Shown here one piece after another: positions 1 to 64,000 of a stretch of 64,000 nt of DNA. Position numbers and translations under genes: made by a program. How positions within the stretch are numbered: the stretch's first letter is position 1; the number at the start of each line of letters is the position of its first letter. Source of the DNA: Isoetes taiwanensis (taxonomy: Eukaryota > Streptophyta > Lycopodiopsida > Isoetales > Isoetaceae); the NCBI GenBank assembly GCA_021234155.1, contig JAJEKV010000056.1:3827330-3891329 (forward strand), written 5' to 3'. Under the pieces are notes generated by a model that saw only the letters and a program-made list of their open reading frames with translations, was not told the DNA's origin and ran no database searches.

Positions 1-1225
1 CTAAGCTCTTTGGAAGGCTGTTTACGAGCATTCGAGGCGGTGTGTCTTCTCCATAAGCAAACTCGGGGTGACTAACATGATATCGTGGCCACATTTCAGC
101 CCGGTGAGGGGTGTAATCATCACGGAATGCGAGCCCGCATGTGGAGCATCTCTCCTCATCTCCAATTGGCAACTTTGAATGGCACGGGATAGATGCTCAC
201 GGTGGCCCGGCTCTCTTTGTAAGTTCCACGAGCTGTTGACATTGCGTAAAATTTCTTTGGGTTTTGCAAGTGCACTTCATTGTTTGCAACCTCGGCGACT
301 CTCGGTGGCCACTGTTGAACTATCCCGTCATCTCTTGGGCCACCCCCATTTCAACAAGGGCTTTGAGCATGTACTCGCCATGTCTCTCTCTCTCGAAGCC
401 ACGATAGCTTCGTGAGAGGCACCGACATCGGGACTGTCGAGGGGCTTGAAGGCGTGAGATGTTGTCTTTTATTGTCTGCAATTTCTCTTGTGAAGCCGAG
501 AAGAAAGTTACCTTAGCCTGGGACTGGACAACTAGCTCTTTCTTGGAGACTAAATCAGCCTGCTGCGTGTTTAGGGTTTCCTGCAAAGCTTTGCACATGA
601 CTTCCAGGCGTGATATGTTCTCCCCATAAAATTTGTGTAAGGCTGTTGGGCACATTGCGCTCTAATGGGCGGCCTCCCTTCTAATTTAATACCAGTGCCT
701 CCTGAAACTTGCCTTTTTGCTATGCTTTTAGGTCTTTGTGGTTTCTTTGAGATTTCTTTGGTCTCGCTCACGCTTCTTTGGAGCACTTTGGTGGGTTCAC
801 TTTTAACCTACTGGCTTTGTAGGCTCTACTCTTTCTTTGCAGAATCTGCTGCCCAATTAACCTTGAACTTCTCAGGATCCTGTTTTTCTCTCTGGCAGTT
901 AGAATGCAAATAGGTATGATACTGTCTTTCTAACTTCTCTGTTCTTCAATCCGTCCGGGTATATTTTGCTCAGAAGTTCAATTAGAGCTTCTTCGTGCTC
1001 TGGCCTTACCTTGTCAATAGAAGTTTTGCCAGGAATGACCCCATTGGTATCCCAAACTTCATTGTACTCTGCTGCAGATATGAGATCTGTTCGAAATTGA
1101 GAGGGATGAACGCCCTCGTTTGGCAGACCCGCATACGCATGGAAGTCTTCTTCGGTTCGACAATCAGCCAGGTCCGGTCTTAAGGGAACGTTTCTTCTGG
1201 CCTGGAAGAATGCAAGAAAATCGAA
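1..1225 (-). pseudogene. broken coding region of unknown function, coiled-coil segment
   Basis: Three stretches of the reverse strand look coding but lie in different frames. From about 1215 to 899 there is an open frame of about 105 codons without a Met (it includes AYAGLPNEGVHPSQF), ending in TAA. From 655 to 320 a frame of 111 codons is rich in E, K, Q and L (KALQETLNTQQADLVSKKEL) and would form a coiled coil. From about 180 to 1 another frame has CSTCGLAF followed by spaced His and Trp, which suggests a small zinc-binding motif, and it runs off the window edge. Order and spacing fit one decayed multi-exon gene, most likely of a transposon. I do not recognise the family. The short plus-strand frames over the same bases look like shadows. 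Confidence 0.4.
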
Positions 1226-2015
1226 TTAACAGGGGACCCTAAACCCATAGAAATTTTGTTTAGTTGCTTTTTGCTTACCCGGCGCATGGCCTCCGTTGGA
1301 ATTACTGCTTGAGCGGGCGGATCAATCACCTTCTTTACCATGGTTGATCTGTTTGTTTAATTCGCGGGTTGCTTCGCCGGAGTAGAGAAGGTTGGGGAAG
1401 AGAGATTTGAAAAACACAAATTCGAAAGTTAGTTTGTCTACTGGTTCCAGATTACAGCGGGTCGCATTCATTACCGCGGGCGGCAAATAGACGGGCAGAA
1501 AATAGGTGGTACTATATAGGTGAAGGGTGGGAAAAAAATGTATGAAGGGTGGAAAAAAATGTATTTTGGGTGCTGGTGTTGGTGCTGAACTCACGTTTAT
1601 TTGCTACCCACCAGCATACTTTAACCCAATTTTCATTTGGAGGGTGGATTTAACGGCTTATGAGATATTGCAGTGGAGATTTTGTCTGGAGCTAAGACAC
1701 TGCGGATTCCAATATTTTCAGTTTCTTTTCTATTTTGTGTGATGGTGAACTGGGAATTTTCTTCAAACGCCTCTTCTTCTAAAAAATTTACTAGAGTTGT
1801 GGTTCATCAACCCGCATAGGTCCCTCAATCCATTCTCCATGATACTTGGGAGATTTTGTATATTCACACTTGAATTGTAAGATTAACACAGTTATACCTC
1901 AATAGCAAAATCAAATTATTCATGAGCTTAGGATAATTGCACCTTGAAATACACTTAATTCGATGATTTCATAGTATGATATGATCTCATGACATTCGAC
2001 ATGGAATACAAATTC
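1226..2015. other. no recognised gene
   Basis: Nothing recognisable is coded here. A short direct repeat (GAAGGGTGG plus an A-run and TGTAT) sits at about 1525-1566. The last 250 bases are AT-rich flank of the TRIM that follows. Confidence 0.5.
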
Positions 2016-2361
2016 TGTTATGTACAAATCCTATAGTGCTAACCAGCAACCAAAAGGACGAATTCTTCATGAAAATCGTTATCCAATGGGCCCTAACCTC
2101 TATGAGGCTTTATCCCATACCCCCAGGCATCCAGACCATATCAATCCTCTCCTTCCTCAAGATGCTTGCCTTCAAGCATGTGGAACACACCAATATTGCC
2201 ATGAGGAATTAAACCATCGCTCTAGTACCAAATGTTATGCACTAACCCCATAATGACAACCAACGCACCAAAAGAGCGGATCCTTCATGAAAACTGTTAT
2301 CCAATGGGCCCTAAACCTCTACGAGACTTTATCCATACCCTCAGGCACCCGGACCATATCA
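2016..2361 (-). mobile_element. 346-bp TRIM (miniature LTR retrotransposon)
   Basis: Two direct repeats of 128 and 129 bp (2016-2143 and 2233-2361) act as LTRs; each starts TG and ends CA, with inverted ends of the form TGWTATG. They are about 80% alike by eye. Read on the minus strand, the first LTR ends CATAACA and is followed by TTTGGTACTAGAGCGATGG, which resembles the plant initiator-Met tRNA primer site (TGGTATCAGAGC). Just before the second LTR there is a purine run (GGAAGGAGAGGAT), a polypurine tract. Only 89 bp lie between the LTRs, so no protein is encoded and movement would need proteins from another element. Flanks AATTC and GATTC match at 4 of 5 bases, as expected for an aged 5-bp target duplication. 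Confidence 0.8.
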
Positions 2362-3029
2362 GATTCCAAGGTGGCATTATTTTTCCACGAACATAAACTC
2401 TAAATACTATATATTGCAAGTCTTCATGTGATTTCTTGAAAATTTGAAGTAGCTATGAGCTAATCAACATTTCAGTCCTTGTGAGAGACTGAGTCAAGTC
2501 CCTAAAGAATTTCTAAAAGAACAGACATCCAAGAACCATTTTGCATTCATGATATTTGCAATGGAATAAAAATATTATGTTTATTTTCAATAAAAATAGG
2601 CAGGAAGTACTATTCGTATTTCTAAACATATTTGATTTTTTTGGGGGGGGGGGGGGGAGGACTACTAATAGGGGCATTTTGGTAATTACATAAATTCGTA
2701 GGGCATTTTGGCAGTTTACCCTTTTTTCTTAGAGGAGTAAGTACGAATTCTCAAAATTGTAACCCTTGGGGACCTAAGAAACTTTTAAACTTCCACTATA
2801 GTTTTTACGAAGACTTCTTGTCATAAATTTCTCACCTCATGATTTAGAAAATGGGAGAATTATAATTCTTGGAAAAAATCATATTTGGAAAATGATATGA
2901 GAAACGTTAAATACTTTGAGAATAAACTCGATCCCTTTGCATTTGACTCTACGTTGTGTTTGGTAATAAGTAAATTATTCATCTCAAAGCTATAATCTAG
3001 AAAAGTTGTAGAGTTATCTCAATTTTCCA
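2362..3029. other. no gene; poly-G run and a GGGGCATTTTGG motif
   Basis: AT-rich non-coding DNA. A run of about 15 G lies near 2643-2657. It is followed by GGGGCATTTTGGTAATTAC and a second GGGCATTTTGG about 30 bp on. The same motif forms the ends of the MITE at 9334-9770, so a relic of that family may end here. Confidence 0.4.
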
Positions 3030-5935
3030 TAAGTTCCCCCCACCGATCTTGAAATTTTTTGGACCTACCCGAAGCAGGACCCCTGAATGGAGGATTCAAT
3101 TGTCGGATACGGGAACCGAGCTCCGAGAAGGTGGTCATTAAGCGTCGCCCCCCCCAGGGAATCGCTGCCAGGAAAGGCTGGCTCAAGAACTTTTTTGGAT
3201 CCCATCTCCTGGGATCTGTACTCTCCCATCTTGTGAGGCAGTCTCACAAGGTCCTGGCCTTGTTTGACTTGGGGAAGGGTCCCAGCTCGGCGCCCAACAA
3301 TAGGCTGCCCGGACCGCTCTAATGCTAACTCTTTGATTTAAACCTTGTCCAGAAATTCAAAAAATTGGCGTGTATGCTGGTGATGGCTTAGGAAGTCAGC
3401 TGGCAAAAAATCAGAATTTAATTTCGTACTATGCATTAATTACGAATTTATGAATGTCTTTTTACTGCAAAAGCGACCCTCAACTTCTAATTGCACATCG
3501 GGAGGAGGATAGATCCAAACTTCATTCTATCAGTTCCACTTGCTTCATGTTCTCAACTGCAGCTTCTAGCCCATATCCCAAGTGCAAGAGCACGGACCCT
3601 AAAAAACCTCCGGAAATTAGGTTGCTCCAAAAGTCCTCTCCCGAAGGTCCTGGCAATAGACGGGCAACTCCCCTATCCGAAACCGTGATTTGACTCTTCC
3701 AATGGGCTCAGAGCATCAACATTGCCCGGGGGACCAAGTTTCATGGCCAGAACACCACCCTTCTCCAAGAAGCACCAAAGTAGCTCATGTCCAGCACACT
3801 CATAGTCAATTGGCCTAGGAGGTGGATGCTGAATACTTGTAGGGCATATATGTTTCTTTCTTTTGCAAAACTGACTGCGTAACTTGGTCCCTAGGGTAAT
3901 TTTGCCATTCTGGATGATGTGGAGAAGTCGAATTGCAGTTCCTGGACTTTCCAGTGCCCGACCGACAAAACACTTTGGTTTCTACATGGTCGCCCGCAGG
4001 ACGCTCCACGGTTTGATAAGTTTGCCCGGACCGATCTTGGAATTTTTTGGACTTGCCCGAAGCAGGGCCGCTGAATGGAGGATTCAACGGTTGGATAGTG
4101 GAACCCCGAGGGAGCACTTCCAGGAAAGGCTTCTTTGGGAACTTTTTTGGGTCTCACCTCCTGAGGTCTCTACTCTCCCCTCTTGTAAGGCGGCCTTGCA
4201 AGGTCATGGCCTTGTTTGACTTGGGATGGGTCCCAACTCAGCTGCCCAACGACGGGCTGCCCAGACCGCTCTAATGCTAATTCTTTGATTTTAACCTTGT
4301 CTAAAAATTTGGAAAATTGACCTGTATGCTGGTGATGACTTAGAAAGTCAGTTGGCAAAAAAATCAGAATTTAATTTCGTACTATGCATTAATTACGAAT
4401 TTATGAATGTCTTGCTTCTGCAAAAGCAGCCCTCGACTTCTAATTGCCACATCGGGAGGAGGATAGATCCAAACTTCATTCTGTTGGTTCCACTTGCTCC
4501 GCATTCTCAACTGCAGCTTCTGGGCCATGTTCTAAGTGCAAAAGACTAAAACTCGGACCCCAAAATGCACCTGTAACTCACATGGTTTACATTTCAGAGG
4601 CTCTATCCTTGTCAGATTCGATCAGGAGCTTGCGCCATATCTTGACGTAGAGGGGGAGGGGGGTATTGATGGCAGAGCGCGGACCCTAAGAACCCCTCGA
4701 AAGCAGGTTGCCCAAAAAGTCCTCTCTGGAAGGCCCTAGCGATGGACGGGCAACTTCCCCTATCCGAAACCATGATTTGGCTCTTCCAATGGGCCCTGGG
4801 GACCAAGTTTTGTGGCCAGACCACCACCCTTCTCCAAGAAGCGTCAATGTAGCTCATGTCCAGTACACTCGTAGTCAATTGCCTGAGAGGTGGATACTGA
4901 ATACTACCATGTAGGGCATACATGTTTCTTTCTTTTGCAAAAATGACCGTGTAACTTGGTCCCTATGGTAATTTTGCCATTCTGGACGATATGGAGAAGT
5001 TTAATTGTCGTTCCTGGGCCTCCACAGTGCCCGAACGACAAAACACTTCGGTTTCTACACGGTCGCCTGCAAGACGCTCCGCGGTTTGATAAGTTCCCCC
5101 AACCGATCTTGGAATTTTTTGGACATGCCCGAAGAAGGGCCCTTGAACATACGGGAACCGAGCTCTCTAGGAGGGTGGACATTAGCGTATGGCCCCCCGA
5201 GGGTGCTGCCAGGAAAGGCTGCCTCCCTGGGGGATGCACGTAATGTAAAATCTATATAGCCTGTGCGTGCATAGGATTAAGAGAAATTATCCCTTATACG
5301 AAAATTTCCTAAGAAAATATACCTCATATTTTAACCATATTTCACCCCCTCCCATATATGGGTACGGTTTTTGCCAAACCCCCTCCTGTACACTCATATA
5401 TTTTCTACGGTTTTTACTGAGTGCACCCCCCGGGGCTGCCTCAAAAACTTTTTTGGGTCCTGCCTCCTGGGGTCTGTACTCTCTCCTCTTGTGAGGCAGG
5501 CTTGCAAGATCCTGGCCTTGTTTGACTTGGAGCAGGGTCCCAGCTCGGCTGCCCAACAACGGGCTGCCCGGACCACTCTAATGCTAACTCTTTGATTTAA
5601 ACTTTGTCCCAAAATTCGGAAAATTGGCCTGTATGCTGGTGATGGCTTAGGAAGTCTATCAGAATTTAATTTCGTACTATGTATTAATTACGAATTTATG
5701 AATGTCTTGCTACTACAAAGGCGGCCCTCGAATTCTAATTGCCACATCGGGAGGAGGATAGATCCAAATTCCATTCCGTCAGTTCCCCATGCAGCTTTTA
5801 GGCTACATCCCAAGTGCAAAAGACCAAAACTCAGCCCCCAAAATGCAAACTCTTCAAAAACTTGGCAACTCACAGGGTTTACGTTTCGAAGGCGCTATCT
5901 TTGTCAGTTTTGACCAGGACCTTGCGCGGTGTCTT
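3030..5935 (+). repeat. ~1-kb unit repeated three times in tandem
   Basis: The phrase CCGATCTTGRAATTTTTTGGAC recurs at about 3044, 4023 and 5099. Each time it is followed by the same order of blocks: a CCCGAAG block, a CTCCTGRGRTCTGTACTCTC block, a TTTGACTTGG block, a TAATTTCGTACTATGYATTAATTACG block and a CATCGGGAGGAGGATAGATCC block. The link block with ACTTGGTCCCTA and TTTTGCCATTCTGGA separates units 1/2 and 2/3. Spacings are about 980 and 1080 bp. Divergence between units is moderate, so the array is old. Unit 3 runs directly into the endonuclease part of the L1 below, so the unit may derive from a LINE or the gene it landed in. No unit has a credible long frame. Confidence 0.8.
5226..5433. 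mobile_element. 208-bp mini-transposon with 9-bp TSD (MULE-like MITE)
   Basis: The insert starts CCTGGGGGATGCAC and ends GTGCACCCCCCGG, which are inverted copies of each other (13-14 bp). It is flanked on both sides by GGCTGCCTC (5217-5225 and 5434-5442), a perfect 9-bp direct repeat. Tandem unit 1 of the surrounding array shows the empty site: a single GGCTGGCTC at the matching place, followed by AAGAACTTTTTTGG. A 9-bp target duplication is typical of Mutator-like elements. No coding capacity. A relative with similar ends lies at 54115-54360. Confidence 0.8.
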
Positions 5936-5939
5936 GATG

Positions 5940-8257
5940 TGGGGAGGCGGATTATTAATGTTTATGCCTCTAGTGAACCTCATGAAAGAGAAAGGCAATG
6001 GGAAGAAATGAGGATCTGGATTGGTGGCCAAACTCAAGTGCAAAATTGGTTGTTCACTGGGGATTTTAATAATACCCCTCTCTATGATCAGAAGCTTGGT
6101 AAAAAAAAACTAAATATGACCAGGAATGAAAGGAAGGAATGGGATAAGCTTATTGAATTGTTTGTTTACCATCCTCCCTCCTCCTCAACTACCTACTCCG
6201 GGAGTAATAAAAGAAAAGGACCTGAGAGAACTTTTTGTTTGTTTGACAGATTCTATAGTTGTACAACAGATTTGGACATCTGGGATTAAGCGATCATCAA
6301 ATCTGATTGCAGCAACTCTATTTCTGACCAGCTAAGGGAATATAATAGAAGATCTATGGCAAGCTTTGTGCAAAAGCTAAAAAAGCTTAAGGATTGGATC
6401 AAAAAATGGAAAAAAGATTGGGCTGAAAAGAAAAGGCAACAAAAAAATGATATTTATGCTCAGATGAAAAAGCTGAGAGAACTTTTATTTCTTGACAAGG
6501 ATAATCCAGTTCTGCAGGAGCAAGAAGCTAGGCTGGAAATTGATGTTAAACATATTGAAGAATCAAAAGCCATCAGGAGCAAATGCCAATATATCAATTT
6601 GATGGATAAAAGTAGCTCCTCTTTCTTTTTTCAAGCTGTATCATCAATAATGGTATTATTTCAGTCAAAGATGACCAAGACAATCTTATTTAGGGTCAAC
6701 AAGGGATTCAATCTTTCTTTGCACAAAAATACAGAGAGCTGTTTGATTTGCAGCCTCATTCCCAGACTGATCTTAAAGAATTTTTCAACCCCCTTAATCA
6801 TGGTCCTATGATAGTTGACAATGAGCTTCTCATGGTTGTTCCACGGAAGCAAGAAATTTTTCTTACCTTGAATTCAATGGCTTCTGATAAGAGCCCAACT
6901 CCTGATGGCTTTCCTCCAGAATTCTTTAAAGAGTTTTGGGATGTAATGCGAGATGACATCACAACCTTTATCCAAGGGGCTTGGCTTGCTAATAGTCTAC
7001 ATCTTGCAATCAATGCTGGTCTTATAGCTTTGGTCCCTAAGGTGGACAAGCCTATAGGTTTCCCTGATTGGAGACCTTCTTTGACCAAAACTAGTTATAA
7101 AATTTCTGGCGAAACTGTTGGCAAACAGGCTCAAGCCTATATTGGAAAAGATTATCAGCCCTCTGCAAACAGCATTACTTCCTTCCAGAAGCATTTTGGA
7201 CAACTTTTTTGGTGCATATGAAGGTCTATATTGGAATAAATTTACTAAACAAAATTGTATGTTGCTCAAGCTTGACTTCAAAAGGGCTTTTGATACTACC
7301 CATTAGGATTTTCTATATAGAGCAATGGAGTTTCTTAGGTTCTCTCAGTAGGTAATCAATTTGATTTATGCTTTTAATAAAGAGGCCATATCTGCAGTTT
7401 TGAATAATGGTTCTCCCTCCCATTTCTTCCCTTGTAAAAAAGGAGTCCAACAAGGTTGTCCTCAAGCTCCATATTTGTTTCTCATTGTAGCAGAAATAGT
7501 GACAAGAACTACTATCAATCTCCAACAAGCAGGGCTAACCAAGTGTCTTCAGATGCCTAATAATAGTAAATCTCTTTCTTTGATGCAATATGCAAATGGC
7601 ACTTTCCTATTTCTAGAAGATGATGGTAAAAGTGTTTATACTTTCTTGTCTATAATGGAGCTTTTTGGTAATGCCTCGGGAGTCCACCTAAACAGATCAA
7701 AGTGTGTGATCTTGTTGAATACTTTGGAAACCAGTATTACAGGTATTCCAATTCTGGGAAAAAAATATGGCTACTAAATTATTAGGGCTTCCACTTGCCC
7801 TGGATATGAGCTTGCATTCATGGCCTTTCGGCTTCAGTTACAAATAAAATTAAGAAAAAATTCATGATGTATCATGCCTCCCTATCTTTGACAGATGGAG
7901 TGGAGATTGTTAATACTGTGATTGCTAGCACATATATATTTCTCGTTTGCAATAGTGGCTGATAAAGCTACCTATGGAGAAATCGAAGCTGCAATGAGGA
8001 AATTCATCTGGCAGGGGGATTACAAAGTTGCCTGGCATAATCTTACTGCTCCCAAGGGGTCTGGAGGATTGGGATGTAAGAATTTGTTTAAGCAAGCTCA
8101 AGCTCATGCTACAAAGCTGGTCTGGCGAACTCTTTGTGCTTCTCAAGACTCTCCAGCTTTGTCATTCATCAGATACTGGATTGAGAAATCTAAGCCAGCT
8201 GGGAGAAGCTTCATGCAACGCCAGCTCCTAGACTCGGCTCCTAGAACTACATACTAA
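5940..8257 (+). pseudogene. decayed L1-type LINE (endonuclease + reverse transcriptase)
   Basis: Read in shifting frames, the plus strand gives the usual order of plant L1 ORF2. Endonuclease tail: IINVYASSEPHERERQWEE, then GDFNNTP, to about 6289. Linker rich in K and Q at 6356-6700. RT start: DKSPTPDGFPPEFFKEFW near 6890 and the GLIALVPKVDKP block near 7020. RT motif A is LKLDFKRAFDT near 7275 and motif B is GVQQGCPQAPYLF near 7445. Motif C reads YANGT near 7590 where active elements have YADDT, so both catalytic aspartates are lost. A C-terminal block with FIWQGDYKVAWHNL and GGLGCKNL lies at 7995-8110. At least five frameshifts or stops separate the parts. The 5' end merges with the tandem array, and no clear poly(A) tail or target duplication is seen. 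Confidence 0.85.
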
Positions 8258-9333
8258 ACCACGATCGGCAGTTCCCTTCAATAGCTAACTAATGTCCTTT
8301 CCCAGAATTGTTGCAAAATCTACTTCACATTTACTGCATATATAATATAAGACCTTGATCCATTTTCTACATAATGTGTTCTTTTTCTAGGATTGTTGTA
8401 AAATCTATTTGCATATTTACTGTCTTTTGCTACTTGCTAGTGAAGAGGGAAACACACAAACAAAGTAAAAAAGTACATGATTTGCCACAACCTCCAGCCT
8501 TGACTTGCATCTTTCAATTTCACAAGAGTATTACAAGAGTTTTTTTGCGATTTGAACGGCGATGGCCAGTCGAACAACAAGCAAGGCGACAATGGATGTT
8601 TTCAGAGACGATTCGGTGCAGCTGGATAGATTTATTTTCATTTTTTTCCCCACTGTATATGCCCCTTGAATCACCATACATATCATGTTTTAAAGCAAAC
8701 ACCTAATGAGAATAATCCAATAGCATCTTCTAAAATAATTATACATCTTCAGATTCAGATGAGAATTCCATGCTCAAGTCATGCCATGAACTACACATGG
8801 ATGATGCCACTTTTCCACGCGGTGGATTTTTGAATTTTGATAAGGTCATGCCCAAGCTAGATGTCTAAGGGCACATTCGCATTTGGTGGTCTTCTTGATT
8901 CCCTTACTTTGCCATGTTATAAAAAACAAAGGCCGAACCAGACCACCATTCTTATTAACCCGCTGAAAAAGCATACCATCAAGAAACATACAGATTACAA
9001 GAAGTCAAAGAAGCTGAGCCCTTGATTAGAATAGGACAAGGAAATGCACGCTACAGGACAAAGCTAACTTTGACTTGAGTTCTTCATATGCTTCTCTTAA
9101 GCATTCGAAAATTGTCGGACTACGTGTGCCATGTAGACAAAACTCGGATTTGTACAAGCCAATGGGAACAACAAATTCTTGTCTTACTGCCGTATGGCAC
9201 ATGAACGCTCCCAAATCGGGCTGGCCCTAACCTAATAGTCATACCACATTGGGTCTATCAAGCAAGATCGAATTGTTGTTGTGGGGACAATGCCCGTACC
9301 ATTATACCTAAATGTCAGGTGACATTGTTTTTA
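8258..9333. other. no recognised gene
   Basis: Non-coding, AT-rich sequence downstream of the L1. Frames of 60-110 codons occur on both strands, but none shows a family motif or consistent composition. Confidence 0.5.
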
Positions 9334-9770
9334 GGAAAAATTACCAAAATACATCTATATTTTCCAAAAATTACCAAAATACCCCAAAAAATGGGGCGTT
9401 TGGCTAAAATGGTAAAACTTCTTTACGACTGATCAAAGATGAAAGTGGCCTTCACAAAACTTATAATTGACAGTGAGATCTGTTCAAAGGCAGTAGAATC
9501 ATCTAAGACAAAGTTGGAAATATTCAAGCTATGGTGCTTTAAATACGAGTTTAAAAAAATAACTCAAACGCGCATAAGTTGTGGATTAAAACTTCAATTT
9601 ATATGAATTTGATCTTGTTGGAAAGATCTTATCATGATCTACAACTATCGTGAAGACAACTTTTACGTTTGATGAGCCACAAAAACTACATTACCATATT
9701 ACCTAAAATGCCCTTTGTTTGAAGGGCATTTTGGTTATTTTAAATATAGGGGCATTTTGGTAATTTTTCC
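9334..9770. mobile_element. 437-bp MITE-like inverted-repeat element
   Basis: The left end GGAAAAATTACCAAAATACA and the reverse complement of the right end agree at about 26 of 30 bases (9334-9363 versus 9741-9770). An inner second copy of the motif ATTACCAAAATACCCC sits just inside the left end, and GGGCATTTTGGTTATTTT just inside the right. The centre is AT-rich and non-coding. I could not see a convincing target duplication, so the superfamily is open. Confidence 0.55.
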
Positions 9771-10389
9771 TTTTTTTCCCTCTTTGTCCAATGTTGTGAT
9801 GCCACAAGCCATTTGCTAAATAACTTAAGCAACCAAAGTCATGGTACTGTAGGAGTCTTAGCATCCTTGCAGTCAACCATATTAAACTTTTTCAATGGCA
9901 GTCCCTTGCATTTGTCTCTGTATATGTAGCACAATAACAGGGGGTTCTAGCGGCATTTGATGTGGATGGATAAACCACCATTCCTGAGACCATAGACCAT
10001 ACCCCTAAAAGGGGAAGAAAAGAAAGAAAAACATAGATTCAATAGAAAAATAAGCAAGTTACCTCGCTAGTTGTATAAAGCATTTTTGATAGGATATTGA
10101 ATTATTTTGGTAGAGGTTCAAGTCTCCGTATTTTATATTCTAAATCCTTAGGCGAACCCATGTAGAGATGAGTCTCCATATTTCATATTCCTTAGCCTTA
10201 GGCGAAACTGTATTTCATATTCAAAATCATAGGCACCCCTAATTGTAAATCACCATAATCGAAATGAGAGGCGCTCAAAGGCCCCAACATACGATCTGGG
10301 CTGTAGGATGGACGAATCCGACGATTGAGGTAGTCTAGGGCGTACCTCATTTAGAATATATAGCACAATAATAGGTCCATTACCAAAAA
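9771..10389. other. no gene; short direct repeats
   Basis: Contains two or three imperfect copies of a phrase with GTCTCCRTATTTYATATTC and CCTTAGGCGAA at 10121-10230. Nothing else is recognised. Confidence 0.4.
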
Positions 10390-10910
10390 GTTCTCATTCA
10401 GGTATGTCATTTTAAACTTCTTTTGCAGAATATCCTTGCAAACTTTAAACATTGCTTGGTGACCACCACAATATAGTCATCAACATATAGTGCAATAATA
10501 CAATAATTTTTTGCATTTTTGTACATGTATAGATTGCCATAGGTGTCAAGTTTATTGAAGCCTTGTTCTTTCAAACAAGTATTCGTACACTTATACCATT
10601 ATTTAGGTGACTGTCTTAACCTATAATAGATTGCCACATGCAAGAAGCCTTGCTCTTTCAAACAAGTATTCGTACACTCATACTATTATTTAGGTGACTG
10701 TCTTAACCTATACAAGCATACGTACACTTATACCATTATTTAGTATTATTATTTAGGTGACTATCTTAACCTATACAAGTATTCGTACACTTATACCATT
10801 ATTTAGGTGACTGTCTCAACCTATAGACTGCCCTTTTTAGCATCCAAAGACTATTTTCACCTTCCTCAAGTCCAAGAGTTTCAAAATCAGCATAAATAGT
10901 TGATAGGAGC
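10390..10910 (-). pseudogene. Ty1/copia reverse transcriptase fragment
   Basis: The minus strand from about 10900 gives ENSLWMLKRAVYRLRQSPK, the degenerate form of the copia RT block usually read as LxKALYGLKQAPRAW. Further on come YKCTNTCLKEQGF and NLYMYKNAKNYCIIALYVDD near 10490. LYVDD is the catalytic YVDD box of copia RTs. Integrase and RNase H were not found next to it. Between the two blocks a short coding stretch has been repeated (see the next entry). Stops and frameshifts make it a dead fragment; no LTRs were found. Confidence 0.75.
10560..10830. repeat. tandem repeat inside the copia RT relic
   Basis: Four imperfect copies of a 50-65-bp unit with ATTCGTACACTTATACCATTA, TTTAGGTGACTGTC and TTAACCTATA. 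The unit spans the RT codons between the LRQSPK and YKCTNTC blocks, so the repeat arose inside a formerly coding stretch. Confidence 0.75.
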
Positions 10911-13680
10911 ATCTCAAATAGAAATTGGCTGATCTGCTCTTGTTGTTCATTAGTACCAGATTTCTTATGTTTCAAGATATGGGAAATTATCATTGGATGA
11001 TTATATAGTTGCAAGTACCAATCGGAGGAACAGTTTATATGGAATAAAAATTTCTATTTGGCTCACTGTAATAGGGACTTCAAAATTACAGTTCCTTAGA
11101 AATTTGGATAACTTTATGAAGGCTGCCTTCCTATTGTTAATCTACCAAATAACATAGCGTAAACCATTGGGAATGATCATACATCAAACGAAAATGTCTC
11201 TGGAAAATGCTATTACATTAATTAAGTTAATGCCATTGCTAGATAATGGGGCTTGAATCATCAAGATCATAAAGGGAGACAATTTTACATTGGGTATAAG
11301 AGAGAAGATGGTATATTAAGCATTAGCCATACATAGGCTGGCCAAAAGTATTACACGACATTCTTGCTAGTATCGTGTTTCAGCATCATTTCTCAAAGTC
11401 TTCTAATGCTTCTCCTCATGGTTCCCTCTCTCGCAAAGACCTTCATTCTCTGTGGTTTCGTTCTCAACTACTCTAGTGGATGACGGTTTGTCTATCTTCT
11501 CATTTCGTATATTCACTGACAGAAATCTTTGTTGGAAATTATCTCTCTTCATTGTAGTTGGCATTCCTGATATCTCCTGAATAACGTACAAAATTATTAA
11601 TTACAGATAAAAATGTGATGCAGGCAACCATGCATACCAAAACCTCTCTTTACAGACTCCAATGAGATTTTACTTAACAAGCTATGCATGGATTGTTAAG
11701 AAGAAGAGGTGCAAATCAGTGGCTGATAATTGTAAAATTCCCTTCACCAAATATATAGGAAATAACCTCACTTTCCAATATCACAAGTTGACAAAAAATT
11801 ATCCATCTGTCCTTCTTACAACACCCTTGGGAAAAGTAATTCGTATTCACAAAACAGGCAAGCATATAAGACTTATTAGTCAAGAACGCCTCCCAACCAT
11901 AACAAGTAAATAATCTGATAAATTGTCATGCTTCTCAGTTGTCTCTTTTTAATCGCAACTATTTGATTTCCTTGAAGGTAGCATATCTTGGCAAACGCTT
12001 TTAGTAAAATTCATGGGACCACGTGGGAAAGAAGTCAGAAATTGCGCTCTTGCTATCTACTACTATCAACTTTTAAATGGCAGGGCCAGATACAATGCAA
12101 AGTCTCACCAATGAATAACAAATCCTTGCATGATTTCTGGCGCTTGACAAACAGAGATAAAAGGTCTGAGCATTCCAAATATTGCTGTGTTCGTCTCTTG
12201 GTTCAGGTGAATTTTTATGTCTGAATGTTTTGCCTTCCAGCTTATGGCTGTGCATTACTACGGCCAATATTACTTAAGCATTCCTAGTAACTTCTCCCCA
12301 AAAACAATCTCTCTTGCAAACTTGGAACTTGTTATAAAAGAACCAGAAACAAACAAAAACCTAGAGATAATTACTTAAACCAAACCTTTAATAAATGTAG
12401 TCTGAGATTGTTAGGCTGTATCCCTTCTCCAATACATGTCATAACAAACGGAGAATACTGAACCAGGACATCCGCTGCCGCTTGTTTCTTCTCTTCAACC
12501 TAATTGTCAAACAAAATCGCCACAAGAATTAAAACAGAAATAAGCATCATCACATCATTAAAAATCAAAACAGAAATAAGCATATCAATCATAAGAGGAG
12601 GAGGATACCTCGTAAATGTCCATGTTAGTCGCTAGTTCAGTGACCTAGTACATAGCCGGCTCAGTATTATTTACCCTCCCTTCTCTACCAAACTACCCCG
12701 AAAGGCGAAAGCTCTGGCTGCAAATAAATCATGCGCCAGAGATAGATTTTTATTTAGAGTCTCCCCTCGCACTCATTATTTGTGAAGTATTTTTTCACCC
12801 CAATTGTAAAGCTGGGAAGAGGCGAGAAACACAGGTCTCCAAAATAGCAATATATGTGTCACCAGTAAAAATACAGTACATGTAGTGTCTGTTAGTGCAT
12901 TTTTTAAGTGTATTTTACTGAAATTTTTTTATCATCTTGTCGGGAAATTGACAAAAATTTTGGGATGCCCGGAACTTAAGAGAAGTGGGTGGATTTTTAG
13001 GGACCGAACTCCTATTTTGGAACCATGGAGAAACACTTTCAAACATAGTAATGCATGGTTGGGTGCAATTAGTCCATAATAATTGCATGTAAATTATAAC
13101 ATGGAATGATATTTATGTAAAATGTTAGTTGTAAGCGCCTCTATTCAGTAATTGCACCCCTGAGGTTGGACAGAATCATGAAAAGAAAGAGGACTTCATG
13201 CAGACATTTTATGAGCCAAAGGGAGCTCACGGATGATCCAAGACACGATGATGTGGGGAGCTGCATCGGTGTGAAGCTTGAGGAAAAGCGTGAAGAATCA
13301 ACCTTCCACCTCAGTAGCCTTGTCATCCTATATGATGGCATGGCATGGGATGATGTGGCAATCCTGTCCAAGGGTCGCCACCTTATGAAAGGTCATGTCT
13401 GTATGTAGAGAGTCATGTCTATTCATAGGGATGTACATATTGGGACATATACATGTAATGGGGCTAATCTATTTAGTTTTCTCTCAATAGAAGTCTCTAT
13501 TATATTAACAAATGGTGCATTAGCTATTGATTTTTGGAACCAGTTCCATGCAAAATTTGACGCTTGATTTCTCTATAGAGTCAACTGAACTTGTTGCAAC
13601 ACAACGGGCATTTACGTGTGGAGAGAATGTGTTGTTGCAAAATGAGATCACAGTAACGACATTCAGGTTCTCTTCTATCC
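10911..13680. other. no recognised gene
   Basis: About 2.8 kb without a gene I can support. A lone 83-codon plus frame (11662-11913) has no known motif. At 13140-13520 the sequence has the composition of an old LTR or untranslated region, but I saw no partner repeat or primer site. Confidence 0.4.
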
Positions 13681-13684
13681 TGAC

Positions 13685-14165
13685 TTGGTGCTAGAAGAGC
13701 TACGAAAATATCGGGACCACTACAGATATTTGGAGGAGGCAAGTGAAATGAGGAACAAAATGAATTGCAATCAAGCACGCCTATATGATCATATTGCAAT
13801 GGTCACACAACACCCAGGGATGGAAGCTCCTACATTTTTTTATGACAAAGCAGGAACATATAAGACTTTCCTTCTAAATGCAATATCTCTCTTAATAAGG
13901 GGATGTTAGCGAATTATGGTGTGATGTGCAACAGCGGCTCTAGTAAGCCTCTTATATACTAGTGATAAACTGCCCATTCATTGTTTCACATTCATGTAAA
14001 TGAAAGTAATGTTAATGTTGATTCTGTGATTCAAACAAGCTCCAGCAAAGCAGCATTGCTTAGGGAAGCGAAAGTTATCATTTAGATGAGTTAGCTCTAT
14101 CAAACAACATTGTCATAGAGTCTGTAGGTGTTCTTCTACAAAAAATTATGGGCTGAGATATATGT
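13685..14165 (+). pseudogene. PIF1-type helicase fragment, Helitron relic
   Basis: The frame at 13685-13909 contains MNCNQARLYDHI, then FFYDKAGTYKTFLLNAI. This matches the helicase start of plant Helitrons (LNxxQxxxYDxI, then FFVDGPGGTGKTFL), with a degenerate Walker A motif (DKAGTYKT instead of GPGGTGKT). Further downstream in other frames come TAHSLFHIHV near 13970 and SSSKAALLREAKVII near 14043, followed by DELAL, equivalent to the Helitron block ending in a Walker B-like IIWDE. The Rep half of the protein and typical Helitron ends were not found. It is inactive. Confidence 0.7.
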
Positions 14166-16923
14166 CATGTCAAATGGGAGGTTGCAAAATGAAGTCTACA
14201 TGTGTGCTGTTAAGTCTACCTAGATAAGGAACAAAAGCTTCTGTTAGGGCAATGTATATGTCCACAAGATGTAAATGTAAATTGATTTATAATTCTGACC
14301 TCGGAGCCAATCGCTCGCTGCCGAATGGCATATTTCTTTCACTCAACGTTGCCCCAAAAAAAAACTTCATCAACCACAAGCTACATTCTTCTCCCTCCTA
14401 TCAGTTTTACTCTGTCGTCTCGCCATTCAGCACATTTACCCTGCATTCAGGATATTTTACCCTGCATTCCATTGATTTTACATTGATTTTACTCTGCATT
14501 CTGAGATCTAGAATTTGAATCAAGTTACATCCACATTGTAAGAATATTTCAACACCAGAAATTCTGATGTGTCGCCTGCAGCATTTTGTAGAACTTCTGG
14601 TAAATAAACATTCTTGTACACCACTATTGAACACCCTTGTTTGCATGAAATGGGAGTTGCGAATTAGCAACGTATAATTTGCTCCCGGCAGATTTACTTT
14701 CTTATAGCCCAAACCTTTTGAGCATCTGCATTTTCGAGCAGGTAGAAATGAGGGGAGTTGAGCCATCAAGCCCTTTGTGGTAACTGAAGCACACGTTCAA
14801 AAATAAATACCCATTGTTAGTGTGAAAATCTAGTGCAGAAACATCACTTTAACTCACAAACCTTGGTCAAGGAGTGGCACCATAACTGTGAAATTCCAAT
14901 CTAATATATGCTAGAAATACGTATATTATACTACCACATCCTAGTACATGTCACCAAAGAGACACGTACAAGGGAAGATCATGATCATACTATAGGTATG
15001 ATGGTGCGTAGAGACCATGAGGGGAATTTGTGTATTATGCTAATGGCACCAATGAACCTTAGATATACTATGTGGGTCACATAATCCCCTAGTGGCAAAC
15101 AACCAATATATTCTAATATAACATGTTAAGTGTGAGCCATTAAAGCCCATATATGTGGCACATGCCCCATTGCATGTGTGACATATGTCAAGGGGAGAGC
15201 ACCCCACCCCAAATACCTAAGGTATTTGTCATAAAGGTTCTAGTGGCCCCACTTGCCATGTGAAAGTCATCATTGGACCAAGTGGTCCAATCACAGACGA
15301 AGGCCCCAATTTTGAGACCTATATAAATAGAAGAAGAGAGCTTAAACCCTCAAAAACTTTTAGGTTTTGGGCCAGCAGCGAGTTGGGGCCCTTCGAAGGT
15401 CATTTTGCGCTTTGCAGAGCAGAAGACAGTCTTAGAGCTTGAGTAGAGCTCAAATAGCTAAGGCACTATCCCAGCGCCTTCGTATTTTGTGGAGAATGCC
15501 ATGTCGGGCAGTTTCAGTGGAGAGTTGGGTGAAGGAGCATGTTGGTCATAGTTTAGGTTGTTAATCCTAGCTTAGCAGTAGGATTTAAGCTAGGGAGCAT
15601 CTATATTTTAGTGTTACATGCTCTAGATCATTAACCCTAAAACTAGACTGACCAAAGGACACTGACCCTTGTATTCTTTAGGGATTAGATATAATGTATT
15701 AGAGGAGTTGTTCTATTATGATGTTAGATGATCATGGTATGATACTCTATTTTGCACCTCTTGTGTGTGGGGGTAAGGGGGGTAGAAACCTAGTAGTATG
15801 GTCCTAGTAGTTAGACCTCTGTAATTCCCATTATGATACGGCCTGTGCATAGGAGCCCACATGGCTGTAGGTGGCGGAGCTAGACCGGCAGACAAGGAAG
15901 ACTTGTCCAATCACAGTTGATCCCTATGGTGTGTAGAGCCTCTTGGGGAACATCATGGGCTAGGTCTAATACCTTGTCACTGCGTGTGGGCAAGGTATAG
16001 GATCGACACCTCCTGGGTGATGCGTCACCGCAGTGGAGTCCAAGTCAGTCCGCCTATGGTTGGCATGATATCTTCTGGAGGGGAGTGATCTCCTCCTGCC
16101 TCATCGGGACTAGGGAGATGCAACCCAGTAGTAGCTACGGTCAAGCTCCAAGACTTACCAGCCTATCTGCAAAGTATGTACAGGAGGGCGGATGGAGTGG
16201 ATCACCCTCGCCAATGTTCTCTTGCCAGCCAACTCCATTGTTATACTTCATCGAGTCTGAGCCTGGATTTAGGATCTTCTATGTGATGCTAGAATGATGT
16301 TGTATTATGATGATGATGTTATGTTATTGACGGTGCCTCTGGTGAGGCATATGTATTGATTATGGACTTCATCCTTGTGCTGACATTACGTGTTTCCGCA
16401 GTGAGATCGACCTCAGGGAAGATGGGGAAGCATGTCCTCCTTCCGCATCATCTCTTGAGCACCACCTGCAGTTGATGCCATAGGAAGGAAGGAAGGAAAA
16501 AATTTTAACGTCCGCGGAACCCATAGGGACGGCCTCTTGTTGAGTTGCAGGATTAATAGGAGGGGATATCCATAGCTTATATGATGGGAGCATCGTATAA
16601 GTTAAGATAACATATTGAAATTCCCAAAATAGTTAAGGAACTTGAAAATTAGGAAAAATTACTCCTGAATTGCAGTAGAGCCACTTTTGGCAAGCCCAAA
16701 ATGCCTCCAGGCGCAACTCATGAGTAACGTTGACCATTGAGTTTTAACATGACAGAATAAGATATGTTATCTAGGCTAATCTAAGAGGAGTAGAGTAGGG
16801 ATTGTGCCCTTACTTTTCCGATTTGCAAACTTGGAAAGCCTATGCACTGCACCTTTACTTTAAGGGTGAGGATAAATTGTGTCTACCTACTGAGGCTACT
16901 GCCTACTTTTGTGTGAATGTTGT
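14166..16923. other. no recognised gene; possible old LTR or promoter region
   Basis: Short repeats of TTTTACYCTGCATTC lie at 14440-14500. From about 15230 the base composition rises in GC and a TATA-like box is present (next entry), as in an LTR or a gene promoter. I could not find a second copy or a coding frame that fits. Short frames at 15260, 15716 and 16369 lack support. Confidence 0.35.
15319..15330 (+). promoter_or_regulatory. TATA-box-like site
   Basis: CTATATAAATAG is a strong plant TATA box match. About 30 bp downstream begins a GA-rich leader. Which transcript it would serve is unknown; an LTR promoter is possible. Confidence 0.35.
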
Positions 16924-17454
16924 TGTAACGGGCCCATGGTAGACTGCTCGAGTATTCGAACCTTGAATGTGCCTGTGGGGCGTTCCCGAGACACCGGCAT
17001 AAATGGGTAGAAGCGACTACTCATAAACGTCTAGACGGTTTTGCCCAGTTGGTTAAGGGCATGTCGGTTAGGAACGTTACAGTTGGTATCAGAGCAGGTC
17101 TCGAGTTCGAGTCTCCATGGGTGCCTATATGCATGGGTAATTTGCAAAGACTTGGTAATCATTGTGACATGGTATGACATAGACATGGTATGGCCTTGGA
17201 TGCTCGTGGGTAATTTGCAAAGACTTGGTATGGTATGACATAGACATGGTATGGCCTTGGATGCTCGAGGACGAGCATAGTTCTAGTGGGAGAGACTGTA
17301 ACGGGCCCATGGTAGACCGCTCGAGTATTCGAACCTTGAATGTGCCTGTGGGGCGTTCCCGAGACACCGGCATAAATGGGTAGAAGCGACTACTCATAAA
17401 CGTCTAGACGGTTTTGCCCAGTTGGTTAAGGGCATGTCGGTTAGGAACGTTACA
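16924..17454 (+). mobile_element. 531-bp TRIM with gypsy-like internal ends
   Basis: Two LTRs of 158 bp (16924-17081 and 17297-17454) are nearly identical and have a perfect 7-bp inverted end (TGTAACG...CGTTACA). After the first LTR comes GTTGGTATCAGAGCAGGT, the canonical initiator-Met tRNA primer site. Before the second LTR is CTAGTGGGAGAGAC, a polypurine tract, preceded by CTCGAGGACGAGC, wording usual at the 3' inner end of plant Ty3/gypsy elements. The 215-bp inside holds a ~75-bp tandem duplication (GGTAATTTGCAAAGACTTGG twice) and no gene. Flanks GTTGT and GTTGC agree at 4 of 5. High LTR identity suggests fairly recent insertion. Confidence 0.9.
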
Positions 17455-17456
17455 GT

Positions 17457-17830
17457 TGCAGAGGTGAAAGAAGTTATTAACAGTTTAGCCCCCCTGATAA
17501 AGCTCGGGACATGGACGGCCTAGTAGCAGAATATTTGAAAGATGGTGGTTTGGATTTGGCATAATTTATTGCAGAGCTCTTTAATCAAGCTATAACAGAT
17601 GGTTTTTCAGAGGCATGGACCACAAGCTTGATCCATCCCATTCACAAACATGGAGACGTGATGCAGCTAGGTAACTATCGCACATTAATCGTCAGCTCCA
17701 TCCTTGCCAAATTGTTTGGCAAAGTTTCTGATTCTAAATTGACCACTTGGGCAGAGTAAGAGCTCATGGACAGGCAGGATTCCGACAGGGACACTCTAGA
17801 TTGGATCATCTGGATGGAATATCATGTACC
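17457..17830 (+). pseudogene. LINE reverse transcriptase fragment (RT blocks 1-3)
   Basis: The frame right after the TRIM reads EVKEVINSLAPPDKA, DMDGLVAEYLKDG, FIAELFNQAITDGFSEAWT, HPIHKHGDVMQLGNYRTL and VSSILAKLFGK, ending in a broken QAGFRxGxSxLDHL-like block near 17775. That is the start of the RT domain of a non-LTR retrotransposon. Wording is close to the LINE at 22.7-27.0 kb, in a part that those copies have lost (NYR block). Stops at about 17561 and 17758 and frameshifts show it is dead. The catalytic A to C motifs are absent. Confidence 0.75.
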
Positions 17831-18174
17831 CTATGATTCATTGTGGTTTTGGAGCTGTATTAGTATACCTATACATATAAATTCTACATTGGAATATGGA
17901 GTTCGAGTCTGAGAGCATGTCCGAGGGTTTGGAAGGGCGATCCTTTGGAATGCACGAGGAGGCAATGAGCTGGAACAGATGCTGATTCCACATAGTGGTT
18001 TGGTTGCAGCAGGTAGAATGTTTGGTGAGGTGGTCGGCATGGCGCAAGGTTAAAGGCGGTGGGCGGTTCCAGATATGGCATAACGTAGTGGTTTTTATAC
18101 TCTATTGTTTCAAGCTGTGCTGCGAGTATTTGCAAGAGCTTGGATTTGGTAGTGGCACTTGTTGATCAACAGGT

Positions 18175-19174
18175 ATGCTAAAGAGGCAAGCTAGGAAGGG
18201 GAAAGGTAGGCTTGATGTGAATTTGTGTGCTGGCAGCACACATGAGCTCATGGGCGTTGGTGGGAAGGGTAGAGGTAGTGCAAGGGCGAGGAAGGATGGG
18301 AAGGTTGTAGAGGAAGGTAGCAGTCTGCTTGATGTCAGTGTCATTCTGGGATATGCAGGAATGGATATCCCAGAGCATATGTTTGATCCTTTCGTGTGTT
18401 TTGCAAGTCTGGCACTGTTGCTGGAGCAATGGCATTGGAACGGGGTTCAGAATTGGACCATTTGCCATGCCATGCAGTCTTTAGGACAGCCATTAAGACT
18501 CCAAGACAAGTGAACAACTGCAATAAAGAAGTACTTTGGTTGGGGTGTTCAAAAGCCAGCAAGTGTGTTGTTGATCTGCAAGGTCCTAAAGAACATGAAG
18601 CTTCATTGCTTCGAGGGAATCGTAGACTATTGTCTCAAGAACTATGGGAAAGTCTATTACAAGGTATGTCTCCATAATGTGAGTGAAAAGCAGATAGAGA
18701 TAGGCAAAGATCTTTATGTGAGGTATGGTGTAGGAGATTTGAAGAACCTTGTTGTATTGGATAACAAGTATGTGTTGCCCATTATGTCAATTATTACGGT
18801 AGAAAACAAGTGTCTGTTAGTTTGGTTTACACTGTTTGTCGCATGCACTTTATGCTGTCCAGTCAATGGATCTTGCCCGGGAACACGGCCTTCACAGACT
18901 GAAGGTTGCGTGGAGGATGACCCTCAATCCTGAACGTGCATCACCTAGTGATGTGAGATGCGTGTTGTTTGGTATTCCTGCTGGAATGTAGCCAATGGAG
19001 CGGCTTGGGAAGGCAAGGAACCGTTATTGGGATGATGCAGGTAGCGAGGGTGATGATGACGCCCACTTCCTTGATGCGCAGGATGAAGAGTACAGGCCTG
19101 AGGTGGAGGGAGAGGGCATGGGAGCTGACTTCATTCCTTTGAATCTGGTTGATTACACCATGGCAGTGGGCTAG
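18175..19174 (+). pseudogene. HUH-type rolling-circle Rep, Replitron-like
   Basis: Two overlapping frames join into one reading. 18424-18532 gives AMALERGSELDHLPCHAVF, the place of the HUH metal-binding motif (usual form HLHxHxV); here the first His of the pair is Pro. 18518-18766 gives TAIKKYFGWGVQKPAS, then LHCFEGIVDYCLKNYGK; DYCLKN fits the YxxK motif with the catalytic tyrosine. The frame then runs YKVCLHNVSEKQIEIGKDLY. A further frame from about 18840 carries DLAREHGLHRLKVAWRMTLNP and an acidic tail ending near 19174, with one stop at about 18990. The order of ALERG..H, GxxxYCxKD and a Trp-containing C-terminal part is what I recall of Replitron Reps in algae and non-flowering plants. 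Inactive as read, since the HUH is damaged and frames shift. Confidence 0.55.
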
Positions 19175-19325
19175 TGTAGAGTTGTTGATGTGTAGTTTGT
19201 TTTTCCTTGCATGTGATGTTATCTTCAAATGAATGTGGATTTCCTGTTTTGTTTCTTTGTAAATTTTGTGTATCTGAGCACTATATGCAATATGTTGCGA
19301 TAGTTTAATGTAGTTCATAGTATGC

Positions 19326-19965
19326 ATGTCCTTTGATCATGCAGGTATGCTAGGCATGGAATCTAATGTCCATGCTGCAAGTGTAGAGGATAATGGTCAT
19401 GCTGCTGTAACACCTGAAGTAGTAGAGATAAGTGACAGTAGCAATGACAGCGTTGTGACTGACCCTTTGTTTTGTTCAGGTTCTCCACCCCCTGCGCACG
19501 TTGATTTCCCACGACTTCCTCTTTTGCCAACTTCCTTTCCTGGGCAGTCACGTATCCTTCCAAATGGTGTCCCATATGGACCTCCTCCTCATCCTCATGT
19601 TCCTCAATTGCCCTCTATTGCAAATCTCGTAGCAAACGGGCCACCACACCCTATAGTTGCTGGTGCAGAGAATGATCATGTGCATGTGGCAGCGGAAATG
19701 CTTGAGAGTGTTGTGGGAATTAACACAATAGCTGAGAGTGTCGCCGCTGCAGTTAGAGTTCTCAGAATCCAGTTGGGCAGGTTATTTAATGCATTGGAAT
19801 AATGCATAGGAGTGATGGATTGGGAGCAGATCAACGTCTCTGTGGAGGAGAGGCGGGCGCTTAGAGCCCACATGAACTTGGCAAGAGGAATCCTCACATG
19901 GAAGCTTCGTAGGATCGATGGGTTGCAGAGAAGGCATGCAGCCGCTCTGAACTTGAGGTATAACT
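19326..19965 (+). CDS. hypothetical Pro/His-rich ORF with one in-frame stop
   Basis: The frame from 19326 runs 158 codons: an acidic Ser-rich part (EVVEISDSSNDSVVTDPLF), a Pro-rich middle (PYGPPPHPHVPQLPS) and a helical Ala/Val-rich end (AESVAAAVRVLRIQLG). After TAA at 19800-19802 the same frame stays open with MDWEQINVSVEERRALRAHM, up to a GTATAA splice-donor-like site at about 19962. TTTGATCATGCAG before it looks like a 3' splice site. It lies about 150 bp behind the Rep gene on the same strand and may be a later exon or a second gene of that element. Family not recognised. Confidence 0.4.
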
Positions 19966-20604
19966 AATTTTGGCACATGCATTACATGCATGTCATAATG
20001 TGTTTGAGCATCTGATTTCTGCATCCAAATAGAAATAGAGAATGAATTGCAAATAGAAAACTTGGAAAAAAAATTTGATTGCCTTCTTTCTGCATGAGTG
20101 CCTGAGCATGTCTGCATGGAGTAGCCCCCCAGATTTAGGGCGTTGTGGAGCAACGAGGGACCAGTTTCGTGAAGAGGTTCAAATCCCCGTGCTCCAGTCT
20201 ATTTTGGTTTAGGTTATGTAGACGTTGTGAGGCGGTGGTTGCATGCCACAACATGTAGGCTCATGATAAGGCAACACATGTTTAAGGTGATGCACACGTG
20301 AAGGGCTCAGATTCCTCTTCTTTGTGGCTTTCCAGTTGCATTTCATTTCTGTTTGTAGACTGGAGGCTGTATTCTTACCCGCTTCTTGATTTGCTGCTGT
20401 TAATTCATGTGCAGGTTGGTCTTAGCATTGGAATTCAAATGTGGGAAAGCCCTGCTTCAAGTGCAATAGAAGCCAGGTTCGTGCTTATTGGGAATGGTCT
20501 TCTGACATTACATGCACATGGACATGTTACAGGTAGTCACAAGCTACATTGCATGTCAATATATCCTGTAAATTAAGTGTGAATATGCTAGGTGCCTGTT
20601 TGGT

Positions 20605-20860
20605 GGTTCTTATTGCATTTGAAACAGGTGAGACAAGCTAGGTCCTTCCGCATGGACTCCAATTATTCCAGTAGATTTGCAGTAGAAGGCTTATTGGGTT
20701 GGATTGATTACAATTGCATGTTGTTGTTAACATGTGATGTATATGTTCAATTGCCACCAAACGTAATGTCAGGCAAATTAGGCATTTGAAACAGTTGGAA
20801 AGCGAGACCCTTGCACATGGACTGGAATTATTGCAGCAAACTCGAAGCTTGCACAAGATG
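20605..20860. repeat. imperfect ~75-bp direct repeat, possible MITE pair
   Basis: GCATTTGAAACAG followed by a GCATGGACTSSAATTATT block occurs at about 20617-20665 and again at 20782-20835. Left of the first is CCTGTTTGGTGG and left of the second is GCCACCAAACG, which are inverted to each other. That would suit a small inverted-repeat element. Confidence 0.4.
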
Positions 20861-22117
20861 ATAAGTTTTGGTCTGTAATTTCAGGTGCTTACAGTCATGT
20901 GATATTCAAGTTCCCTATTCTCTTATTACTTTAGTGATATAAGGCACCTCATGCTATAGCCCATGTATCATTCAGACTTTAAAAATATGACATTTTAATT
21001 ATTTGGGGCCCTCCCCTTATCCCTTATACATTAAACTTCCTGTATATCTGACTCCTTCACTTATACATATAGACCCTTAATCTTGTATGCAGTGAGTCTC
21101 GCATTCGAGTGCTTAAGGTATTTCTTTGCAATTATCCCCCTAGTCATGATGGAGTCAGAGTTATATTGATACATCTTTCCTCCAAAAGGAAGCAGCAAGA
21201 GAACTAGAAATAGCATCTGGAAGGGAGTAATTTCTGTTGTGAATGTGTGAATGGCTAAGTTCAGAGAAATGGATGAAGAATTTGTGGCCATGATGCCACG
21301 TTTAAAATGTCTAGGTTGTTTGCTTGGTCATTTTGGCAGGCACATGTATGCTTTGCTGCCTTATATTCAGCATGTTTGCATGCAAAACAAGGTTACAGGA
21401 ATTGGCAGGAGCGCCTCCGTTAAATGTTTGATTTGGAGGTTTAGAGGTTTGTCACATGTTTGGAAATGTTGTAGCTTTGTATACTCTGGCAATGGGGGTT
21501 CAAATCCATGGAAAAAAATAGCGGCTAATATTAGCCAAATGGCGATTTTTTGGACTTTTGTGGAAAAAGTACGGCTAAACTATAAAGGAGGAAATTTTTG
21601 GAAAAAAAGAAAAAAATCGCCAAATATTTTCAAAGTTGACCTCCCTTACACCAAGGTTTAGCCAAACATAAGAAAGAAGGAGAGGAAAAATTCTTCCACT
21701 TTAGCCAAACGTTCGAAAGTTTTCCTATGCATTTAGGGATAGATTAGCCATACTTTTTAATAGCTAATGTAAAATATGAGATTATTCATGAGATTATGGA
21801 ATAGAGGTTGCTAATACTATATTGGATGGACAGTTTTTTGTTCTCCAACTAGTAGATTTCTATTATTAATATGTTTGTACAATAAAAAGTTTGGCATAGC
21901 ATAAATGTTTGGCTAAAGTTTATATAAAGGTTCAAACAAAAAATAGCCAAACATTCAAAACTAGTAAAGGAAAATTATTCAACTTTAGTACATGTAAATG
22001 CAGCTGCATGGACATGTAAGTGTTAATGGATGTACATCTAAAAAGTACCTAATAGCACAAAATTACATCATTTTACATTTTAGTGTACTTTCAGGTAATG
22101 AAGCCAAACAAATCATG

Positions 22118-22345
22118 CATATGTACATTAGTTGTACTAATATTGTAACATTAATGTGATGTACTAATATTGGAACATTAATTAGATGTACATTAGATGT
22201 ACACTGGATGTACATTGGATGTACAGTAACAGATCAGTGGAACTGTTGGCTCTACATTAGATGTACTGATGTACTGATGTACATTAGATGTACAGTAACA
22301 GATCAGTGGAACTGTTGGATGGACATTTTATGTACATAGAACATA
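22118..22345. repeat. minisatellite of ATGTACATTRG-type units
   Basis: Many short units such as ATGTACATTAGATGTAC and ACTGATGTACTGATGTAC. A larger unit (AGTAACAGATCAGTGGAAC) occurs twice, at about 22224 and 22292. Confidence 0.8.
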
Positions 22346-22440
22346 CATTAATTGTACAATAGTATAGTTCAATACTCTTTTGGCATCTGGTTGCCGACAT
22401 CATTTTGCTAACATGGTCTTTAATGCTTTTGTTATTGCAG

Positions 22441-22746
22441 TCTGAGCTTTATCAACAGTTTGTATATCAGAATCCTGATACCAAAATTCGCCTTCGACAG
22501 TTCGAGTATCTGAAACCTGATTGCATAAGGAAATTGAAGGAGAGAAACACATGTTGTTGTGTCAAACATGAGCAAGCAGATCTGTACAGAAAGGCCTTCA
22601 ATGATATGAGGAGATCCCTACATGTTAATTGCACTTGCTGCTGCAGTGTCTGTGCATCCCAGCAAAACAATGGAGTATGTCAAGCAAACAAGAAGACTTT
22701 TGATAATGTTAGTATCTTGAGGAGGTCAACAGTTTGCGAGAAATAG
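22441..22746 (+). CDS. exon with Cys-rich domain, truncated by a LINE
   Basis: The exon starts after the 3' splice site at 22440 and encodes ELYQQFVYQNPD, FEYLKPDCIRKLKERNTCCC, then HEQADLYRKAFNDMRR, then NCTCCCSVC. The pattern KLKxRxTCCCxxH with a later CxCCCxVC looks like a zinc-binding domain. A related copy is encoded on the opposite strand at 27036-27360 (IKKVSERETCCCIYH, CKCCCEVCG). I have a memory of this pattern in algal and plant transposon-type proteins, but cannot name the family. Here the frame stops just after TVCEK, where the 3' tail of the LINE starts, so the gene is cut. Confidence 0.55.
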   Translation, partial: SELYQQFVYQNPDTKIRLRQFEYLKPDCIRKLKERNTCCCVKHEQADLYRKAFNDMRRSLHVNCTCCCSVCASQQNNGVCQANKKTFDNVSILRRSTVCEK

Positions 22747-23000
22747 AATAGAATAGAATATACATTAACGTCCCTCAGGCCGTGAGGCCCCCGAACTTGT
22801 GTAGCGTCCTGCGAGCTCCCAATGGGTGCTGCCAGCAAACAGACACATAGGTTTTATGTAGCCATCTAGCGGGCTTCTCTTGTTCTTTATATTACCTGCA
22901 TTGTGCTTATAGCTGGCTTCTTGGCCATACACAATGCATCGTTATAAACAGTTTTGAACTGTACTTTGTGGGCCTCTCTGATCCGCCTCATCCGTGCTTC

Positions 23001-24075
23001 TCAGATTATTAGCCCTCTCTCTTTGTGCACCCCCCGGTGTCTTATTATCATTTCTTTTATAGCTTTCGCTACCTCTGTGAGTGTCTCTTCTTTGTCTATC
23101 AGTGCTGGGAGTGGGAGATCCCACCTGACCTTGTTAAATTTGGACCTTATATCTGTGTAAACCGGGCACTCTTTTACCATGTGCTCTTCGTCCTCTATTT
23201 TTCCTGAGTCACATACACGACATATTCGTTCTGCTCTATCTATTTTCCTCCATCTATCCTTCTCAATTCGGAGCTCATGGCTCCCCATCCTGAATCTGGC
23301 CAGCGTTCCCCTGTTACCCTTATTCAACACGCTGCTTTTGTATGTGATATGCCCTATTTGTCTTCCTGGATTGAAGGTTTTCAATAGTTAGATTGTCTTC
23401 GGCCCTGTGTGTCATGCTAGCCAGTTCCTCATTGCTGTGCCTGTCCATTCTTCGTCCCATCCGTCCGCTTGTATAATCTGGCTTAGTTGCATCCCCATAT
23501 TTGCCGTCCACTTTGCCAAATCGTTAAACCATCCCTTGCCTGTTGTTATGTGATGTTTTGCTGATTCATCTATTGCTAGTGAGGACAGTTTATCCTCTTT
23601 CCCATAGCTGTTGTCCTTTATTAGGTACCTAATTGTTCTTTCCCATGCCCTCATTTCCATTGGCTTTTCCCCTGTCTCATATAATCTTGTTGCTAGCGAT
23701 GTGCCTGTCTTCACCTGAAATTCCTGTCCGTGCCATTGCCTCAATATGCCTTCTTGTTTTTCCCATTTCTTCTCTGATAGGCCTGGTCCCCATGTCTCAC
23801 ATCCATACAGTTGTGTTGATGCCACTATTGTACTAAATAGATATGCTTTGATTTCCCAGTTGGTGATCCTGTTGTTGTTGCAGTAATTCATCATAATGTA
23901 ATAATTGCCTATTGCTGCTTGGAATCTGGTATCCGCTCCTTTTGACCACTTTCCCCATGCGTGTCGTATCCTAGATATCTGTACCCTGTGGCTTCTTCTA
24001 GTTCCTTCCCCTTGTATCTAAATGGCCTGTGTCTTATCTTTGTACCGAAGATCACTATTTTTGTTTTTTCGGGTT
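23001..24075 (-). pseudogene. LINE RT C-terminal part and zinc knuckle
   Basis: Minus-strand frames give KTKIVIFGTKIRHRPF near 24050, GYRYLGYDTHG near 23975 (copy 2 has the cleaner text), STIVASTQLYGCETWGPGLS near 23800 and a long helical part to about 23412. A second frame, 23384-23001, contains KGNRGTLARFRMGSHELR and the knuckle CRVCDSGKIEDEEHMVKECP. The knuckle (CxxC...H...C) is the usual C-terminal end of many LINE polyproteins. The frame breaks near 23400. This part has no second copy, because the duplicated segment begins at 23813. Confidence 0.8.
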
Positions 24076-24103
24076 ATTTGTCGGACCTATTTCCGGGGCG
24101 TAA

Positions 24104-24520
24104 AACAAAAGGAAGCTTCGAGCACAAGGCCGGTGGTTGGACCGGCAGTACTCGACTACGGATCATCTGGTGACTCTAAGGATAATGGTAGAGCAGACAA
24201 GGGAGAGTAACAAGAAGATCATATGCTGTTTCGTGGACTTTAAAAAAGCCTTCGACACAGTGCCTAGAGATAAGCTCCTACTTAGGCTAATAGGCCTAAG
24301 AGCACCAGAAGGGTTAGTAGGATCAATTGCAAGGCTATACCAAAAGGTATATGCCAAAACAGATGGGGGAGGAGATGCCATAGAATGTGACACAGGGGTA
24401 AAGCAGGGATGCCCATTATCACCCACACTGTTTGGGATATACATAGATGCCCTACAGGAATTTGTCAAGGAGAGAGGGGGAGACAGTGAAGCACCAAGCC
24501 TTTATGAAGCGGGATTACCT
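24104..24520 (+). pseudogene. inverted RT core of the LINE, copy 1
   Basis: On the plus strand, opposite to the rest of the LINE, the frame reads DHLVTLRIMVEQTRESNKK, FVDFKKAFDTVPRDKLLLRL (motif A with its catalytic Asp), LYQKVYAKTDGGG and GVKQGCPLSPTLFGIYIDAL (motif B), ending SLYEAGLP. In copy 2 the start is intact (RAQGQAGFRPEYSTTDHL); in copy 1 the same bases are scrambled. Motif C (FADD/YADD) would come next but is missing. At the right border the plus sequence passes directly into antisense code for GLPERWQFNKVIPLHK, and about 8 bp can be read with either side. Confidence 0.85.
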
Positions 24521-26215
24521 TGTTAAACTGCCATCGTTCCGGTAGACCTGACTGTATTATCTCATTGAATATTTCTGTTATGATCCCCACTATCTCTGTC
24601 CCTACGCATTTCAACATCTCCGCTGTTAGCCCATATAGATCCGGAGCCTTATTGTTTGCCATTTTGTTTAGCGCCCATGTCACCTCTTCCTTGGTGAAGG
24701 GCGGTTTGTGCCTACCTTCCGGGGCCATGATTGGTACAGCCCCTGTTTTGTACAGACGTTCCAGGTATCTTGTCCAGTCTATTTCTATTTCCATTCCTCT
24801 CCCCTCCTCTCCTGCTACTGTATCCGCTTTTGTTTTTGAGCCTTTTTTGATATTGTTCCAAAATACCTTCGGTTTCTTTTTGAGGTCTTGACCAATCCCC
24901 ATTGATGGTGCTTGGTCCCGAGCTTTCTTTCTTTTCATTATTTTCACATATTTGTTTGCGTTCCTCCGGTATTCCTCCGTTCCTTTTATCATTTGACTTT
25001 CCTTCGTTGTTCCATGCACCTTTGCGTCAAACCATCTTGACCTTGAAACGCTATAGCCCTCCTTCCCCTTTCTCTTCTCCCGAATGCCATTTTAGCTGCT
25101 TCTTCCAAGATGTCATTCATGTCATTCCCTCTGTCCTTCATTCCTTCTCCCCATTCCTTTTCTTGTATTTTCTTTTTTACCGTTTTTATGAATGTTCCCA
25201 CTCTGTTTTCTCTGAATTTTACTGTTATTCTGGCCTGTTTGTCTCTTCCTGGCTTGTCATCTGTTCTTCCCCTTGCCACATTCATCTTGAGCATTATGGG
25301 TCTATGCCCCTCCCTCCTTCCTAGTGGCCATTCCCCTAACTCCATCTTTCCGATTTCCTTTATTGCTTCCTCATTTGCTATCACATAGTCTACTATCTTT
25401 GCTCCGTGGCGTTTGTGCTTGTGTTGACATGAGGTCTCCCATCTTCTTAGTCCATTGCATATAATTGTATCTGTAGCTGTACATACCTCTATCAGTGTTT
25501 CTCCTCTCGCTGTCATCTCCATTTCGTCTACTGTGTCTCGTTGCCATTCTTCCCCTCTTCTGGCCTGTGTCCACTGCCCACTCTCGTTGTCTATCCCCGC
25601 TTTGGTTACATTTCTGTCTTCCGTCCCTTGCGTTAATATCCCCTACTATGATCAGCAGCCCCTTATCCCTATGTTTCATGACAATCTCTCCCATGCTTAA
25701 TAGTTCCAGTTTATCACATTGAGGTGGATAATATACTATTAGCAAATATAGATTTCTGTAATCAAGCATCACAATATTTATAAGCATGTATCTTTTATTA
25801 ATGTCATTTTCCAAAATACATGCTTTTTGACCTTGCTATTCCTAATGTAGCATGCTAGCTCAAGCTTCCTCTTCCTATTTTGTAATTCCTTTCCCTCCAA
25901 CACGTGAACAATGTGTAGCCTGGTTCCTCTGGCAGCCTCTTTGTGCTGTGTTCCCACGTCTCTACCAGGCATATGATATCCTGGTCTCTTGCTTTGTGTA
26001 GACGTTCTCCATCATCCCAAGGATATCCCGTACAATTCCAGTACCAGATCGTTACTTCTTCCTCCCTTTCTGTACCCCCCTGCCTCCCTGCTGTTCTAGT
26101 GCGTGTCCTTTCTTTAATTGTCCCCTTGTTTTTGCTCCCTGATCCCCCCCTCTCTCCCTTGTCAGCGTTATGTTCTGATCTAGGTCCCTTCCGACCTCTT
26201 TTCCGCTTCCCCACC
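24521..26215 (-). pseudogene. LINE endonuclease and RT N-terminal part, copy 1
   Basis: From 26215 downwards the minus strand gives the AP-endonuclease blocks: TIWYWNCTGYPWDDGERL, DIICLVETWEH, YLLIVYYPPQCDKLELL, LLIIVGDINARDGRQ and IVDYVIANEEAIKEIGKMEL, then LGRREGHRPIML. The last block replaces the usual SDHRPI, so the catalytic Asp next to the His is Gly. It is followed by PKVFWNNIKKGSK, KEEVTWALNKMANNKAPDL and GLTAEMLKCVGTEIVGIITE, the start of the RT domain, up to the inversion border near 24521. Several frameshifts break the code. Confidence 0.8.
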
Positions 26216-27035
26216 CTAATTTTATGCGTTTAGAATCTTGGGTCTTTGCTTCCCGGTCTATTGACCCGGATGGTGTTATTTCCCTTATCTGTTTGTTGTC
26301 CCTGTCCCCTCGTTGCCTCCGTTTCGTGTGTCCCATCTCCCCCGGATCTGTGGGTCCATCCCATCTTCCTTCGTTTATGGACTCTTGCGGTGTGTTCTCT
26401 CGGCCTCTTTTGAGATATAGCTTCCGATTCTTTACTCCTGCTTGTACTCCCGCCCGGCTCAGCTCTCTGACTTTCGCCAGTTCTTTGTGTAACCCCTGCC
26501 TCTGCATGGCTGTCAAGGCCTCTTGTACTTTGAGTCCATTCCTGAGTTTGAACCCTGCGTGAATGATTCTTTCCTTGGCTGCCAGGTCCCTCATAGTCAC
26601 ATTTATATGTCTCGCCCTCCCTCTCAAGCTCCTGCGCATTTTGCCTTCACTATCACATTCCTGTGTTCCTGGAACACGTTCTCCATTATTTCTGCAGTGA
26701 CACGAAATGTGTCTTCGTTAGGCCTTTCGGCTACTCCTATCAACCTTACATCATGCTTTATCCTTTCCTGTTCTTTGAACTCCACTATGTGCGGTTTAAT
26801 CCTATCAAAACTCTGCCATGCATCTAAATCTATTTGTTTCTTTTCTAATGTCACCAACCTTTGTATGATTTCCGCCTTTTCTCTCTCCACCTTCTCCATC
26901 CTTTTTTGAATTTCCACCTCTGTATCTTCCACCACCTGCACTCGTTCTTCCACTTTCCCTATCGCTTCCTTGTTCTGTTGCACCACGCTCGCCAGTGTGT
27001 TGAGCGCTTCCATCCTCGGTAGTATACCATTCTTC

Positions 27036-27365
27036 ACCCTCGCTCTTGTTGCAAACCACAGCCCTCCAGAGCTCGCTGGTTGAGTCATACGTATGTTGGC
27101 TGGCCAGATACTTCTCGCCAGGTCCACAGACCTCGCAACAGCACTTGCACTCTTCACCATGAAATCCAGTTTTCGCTGACCTTAATGCATTCAGGGCTAC
27201 CCTGGCATACTCCAACTTCATATGGTATATGCAACAGCAGGTTTCCCTTTCTGATACTTTCTTTATATAAATAGGCTTCAACTTCTCAAAAGCCTTTAAG
27301 CAAACAGGGTGTTCAGGATGTGCCTTTTTGTATTGTTGAAATAGCTGCAGCTGAATAGTGGCCTT
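27036..27365 (-). pseudogene. Cys-rich domain exon, copy 1, cut by the LINE
   Basis: Minus strand: LFQQYKKAHPEHPVCL, FEKLKPIYIKKVSERETCCC, HMKLEYARVALNALRS, ECKCCCEVCG and LWRAVVCNKSEGEEWY, where it joins LINE ORF1 code (LNTLASVVQQNKEAIGKVEE). It is a paralogue of the exon at 22441-22746 in opposite orientation, with shared blocks F-x-x-LKP, K-x-x-ERxTCCCxxH and CxCCCxVC. The SEGEEWY end shows slightly more of the original gene than the other copy. The left inverted repeat of the 11.6-kb element lies 30-40 bp upstream of this exon. Confidence 0.6.
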
Positions 27366-27397
27366 TGGTTAGAAATATTTATGCAATAATAGCAAGG

Positions 27398-27422
27398 AAG
27401 TCGTATTTAATTAAAGTGGGAC
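27398..27422 (+). repeat. 25-bp terminal repeat of the large element, duplicated copy
   Basis: AAGTCGTATTTAATTAAAGT plus GGGAC, the same as 34905-34929 and inverted to 46512-46536. It marks the left end of the partial copy (27398-30662) of the large element inside the duplication. Confidence 0.75.
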
Positions 27423-27671
27423 TCATTCCATTCCCATTTTTTTTCGGAACCCGGTTAATTTACATAAAAAGTAGCACCCCGACCCGAAAACTATCCTTAA
27501 TTCGAATTTTTGAATAAAACTCTGAATCCGAGCTGTGCTGCAGTTTTCCCAGGTTCGCGAGTCGAGAACAAAAACAATGCAACTGAAACAAAGGAAATTC
27601 ATTAAAGTTTGAAACCAAAGATGTAGTTGAAAAAGAATTTTTATTAATAAATTGAACAGATACAATGTATT

Positions 27672-28208
27672 TTACATCGGACGCAGAGACCATGGCGGTC
27701 TTGCTGTCACTACAGTCACATCATCTTGGTAGGTGGTCCACCTTAGGGGATTAACTTGTGGCGCTTCTTCATGCCGTCTGTAAGCCTTGGGGGCAACCTG
27801 AAGAGTGTGGAATGCCTCACGTGGAGGTGCCTCTGGAGCTACCGGCCGACCTGTCCACCCGACTTCTCCACTCGCCTCCCGCAGCCTTTCATCGAATATG
27901 CTCCTTCCCCAACCTCCGTGGATGTTATGCAATGCTTGCAATATGCCTTGAGCTTCCTGGACTTTCTCTTTGTTCTTCGCCTGTTCTTTATTCCCAGGGT
28001 GTAGCGAGCAACCTCTGAATTCGCGAGCAACCTTGTCCCAAAGGCCGGGCAAGAGTGTAGCGTGACCGGGATCTGTGCCAGAACGGTATTTCTTCCGCCT
28101 TGAGCGGGATCCGTGCCGCCTGGAGCGGTCTCGTGATGCCCGGCGGGATCTGTGGCTGGTGTCGGATGCGGTGCACGAACCACGGAGCAAGGAGAGTATG
28201 ATTAACAA
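27672..28208 (-). CDS. basic C-terminal ORF downstream of the FCP1 exon, copy 1
   Basis: A 178-codon frame, Arg-rich at the start (SRRASRDRSRRHGSRSRRKK), then WDKVAREFRGCSLHPGNKEQ, QGILQALHNIHGGWGRSIF and a Pro-rich tail, ending 250 bp inside the terminal repeat. Copy 2 (about 35170-35720) has the same text with frameshifts. It could be the last exon of the ParB-methylase-FCP1 gene: TTTG|GTGAAC near 28690 offers a donor and the stretch between holds three palindromes, as another intron of the gene does. It could also be a separate small gene. Family not recognised. Confidence 0.4.
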   Translation of the reverse strand: MLIILSLLRGSCTASDTSHRSRRASRDRSRRHGSRSRRKKYRSGTDPGHATLLPGLWDKVAREFRGCSLHPGNKEQAKNKEKVQEAQGILQALHNIHGGWGRSIFDERLREASGEVGWTGRPVAPEAPPREAFHTLQVAPKAYRRHEEAPQVNPLRWTTYQDDVTVVTARPPWSLRPM

Positions 28209-28312
28209 TTACGGTGTCATTAGTCAAAGCGTAGAAAAGAAGCGTTGAAATCAAATTACAACGGAGAACATTCATTCCATACAACCGCATCCAATGGCGT
28301 GGGAAGTAGTGT

Positions 28313-29616
28313 CTTTTTCGACTTCATGAGTCGAAAGGCCCATAAAAGTCAAAGTACAACCATTCTCATTAGAATATGGTTGCATCCAATCACACACGGA
28401 AGCATACAAATGCTTTTGTCAACGAGACAACTAGCATGCCTTTCTCGACTCGCGAGTCGAGAAAGTCCCAGGAAACCCAATGTACAAGCATTATCATAAT
28501 AGATTGTACAAGCATTTCATCAACACGACAAGCATGCCTTTCTCGACTCGTGAGTCGAGAAAGGCATCGAAAACTCAATATACAAGTATATTCATTACAA
28601 AATGGTCAATACATGTGTTCACGTTCGATTACAATATTCACACAATTTGACTATCTGAAAGCAGGGGTCACTCTTCTTGTTCACCAAAGTATTTGTCGTC
28701 CATAGCTTTCATGATCGGCTTGCTCTCTGGATCGGGTTCCGTGAGGCTCGGATAGTTCGTAAGCACATCGGCGACAAGAATGGCAAAGAGGGATTCCGCC
28801 AAGACAGGACACAGTCCGAAGGACAACCACCTATCTCTCATATTCTTGGTCGATATGGCTTAGCAATGATTGTATTTTGCGCGTTATGATAGCACTTGTA
28901 GGCGGAGTCATCTATGATCAGCGTGTTGTGTTTGCCAAAGTCCTGGAATTGCTCATAAACACTGTCCAGCCTTTTCACCATTATAGGCTTCCCCTTTGTG
29001 ATGGCTGGATCGAGGTCCTTCACATGCTCGACCCTTTCGTTTCCCCAAACGAACTTGAACTTCAAAACTGAAATGCCGAGAACACCAAGAACATTGACAA
29101 TATTTTTCTTTGCCATACAAGACCATATGCCCACCCGAATCCCCGTGCGGGCACCGGTCAATAATTTCCTTAGCTCACGGGCCTCGGATACACTATTTTA
29201 TGCTTTCTGTTTTCACCGGGATCTGCGAGGTGTTAATCTCGGGGACGTCTTTGTCGTGGTATACTGCAGCTAATACTCCATTGACGTCAAATATTACAAG
29301 CTTGGTGGGACCAGCTGGATCCCAGTTGGAGTTTGGCTCTGACCATATTTCCGGTTCATCGGGATCCAAATGCGGGATCATTAACTTTTCAGGTTCTTTC
29401 TGGCTGTGAGCAGTGTCTTGCTCTGGATTTTCATTCTCATTCTCCTCGCGACGTGAACCGTTGGAATCCATTGACAATGATCCGGACTCGTTGAGCTCGA
29501 ATTCCCTGAAATGATGACATCGGCCGAAGGAACGAAGTTTTCTCGACTCGCGAGTCGAGAATGACAAGAAAAGGTATTGAAAGGAAACGAGTTTTCTCGA
29601 CTCGCGAGTCGAGAAA
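28313..29616. repeat. five copies of the CTCGACTCGCGAGTCGAG palindrome
   Basis: Perfect or near-perfect palindromes of 22-34 bp lie at 28313-28337 (degraded), 28441-28464, 28534-28567 (central CGTG, arms reach ATGCC/GGCAT), 29540-29561 and 29593-29616. The last two lie inside the 136-bp intron. The matching set in copy 2 is at 35822-35844, 35948-35971, 36046-36069, 37043-37064 and 37097-37120. Confidence 0.9.
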
Positions 29617-30662
29617 CACCGTTAGAGCAAAGTAAACTCACCTCAATCTCAGGTTTTCAATAATGTTTTCGGCAGCATTCTGGTCCAATCCTTCGACATC
29701 CTCGTCTCCGTCAGGTTTGTCTCCCTCGTCCTCGTCGTCTTTCTTTGCTTCCATTTGTCTTCCTCCCCTTGAAATGCTCATGAAGCAGATCCAAGTATGA
29801 CTGAATGGTTTCAACCATGTCCTTATTTCCAACCACGGATATAGGTTTCATTCCAAACAGCATAGCCCCCTGAGAGAACAGGCCATTCATGTACCACTCG
29901 CATACAATTTGATCTTCCTCGACCAAGCTGGTTATGAAGTACTTGATAACTCTTGGCCGGATAGGAATTCTATGTATAGGACCGGTCGCACCATCCTTGC
30001 TGACCTTGTCCATCGATGGAACATCCTCCATAAACCTGCCCCCCTTCCAGGGTTCCATCTGCTCTTGAGAGATCATGAACTTGTCGAGATAATGATGCTC
30101 GCTAGACCACCACTTATCCAGGTCGACCGCCGATCTTGAAATCAAAACCAAAACTATGTTGGCAAAGCTTGGTGCCTTCGGCAAGCCAAGTCTGCACTCA
30201 TGATCAAGTTCGTATATGGAGTGCATGATCTTGTTGGTGAAGTTAATATCATTTTGCCCATTGGGAGACGGCGAGTTGTTTGATTGCCCCATGCAAAAAG
30301 ACAAGGAAACCGAAAGTATCGTGTCGGTCATGTCGACACGTCTTGTACCAGCGCTCTATGTCAGCTTTGTCATAAAAAGGGTGGGGTCTTGATCATATTG
30401 ATGGCAAATAGTGCCACGGGTCCAGGTGCCAGTTCCAGACCACCAAATCCCTTGTGTCCCAAAGTAACCAGAAATGGGGGGGAGCTATCGTCTGCCTTAA
30501 ATGGGACCACCCCGAATCCAAGCTTCCTTTTCAGAATTGCCATAGCACGTTCAGGGAAAGGAAGGGTTTTGACGTTACGCTTCAGCTTGGTGTTGATGTA
30601 GGGTTGACATAGACGGTTCAATTCCTTCATGTCTTCCTCATCAAGGGCAGCCTTTTCCTTGT
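28676..30662 (-). pseudogene. methyltransferase-like + FCP1/NIF-like gene, truncated copy 1
   Basis: Copy 1 of the gene described at 36185-39958, lacking its N-terminal ParB-like part because the duplication ends at 30662. It keeps the methylase-like region (TPPF block near 30375; VCEWYMNGLFSQGAMLFGMK near 29890), the intron 29506-29641 with GTGAGT and CAG borders, and the FCP1-like exon from 29505 (KLVIFDVNGVLAAVYHDKDV near 29310; HNTLIIDDSAYKCYHN near 28925). In this copy the middle of the FCP1 domain near 29150 is frameshifted, while copy 2 reads PRAKEIIDWCLARGFEVGIW. Copy 1 reads better at GSLSMDSNGSRREENENE and in the VKDLDPAITKGKPIMVKRLD block. Confidence 0.7.
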
Positions 30663-31310
30663 TTCTAAAAAACCTAGAAAATACATGTGTTCCTGTGGGT
30701 AGTGGATATAGAGTCAATAGTCTCATTTTGACGTTTGATAATCCTGGAGTTATTTTGATCAAGCAATATAATAGTAAAGCAACTGTAATAGTCATGCCTA
30801 CTACATTTCTATAACATTTCTATAAAAAATTTTGTATTAGCTGTAAAGAAAAGAAATGTTACATCATTAAAACTTCCATACAATGCAACCAAGTATATAA
30901 AACTCGAAACAAGATTTTACCAATGCTCATTGCCAGATGATGTTATTAGAAAGCTAACTAAGCATCCAAGATAAAAAGTTGCATGTTAGCATGTTAATAA
31001 CTTGTCTAAAATTTCTAGGTAGAAAGCTAACTAAGCATCCAAAATAAAAAGTTGCATGTTAGCGTGTTAATAACTTGTGTAAAATTTCTAGGGGACCCTA
31101 ACAAGGCAACAAAGGACTTAAATAAATTAGATTATCTAATAATGATCCACTTCACAAATTGAGCAGTATACTTTGAGCTGTTTCATCTATAATGTTCCAC
31201 ATCAGCAAATAGTATATAGCCTATGAAAAATTAACGAACATTAACAACGGTCCTATATGATTCAATAGCATCCCAAGTATTTAATTCTAGGAAAAGGCAT
31301 ATTGCTTCTA
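30663..31310. repeat. spacer between the duplicated segments, with a 73-bp tandem repeat
   Basis: 648 bp of AT-rich DNA with no counterpart elsewhere in the window. It contains a 73-bp unit twice in tandem (30947-31019 and 31020-31092; AGAAAGCTAACTAAGCATCC begins each) with three or four differences. No gene. Confidence 0.85.
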
Positions 31311-34300
31311 GTGTTGATGCCACTATTGTACTAAATAGATGTGCTTTGATTTCCCAGTTGGTGATCCTGTTGTTGTTGCAGTAATTCATCATAATGTAAT
31401 AATTGCCTATTCTTTGCTTGGAACTGTATCCCGCTCCTTTTGACCACTTTCCCCCATGCGTGTCGTATCCTAGATATCTGTACCCTGTGGCTTCTTCTAG
31501 TTCCTTCCCCTTGTATCTAAATGGCCTGTGTCTTATCTTTGTACCGAAGATCACTATTTTTGTTTTTTCCAGGTTGACTGTCAGACCTATTTCCGTGGGC
31601 AGAAACAAGGAAGCTTAGAGCACAAGGCCAGGCTGGTTTCCGACCAGAGTACTCGACTACGGATCATCTGGTGACTCTAAGGATAATGGTAGAGCAGACA
31701 AGGGAGAGTAACAAGAAGATCATATGCTGTTTCGTGGACTTTAAAAAAGCCTTCGACACAGTGCCTAGAGATAAGCTCCTACTTAGGCTAATAGGCCTAA
31801 GAGCACCAGAAGGGTTAGTAGGATCAATTGCAAGGCTATACCAAAAGGTATATGCCAAAACAGATGGGGGAGGAGATGCCATAGAATGTGACACAGGGGT
31901 AAAGCAGGGATGCCCATTATCACCCACACTGTTTGGGATATACATAGATGCCCTACAGGAATTTGTCAAGGAGAGAGGGGGAGACAGTGAAGCACCAAGC
32001 CTTTATGAAGCGGGATTACCTTGTTAAACTGCCATCGTTCCGGTAGACCTGACTGTATTATCTCATTGAATATTTCTGTTATGATCCCCACTATCTCTGT
32101 CCCTACGCATTTCAACATCTCCGCTGTTAGCCCATATAGATCCGGAGCCTTATTGTTTGCCATTTTGTTTAGCGCCCATGTCACCTCTTCCTTGGTGAAG
32201 GGCGGTTTGTGCCTACCTTCCGGGGCCATGATTGGTACAGCCCCTGTTTTTTGTCTGAGACGTTCCAGGTATCTTGTCCAGTCTATTTCTATTTCCATTC
32301 CTCTCCCCTCCTCTCCCGCTCTTTGTATCCGCTTTTTGTTTTGAGCCTTTTTGATATTGTTCCAAAATACCTTGGGTTTCTTTTGAGGTCTTGACCAATC
32401 CCCATTGATGGTGCTTCAGGTCACGAGCTTTCTTTCTTTTCATTATTTTCACATATTTGTTTGCGTTCCTCCGGTATTCCTCCGTTCCTTTTATGCCGTT
32501 TGACTTTCCTTCGTTGTTCCATGCACCGCTGCGTCAAACCATCTTGACCGACCCAAACGCTATAGCCCTCCTTCCCTTTCTCTTCTCCCGAATGCCATTT
32601 TATTTTGCTTCTTCCAAGATGTCATTCATGTCATTCCCTCGTCCTTCATTCCTTCTCCCCATTCCTTTTCTTGTATTTTTTTTTACCGTTTTTTATGAAT
32701 GTTCCCACTCTGTTTTCTCTGAATTTTACTGTTATTCTGGCCTGTTTGTCTCTTCCTGGCTTGTCATCTGTTCTTCCCCTTGCCACATTCATCTTGAGCA
32801 TTATGGGTCTATGCCCCTCCCTCCTTCCTAGTGGCCATTCCCCTAACTCCATCTTTCCGATTTCCTTTATTGCTTCCTCATTTGCTATCACATAGTCTAC
32901 TATACTGCTCCCGTGAGCGTTTGTGCTTGTGAACTGACATGAGGTCTCCCATCTTCTTAGTCCATTGCATATAATTGTATCTGTAGCTGTACATACCTCT
33001 ATCAGTGTTTCTCCTCTCGCTGTCATCTCCATTTCGTCTACTGTGTCTCGTTGCCATTCTTCCCCTCTTCTGGCCTGTGTCCACTGCCCACTCTCGTTGT
33101 CTATCCCTGCTTTCTGTGCCTGTTCCTGTCTCGTCCTTGCGTTAATATCCCCTACTATGATCAGCAGCCCCTTATCCCTATGTTTCATGACAATCTCTCC
33201 CATGCTTAATAGTTCCAGTTTATCACATTGAGGTGGATAATATACTATTAGCAAATATAGATTTCTGTAATCAAGCATCACAATATTTATAAGCATGTAT
33301 CTTTTATTAATGTCATTTTCCAAAATACATGCTTTTTTGACACTGCTATTCCTAATGTAGCATGCTAGCCCTGCGCTTCCTCTTCCTATTTTGTAATTCC
33401 TTTCCCTCCAACACGTGAACAATGTGTAGCCTGGTTCCTCTGGCGGCGACCTCTTTGTCTTTGTGTTCCCCCGTCTCTACCGGGCATATGATATCCACGG
33501 TCTCTTGCTTTGTGTAGACGTTCTCCATCATCCCAAGGATATCCCGTACAATTCCAGTACCAGATCGTTACTTCTTCCTCCCTTTCTGTACCCCCCTGCC
33601 TCCCTGCTGTTCTAGTGCGTGTCCTTTCTTTAATTGTCCCCTTGTTTTTGCTCCCCCGTCCCCCCCTCTCCCTTTGGCGTTATGTTTGATCTAGGTCCTT
33701 CCGGCCTCTTTTTCGCTTCCCCACCCTAGCGTATGCGTATTTAGAATCTTGGGTCTTTGCTTCCGGTCTATTGACCGGATGGTGTTATTTTCCTTATCTG
33801 TTTTCAGCTGTCCTGTCCTCTCGTTGCCTCCGTTTCGTGTGTCCCATCTCCCCTCGGATCTGTGGGTCCATCCCATCTTCTTCGTTGTCGACTCTTGCGG
33901 TGTGTTCTCTCGGCCTCTTTTTGAGATATAGCTTAGATTCTTTACTCTGCTTGTACTCCTTGGCTCGGCTCTCGACTTTCGCGGAGTTCTTTGTGTAACC
34001 CTGCCTCTGCATAGGTACATCAAGGCCTCTTGTACTTTGAGTCCATTCTGAGTTTGAACCCTGCGTGAATGATTCTTTCCTTGGCTGCCAGGTCCCTCAT
34101 AGTCACATTTATATGTCTCGCCCTCCCTCTCCAAGCTCCTGCCCGGACTGCCTTCACTATCACATTCCTGTGTTCCTGGAACACGTTCTCCATTATTTCT
34201 GCAGTGACACGAAATGTGTCTTCGTTAGGCCTTTCGGCTACTATCAACCTTACATCATGCTTTATCCTTTCCTGTTCTTTGAACTCCACTATGTGCGGTT

Positions 34301-34545
34301 TAATCCTATCAAAACTCTGCCATGCATCTAAATCTATTTGTTTCTTTTCTAATGTCACCAACCTTTGTATGATTTCCGCCTTTTCTCTCTCCACCTTCTC
34401 CATCCTTTTTTGAATTTCCACCTCTGTATCTTCCACCACCGCTTTTCGTTCTTCCACTTTCCCTATCGGCTTCCTTGTTACATTTGCACCACGCTTCGCC
34501 CGGTGTGTTGAGCGCTTCCATCCTCGGTAGTATACCATTCTTCAC
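31311..34545 (-). mobile_element. LINE copy 2 (3'-truncated by the duplication border)
   Basis: Same element as 22745-27035, but starting at GTGTTGATGCC, so the zinc-knuckle end and tail are absent. The RT C-terminal piece reads IGLTVNLEKTKIVIFGTK near 31570. The endonuclease part here is a cleaner frame (33422-32646) and shows IVGDINARTRQEQAQ and VDYVIANEEAIKEIGKM. It contains the same inverted RT core. ORF1 code lies at 34538-33700. Confidence 0.85.
31602..32022 (+). pseudogene. inverted RT core of the LINE, copy 2
   Basis: Identical in protein to copy 1 where both are readable, with the intact start KLRAQGQAGFRPEYSTTDHL. Motifs A (FVDFKKAFDT) and B (GVKQGCPLSPTLF) are present and motif C is missing. 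Both copies share the same inversion borders, so the rearrangement happened before the 6.85-kb duplication. Confidence 0.85.
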
Positions 34546-34870
34546 CCTCGCTCTTGTTGCAAACCACAGCCCTCGAGCTCATTTGGTTGAGTCATACGTA
34601 TGTTGGCTGGCCAGATACTTCTCGCCAGGTCCACAGACCTCGCAACAGCACTTGCACTCTTCACCATGAAATCCAGTTTTCGCTGACCTTAATGCATTCA
34701 GGGCTACCCTGGCATACTCCAACTTCATATGGTATATGCAACAGCAGGTTTCCCTTTCTGATACTTTCTTTATATAAATAGGCTTCAACTTCTCAAAAGC
34801 CTTTAAGCAAACAGGGTGTTCAGGATGTGCCTTTTTGTATTGTTGAAATAGCCTGCGGTGAATAGTGGCC
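34546..34870 (-). pseudogene. Cys-rich domain exon, copy 2
   Basis: Same text as 27036-27365 (IYIKKVSERETCCCIYH, CKCCCEVCG), joined to LINE ORF1 at the same point. The LWRAVV stretch is scrambled here (CTCGAGCTC region), giving a stop. Confidence 0.55.
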
Positions 34871-34904
34871 TTTGGTTAGAAATATTTATGCAATAATAGC
34901 AAGG

Positions 34905-34929
34905 AAGTCGTATTTAATTAAAGTGGGAC
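34905..34929 (+). repeat. left terminal inverted repeat (25 bp)
   Basis: Begins AAGTCGTATTTAATTAAAGT and ends GGGAC. The outer flank is AAGG. Perfect inverted match to 46512-46536. Confidence 0.75.
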
Positions 34930-35169
34930 TCATTCCATTCCCATTTTTTTTTTGAACCGGTTAATTTACATAAAAAGTAGCACCGAGGCAGAAAACTATC
35001 CTTAATTCAAATTTTTGAATAAAACTCAAATGAAAAAGGTCTTTGCAGTTTTCCCCAGTTCATGAAGTCGAGAACAAAAACAATGCAACTGAAACAAAGG
35101 AAATTCATTAAAGTTTGAAACCAAAGATGTAGTTGAAAAAGAATTTTTATTAATAAATTGAACAGATAC

Positions 35170-35720
35170 AATGTATTTTACATCGGACGCAGAGACCATG
35201 GCGGTCTTCTTTGTCACTTCTGATCACATCATCTTGGTAGGTGGTCCACCTTAGGGGATTAACTTGTGGCGCTTCTTCATGCCGTCTGTAAGCCTTGGGG
35301 CAACCTGAAGAGTGTGGAATGCCTCACGTGGAGGTGCCTCTCGGAGCTACCGGCCGACCTGTCCACCGACTTCTCCACTTTCGCCTCCATGACCTTTCAT
35401 CGAATATGCTCCTTCCCCAACCTCCGTGGATGTTATGCAATGCTTGCAATATGCCTTGAGCTTCTGGACTTTCTCTTTGTTCTTCTTTGTTCTTTATTCC
35501 CTGGGGTGTAGCGAGCAACCTCTGAATTCGCGAGCAACCTTGTCCCAAAAGGCGGGCAAGAGTGTAGCGTGGACCGGGATGCGTGCGAGCGGTATTTCTT
35601 CCGCCTTGAGCGGGATCCGTGCCGCTTTGGAGGCGGTCTCGTGATGCTCGGCGGGATCTTTGGCTGGTGTCGGATCGTGCTCGAACCACACGGAGCAAGG
35701 AGAGTATGATTAACAATTAC
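35170..35720 (-). pseudogene. basic C-terminal ORF, copy 2
   Basis: Counterpart of 27672-28208 with several small indels at CG/CHG-rich spots, so the frame is broken (readable blocks: QRSRRASRDR, EAQGILQALHNIHGGWGRSI). Same possible roles as described for copy 1. Confidence 0.4.
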
Positions 35721-35821
35721 GGTGTCATTAGTCAAAGCGTAGAAAAGAAGCGTTGAAATCAAATTACAACGGAGAACATTCATTCCATACAACTGCATCC
35801 AATGGCGTGGGAAGTAGTGTC

Positions 35822-37120
35822 TTTTCGACTCGCGGTCGAGAAAGGCCCATAAAAGTCAAAAGTACAACCATTCTCATTAGAATATGGTTGCATCCAATCA
35901 CACGGAAGCATACAAATGCTTTTGTCAAGCGAGACAACTAGCATGCCTTTCTCGACTCGCGAGTCGAGAAAGTAGAAAGAAACCCAATGTACAAGCATTA
36001 TCATAATAGATTGTACAAGCATTTCATCAACACGACAAGCATGCCTTTCTCGACTCGTGAGTCGAGAAAGGCATCGAAAACTCAATATACAAGTATATTC
36101 ATTACAAAATGGTCAATACATGTGTTCACGTTCGATTACAATATTCACACAATTTGACTATCAAAGCGGGGTCTCTCTTCTTGTTCACCAAAGTATTTGT
36201 CGTCCATAGCTTTCATGATCGGCTTGCTCTCTGGATCGGGTTAGTGAGGCTCGGATAGTTCGTAAAGCACATCGGCGACAAGAATGGCAAAGAGGGATTC
36301 CGCCAAGGCGGGACGAGTCCGAAGGACAACCACCTATCTGTCTCATATTCTTGGTCGATATGGCTTAGCAATGATTGTATTTTTTGCGTTATGATAGCAC
36401 TTGTAGGCGGAGTCATCTATGATCGGCGTGTTGTGTTTGCCAAAGTCTGGAATTGCTCATAAACACGGCCCAAACCTTTTCACCATTATAGGCTTCCCCT
36501 TTGTGATGGCTGGATCGAGGTCCTTCACATGCTCGACCCTTTTCGTTTCCCCAAACGAACTTGAACTTCAAAACTGAAATGCCGAGAACACCAAGAACAT
36601 TGACAATATTTTTCTTTGCCATACAAGACCATATGCCCACTTCGAATCCCCGTGCCAGGCACCAGTCAATAATTTCCTTAGCTCTGGGCCTCGGATACAC
36701 TATTTTATGCTCTGTTTTCACTGGGATCTGCGAGGTGTTAATCTCGGGGACGTCTTTGTCGTGGTATACTGCAGCTAATACTCCATTGACGTCAAATATT
36801 ACAAGCTTGGTGGGACCAGCTGGATCCCAGTTGGAGTTTGGCTCTGACCATATTTCCGGTTCATCGGGATCCAAATGCGGGATCATTAACTTTTCAGGTT
36901 CTTTCTGGCTGTGAGCAGTGTCTTGCTCTGGATTTTCATTCTCATTCTCCTCGCGACGTGAACCGTTGGAATCCATTGACAATGATCCGGACTCGTTGAG
37001 CTCGAATTCCCTGAAATGATGACATCCGGCCGAAGGAACGAGTTTTTCGACTCGCGAGTCGAGAATGACAAGGAAAGGTATTGAAAGAAAGCGAGTTTTT
37101 CGACTTCGCGAAGTCGAGAA
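35822..37120. repeat. palindrome family members in copy 2
   Basis: 35822-35844 (one base pair short), 35948-35971, 36046-36069, 37043-37064 and 37097-37120 (changed centre, CTTCGCGAAG). Same sites as in copy 1. All lie in introns or the downstream region, none in the coding exons. Confidence 0.85.
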
Positions 37121-39958
37121 ACACCGATTAAACAAAGTAAACTCACCTCAATCTCGGGTTTTCAATAATGTTTCGGCAAAGCATTACGGTCCAATCCGAC
37201 ATCCTCGTCTCCGTCAGGTTTGTCTCCCTCGTCCTCGTCGTCTTTACTGCTTCCATTTGTCTTCCTCCCCTTGAAATGCTCATGAAGCAGATCCAAGTAT
37301 GACTGAATGGTTTCAACCATGTCCTTATTTCCAACCACGGATATAGGTTTCATTCCAAACAGCATAGCCCCCTGAGAGAACAGGCCATTCATGTACCACT
37401 CGCATACAATTTGATCTTCCTCGACCAAGCTGGTTATGAAGTACTTGATAACTCTTGGCCGGATAGGAATTCTATGTATAGGACCGGTCGCACCATCCTT
37501 GCTGACCTTGTCCATCGATGGAACATCCTCCATAAACCTGCCCCCTTCCGGGGTTCCATACGCTCTTGAGAGATCATGAACTTGTCGAGATAATGATGCT
37601 CGCTAGACCACCACTTATCCAGGTCTACCGCCGATCTTGAAATCAAAACCAAAACTATGTTGGCAAAGCTTGGTGCCTTCGGCAAGCCAAGTCTGCACTC
37701 ATGATCAAGTTCGTATATGGAGTGCATGATCTTGTTGGTGAAGTTAATATCGCTGCCCATTGGGGAGACAAAGAGTTGTTTGATTGCCCGGCATGCAAAA
37801 GACAAGGAAACCGAAAGTATCCGGTCGGTCATGTCGGATTAACGTCTTGTACCAACGCTCTATGTCAGCTTTGTCATAAAAAGGGTGGGGTCTTGATCAT
37901 ATTGATGGCAAATAGTGCCCACGGGTCCAGTGCGGCCTGGACCACCAAATCCCTTGTGTCCCAAAGTAACCAGAAATGGGGGGAGCTATCGATGCGCCTT
38001 AAATGGGACCACCCGAATCCAAGCTTCCTTTTCAGAATTGCCATAGCACGTTCAGGGAAAGGAAGGGTTTTGACGTTACGCTTCAGCTTGGTGTTGATGT
38101 AGGGTTGACATAGACGGTTCAATTCCTTCATGTCTTCCTCATCATGGGCAGCCTTTTCCTTGTAATAATCAAAATCATGGTATTCATTAGATGCAACGTT
38201 GCGAGAACTCCGTGATGCCTTCTTCTAACTTATGACGCCGCCGCTTTAGGGGCTGTGGCATAATCCTTTGCGTCCCGCAATTTAGAACTCTGGTCTTCCT
38301 CGGTGGGATTGTTCCCTCAAGATTTTGCCTTATAGGTCAAAGCGTTTCTTTGTCCGTGAGGCCCTGTATCCTCTTCATGAACTGCTTGTCAAACAACTTG
38401 GGGTCGGGCCTGCTTGGAAATTCTCCATTCTTTGTCCTTGACTTGCCTCTTGTCCATTGAGCCCATATTTCAGTCCATTTCTCCCAGACCGCCTCAGTGC
38501 TAAGAATGAGGTCGTATTGGTCTGAGAGAGACTCCCTGCCTTTCCTTGGTGTTCTCTTCTTCTTCTTCTCCTCTTCTTCCTCTCCTTCGTCATCTTCCTG
38601 TCCCTCCAGCAGAACATATCTGCATAGTTTCTCAAAGGTCTTCCACTTATCCGAGGGAGCCCTGTTTCCTTTAGGACGCTGAGGACAACCCAATGCTTTC
38701 CACTGTTGCCTAGCGTGTATGATCTGGTCAGGATAAGGGCTGCATTCAGACAATGTACCAATGTCAGAGCATGAAAGTATCTACAAACACCCTCGCTTGG
38801 CATATCTATCCTTGATCCTTTGCGGCACCTCCTTCTCCGTCTGCAATACTTGAGCCGCCCTAACTGAATGCTGACCGTCTACAACCCGAGCCGGACGTCT
38901 TTTCCCTTCAGATCTTCCTCGGACTTCCGGTGAACAACTCAATTGTCGATCTGCTAAAGGTATGACATCCGCGGGCATTGGATCTGCAGCGAGGATGTCG
39001 CACCATCGAGGTTGAGAATCTCCGGCATGTGTGCTGGATTAAATTCCACAATGGTTGAACAAGGCGGCATCTCCGTGCAAACCTTCAGCCGTCTAATGTC
39101 AGCAGCGGCTTGTGTGATATTCCCAACGGATAATCTTGAGCTAGGCGCTCCATTTTACGTGCCCCTCCGAGAAATCCTGATCTGATCATCCGGATCGAGG
39201 TTTGGGGAGTCGACCATATCTTCGTCTCCTTAGATCATCGACTCCTCCCGTGTGGTGTCATCATCCCCATCTTTGTTTTTGGTGGACTTTTTTGTGTATG
39301 AACCACAACATTCCCCCGCAGAGAGTGTTGTAGAGTCTTGACCTGGTAGAAGTGAAGCTCCCCGTATTGAACAGTTTTTCACGACTCGGAAATCTCCATA
39401 CCAAGCTCCTCGGATGTTAGGGTTCCGGCCTCCTTCATCCCTTCGGATCCTTCCACCCAAGGTTTCGACAATTTAAAGGCGCCGCCTTTTTTCGGTGCCC
39501 TTAGCCTTGCTCATGGAAGAGTGAGAAGAATTTGAAAGCGCCAATTTTTGGTGCGATAGAACTTACTCTTCGGCGGGTCCTCGACATGTAGTGTTAAATG
39601 CTTGAATGGCGCAGAGGCGGAGGCGCCAACACCGATTTTCTTGTACTTGTCTCGGAGCTCTTCTTGTCCCTTTGGTGTAGAAGCAGATCTTTCTCCTTCC
39701 CACTTGTCGATACCTCGACATACCACCAAGAATCTGCCATTGTTTCAAGAAGCTCGTCTCCGGTCCCTCGATGACGAAGAATGGAGTTGACCCGGTGATC
39801 ACCGGTGAGTCCGAGGTGAATGCCGCAAGAAGAAACGGATGGATCGGTTAAGGTATTCCGACAAAGAAAAACCTCGAGCTCACAGGGTGTTTGTCTTCTT
39901 CTTCTTCTTTTTGTGGCGAAGCATCCCCTCCGGCGCCTCGCTTCTTGGACGGAGTCAT
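36185..39958 (-). CDS. ParB-like + DNA-methyltransferase-like + FCP1/NIF-like fusion gene
   Basis: Probable start at 39958 (MTPSKKRGAGGDASPQKEEE). Then TPFFVIEGPETSFLKQWQIL and KGQEELRDKYKKIGVGASAS; about 350 codons in, the ParB-like block: NITQAAADIRRLKVCTEMPP, STIVEFNPAHMPEILNLDG, RVVDGQHSVRAAQVLQTEKE (DGQHxxxAA is the ParB/sulfiredoxin hallmark). An acidic Lys/Glu linker follows. The methylase-like part has TPPF and YDKADIERWYKT near 37880, the place of the (D/N/S)PPY motif IV, and later CEWYMNGLFSQGAMLFGMK, which aligns with DPFxGxGTTxxAAxxLGR of N4/N6 methylases; both motifs are changed, so activity is doubtful. After a 136-bp intron comes an FCP1/NIF HAD domain: FDVNGVLAAVYH (DxN instead of DxD), VYPRPRAKEIIDWCLARGFE, IIDDS. 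Likely end is KYFGEQEE near 36185 or a further exon. Frameshifts are frequent. The joined reading across the intron keeps phase. Confidence 0.6.
37011..37146 (-). other. 136-bp intron holding two palindromes
   Basis: Donor AG|GTGAGT follows the acidic EGDKPDGDEDV exon. Acceptor CATTTCAG precedes GGAATTCGAG. Joining the exons gives codons ..L-R-L-R-E-F-E-L-N-E.. without a frame change. The same intron in copy 1 is 29506-29641, also 136 bp. Two copies of the CTCGACTCGCGAGTCGAG palindrome fill much of it and are damaged in this copy. Confidence 0.75.
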
Positions 39959-40337
39959 TTCTATATGCCCTCTCATCCTCTTCGGACGACTCTGTAAATT
40001 AAGTTTCCTCCGCGCGTTGTGAGTTTTAGGACTGCATGTAAAAAAGATCGGGCGTGTTCTTTAATTTGAAGTTAAGGACATGCAATCATTTATGAAAAAA
40101 AGCGGGCTAAGGGTACAGCACGGTCGGCTTTAGCCCGCCCAAACACTATTTCGAAATTGAATCACATCAAGGGACTAAGTGAGTGGAGCGTAGTTTATCT
40201 TCCCTGCGGCATTGGGGAACTTCGAGGTCGGAGGGGATCATCGGCCGTGGCGACTTCGGGAATGGCGCCAGCGACGGTAAGCGCAATGGCGCTTTGCATA
40301 TGTGTGTTTTTCCTGACCGCGCGTCCTATTGCAAGCA
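39959..40337. promoter_or_regulatory. putative divergent promoter region
   Basis: Only about 380 bp separate the likely start of the leftward gene (39958) from the first credible exon of the rightward gene (40338). It contains a short inverted pair, GCGGGCTAA at 40100 and TTAGCCCGC at 40129, which can form a hairpin. No clear TATA box. Assignment rests on gene layout only. Confidence 0.35.
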
Positions 40338-40559
40338 GTTGAATTGATCGATGAGCACGGAGCTAAGGTAGGAAGCGGAGAGGAGCTGCCAGACACCGGA
40401 ACTCTACACTGCGGCGCCATGGAAAGGGGATACGCGAGAATCGCAGTGATACGAGTAATAGATGCGAATACACTCTTGAAGAGACCCCATGAAGAAGCAA
40501 AAGACTCGGGTGAGGCTGCGGGATCCGTGATATGGCCCAAGGAATTACCGCGTGAAGAG
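40338..40559 (+). CDS. exon similar to plant DUF8039 (CACTA-type transposon domain)
   Basis: The exon lies between a 3' splice site (TTGCAAGCAG) and a donor (GAAGAG|GTGAGT). It encodes VELIDEHGAKVGSGEELPDT, HCGAMERGYARIAVIRVID and GSVIWPKELPREE. The layout resembles DUF8039 of plant transposon proteins: a value such as VAxG, then LHGxPxxxGYxxVxVxxV, then a WPK near the end. It probably is the N-terminal part of the rightward gene whose DUF7869 region starts near 43.4 kb. The exon at 43421 shows the same style of module (MVFAEGIITAVDPFDSV, ERLGDEHLG). Frame is intact here; recognition is from memory. Confidence 0.4.
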
Positions 40560-40849
40560 GTGAGTTTGAGAGATGCCTATGTTATTTCGCTTGTAGAACA
40601 TGCCGTATGTGTTTAAATAATGGAACTGCCGATAAGCTCGACGGAGTTCAAGTGTTTCCTTGTCCAAAGATTTTCGGCTTCCAGAGATGATTTACTCTCT
40701 AGGTTGAGAGATGCTCGGCAAGGAAACATTGGATCGGGGGTAAAGAACAGTTCCGTTTTAGGTCTGTTTTTCCATGGACTGTTTACTTGGAATGTTGTAC
40801 ATAGATCAGGCTAGGACTAAGGCCCAGGAGATGCGGTTCAAATGCATCC

Positions 40850-42130
40850 TCTTGTAGTTAGTCGGAGGGGCCTCCACCCTGTCCGAACCACTCCTCTTCG
40901 CAATATTCGAGGAAGATGGTTCGAAGGAGAGTGGCTCAGACAGGCTAGAGGCACTTGGGACTAAAAACAGGAGAATAGAAAGTGCAGTACTTGTAGAGAA
41001 TGCAAGCCTTGGCTTCCTCTGTGGTTTCCCTGTGGTTAGTTGTAGAGGCCTCCACCCAGTCCGAGCCCCTCCCCTTCGCACTATTCGACGAAGATGGTTC
41101 GAAGGAGAGTGACTGGACGGGTCGAGGCCCTTGCTACCTGAACATGTGAGAATTGGCTGGCTAAGGGATTCTCGACTTGCGAGTCGAGAATGCTTGGCTT
41201 CCTGTCTACATTCTCGACTCGCAAGTCGAGAATGCCTTGGCCATCCAGAACTCCGGTTAGTACACATGGAGTGCCGGTTGGGTAAGGCATTCCCGACTCG
41301 CGAGCCGAGAATGCATACAGCAAGCTCTGTGGAATGCATGCATTCTGCGACCACACACAGGAGAATTGGGTTGCTAAGAGTTGGCCTGCAGACAGTAAAA
41401 AACACTTCCCTTCGCAATGTCCGAGGAAGATAGAAGGAGAGTGTTTAAGACTGTCTGCAGGCCAGCTCTAGAGTGCACTAGAGCCTGCGTTTTCTCGACT
41501 CACGAGTCGAGAAAGCAGCCAGCAACTCTGTGGTTAGTCGCCGAGGCCTCCACCCAATCAGAGCCCATCCCCTTCGCAATATTCGGCGAAGATGGTTCGA
41601 AGGAGACGGTCTTTGATTGGGTAGAGGCCACTGCGACCACACACAGGAGAATTGGGTTGCTAAGAGTTGGCCTGCAGACAGTCAAAACCACTTCCCTTCG
41701 CAATGTCCGAGGAAGATAGAAGGAGAGTGGTTGAGACTGTCTGCCCAGGGCCAGCTTCGAATGCACAGAACTGCGTTTCACCGACTCCGCAGTCGAAAGC
41801 CGGCCCCACGGTGGTTAGTCATGGGAGGCCTCCACCCGGTCCGGGTTCCCCTCTTCGCAATATTCGATGAGCATGGTTGAAGGAGAGTGGCTCGAGACTG
41901 GGTGGAAAGCACCTCGACTTACACAAAGAGCCATGGGGGTATCACACATTCGACTCCACGGAAGTCGAGAAGGTCAGCAGGAGGTTCTAAAGAATGTGAA
42001 GACATTGGGTAGGCGGGCAATCCCGTCATGAAGTCGAATCCCTCAACACATAGCTTGATCCGAGTGTACCTCCCTCTTCTCGCCCTCGGAAAGTCGAGAA
42101 GTTCGACTTCATGAGTCGAAAGAAGGCCTA
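40850..42130. repeat. array of hairpin modules and palindromes
   Basis: Four modules (about 40857-40955, 41036-41130, 41531-41630, 41814-41911) each contain GAGGCCTCCACCC, CTTCGCAATATTCG, AAGATGGTTCGAAGGAGAG and a return arm resembling GGGTGGAGGC, so each can fold back on itself. Two further modules (41365-41470 and 41640-41765) have GGCCTGCAGACAGT and its inverted copy ACTGTCTGCAGGCC around TTCGCAATGTCCGAGG. Between them lie palindromes of the CTCGACTCGCGAGTCGAG family at 41169-41190, 41211-41232, 41290-41311 and 41491-41514, with decayed ones near 41780, 41948, 42076 and 42101. No gene fits. It sits between the two divergent coding parts of the large element, probably in an intron. Confidence 0.75.
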
Positions 42131-43420
42131 CTTCCTTATTTGTTGGCAAGCTGAAGTATTCTCAACTTCGCCACTCCCTTCTGCATGTCTCCCTGCGGTG
42201 GATTTCTTTGTGAGTTAGAAATGGAGATTACGTAGGAAGCAATTCCTATTGCGAATTCTTCTTTGGGAGAAAGACATTCCTAGTTATTTTTACTTAATGC
42301 TCGCAATATCTTACTTCCTAACACCGGTCTCGATGATTTCTCTCTCGGTTGCTTGCTACTATAACCACTATTCTCACTTGTGCATGTACAATGTATTCAA
42401 TTCAACCACAAGCAAGAAAAAGATAACAAAAAACAGAAAACAATACAAAGATTATTAAGATTAATGAGAAAACAGAGAAAAGTGGAGAACAGTACAGAGA
42501 AAAGTGGAGAACAGAACAGAAAAATGAGATTAAAAAAGGGTATGATATTACAAAAACATACCTGGAAGATTTCTGGATGAGGAGGAGGCTTCCGACTTCG
42601 ATTCCATGTGGGTATAGTCGTTGACAAAGCGTGAATAAGGATTTGTCGGGCTGTAAATTGTATCAGGGATTAATAAGAGCCTCTAACAACAGAATATAAG
42701 AAAAAATGCACTAAAAGACTTACAGAAAACTAAAAAGCAGCACAAAAAAGGGCCTCACTTTCTTCTCGGTGATGCCCGCTCGAACAATGAACTGCTTGAG
42801 AACCCGGTATTTGGGCGCGCCCCGATCGGTCGACCAAAAGCTCTTTTGTCATAAGATGGTATTTGGAATCGCTCGGTTTGATCAATCGCCTGATCGGTAA
42901 AAGCGGGACGCCCTAAGGAAACGAGGAGCTCGGAAGACCCGATCCGGAAAAACAGGGGAGGAAGAATGGTGGGGAGAGGAAGAGGGTGCGATTAATTCTG
43001 GCTGCACCCTCGACCCTCGTAAAAGTGCAATAATATACTTACATCGCGTGTGGGCCATGCCCTCCATGGCGATGGCGGTGCGGATTCTTGGCGCGGGCCC
43101 GCGGTTTCAGACCTCTGAAGAGGCGCCACGTGGCCATGCCAAGATATGAAAGGGTTAGTTATATGTTTATATATGTTGTCTTATGTATTTAATAAGGTTT
43201 CAATGGTTGAATAGTATCAATGGTATATATGGTTACAATGTTCACATATGGTTTAGAATGAGTGTGGTTGTATGCTTTAATATGGTTATATGATTTTAGT
43301 TAATATGGTTGTATGATTTAATATGGTTATATTTAATATGTTTGTATGGTTTTATATGGTTCATATGGTCATATTTGTGGTGTTTGGGGCTATATGGTTT
43401 TAATGTGAGCTTTTTCATTC
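42131..43420. other. intron-like AT-rich DNA with simple repeats
   Basis: An A-rich stretch with GAGAAAAGTGGAGAACAG repeated lies at 42470-42520. From 43150 to 43400 many units of TATATGGTTATATGATTT form a degenerate minisatellite. It ends in TTTTTCATTCAG at 43420, a good 3' splice site. No supported gene. Confidence 0.55.
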
Positions 43421-46300
43421 AGGGAGCATGTGAGATGAGTAAAATGGAGCCAGGGAAGTCCAAAGGAGGCCATTGCCCTAGGCTCCAATGGAGGAGGATG
43501 GGTTGCCTTTTGTTGCACCCTTGCAACCAGATGGTATTTGCAGAGGGCATAATAACTGCAGTTGATCCATTTGATAGTGTGAATGATGAGAGGCTGGGAG
43601 ATGAACATCTTGGAGTTGGCATTGTGAAGCTTCTTATCGAAGTTGATACTATCATGTCGGGAAGCTCTAGTGATTGCATTGTGTGCGGAGGCTCTTTGGA
43701 GTCCCAAGCTCGAGTTGAGATGGCCAATTAGATTTATTACACACAAGAATGGTGATACTCTAGAATGCCCTCTTGAACTACACACCCCAAGGCCCACCCA
43801 AGGCCATGTGGAAGATTTGGTGGTCGATGAGCATCCTTTGATCAAAAGGAAGAGACGCTATGTCTTTCATAAAAGGCAGACCAAAAGGTGCCCAAGAGGC
43901 CTAGAAGTGACAAATATTTAGAAAGGATGGAAAGTATGGCACCAACCAAAGAAAACCCGGAGGCAATTAGGGGACAAGAGTGTTGCAACCTAGATTGCAC
44001 AAGTGCATTACAATGTGGATGACCTCGTGCGAGATAAGGTCCCAATACATTGGACAGCTTCAAAAAAGATAGGATTAATTTCATTTACTCCTTGTGTAGG
44101 AATTCCAGCTATGATGAAAAACAGGGGACGGTGCTATATCAATTGAGGGGAATGAAGGTATGTATGAGAGCATTGAGATGGATTCTTGGGGTGAGCAAGT
44201 CTTCATTTTACGAATCTTTGGGGCAGGTTAGAAAAGGGCACACTTTGTTCCAACATGGTAATGCACTCACTTTGAAACCTAGAGCAAATACTCTAAAGGC
44301 CATTCGGTCTTGAGAGCTTTGTGAGATACATGTCTCAATCTATGCCCCACAAGTCGAAGGTGAGCGAACGGTGTGTGAGAGTGGTGCAAAGAGTGTTGCC
44401 ACAACACTATATCCAAAAGGAGTGCCTTAAGGAGGTCAACTCCATCCTAGAAAACTCTTGGAGGTAGGCCTCTTTCTCAATCACATTTCAGCAAGTTATG
44501 GAGCACTCACTTCTCGGGGACGTGAGTGTCCTACAACACATGCCATTCTCAAAGTGCAACACTTGCATTCAACTCAAGGATACACTTGCATCAAGCTGCA
44601 ATAGAGAAAGAAAGAATGGCAATTAGGGAGCAATTTGCAGATCACCAAAGAGACCAAATATCATGTAGGCGGTTGTATTGGCGGTGGAGAACATTTTTTA
44701 CGAGATGCGGTAGGACAAATTTTTGTGTATAATTCATGATAAGATGGACCAACACAAGACTTTCTTGCCAAAGCTAGATCCTTTACCCAAGCGTTGTCAA
44801 AACGCTTTTTAGGATGAAAGTAAGTCCAAGGGTGTATTAACACATGGTCATGGAACTGGAACATATGGTCATTTTGTGCTTGATCTATGGAGAGATGATC
44901 CAAACTTCCATGTGAGCTCTATTTTCAAGTGCTTGAGAACACTAGAGAAAGGATCGATAGAAGGGAGGAGGTATTCCCCTCAAACACCCATTTTTGAGGC
45001 TTTGATGGATGATCAACCGCTTTGTTACCAAAGGCGGATAAAAAGCTCACATCCAAGGTGCCTAGTGAATCAAGGAGGACTTGGGATGATTTCCCTTACT
45101 AGAGAAATCAGCACCTGAGGAGCTATGTGTTGAGTTGGACAACTGTTGGAAAGAAAACAAGAATAGATGGATGTTTGGGGCAATGTCATACTTGGCGGTG
45201 ATGGGGAGTATTCAAAGTTGTGAAAGTGGGATTCATGATGGTTGGGCATACGCATGATGATATTGATGGATTCTTTGGAACTTTCTCCACCAAGCTCAAG
45301 AGAGAAAACGCGTGACCACTCTCCCCGAACTAATGGATGTGTTTGAGAGCTGCATTGACCCCAACCCAATGGCTTTCTTGATGGATGAGGTTGCTTGATT
45401 GGAAATCATTTGTAGAAGGATACTTGCTAGATGGCAAGGACGGTTGATGAGGACACACAAAGCCACTTCAATTCAAGTTTTGGGTTAGGGATGGAATACC
45501 AATCATGCAATATAAGTGGAGACCAGGTGACAAGTTGTGGATGCCCTGTACACAAGGTATCGAGTTGTGGCAAAGGGTGTCTTCTTTGGTGAAGTTCTCA
45601 TTCCTAAAGGGCAGCCAAAACCACTACCTCCCTTCAAGGCAGTCAAAGACTCTAGCCAAGCTGGTGAAGGGCATCAAGGATTACATAACGCCTTTGGGAT
45701 GATGTTGAAATGGAAAGCACACCTCCACTCTTAAGAAAAATCAAATGGACTCCCCTAATCAAGTACTGGGAGAAAGTTGTAACATGCTTAGAAACCGAAC
45801 AGACCATGTGGGAGGGAGCTAAGAGACGGGTTCTTGCCGAGTCAAGATGGGAGGGTTCTCAAGGTGCAAGCACGTCTAAGAATGCTCACTTGGGTCCCAA
45901 GTGGTTTGTGGGAAGTAAGGCCTCAAAGCCGAAGTGGTTTGATCTTCGAGTGGGATCCCTTTGAGGACATCAAGGAAGGATACTTTGTGCTAGTAAGGGC
46001 GATGATGAGGGACCGTCCAATATGGTTAGGGGTGGCACTCTCGATGTGACCACCACTATGCCCGATGGAGAGGAGTTAGGCCCCGGATTCCAAATTCAAT
46101 ATTGGGAGCCCATTGGGAGGCACAAGAAGGGCAACTTGAAGGAGCAATACACCGACTCTTTGGGAGAAGAAGTGGAGGCCAAATTATGCTGACCCTCAAA
46201 GGAGGGAATTGGTGGAGTGTGTGGTATGGTCATATCCAAGTTCTCACATTGCAAAAGACAACACACACAAGATCCCAAGAAAGGAGATGGACAAGGCCAT
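43421..46300 (+). pseudogene. DUF7869-type transposase-like protein
   Basis: After the splice site at 43420 the first block is GCLLLHPCNQMVFAEGIITA, then ERLGDEHLGVGIVKLLIEVD (DUF8039-like). From 44050: DRINFIYSLCRNSS, RGMKVCMRALRWILGVSKSS, FQHGNALTLKPRA, then a Cys pair near 44555. The catalytic-looking part is IIHDKMDQHKTFLPKLDPLP (44725), LTHGHGTGTYGHFVLDLW, ELCVELDNCWKENKNRWMFG (45120) and, one frame over, FMMVGHTHDDIDGFFGTFST (45230). DxMDQ-K, xLDNCxxENKNR and GHTHxDID are the signature of DUF7869, found in many eukaryotic transposon proteins. C-terminal blocks continue to about 46300. Many frameshifts and stops, for example TAG near 44805, break it. It is the probable mobility protein of the 11.6-kb element. 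Confidence 0.75.
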
Positions 46301-46511
46301 GAGCAACCTCCATGCTATATCATTGTATGAGGGTGCATAATATTGAGAAGTTTGAAAACTTTCTCAACTAGTGGTTTGTAAAATTTATGAGGAAAACAAG
46401 TAACCCAATTCTATGTGTGTCATGTGTAATTCTATTCAAGCAATCAATTCAGAAATTTCTTTTATGGTGTGTGAGTCCCATTTTCAGTCCGAGTCCCAAA
46501 ATTCAAGATTT

Positions 46512-46536
46512 GTCCCACTTTAATTAAATACGACTT
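46512..46536 (-). repeat. right terminal inverted repeat (25 bp)
   Basis: Starts GTCCC and ends ACTTTAATTAAATACGACTT on the plus strand. Outer flank AAGG. Perfect inverted match to 34905-34929. Confidence 0.75.
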
Positions 46537-46540
46537 AAGG

Positions 46541-47842
46541 ACCTTTTGTATGGAAACTTATACCTGTGTGACGTCCATAAGGTGCAAGGGATAAGAAATT
46601 CGGAAGCCTGACTCTCCAACAGGGTTCAGAGGGCATCTAGCTTTAGAATCATGCTATGTTGCTTTAGAAAAAACGCCATCGTTTCTTCTCTAACTGCTTA
46701 AAAAATGCCCATTTGAAGCTTGCAAGAAATAAACTGCTAGAAGCACATGAATTTTTCTTCAGCAAATCCTTTGAACAAACCAGATTTGGATCTGCAGTTT
46801 CGGGAACACATGGGTCGCCATAGCCAGTCGTGTGATGTTCTTTCTTAGAGAAACAGAGCTTCTGAGCGCTTCACAAACAGACTGGGGCAAAACCCTCTAC
46901 GTAACTCTGAACCCTTGATAAATAATCAAAGCTGGAGAATTCAAATCCTCCATTGGGTACGAGATTTCCTTTGTCGGAAGAGGTATTTCCAAGTAACCTA
47001 GCATTCAGCTGCACAGATGGGTCTACGAAGCCCAAGATATTATATCTATTGCTATTTTCGGGTAGTAGAATGGCCAAGTGCCAAGAAAATGCTGAGAATC
47101 CAAAAACAAAATCGAGCAAAATGAATGGGTCAGAGGAAGCTTACAGGCCAAGTTCGGGACTTCAAACGCGATGGAGGTGGAATATATAATCCATGCTTAG
47201 CCGCTTATTGCTTGAAGAGGAAGAAAAGGGAACCAGGATTGCTTGAAGTGGGGCATGGACGAGGGCTTCTTTAGAACATGGAGGTCTGCACAGGTATGCG
47301 GCAACAACTTTGCTATAATGTTGTGCCCACTTTTCTTAACATACTTTTGGTATTGCGGGTAAATGAGGCAACACCAGCACTATCTTTGAACACAAACAGG
47401 GCAGAAATGGTATGTAGTTATCTTTGGCATGTAGAGTGTGTATTTGTGTACACTAATTGGATGAGGGCATTGATGCAAGATGCATATGATTCGGATGAGA
47501 CCATAGAAGAGCAGTAATTTGTGCTGCCAATCGTTTTGCAAAAGGATGAGGACTTAAGTTGTCTTTTTAATGTTTAGGAAGCATATGAACATAACAATCA
47601 TTTTCTGTTGAATACAAATGCAATGTTAAATACACAAACAAACTGTCTTAGACATGTCTTCAAGGAAATTACATATGATAGAAAGTTACATGTCCACAAA
47701 ATTGCCTTATGAAGTTTGGCATTACAAAATAAAACAAAAAACCCTTTTAATAGGGTGCGCAGATAGGTAGGTACTTAGGGCATATCAGAGGGCCATAGAT
47801 TAGTTATATAAACGTCCATTTGGGCCAGAAGCAACAAATGAG
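46541..47842. other. no recognised gene
   Basis: Non-coding by appearance. A minus frame at 47119-46871 contains NLVPNGGFEFSS, which recalls plant DUF642 proteins, but nothing around it fits, so I do not call it. A plus frame at 47278-47517 has no recognised motif. Confidence 0.4.
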
Positions 47843-48150
47843 TTATTCGGGATTAACTGAGCTCTCAAACTTAACCCGGTCACCTTCAGCAATAATCACG
47901 CGGCAGTGGACCATGTCATTATCATCCTTGGCGTGCTGCACTTGATCAGTAATCTCTGGTGTGACTTCAACAGCCAGGTTTGAACCCATTGCGTCATAAA
48001 TTTCAGAGCGCGTCATAAGGACGTTCTTCAAAGTAAAGGAGTTGAGGTCTTCGGTTCCCTGAGAGGTGCCAAAGTCTCGGTGCTCTCTCTTCTTCGCCGG
48101 GGAAGGAGGCAGTTTCTGATATGGGCTGGAGCCTGGGGTCTTCCTCCAAC
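47843..48150 (-). CDS. C-terminal exon of an unknown protein
   Basis: The minus strand is open for about 100 codons without a stop and ends in TAA at 47843. A basic Pro-rich part (YQKLPPSPAKKREHRDFGTS) leads to LNSFTLKNVLMTRSEIYDAM, then GSNLAVEVTPEITDQVQHAK and a hydrophilic end VHCRVIIAEGDRVKFESSVN. The mixed composition looks like real protein and not a shadow. Upstream bases (48150-48240) do not continue it, so it is either an exon or a truncated gene. Family not recognised. Confidence 0.45.
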
Positions 48151-48431
48151 TGTCCGTGGATAGTACTTACTCTTACAAGCTATGCAATCCCATCTTGGAG
48201 CACCTCCTTATAGGCGATGTTTAGAGGGTGTAAGTCTCTTCATTTCCAATCAAGTTTCCTTGACCACATATATTTCGATGCCGCTCTAGGATGTGCACCT
48301 GGATAGTGCAACATATAGTTGTTGTGACGTTCCATGTATTTATACGTTATACGTATAAATAATATGACATGTCACCAGGTATGTTTGGACTATAATGTGG
48401 CGTTAGGGGCTAACATTAAAAGGGGCGTTAG

Positions 48432-48800
48432 CACTACAAGGCACAAGGGTCTTTTGTCACGTGCAAATTTGTCACGCCAATAAAGTTTGTCACGTATTTT
48501 AATTTTGCCACTCGTGACAAAGGCAAATCTTTTTTTGCAACTCGTGACAAAAATTCAAACTCAAAAACGGTGACAAAAGACTAAAATTTGACACGCGTGA
48601 CAAATGTTTGTCATGCATGACAAACCTTAGTAGCTTTTTTCACGTGTGACAAATATTTGTCACGCGTGACAAAACCTTAGTAGCTTTTGTCACGCGTGAC
48701 AAACTCTTGTCATGTGTGACAAATATTTGTCATGCGTGACAAAACCTTAATAGCTTTTATCACGCGTGACAAACTTTTATCACGCGTGACAAATAGTATA
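48432..48800 (+). mobile_element. CACTA-type transposon end with subterminal palindromes
   Basis: CACTACAAGGCACAAGGG at 48432 is the classic CACTA (En/Spm) terminal motif, preceded by TAG as a possible 3-bp target copy. Behind it, about 15 copies of the palindrome TTTGTCACGCGTGACAAA and single-arm forms (TTGTCACG, CGTGACAAA) fill 48450-48800, some in a repeated unit with CCTTAGTAGCTTT. Dense subterminal motifs of this kind bind the transposase in CACTA elements. I found no matching right end (CTTGTAGTG) by eye in the rest of the window, so the element is partial or extends beyond. Confidence 0.7.
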
Positions 48801-48937
48801 GTCGTTTATTTCAATTTTAAATCTGTTCATTTCAACTCCCTTCTTATGCTCTTCTCCTCCTAGGCGCTCTGTTGGGTGCTTGGTATGGATCCCAACCTTT
48901 TTAACAATCTGCCTCCTAGTACTGGGAGAGTTGGTAG

Positions 48938-50025
48938 ATGCAGGTTTGCTCCCAGCCAGTGCAGCTGAGACACGTCGAGGACACCATGTTGGTGAGTCAT
49001 ATGTGGTGTCAGTCATATGTGGGGAAGCACAATCAGTTGGCTACGGTGATTGAGCGGCATTTGCAGTCAAATAGTACTTATTGGGGAGCTCTTGAAAGCT
49101 TTTGTAGGTGTTTTGGCATGCTCTACAATCCAGCACCACTAGATGGACAGGTTAGTAAAATAATTTGATTCGTTATAGGTTTATTTTATTATCTAGCGTG
49201 TTGGAATAAATAGCTGTATTTTAGTGAAATACGTAGTCTTTTATCTAAAAAGCATTCTATGGTTAAACAGAACTCAACACAACGAGCCATAATCAATTTT
49301 TCGAGGGGAGTTTGGAGACATATTGGAGATGATGATGAAATAGATTTTGCAGAAAGTGCATCCCACTATAGGACCTGTGGATCAAGCCACATAAATGTAC
49401 ATAGTGGAAGTAGTTACCAAGTTGTGGGGTGTGACATACCTAATTTACCAATGCCGCATCACATTGAGAGATTATTAAAACCTGTAGATTGACGAAGATT
49501 AGGTCTATTTGGTGGTGCATTGCCCAATTTAGGTGACATAATCACGTATTGGAGTTGTTGGTATGTAATAAAGCAGTCTACGCTCCCTGGATCTGGAAGG
49601 GGATTATTCATTGCTCAAAATCTTCATGTTGGATATAATTCAGTTATCCCTTTGATGATCTATGGAGGTCCAGAGTATAGTGCATCCGAGTGGGAGGCAT
49701 TAATATATTATTCATTTTCTATGATTGTATACGGTTGCAGGCATGCACTATGGAAATGAGGTCAGAGTACAATGAGGACCAGAGACCTTACATTGATGGT
49801 CGTGTGGAAGAACATGGCAATATAGCGGGGCTGATCAACAGCTGTGGTGTCAATAAAAATATTATCAATTGCATGTTTGAAGAAAGAAGTAATGATCGCG
49901 AGGAGTTCATGACAAGAATGTGTAAGCACTTTGTTATGGTTGTTGCTATCAAGAGCCTCAGAGAGGACGACGAGTTATTTTTGGACTATGAATTCCATGA
50001 GTCTGTACCTAATCGATTTTTATAG
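48938..50025 (+). pseudogene. SET-domain protein gene, broken
   Basis: The first frame (48938-49168) ends near GQ|GTTAGT, a possible donor. The second frame runs from 49259 and, after one in-frame TGA at 49490-49492, continues as LGLFGGALPNLGDIITYWSC, WYVIKQSTLPGSGRGLFIAQ and IPLMIYGGPEYSASEWEAL to about 49720. After TTGCAG (49734-49739), another frame gives RPYIDGRVEEHGNIAGLINS, a following C, MCKHFVMVVAIKSLRE and DDELFLDYEF, ending at 50025. GxGRGLF, GLINSC (usual form RFINHSC) and ELFLDYEF are the N- and C-terminal SET motifs; SET proteins methylate lysines using S-adenosylmethionine. The stop and missing His suggest a dead copy, or the TGA may be a sequence error. It sits inside or next to the CACTA element and may be captured. 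Confidence 0.7.
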
Positions 50026-50570
50026 AGATAAAAACTTTTAATTATTTAAAACAAACTTTTATTTTTAGTAAATCCCTACTTGATATTTATGATACTTATC
50101 TTATTAAATCTGAATATTATTGTTCTTGTTTCATTTCCTTTTGCTTTATTTTTTCAATCACGTAATCATACTTAATGTTGTGCATACTTAACACCATCAA
50201 GTGCAATGCTTAGATTCTACGTGCAACACTTAATGCTATTCAAAGTGCATTATGTTTCTTCCATTTTCCATTTCCTTATTTATTCAATTCATGTGCTCCT
50301 ACTTATTGTTGTGCTTACTTGGCAATTTATACCTAGTGGTTATATTTCAAACATTTATTATAATGCTTGAAAAAAATGGTTAATGGCTTAAAAGTAAGGG
50401 TATTCTTGACATATTAGATGAACGGTTCTTTTGGTGTAGGTACTAGATGCTCCTCGTATATCAAAGTTCCACCGTGATGACTGATGATATAGAAAAGATT
50501 GCACGAGAAAATCCTATAGCTAATGGGAATGTGGAGCAAAACACTGGTCATGCTTATGATGAGACGACTC
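50026..50570. other. no recognised gene
   Basis: AT-rich 3' flank of the SET gene. Only a direct repeat of short phrases (CATTTCCTTNTTNTTTNATTCA) is seen at 50135 and 50268. Confidence 0.4.
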
Positions 50571-50574
50571 AAAA

Positions 50575-52070
50575 AGTTTGGAACCGGCGCCTAGGAAGGG
50601 GTTCTTTGTTCTCACTCTTGGCTGTCAAGATCTAAACCCTACAGATTTAGTAGGGTTTATGTATCAAGGTACCAAAATCGCGTCGTTTGCTAATCCCATC
50701 GTTTAAATAAGAGTTCATGTCCCAAGAAACATCTCCGAAAGTAAAAGTTGGAAATCCAATGCATGGATGTGCCAACCCCCAAATTTCCCCCTTTCCCACA
50801 CAGGGGCACGGCCAAGAAATGGGGTGTTCCTCCAGTTCGACCACTCTAGCAAGCTTAGAATGTGCTTTTAACTTTGTGCATGAGTCAAAAACATCGAATC
50901 TACTTTAGGGACTGTGTTTGCAAGCTCTCGACCACTTCCGAGGCAGGGAAGGCTGCCAAAACCTTGTTGTCTTCACGCATGATTTCAAAGCATGTAAATT
51001 ACTCTAGAGACGAACTTGAATTTATGATTAATGGAGGTAATCTCTACTCGATATGAGCAACTAGTTAACCTTTCGCACAATACACTCTTTGCATAGTGCG
51101 TTAATCTAAACATAGCATGTACTGGGGTTTGATCAAACATCTACTCCTCAAACATATGTCCAAGAATGACTCTGCCGTCTAGATGCAACAGCACAGTCGA
51201 ACTGTCATGTTGTGCCTTATGGCAACGCCCGATCGCATAATGTCTAGTTTGTTACGAGCCATCGCGAAGTTTGGAACCGGCAACTCGGAGCGGTTTTTTG
51301 TTCTTGCTCTTGGGGTCTCTCTTTAGGCCCTTGAGAAAGCTCTGTACATAAGTTGTCGACCACTTCAGAAGCAGGGAAGGCTGTCAAAATCCTACAGATC
51401 TAGTAGGGTTTAAGTATGGAGGCATTAAAAAATGCTCCATCTGCCAATCCCACCGTTCAAGTGGTAGCTCATATCCCAAGAAATGTTTTTTGAAAATAAA
51501 AAATGGGCATCCACCGCACGGATGTGCCAACCACCGCACAGATGTGCCAACCCCCAAATTTCCCCTTTTTTGACGAGGAAATGATGTGGTCCCCCAGTTT
51601 AGCCACCCTAACGAGCCCGAAAAGCTATTTTGACTTCGCGCATGATTTCAAAGCATCTAAATTACTCTAGAGACCAACTTTTCATTTATGATTAATGGAG
51701 CTAATCTGTAGTCGATATGAGCAACTAGTTAACCTTTCGCTCAATGCACTCTTTGCCTAGTGCGTTAATTTAAACATAGCACGTACTAGGTAAGCCAGGC
51801 ATTTGATCAATCGTCTACTCCTCAAACATATATCCAAGACTAAATCTGGCCATCTAGATGCACGAAGTTTGGAATCGGCACATCGAAAAGGTTTTTTGTT
51901 CTCTCACTTGGCATCGCCTTTGGACCCTTGAGAAAACTCTGCACATAAGTTGTCGACCACTTCAGAGGCAGGGAAGGCTGTCAAAACCAAAACCCTACGG
52001 ATTTAATAGCTTTTAAGTATCGGGGCATAAAAAATGCTCCATCTGCTAATCTCACCGTTCATGTGGTAGA
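50575..52070 (+). repeat. complex tandem repeat array, left part
   Basis: Units of about 0.6-0.74 kb share blocks in fixed order: AAGTTTGGAAYCGGC, GGTTYTTTGTTCT, CTCGACCACTTCNGAGGCAGG, AARCCTACRGATTTARTAG, TCCCAAGAAAYRT, GGATGTGCCAACCCCCAAAT, GATTTCAAAGCATGTAAATT and CGATATGAGCAACTAGTTAACC. Anchors: the TCCCAAGAAA block at about 50729 and 51472, with the next copy across the hAT element at 58974. No unit codes for a protein. The array resumes unchanged after the hAT insertion. Confidence 0.85.
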
Positions 52071-53879
52071 CAGTGATGATTTTAGGGGCGAATTTTCGCA
52101 AATAAGCGAAATTTTTGAATTTTGAAAAAAAAAGCCACGATGGTTGAGTAGGTCCGGTTCATTAATTTTTTTCTTTTTTTAGTCCAAATTTTTTTGAGGT
52201 CGGTTCCCGCTCGTGCAATATTCGCCAGACAGTCTTGAGTCCGGGAGGCATATTTTCGCCCTCCATTTTATACGATTTCTTTCTGATTTCCATTTGTTCG
52301 CCAGGTTAGAGATGCTTCAATGGGCGTGGTCATTTCATAGCTATAGCATGCCACTTCACGTTAACATTAATTTTTTCTATATTATCTTTGCAAATTTTGG
52401 ACTGAAAGCATTTCTTGGACATCAATTTTACAGTTTTTGGGAATGCACTGCCCGAGGATGATCTGAGGCTATTGTTTTGAATATCAGAGGAGACAATTTA
52501 CTTAATTTACTTTGAGATTCAAGGCTTTGTAGGTGACAATTGTTATTTGGTTTTGAAATATCATAAAGTTCTGATTGCATGTCGTTTTTCTAATTTTTTG
52601 CAGCCCAGCATATTGGTTGCAATCGATATGTGATTCAAGTACCAGGTAATCAAATTATCTATTCTTTCTCTCTTTATTACAGTAATGAACTATGGAGTGC
52701 AATGAAATATGTTTTGTTTGATCTTTGCCACCTTTATGAGCAGTGTGGAAGGTTTTTGGAGGAGGTTTCAGCAGATTTATAAAGAGAGAGGCGAAAAGTA
52801 ACCCAACAAAGGTAATAACATACTATCAGCTAATTGTGAAGTTCTTATAAGATTTCTTGCATCCTTTATGTGTAAGCACTTGATCTTTAGCCCTTATGTG
52901 TTTAAAATTCCAGAAAATTATGTTTTTCGGTTTTACTACAATCCTAGCATGATATTTCACATCCCACAGGCTGCCTGTAAAATACCAACTTACCTTAACC
53001 TTGTGTAGGAAAACAACCATAACTTTAGTATCCTGCTTTGCATTTGTGGTAAGCTCTTCTGGAATCTGCCATCTACGGGCTCAAGACCTCTCTATTGATC
53101 TCCTTCTTCAGAGTAAAGGAGGACTTGGCTGATTTTGGAAAGTAGGAAGTTAAATGCCCATGTGGCAGACCAAGATCAAGCTATAGTAACACCCTATGAT
53201 GCCTTTTCAGATAGGCCTTTCGAAAACTTAACGGCTAGCCAGGCAATAATTTTCTAACCTACTATGAGACCTTTAGCTTCAGCACAAGTGCATGAACTTA
53301 ATGCTTGAAATGTTGTCTCTAGTTGCAAGGGCATAACTGCAAATTCTGTCAGCCTAGATGGTTGTATGCTAATTGATGCTTTGGTTGTGATCATTGTCAA
53401 AAGATGTAGGCAGAATCATCATTCCTTAGCTGTCAGATCCAGTACAGAGCAAGTTAGTGCAGCCAAAACTGATGAAAGAACACCTATTTGATGACCTGCC
53501 AGTTGAGACTACATTGAACAGACAATATGGCAGTGGGTTGGCTAGGGAAGCATGGATTGTTTATGTGGCCTGCATGGTTTATCTTTTGGGTTTTTTAGCT
53601 TGCTTTGCCACTTTCTCAGGTCAATTTCAAAGACATGACCATTTAACTTCATCGTTCATTAAATTCAAAAACTTTGCACATGACCATCATATTAAAATGA
53701 AGACATCTGTACATCACCACTACACACCTATTCACATAGCAATACAACAGATTATAACACATGAAAGCCAATACATCAAAACACATATACAAGCTTCCAG
53801 AACCTTCCTATTCCCCAGAGGCCTCCCCATAGACCGCCATTGGTGTCCAACAATAAATCTGTAGATGAAGAATTATCCT

Positions 53880-54440
53880 CCTGCTTCTATAGGAAAAGCA
53901 CAAATTAATGAACCACAAAAAGCTGGGCGGTCTGTAGAATGGTATTCAGAGTCTCTAAACGAAATACAGACTTTCACAACAAAAGAAATGGAGATTGATG
54001 ACGAGATTAATGTCATACAGACTTCCAATAATAATCTGTAGCGGCGAAGAAATGAATGGAAGTGCATTTGGAATCTCCTTCTATAGGACAAGCCGAAATT
54101 ATTGAACCACAGGCCCAGGGGATGCACCTATTGTATAGGGGGTATGCCACCTGCGTGCATGGGGTCGGCAAAAACCCCCTTGTATACGTGTTTGAATTTT
54201 TTCAGAAACCCCTTTTCCAGCCATATACAGTGCCAAAATCGCCCTAAAAACCCCAAAAAGCTACCCCTGGGTACAAGTATATGTACGGTTTAAGGGGAAA
54301 ACAAACCCTTTCGGGTCACTCACATGGTTTGTACGACCAAAACTATGTGAACCCCCCTTGACCACAGAAAGCTGGCCTTTCTATGGAATCGCATCCGCAG
54401 TGTCTAAGAGAAATGCAGACTTCCACAACAAAGCTCTGAG
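53880..54440 (+). repeat. two copies of a ~180-bp segment inside the hAT
   Basis: The stretch with CTTCTATAGGA, TTGAACCACA, AAAGCTGG, GTATTCAGAGTCTCTAA and CAGACTTYCACAACAAA at 53885-53995 recurs at 54072-54440. The second copy is interrupted by the 246-bp mini-element. Confidence 0.75.
54115..54360. mobile_element. 246-bp mini-transposon nested in the hAT (MULE-like MITE)
   Basis: Starts CCAGGGGATGCACC and ends GTGAACCCCCCTTG, imperfect inverted ends that resemble those of the element at 5226-5433 (CCTGGGGGATGCAC). Inside the left end, CTGCGTGCATGGGG also matches CTGTGCGTGCATAGG of the other element. Flanks are ACCACAGGC and ACCACAGAA, 7 of 9 bases equal. The first copy of the duplicated host segment shows the uninterrupted site AACCACAAAAAGCTGG. 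No gene inside. Confidence 0.7.
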
Positions 54441-55120
54441 GAATCCAACCTCCGGGCCATGCGGCTACCACCAGGAGCTTCTCAACAACCTAAAAAAAAA
54501 AGGGGGGGAGGGCAGAACAACAACACGACAACAAAACTCAGCCGCCACTTCCAAAGCCCGGCACACAAATTCTTCCCGCACAACTACTGCAATGCCCAAA
54601 AATTTTGGCTGGAAATGAGAGCTCTCCTAATCCCATTTGCATAAGTTTTCTGCTTCAACCTGCTTGGGAAAAATCTAGGTCAAATTCTATACAGCTGTTC
54701 AAGACTGCCCCGAACAACTGCACACAGCGGAACAAGGAGACGTCCAGCCCTTTCCATTCGCCATACATCCCATTTGGCAGAGGCCGTTTCCATTCAATCG
54801 TCCCTCTGGGCGTCTCAGGTCGTTTCTTGGCTTCAACGATGCCTGCGCCTGCTCTGCTCCGCCGCACCTCGAAAAACAGAGAATCCAGGCTCGAAAAAGA
54901 AAATGGCCTGAAACTTTATCCACGCACTACAATTTAGGATGAAAAATAGCCAACCATGGCAACAATAAACTTGCAAACACATCAAAATTAGAAACTAGAC
55001 CACTAAATGCAAACAAGCTGCTGAAACATGCCAAATTATACGGTTTGACATACAATACGCACGAAGAATCTTAGTCCTAATCATTGTGAGAAGGCCCTCC
55101 CCCAATAACGAACTCAAACA

Positions 55121-58051
55121 TTGGAAGTTTATAGGTTTATGGCAGCGCCGCTTGATTCTATTGCAGATATGAAGAGCATTGATGCCTATTTTTCTTCCCA
55201 ACGAGAAGACATTCCAAGTACAAGTTCACGTAATGCTTCATTTTATGATGTTAGCGGTTCCCAGTCAAATTCTGGTATGCATATGTCTGGTCCTATTTTA
55301 GTAGATAATGTTGGAGATGGAGAAAATGTTGTAGGAGTAGACAAGGATTTGGTTAACAGTACAGGCAATGGACAAGATGACACAACCAATGATAAGGAAG
55401 AGAAAAAAGAAAAGAAGAGAGAGTGGAGATTGGGATGCAGGCCGAAGGTTTAAGATTAATTGGGCTGAGAAATACCTGTACATTGAAGAACTTGATCCTA
55501 GGGGGGCCTAGCAAAAAGGGCTCCCTGTGTGCCTTGTTCTTGGAAGGATAGAAAACCTTGTTTGTTGCAATTAAAAGTGGACACGATTGAGAAACACATG
55601 GATAAGATGTATGTGAAGAAAACTATTGATGGGAAAGAAGTTAGTGTGATTGAATGGAACGAGAATTGCAAACATAAGAGGTACGTTAAGGAATACCAAG
55701 AGCTTCTAAAGGCTGAAGAGATGAGAAGTAGAGCACCTTCAATTCCAAGCATGTGGCAGAAAATGTTGGATAGACATCTTAGGGAGAAACTTGTGCAATT
55801 TCAAACAGTTTATCATATCTTGCAACTAGGCCGTCCTATGACAGACTATGAAAAGCATAAACAGTTTGTGAAACTCCAAGGCAATCCCAACTTTCCGCAT
55901 TCCCATTGGTCAAGAACAAGCGCTTGGGAATTTGCAAAAGCAATGAATGAAGTGATCAAGCAAGATCTGAATGAGATTGTTAAAAATTGTGACTACTTTG
56001 CACTTTCTTTAGATGAAGGTACTTCAAAAGATAATATTACATGGATTTGCATGATAGTTTATCATGTGAAAGGCCACATCCGACAAGCAGAGTTTGCTGG
56101 AATTATAGAACTGAAAAATGATGCAACAGCAGAAAATGTATTTGAAATTGTGAAGGAAACCTTACTTACAACATTCCAATTAACTCCAAGTGAGATTGCA
56201 GCGAAACTTGTGTGTGTTGGAGTAGATGGGGCCTCTGTTATGCAAGGCAGTAGAACGGGATTGTGTGTACGGATCCAAACAGCTTTGGAACCATATATGA
56301 TTGGTATTCATTGCATGGCGCATAGGGTTAATTTGGCATTTCAGATTGTTGATGACTTTCAATGCATTCAAAAGGTGGAAACTTTGGTGTCAGACGCGTA
56401 TGCATTCTTTAGTCGCAGCCCAAAGAGGTACGTATTGTAATGCTTTCTTTAGTTTATACATTTCTTATTTCTGATAATGTGTGTTAAATGTTAATTACTT
56501 AATTTCAGATTTCAGTTAATTTTCAAATTTCAGATTTTAGTTAATTTCGGATTTCTAACTTAATTGTTCATGGAAGATAGGTTGTAGATACGCGTGGTGT
56601 TGTGCAAGAAAATAAGCTGATTGCTTGCTGATTGAGTTTGAGCTGTTATAACATTCGGCTCATTGTTTACAGACTTAAGAAGTTTAAGGAGATGGCCGTG
56701 GGGCTGACCAAAGGAAACAAAATGCTAAAGAATGTGGTGACAAGATGGATTTCACTAAGTTCTCCAGCAAAGCGGCTTTTCAATGAATATGAAGCTCTTA
56801 TTGCTCTGGTACAAAAGTTAGCATCCACAAGAAAAGAGGGAGAGAAAGCATTACAATTGCTCGAAGAACTCACTGACATCGAAACTTTATTGACGTTAGC
56901 AGGTTAGTAAAGTGCCATATTGCTTTTGATTCCATGCTGCTATTGTTGCTCCTAATTACCATATCTAATAGGGTTGTTAACAATGTTGAAAGAAATGAGC
57001 ATATTATCAAAGTTGACACAATCTAGAACTTTATATATTTCTGAATATTCTAGGGTTCGAAAGTTGGTTTGCACAGCTCTAGATTGTTTGTACACATGTA
57101 CTTCGAGTGTGTCATATAATAAGGATAAGTTTTCCGCTTGGCATAAGTTGATTCAAATAGAAGGGAAAAATAGTACAAGCTTTCTTACATACAACTGCAA
57201 GGGATTGCTTTGTATTAAGGCGCATTCAAGACTTGTGAAGGTAAGAATTGCTATTGTAATTTTGAATTATTACTATGTCTTAATGTTTTTATTATTCAAC
57301 AGATGTATATGACTAAACCTAGGAGAAGAGGGTATCTTCCATGTAGAACGGGTGTCAAGAGGTCTGATTTTGAAGCTATCGTATCAAAGGTACGAAAGAA
57401 CTTGGCTGAAGTTGCAAAGGCATTGGCGAAACAGATTCGTGAGCGTTTTCCGAACGATGACTACTAGAAGCAATGACAATTGTGTATCCACAATTCTGGA
57501 TGAATTCCCAAGTAATTGAGAAGGTACAATCTGAATTTAAATGACGGTTGCATATATTGCTAGCCCATTTTGCATGCTCCAGACCATTGAATGGTATCCA
57601 GGTAGAAGGCATATTGGATGAAGATAAATTATTAGCACAATCACAAACCTTTGGTTCAACTATGTGGTCACATGCTGGTCAATTTACTGATAAGGAGATT
57701 GTTAAATTTGGCTGCATTACAAAGCTCTGGAACTTGCTTGGTTACAGTCAAGTGCTTCGTGAACACATGTCGGAATATTTTAAGCTTGTAGATCTATGTC
57801 AAAGAATGATCCTAGGGTCTGTGGAAGACGAGAGGACCTTCAGCATTCTGGGAGTCTTGAAAAACAAGGTGTGCAACAAATTAACAAAAAATTTGGATCT
57901 TTGCCTTCGTGCATATGGCTGTAAGTACGGAATTGAACAATTTCCATATGAACGTGCATTGGCAATATGGAATTCTCAGAAAGAACGAAGAGGTAGTATG
58001 GATGAAGTTACAATGCCGGAACCTCCAAAATCATTAGGCTGGAAAGCATAA
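55121..58051 (+). CDS. hAT transposase
   Basis: 55121-55453 is a polar N-terminal part rich in Ser, Asn and Lys. Across a frame change a zinc-finger part follows (WAEKYLYIEELDPRG, LCALF, then DTIEKHMDKMYV), a BED/TTF-like arrangement. 55529-56440 is the core: YFALSLDEGTSKDNITWICM with the first catalytic Asp, VCVGVDGASVMQGSRTGLCV with the second, and GIHCMAHRVNLAFQIV, the CxxH block. Introns are suggested at 56437, 56904-56972 and 57241-57302 (GTAAGAATTG donor, TTCAACAG acceptor). VVTRWISLSSPAKRLF near 56740 is the conserved Trp block. 57548-58051 is the C-terminal dimerisation region: GSVEDERTFSILGVLKNKVC. It reads almost whole, needing small corrections near 55500 and 57470, so it may be an active or recently active gene. 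Confidence 0.85.
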
Positions 58052-58959
58052 GGTGAGTTTTTAACTGCAAGTGTCTCCTATAAGTGTCTTCTGTAAGTTT
58101 AAGTGTCGTGGGTTTTGTAAAACATGAAGTAACATTGTTCAATGTTTTCAAGACCAAAATACTTATACTGTATTGAAAATGAATTTATTAAGTTTGGATA
58201 TTTGCTTTGGACCAGGTCGATTTTCATATGCATGTTTCTGTTTCACATGCTGCATAAGAAATCCAGAATACTTTCTCTGAAGAAGCAGTGGAATCAGTAG
58301 AGCTATCAGACTTCTATTGAGCCTTGGAGGAGATATGAATCGGCCGTGTAAAGCTTTCCAAGATGGACGTGGAGGCACTGCCGAAAACACTGTTCATGGG
58401 CTTTTTCGGCACTGTTCATGGGCTTTGCTACGATTTTATCTCAAATGATAGGTTAAAAATATTGTCTAGGGTATTCTTGTCAAATTAAGTAGTTACGTTT
58501 GTTTTGTGAAGACTTAATAAAGTTGTCTACTCGAAACCTTCATTCCATATGTGAAGACTTAATAAACTTTGTCTAGGTATGCTCATTCGATAAACTTCAA
58601 TGAGTTCACCTTGTCTAGATAGTCCACGTTATGTCTTCGAAAACCAAATAACGTTAATTTTGTGTCATTTGGTGTGTTCGAAATAACACACCTTTTAAAT
58701 TTGTATTTTATGGTACCTTTTAATTTATATTTTATGGTACTTCAAAGTTAAATGCCTTGATATAATAATACTTGCCTTATAGGAATTTCGCCTTTGAGCA
58801 TTATATAAATCCATTAAAAAAAAATATATATCGCCATCTACATTATATAAACCTTGCAATGGGTTAGACGTATCGCCTTGTAAAAATTTTTTAGTCCTAA
58901 AAAGATCGCCAATATAAATATAACCAGAAGGCTATACAAGCTCACTAAAATCATCACTG

Positions 58960-60275
58960 GTGGTAGATCACGTCCCAAGAAATGTTTCTAAAAATAAAAA
59001 ATGGGCATCCACCGCACGGATGTGCCAACCCCAAATTTTCCCCTTTTCGACGTAGGGGCACGACGGGGAAATAGTGTGGTCCCGCAGTTCAGCCACTCTA
59101 GGAGCCCAGAAAGATGCTTTGACTTCGCGCATGCGTTCAAAGCATGTAAGTTTCTCCTGAGATCAACTTTTGATTTATGATTAATGGAGTCCATCTCCAC
59201 TCGATATGAGCACCTAGTTAACTTTTCGCTCAATGCACTCTTTGCCTAGTGAGTTAATCTAAACATAGTATATAGTATGTAAGCCAGGAATTTGATCGAT
59301 CGTCTACTCCTCAAACATATGTCCAAGGGTGACTCTGGCCATCTAGATGCAACCACACAGTCGAACTGTCTTGTCGTGCCTTCTGGCAATGCCCGATCGC
59401 ACAATGTCCAGCTTGTTACGAGCCATCACAAAGTTTGGAATGGGTACCTTGGAAGGGGTTTTTGTTCTCTCTCTTGGGGTCTCTCTTTGGACCCTTGCGA
59501 AAACTCTGCATGTAAGCTCTCGTTCACTTCAGAGGCAGGGAAGGCTGTCAAAACCTAAACCCTACGGATTTAGTAGGATTTAAGTATCGGGGCATAAAAA
59601 ATGCTCCATCTGCTAATCTCACCGTTCACGTGGTAGACCATGTCCCAAGAAATGTTTCTGAAATAGAAAATGGGCATCCACTGCACGAATGTGCCAATCC
59701 CCAAATTTTTCCCTTTTCGACGTAGGGGCACAATGGGGAAATGGTGTGATCCCATAGTTCAGCCATTCTAGGAGCCCAGAAAGATGCTTTGATTTTGCGC
59801 ATGAGTTCAAAGCATGTAAGTTAATGTAGGGACCAATAATCTATAATTAATGGACCTAATCTCTACTCGATATTCGCTCAATAGACTCTTTGCCTAGTGC
59901 AATAACCTAAACTAGCATGTACTGAATGCAACCGCACAATCGATCTGTCATGCCGTACCTTCTGCGAATGACCGATCGCACAATGTCCAGCTTGTTACAA
60001 GTCATTGTGAACTTTGGAACTAATACCTCGGATGGATTTTTGTTCTCTCTCTTGGGGGTCTCTCTTTGGACCCTTGAGAAAGCTCTGCACGTAAGCTCTC
60101 GACCATTTTAGAGGCAGGGACGGCTGTCAAAATCTAGGTTTAATCATCGGGGAATAAAAAAATGCTCTATACTAATCCCACCATTCAAGTGGTAGCTCAT
60201 GTCCCAAGAAATGTTTCTGAAAATAAAAAATGGGCATCCATTGCATGGATGTGCCAACTCCCAAGAGCAAATAGT
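58960..60275 (+). repeat. complex tandem repeat array, right part
   Basis: Same units as 50575-52070. The TCCCAAGAAATGTTTCT block is at about 58974, 59643 and 60201, giving periods near 670 and 560 bp. Shared motifs such as GGGCATCCACYGCA, CCAGCTTGTTAC and GGTCTCTCTTTGGACCCTTG follow in order. The frames at 59292-59583 and similar are shadows of the repeat. Confidence 0.85.
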
Positions 60276-60440
60276 CGCGGGCTACAATCTGAATGCACAA
60301 TTTATAAAGTTAAATGAAAGGGGGCTTGTAAATATATGTAGTTACACAAATTAAAGGACACAACGACCAATCTAAAGCAACACAATTACTAAGAGAGATA
60401 AAAGTCATTATGATTAGCCTTAGGTTACATGCTTTCATGA
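60276..60440. other. no gene
   Basis: Short AT-rich link between the array and the next repeat. Confidence 0.4.
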
Positions 60441-61045
60441 GCTGACATGAGGGACTCGTACCTCCACCATGGAAAATTACAAAGCATCCTAGGGGGGTCT
60501 AATGGAGAACCTAACATTGATCACCCCCTCCGTCTTTGAAGCGAAACGAATCTCCATTCTATGGCTAGAACACAACCACAACACCATGCACACAATACAA
60601 GGGCTTGAACCCTTGGCCATGTGCCCTATGATATACCTCTTGGAACGCTGCCATGGCCAAGAAGGCTAGGCTCACAATATGAAAACCCTCACATGGAAAA
60701 AATGAAAGTACCATCATGGAGCAAGAATATACGTGACAAAATACACGTGAGAGGACTCGTACCTCCACCATGTGCATAATACAAGGGCTTGAACCCTTGA
60801 CCATGTGTCCTTGAAGCATATTCTTTGGAACACAACCATGGCCAAGAAGGCTAGGCACATATTATAAAAACAATCGCATGAGGAAAGACAAATATAAATA
60901 TAACCATGCAATACATATGGTAAAATACACATGGTAAAATACACATGGAGGACTCGTACCACCATCATGTGCACAATACAAGGGCTCGAACACTTGACCA
61001 TGTACCCTTGGGGCATACCCCTCAGAACACTCCCACGATCAAGAA
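60440..61045 (-). repeat. ~190-bp repeat in three copies with a tRNA-like box B
   Basis: Blocks GGACTCGTACCWCCACCATG, CAATACAAGGGCTTGAACC and AACNCAACCATGGCCAAGAAGG recur at about 60450-60650, 60752-60870 and 60950-61050. On the minus strand GGGTTCAAGCCC matches the consensus of a tRNA box B (GGTTCRANNCC), so the unit could descend from a tRNA-related SINE. No complete tRNA fold can be drawn, and box A is not clear. Confidence 0.6.
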
Positions 61046-61075
61046 GGATCTCCCGTGCAGATCTTGATTATTTGA

Positions 61076-61800
61076 GTGCAGATGGCTGGTAGTACAGATC
61101 CTTTTAAATACTTTCAGCATCCTATTCTTGATACAGATAATTACTTCACTTGGAGAGATGCCTTTCACACCAATATGAATATCAAGGATCTGGGAGAAGT
61201 TTTGGCACCTGATTGGAAGCCTTCTACTGATGAAGAGAACAGAAAAGCTTTTCTGGCTTTGCAGCATCTCAAAATTTGCATCTGCTCAGATTTTCTTAGG
61301 GACATTAGAGATATCACAAAGTTTCACAAAAGCTATGAAGATATTACGTTCAAATTGTGTCACTCATGGAGATGGTCAACAGTTAGCCTTGCAAGGATAG
61401 ATGTAAAATCTAAAACTAGAAGACTGTGCCAATATGAGAGATTATTTGCAGCTGGAAGATGTTAAGCTGATTCTTTATGCTTTGAATGGTTTGTCAAGTG
61501 ATTATGAACGAAGAACGCGACATCAAGAAGAAGAATGTGCAGGTGTCAGCTCATTACTCTAAAACACAGCCTGGTTTGTCTCAAAGGAGAAGTTCAGAGG
61601 TGAAGTCACAATCCAAAGAACCCTTTACTTGTTGGTATTGTGGTAAACAGGGTCATGAAAAGCGAGATTGCCATAAACTCAAGAAGGCATTCGCCCAATT
61701 TGTTAAAGATCAGCCAAATCTCAAGCCCAAGAGCAGCCAGAAGGGACTAACATCGCTAAAATATCAGAAATTACTGCAAATGTTTCTCATATTACAATTG
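61076..61800 (+). pseudogene. Ty1/copia Gag with zinc knuckle
   Basis: The frame from 61076 starts MAGSTDPFKYFQHPILDTDN, then YFTWRDAFHTNMNIKDL and NRKAFLALQHLKICICSDF, typical of the copia gag (UBN2-like) region. After frame changes near 61390 and 61470, 61486-61800 carries basic spacer sequence and the knuckle CWYCGKQGHEKRDC (CX2CX4HX4C) near 61630. Upstream I found neither LTR nor primer site; the triplicated repeat ends only 30 bp before. Gag would form the particle that packs the RNA. The gene is broken by at least two frameshifts. Confidence 0.8.
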
Positions 61801-61847
61801 AAGATATTGAGAAGCAATATCTTAACTTTGCGGCTGAGAATACTCTT

Positions 61848-63292
61848 GCATCAGACATGTGGTTGGTTGACATGTGGTTGGTTGATTCTGGAGCAACCAA
61901 GCACTTGACAGGAAAAGAAGAGTTGTTTGATCAGCTTAAACCTTATGACCAAGTCTTGGTAAAAATGGTAGATGGAAATGTTACTAATTCCAAAGCTAAA
62001 GGTACAGTTCAAATTCCAGCAACAAATTGTCTTACATTGAAACTTGAGGATGTTATTTTGGTGCCTGGACTGTTAGTTGGACTGTCAATCTTCTCAGTGT
62101 CAGCGAGTTTGACAAAAAGTTGGGGTTCTCTGTCTTGTTTACTGGTGGTTTTGTGCATATTATGAAGAAAAATCCTTTGCTTTATGTTGATCTAGACCGG
62201 CTTGGTCCTGTAGCACAAGGATGTCTTAATGATGATGGACTTTACATTACTCAAAAGAAAACTTCCAAATCGTTGGATTCCAGCACAGTATCCTCAATGA
62301 CTGCTGTAGTTTCGCAAATTCCTGAGGCGTTATGGCATGCAAGGTATGGACATGTGGCCACTATTGTTTTAGCACAAGCATCTAAGTTACAAATGGTCAA
62401 AGGATTACCTTCACTCAAATTTCATGAGCCACACTGTCATGCATGTAGGTTGGGCAAGCAAGTCCAATTATCTTATCCATCTGAAGCTGAATTTCATGCT
62501 GAATTTCCTCTTCAACTTGTACATTCTAATATTTGCTATTTACCGACCATTTCTCTTGGAGGGAACAGGTATTTTCTTGTATTTGTTGATGACTTTAGTC
62601 GATATACTTGGGTATATCCACTTAAGGTTCGATCTCAAGCTTTTGAAATATATAAGATGTTCAACTCATTGGTAGAAAACGAATTTTCCTCTACTATCAA
62701 AGCCTTAAGGACAGATAATGCTAAGGAATACCTATCTGCTGAGTTTGAAGATTACCTTGGCAAGAAAGGAGTACATATGCAGTTGATAGTCCCATATGCT
62801 CATCCTCAAAATGGAGTGGCTGAGCGGAAAAATCGTACCTTGATGGATTTGGCACGGAGCATGCTAAAACACAAAGGGCTACCTTCAAATTTTTGGGTTG
62901 AAGCAGTGATGACAGCAGCGTATGTGTCTAATAGAGAACCTACTAAAACACTTCACAATGTTACACCATTTGAAAAGCTTTATGGCGTAAAGCCTGATAT
63001 ATCACATCTCAAAGTTTTTAGATGTTTGGCATATGCTACTTATCCGAGGGAGCTATTGCAAAAGAACGGTAAGCTATCTGACCGTGCATTGAAAGTTATT
63101 TTTATAGGCTATCCGCCTAATATGAAAGCATGGAGGTGTTATTATGATCCAGTTCGTAAACAAGTATTCTCTTCAAGAAGTGTCCACTTTGTTGAAGATG
63201 CAGTCTATTCTCCAGAGTTTTATACTTCGATTGGTATTGATTATCTCAAAACTGTTTGCAATCTTCTTGAAGATGATACCTACCGTGAATAG
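61848..63292 (+). pseudogene. Ty1/copia protease and integrase
   Basis: Protease: LVDSGATKHLTGKEELFDQL near 61880; DSGA is the aspartic protease motif. Just before it, 15 bp (GACATGTGGTTGGTT) are repeated in tandem. A frameshift near 62110 leads into the 390-codon frame 62120-63292: GAG-pre-integrase, zinc motif HARYGH...CHACRLGK near 62350-62455, then integrase. The first catalytic position reads QLVHSNICYLP where copia has HSDI, so Asp is replaced by Asn. The other two are present: ALRTDNAKEYL near 62715 and QNGVAERKNRTL near 62820. The C-terminal GKLSDRALKVIFIGYPPNMK is the usual copia block. Insertion activity is probably lost. Confidence 0.9.
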
Positions 63293-63660
63293 CAGCAAGA
63301 CTTATCGTCCATACCTTCTATGGCTAAAGTATCTAATTCTGCCATAAATATCTCCAACATCACAGAAGGTATATTTAGTCATATTCCAATTGAAGTAACC
63401 CAATAAAAGTGCTCCATTCCTTCGTCATTGGCTCCCACCTCAAATCCTTACAAAGGCATTGTCTCTGAGATTTCTGAAACATCTCAAACTTCAGTTTGCA
63501 AATCTGCCACCCTGTATTATCACCTGATTAATTGAGCGGCCTGAATTTGCTGAAACTCACAATGCCTCATCTGTTGAAACTGAAGATGCTTTATCTGCTC
63601 CTCTTCGAAGGTCTTCACGAATAGCTGCTTTGCCTACAGTAGATTATTCCTTTTACCAAC
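63293..63660 (+). other. linker between copia integrase and RT
   Basis: Ser/Thr-rich spacer with several stops. Frames such as SAPLRRSSRIAALPTVDYSF (near 63598) match the usual low-conservation linker of copia polyproteins. Confidence 0.6.
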
Positions 63661-63665
63661 ATTCA

Positions 63666-64000
63666 TTGCAATCATGCCTTAATGGCTAAGGTAATGGCTG
63701 ACAAAGAACTTATTAACTATTACCAGGCCGTAAAGCATCAGCATTGGAAAAAAGCTATGCATGAGGAGTTGGACATGCTGGCTAAACAAGGAACGTGGGA
63801 ATTAGTTCCACCACCTAAAGACAAAAACATTATTGGTGCTGAATGGATTTTCAAGATCAAATATCATGCAGATGGCACTGTTTCCAGGTATAAAGCTAGA
63901 TTAGTAGCTAAGGGTTATACTCAAGAAGAAGGATTCGATTACTTTACTTTACTTTTATTGATCACGCCATTTGAGACCCAACAAGGCCTATATGGCAAAA
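63666..64000 (+). pseudogene. Ty1/copia reverse transcriptase, 5' part, runs off the window
   Basis: The frame near 63720 reads YYQAVKHQHWKKAMHEELDM, KQGTWELVPPPKDKNIIGAE, WIFKIKYHADGTVSRYKARL and VAKGYTQEEGFDYF, the first conserved block of copia RT (W-x-F-K-x-K...YKARLVAKG). After 63940 the expected ETFAPV block is replaced by scrambled text. The YVDD box, RNase H and the 3' LTR would lie beyond the window. Confidence 0.85.

Follow-up and report, generated by a model that had tools for sequence, protein, structure and literature searches.

Why a large DNA transposon might carry a ParB-like gene beside its transposase, and what such a protein could read on the element's own DNA, are the questions raised by a locus of Isoetes taiwanensis, of which we analysed a stretch of 64,000 nucleotides (contig JAJEKV010000056.1), here called the window. 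Positions 34905-46536 hold a full-length but degraded member of a high-copy DNA transposon family (Table 1). The copy has perfect 25-bp inverted ends, AAGG on both sides and subterminal GAGTCCC motifs, as a sequence-only reading of this DNA had proposed; the 7-mer GGGACTC/GAGTCCC is also present at 43699 inside the element, at 60451 outside it and at 27418 in a partial copy. A search of the 1.66-Gb genome with the 25-mer, allowing up to 2 mismatches, found 3,370 ends (1,661 forward and 1,709 reverse), and the reversed 25-mer used as control gave 0. In the list of perfect copies, 52 of the first 100 ends lay in inverted (+/-) pairs within 15 kb, and the neighbouring pairs comprised 26 in +- order, 1 in -+ order and 0 on the same strand. 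The 26 inverted pairs measured 3.5-5.8 kb (n=12) or 11.0-14.8 kb (n=14). In-register 4-bp flanks were identical in 21 of 23 pairs, namely the window copy and 22 of the 26 inverted pairs, and shuffled pairings gave a mean of 1.09; the match of C79, counted among the 21, is uninformative because it falls within an A-run. The exceptions were C16, with a match of 5 bp, and C6, with no match. Ends are thus often paired and their flanks mostly equal, as expected under the sequence-only reading.

Table 1. Features of the element copy and its surroundings (positions in the window).
Feature	Position	Strand	Basis or remark
Incomplete copy (left 3.3 kb), within a local tandem duplication	27398-30662	+	self-comparison, palindrome search
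Left target-site duplication AAGG	34901-34904		read at end, flank comparison
Left terminal inverted repeat, 25 bp	34905-34929	+	end comparison, genome-wide end search
Subterminal GGGACTC (GAGTCCC motif of the right end)	34925-34931	+	motif search
Palindrome TTCTCGACTCGCGAGTCGAGAA, perfect	35949-35970		palindrome search
Palindrome, 1 mismatch	36047-36068		palindrome search
NIF/FCP1-like HAD exon of partner gene, frame-broken	36188-36882	-	tblastn of P0004
Palindrome, 1 mismatch, in inferred intron separating middle and HAD exons	37044-37065		palindrome search
Middle ("methylase-like") part of partner gene, frame-broken	37180-38780	-	tblastn of P0002; N6/N4 methyltransferase homology undemonstrated
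ParB-like exon of partner gene, frame-broken	38742-39199	-	tblastn of P0003
Upstream exon of partner gene	39267-39791	-	P0005 match
Palindrome, 1 mismatch, between transposase and partner genes	41169-41190		palindrome search
Palindrome, 1 mismatch	41211-41232		palindrome search
Palindrome, 2 mismatches	41290-41311		palindrome search
Palindrome, 1 mismatch	41492-41513		palindrome search
DUF7869 transposase gene, frame-broken; DUF7869 core ~45040-45753	43342-46334	+	tblastn of P0001, P0006
Subterminal GAGTCCC x2 (46473, 46491)	46473-46497	+	motif search
Right terminal inverted repeat, 25 bp	46512-46536	-	end comparison, genome-wide end search
Right target-site duplication AAGG	46537-46540		read at end, flank comparison

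Both the transposase gene and the partner gene are frame-broken in the window copy. On the better-preserved copies, the proposed DUF7869 transposase was confirmed by profile search (PF25273 on P0001, E 8.4e-44), and in the families read by eye, Asp residues in IHDKMDQ/VIDGMDQ, QLDN and HTHDDID/HTHDQID are candidates for a DDD-type triad. The partner gene encodes a ParB-like part, then a middle part and then a NIF/FCP1-like HAD part (PF03031 on P0004, E 3e-10 by profile search), whose exon is joined to the gene by a conserved GTGAGT...CAG intron, as inferred from the sequence. The coding parts of the window family show signs of purifying selection, with median dN/dS values of 0.31 for the DUF half of the transposase (5 copies), 0.21 for the middle exon (6 copies) and 0.42 for the HAD exon (3 copies).

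The partner had been described as a ParB-methylase-FCP1 fusion. The NIF/HAD part of this description stands, and the ParB-like stretch bears a weak likeness to ParB, for which the sequence comparisons are mixed. Against the FC locus, the ParB-like stretch gave Z 4.0, reached by 2 of 500 shuffles; against FA, it gave Z 2.2 with the alignment out of place. ParB Pfam models matched neither the window family nor the FA and FC pieces. A five-member profile found unrelated chains first (E 0.14-0.27) and sulfiredoxins at E 0.8-2, and among single-member scans, 1 of 5 matched TIGR03764 ParB (E 0.0022) and one matched an unrelated model (E 0.0047). The methylase part could not be demonstrated in the window family, and it is clear in relatives. 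The middle part gave no PF01555 match by profile search and contains no glycine-rich methyltransferase motif; its SPPF tetrapeptide fits an N4-type motif. Kinship with the methyltransferase was left unsupported by hhalign (probability 0.1%) and by shuffles (Z -1.0 to 0.0), which are weak tests on shallow alignments. PDB sequence searches with P0002, P0003 and P0004 gave no match, P0002 and P0003 had no match in phages, and a PHROGs search gave weak matches only (best E 0.019).

The pairing of the two genes extends beyond this copy. Of 150 transposase matches in the window family, 16 had a neighbour among the 106 partner matches (the control averaged 0.2, with a maximum of 3), and 15 of these 16 pairs had the partner divergent and upstream, so that the co-occurrence of two divergent genes seen in the window copy holds elsewhere. 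At two further loci (FA and FC), whose transposases are 23-27% identical to P0001, a divergent ParB-like gene adjoins, and the FA partner carries a PF01555 methyltransferase. The relatives' methyltransferase matched PF01555 at E 5.4e-15 and 1.6e-18, and its exon showed a median dN/dS of 0.03 (10 copies, 45 pairs). When the 150 best methyltransferase and 150 best DUF7869 matches were compared, 24 of the 150 DUF7869 matches had a methyltransferase no more than 15 kb away, and in 22 cases it stood upstream in divergent orientation; shifted controls averaged 0.66 and never exceeded 4. FA-type ParB was found near 20 of the best 150 DUF7869 matches, in 19 cases upstream and divergent (controls averaged 0.45 and reached at most 4). 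Neither PF01555 nor FA-type ParB lay near the window family's 150 transposase matches (0/150), and the FB locus had no ParB or methyltransferase match within the 12.8 kb examined. Considering that very divergent DUF7869 elements carry a divergent, strongly selected ParB and methyltransferase gene, the partner is part of the machine.

What this partner may read is suggested by repeated palindromes. Each of four element lineages has its own palindrome, repeated in non-coding parts and nearly exclusive to it; a repeated palindrome was found in 6/6, the FC palindrome in L077 included. The palindrome of the window family, CTCGACTCGCGAGTCGAG, has 7,950 genome sites against 0 for the control, and that of FB has 4,459 against 0. 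Array steps are about 27-32 or 40-43 bp, and 22 of the 50 perfect palindromes listed have no perfect end placed so that they would lie inside it at a distance of up to 13 kb. Copy C16 has none at up to 3 mismatches and copy C22 has one. All four non-autonomous copies examined retain the palindrome (4/4), and when they were compared with 9 full-length copies, the interiors gave only short matches beyond the ends and the palindrome. In bacterial ParB-parS partition, a ParB protein acts with clustered palindromic sites. The likeness here is of clustered palindromes and a ParB-like protein with putative binding; the differences are the eukaryotic transposon, the lack of a partition context and the array steps.

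On balance, we favour, from these sequence patterns, that the ParB-like part of the partner reads the family's own palindrome as a parS-like site and marks element DNA in cis. The transposase would act on the element ends, and the partner would load onto the repeated palindromes, which stand in introns and in the stretch separating the two genes. Relatives that have an N6/N4 methyltransferase would use this domain, once the partner is loaded, to methylate the element or the element's promoter. In the window family, the methyltransferase domain would have been lost or become unrecognisable and the HAD domain gained, and therefore the partner may be a binding or recruiting factor. The retention of ends and palindromes by non-autonomous copies would reflect a need for both in cis. 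More tentatively, this group of eukaryotic transposons could possess its own parS-like system, in which a ParB-fold protein and a private palindrome per lineage serve to recognise "self" copies, including gene-poor ones, the mark being methylation or, here, a HAD-bearing protein that gave methylation up. KDZ transposons with TET/JBP genes likewise carry their own DNA-modification enzyme, and in these both the transposase and the enzyme are different.

The main rival is that the palindromes are internal binding sites for the DUF7869 transposase and the ParB-type partner serves another purpose, which we consider unlikely. The transposase could read the palindromes because palindrome and transposase lineages change together, and subterminal repeats bind the transposase in other transposons. 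The passage of the palindromes with the ends into all four non-autonomous copies fits this as well, as does an unrelated palindrome array of different sequence at 48575-48795, found in one of nine control pieces taken from the window; neither ParB nor DUF7869 gave a match near this array. However, the sites read in the window family are ~0.6-6 kb away from the ends and occupy introns, the stretch past the HAD exon or the space separating the two genes, without a set at both ends, and the ends own a separate short motif, GAGTCCC. Somewhat less probable still is that a host factor uses the palindromes as operators or enhancers, with no direct connection to the partner. The window copy, FA, FB and FC all have palindromes between their divergent genes, which would suit such sites, but the five of copy C76 are all located elsewhere, a different site per lineage is unexpected for a host factor, and non-autonomous copies retain the sites without either gene.

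Two other explanations concern the partner itself. The sequence-only reading had raised an action on RNA polymerase II, and an FCP1-like phosphatase would agree with the NIF/FCP1-type profile match. FCP1-type phosphatases have the catalytic motif DxDx(T/V), yet here the motif is DVNGV (DANGV in copy C1042), in which Asn replaces the second Asp, and the HAD exon has no match in the FA, FB and FC loci; no evidence for this role was found, and we regard it as very improbable. That the partner is a host or foreign passenger caught by a single element, as the resemblance of the relatives' methyltransferase to phage DNA methylases might suggest, is rejected because partners of this type accompany very divergent transposases, always similarly spaced and oriented alike, and because coding parts show purifying selection. 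The relatives' methyltransferase exon matched 947 phage records (ten listed at 29-33% identity), and one scanned phage protein had PF01555 and no ParB match. In viral contigs, the exon matched two loci, one an ORF that looked like a plain methylase by eye and the other a 13-residue match. A viral link of the transposon was rejected, as the transposase has no relatives in the viral contigs or phages searched.

The sequence-only reading could name no transposon superfamily with a partner that fuses ParB-like, methylase-like and HAD-phosphatase-like parts, but passages of PMC12477816 describe a ParB and methylase partner in Sola1-1_Ec32, a 21.5-kb DNA transposon of the brown alga Ectocarpus, encoded on the opposite strand (1104 aa, ParB-like and N4/N6 DNA methyltransferase domains); such partners are also mentioned there for green and red algae, and the authors suggest that they bind and modify their own transposon. 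On the one hand, the window family likewise is a large DNA transposon with an opposite-strand ParB-like partner. On the other hand, it differs in its HAD fusion, the lack of a recognisable methyltransferase, its repeated lineage-specific palindromes and its streptophyte host, and section 5 and the related passages of that paper mention neither a HAD part nor a binding site. Four SAM_LFY loci in the genome support a streptophyte host, as LFY is not known outside the streptophytes. Sola elements, according to passages of PMC10741241, have 4-bp target duplications and variable terminal repeats, are mostly 2-9 kb with some >15 kb, and are known from a moss. From the common partner type and the 4-bp duplication, we infer that the window family is a member or close neighbour of the Sola-1 group. 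Two copies of the FA family likewise have 4-bp duplications, GTAG and ATTG, read by eye. Neither a HAD/FCP1 fusion nor a palindrome site in such elements was recognised in the titles and abstract openings surveyed, which leave subscription papers mostly uncovered. Lineage-specific repeated palindromes in these elements look new, and the HAD fusion without a recognisable methyltransferase seems to be a new variant.

Section 5 of PMC12477816 names no target site for ParB-methyltransferase transposon proteins, and the palindromes offer a concrete candidate site for each lineage. Because they differ naturally between lineages (four motif classes seen), self-recognition is directly testable. The group is apparently very large in this genome, with 9,909 DUF7869 and 1,443 methyltransferase candidates at first look (150 of each scored), and accordingly bacterial-type N6/N4 DNA methylation can be searched for at known places in a plant-lineage genome.

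The partial copy at 27.4 kb had been set aside in the sequence-only reading as dependent evidence for the ends, which is borne out, since it is the product of a local duplication (23813-30662 against 31311-38163, 94.9% identity). It contains four close palindromes (28442, 28540, 29540 and 29594) and one poor match (27547).

We have found that the element of the window belongs to a real and abundant family of transposons, which duplicate 4 bp of their target and come in at least two size classes. The perfect 25-bp inverted ends and equal AAGG flanks described in the sequence-only reading are both present in the window copy. In the 1.66-Gb genome, the 25-bp end matches 1,661 sites on the forward strand and 1,709 on the reverse (up to 2 mismatches; reversed control, 0). 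When perfect copies are listed, 52 of the first 100 lie in plus-minus pairs no more than 15 kb apart, and the neighbouring ends form 26 plus-minus pairs, one minus-plus pair and no same-strand pair; this list of perfect copies excludes those with a mismatched partner end. The pairs measure 3.5-5.8 kb (12 pairs) or 11.0-14.8 kb (14 pairs). Flanks were examined for the window copy and 22 of the 26 listed plus-minus pairs. The same 4 bp, in register, flank 21 of these 23, one of them (C79) in an A-run, compared with an average of 1.09 after shuffling partners; C16 matches over 5 bp and C6 has no match. The partial copy at 27.4 kb was rightly discounted as independent evidence for the ends, since it sits within a tandem duplication.

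Features of the window and their coordinates
Feature	Coordinates	Remark
Terminal inverted repeats	34905-34929 and 46512-46536	25 bp, perfect; AAGG outside both ends
Tandem duplication	23813-30662 and 31311-38163	6.9 kb, 94.9%; takes in the element's left flank and its left 3.3 kb
Poor palindrome match	27547	in the partial copy
Six imperfect palindromes	36047-41513	
Array of a different palindrome	48575-48795	about ten copies of TTTGTCACGCGTGACAAA
Related repeat blocks	50620-52071 and 58960-60264	~74-91% alike, ~8 kb apart
ORFs	55502-56440 and 57545-58051	presumably hAT-like

Both genes of the window copy are disrupted by frameshifts and stops. Better copies were located using fragments, and their sequences were then examined. 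An 830-aa open stretch from one of them (P0001) matches DUF7869 (E 8.4e-44), in agreement with the transposase assignment. As to the proposed ParB-methylase-FCP1 partner, its last exon (P0004) matches NIF/FCP1 phosphatases (E 3e-10), and this part of the proposal stands; kinship of the middle part with methyltransferases was not provable in shallow alignments, and methyltransferase motifs were not found in the window-family partner. The catalytic motif of NIF/FCP1-type phosphatases is DxDx(T/V), and its position reads DVNGV, or DANGV in one copy. GAG/GTGAGT closes the middle exon in five copies, ...TTTCAG precedes the HAD exon in six, and the reading frame of copy K1064 is continuous by eye across the join, suggesting that the ParB-like, middle and HAD parts probably constitute one spliced gene. 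The short intron between the middle and HAD exons contains one or two palindromes of the family, some decayed.

The ParB label is a weak one, drawn from a motif that we assigned by eye on what we take to be the ParB pattern, from the published description of an Ectocarpus protein and from weak scores. The ParB-like stretch of the window's family compared with that of FC, one of three divergent DUF7869 lineages (FA, FB and FC) in the same genome, gave Z 4.0, and with that of FA Z 2.2, out of place. A profile search returned sulfiredoxins, which share the ParB fold, at E 0.8-2, ranked below unrelated chains. Among ParB-like members, one ParB model matched at E 0.0022 and an unrelated model at E 0.0047; a Pfam scan of the window's family and the FA and FC pieces did not find ParB.

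Four LFY loci place the genome among the streptophytes. First-look candidates in it number 9,909 for DUF7869 (0 of 14 control genomes) and 1,443 for N6/N4 methyltransferases; 150 of each were scored, and all were over the Pfam cut-off. The best scored DUF7869 candidates reached 187 bits, and P0001 150 bits. The FA, FB and FC transposases share 23-27% identity with P0001, and their loci gave no match to the window-family partner parts at E 1e-3. FA and FC carry a divergently oriented gene in which a ParB-like stretch was recognised by eye (in FA, YYVLGGTHSYKA...EAKVLAISHN). FA has a canonical N6/N4 DNA methyltransferase (PF01555, E 5.4e-15; motifs DIPYG and DAFSGSGT), and FC has broken methyltransferase remnants (by eye). 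The 12.8 kb examined at the FB locus hold an open upstream ORF, but no ParB or methyltransferase was recognised there; both are present at C1093 (L069, L075), another locus with the FB palindrome. The methyltransferase-bearing FA element, whose ends begin AACAACGT, appears to have transposed fairly recently. Its copies at C1034 and C1037 (L053/L054, L059/L060) are 95-98% alike over long aligned parts and have different target duplications, GTAG and ATTG, which points to separate, fairly recent insertions. The ParB stretch is protein-identical at C1034, C1037 and C1059.

In the neighbour test, the 150 best matches per list were paired within 15 kb against shifted controls, and the counts are lower bounds. 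The window's family showed at least 16 transposase-partner neighbours, 15 of them divergent and upstream (control mean 0.2, maximum 3), so the two genes do occur side by side elsewhere. A methyltransferase match lies near at least 24 DUF7869 loci (22 divergent and upstream), at 4.9-6.2 kb in 17 cases (control mean 0.66, maximum 4), and an FA-type ParB near at least 20 (19 divergent and upstream; control mean 0.45, maximum 4). The methyltransferase and FA-type ParB lists meet in at least four places, and neither has a neighbour among the 150 best window-family transposase matches. The partner is part of the transposon machine. Selection was gauged from copies with open frames, which are a biased sample. 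The DUF7869 half had a median dN/dS of 0.31 (range 0.10-0.60 across 5 copies), the middle exon 0.21 (0.11-0.52, 6 copies), the HAD exon 0.42 (0.31-0.83, 3 copies) and the upstream exon 0.37 (5 copies); single pairs gave 0.47 for ParB and 0.58 for the transposase N part. The window-family partner looks selected. The relatives' methyltransferase is under strong selection, with a median of 0.03 for its exon (10 of 13 regions, 45 pairs, range 0.01-0.57, mean dS 1.5).

The lineages also carry palindromes of their own, detected through identical peptides recurring in open frames of non-coding parts. That of the window's family, TTCTCGACTCGCGAGTCGAGAA, has 12 matches in the window at up to 5 mismatches in 22, seven in the element and five in the partial copy, and none elsewhere (reversed control, 0). 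Nine full-length copies hold 0-7 sites each (at most 3 mismatches across the inner 18 positions), with five in C76, all perfect, one in C22 and none in C16. The palindromes of FA (GTATGAATTCATAC), FB (GTATTCCGGAATAC) and FC (CTATGCGCGCATAG) each occur several times, with mostly unrelated adjoining sequence. Six more regions, which lie upstream of DUF7869 matches and were picked before their sequence was seen (though L075 shares 541 bases with L069, retrieved earlier), each contain one such motif 9-25 times (up to 2 mismatches): two FA-like (GTATAAATTTATAC), three FB and one FC. Because these fall into classes already seen, the evidence amounts to four classes of motif and not to ten independent cases. 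Beyond its own class, a motif occurs at most once per region, except in the window's array at 48 kb, near which no DUF7869, methyltransferase or ParB match was found. Many arrayed sites are spaced ~27-32 or 40-43 bp. Across 90 trials, Markov controls yielded 0 or 1 site, but one of nine control pieces of the window has its own array, TGTCACGCGTGACA, the one at 48575-48795. Genome-wide, the window-family 18-mer has 7,950 sites and the FB 20-mer 4,459 (up to 1 mismatch; reversed controls, 0). Among 50 listed perfect window-family sites, 28 lie no more than 13 kb inside a perfect end and 22 do not, while at most 2.6% of the genome is within 13 kb of any end.

Four 3.5-5.8-kb copies were compared with the nine full-length copies at E 1e-3. 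They have in common the ends, ~64-109 bp on one side and 81-243 on the other; beyond these, matches reach at most 52 bp. The matching stretches are the palindrome array in C1n and one palindrome with a 1-bp deletion in C46n, and sites with no more than 3 mismatches are present in C4n and C89n. The palindrome is thus kept in all four non-autonomous copies. This is the strongest indication that it acts in cis on behalf of the element itself and does not serve its gene pair alone.

In bacteria, a ParB-like protein is found with clustered palindromic sites. Considering this precedent together with the clustering and lineage-specificity of the palindromes, the ParB-like partner would read the palindrome of its own family. 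The chief alternative is a palindrome read by the transposase instead of the partner. The DUF7869 transposase itself probably acts at the ends, where 4-bp duplications are observed and the chemistry is presumed. In lineages with a methyltransferase, that enzyme would act on the bound element, as has been suggested for Ectocarpus in the literature; the partner of the window's lineage would have gained the HAD part, the methyltransferase motifs being absent. The mark may serve silencing escape, copy sensing, two-way promoter repression or transposition help.

The sequence-only reading knew of no named transposon superfamily with such a partner. However, one report describes Sola1-1_Ec32 with an opposite-strand gene for ParB and an N4/N6 methyltransferase, the partner type seen here in FA, and refers to cases in green and red algae (PMC12477816); the ParB-methyltransferase type is therefore already known. 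Sola elements make 4-bp target duplications, as does the window's family, and are present in moss (PMC10741241). We infer that the DUF7869 elements belong to Sola-1. A literature search found no report of the HAD fusion or of lineage-specific palindromes in such elements. Among the six imperfect palindromes of the window copy, four of seven mismatches are C-to-T or G-to-A changes in CpG, as expected if the host methylates these sites at CpG.
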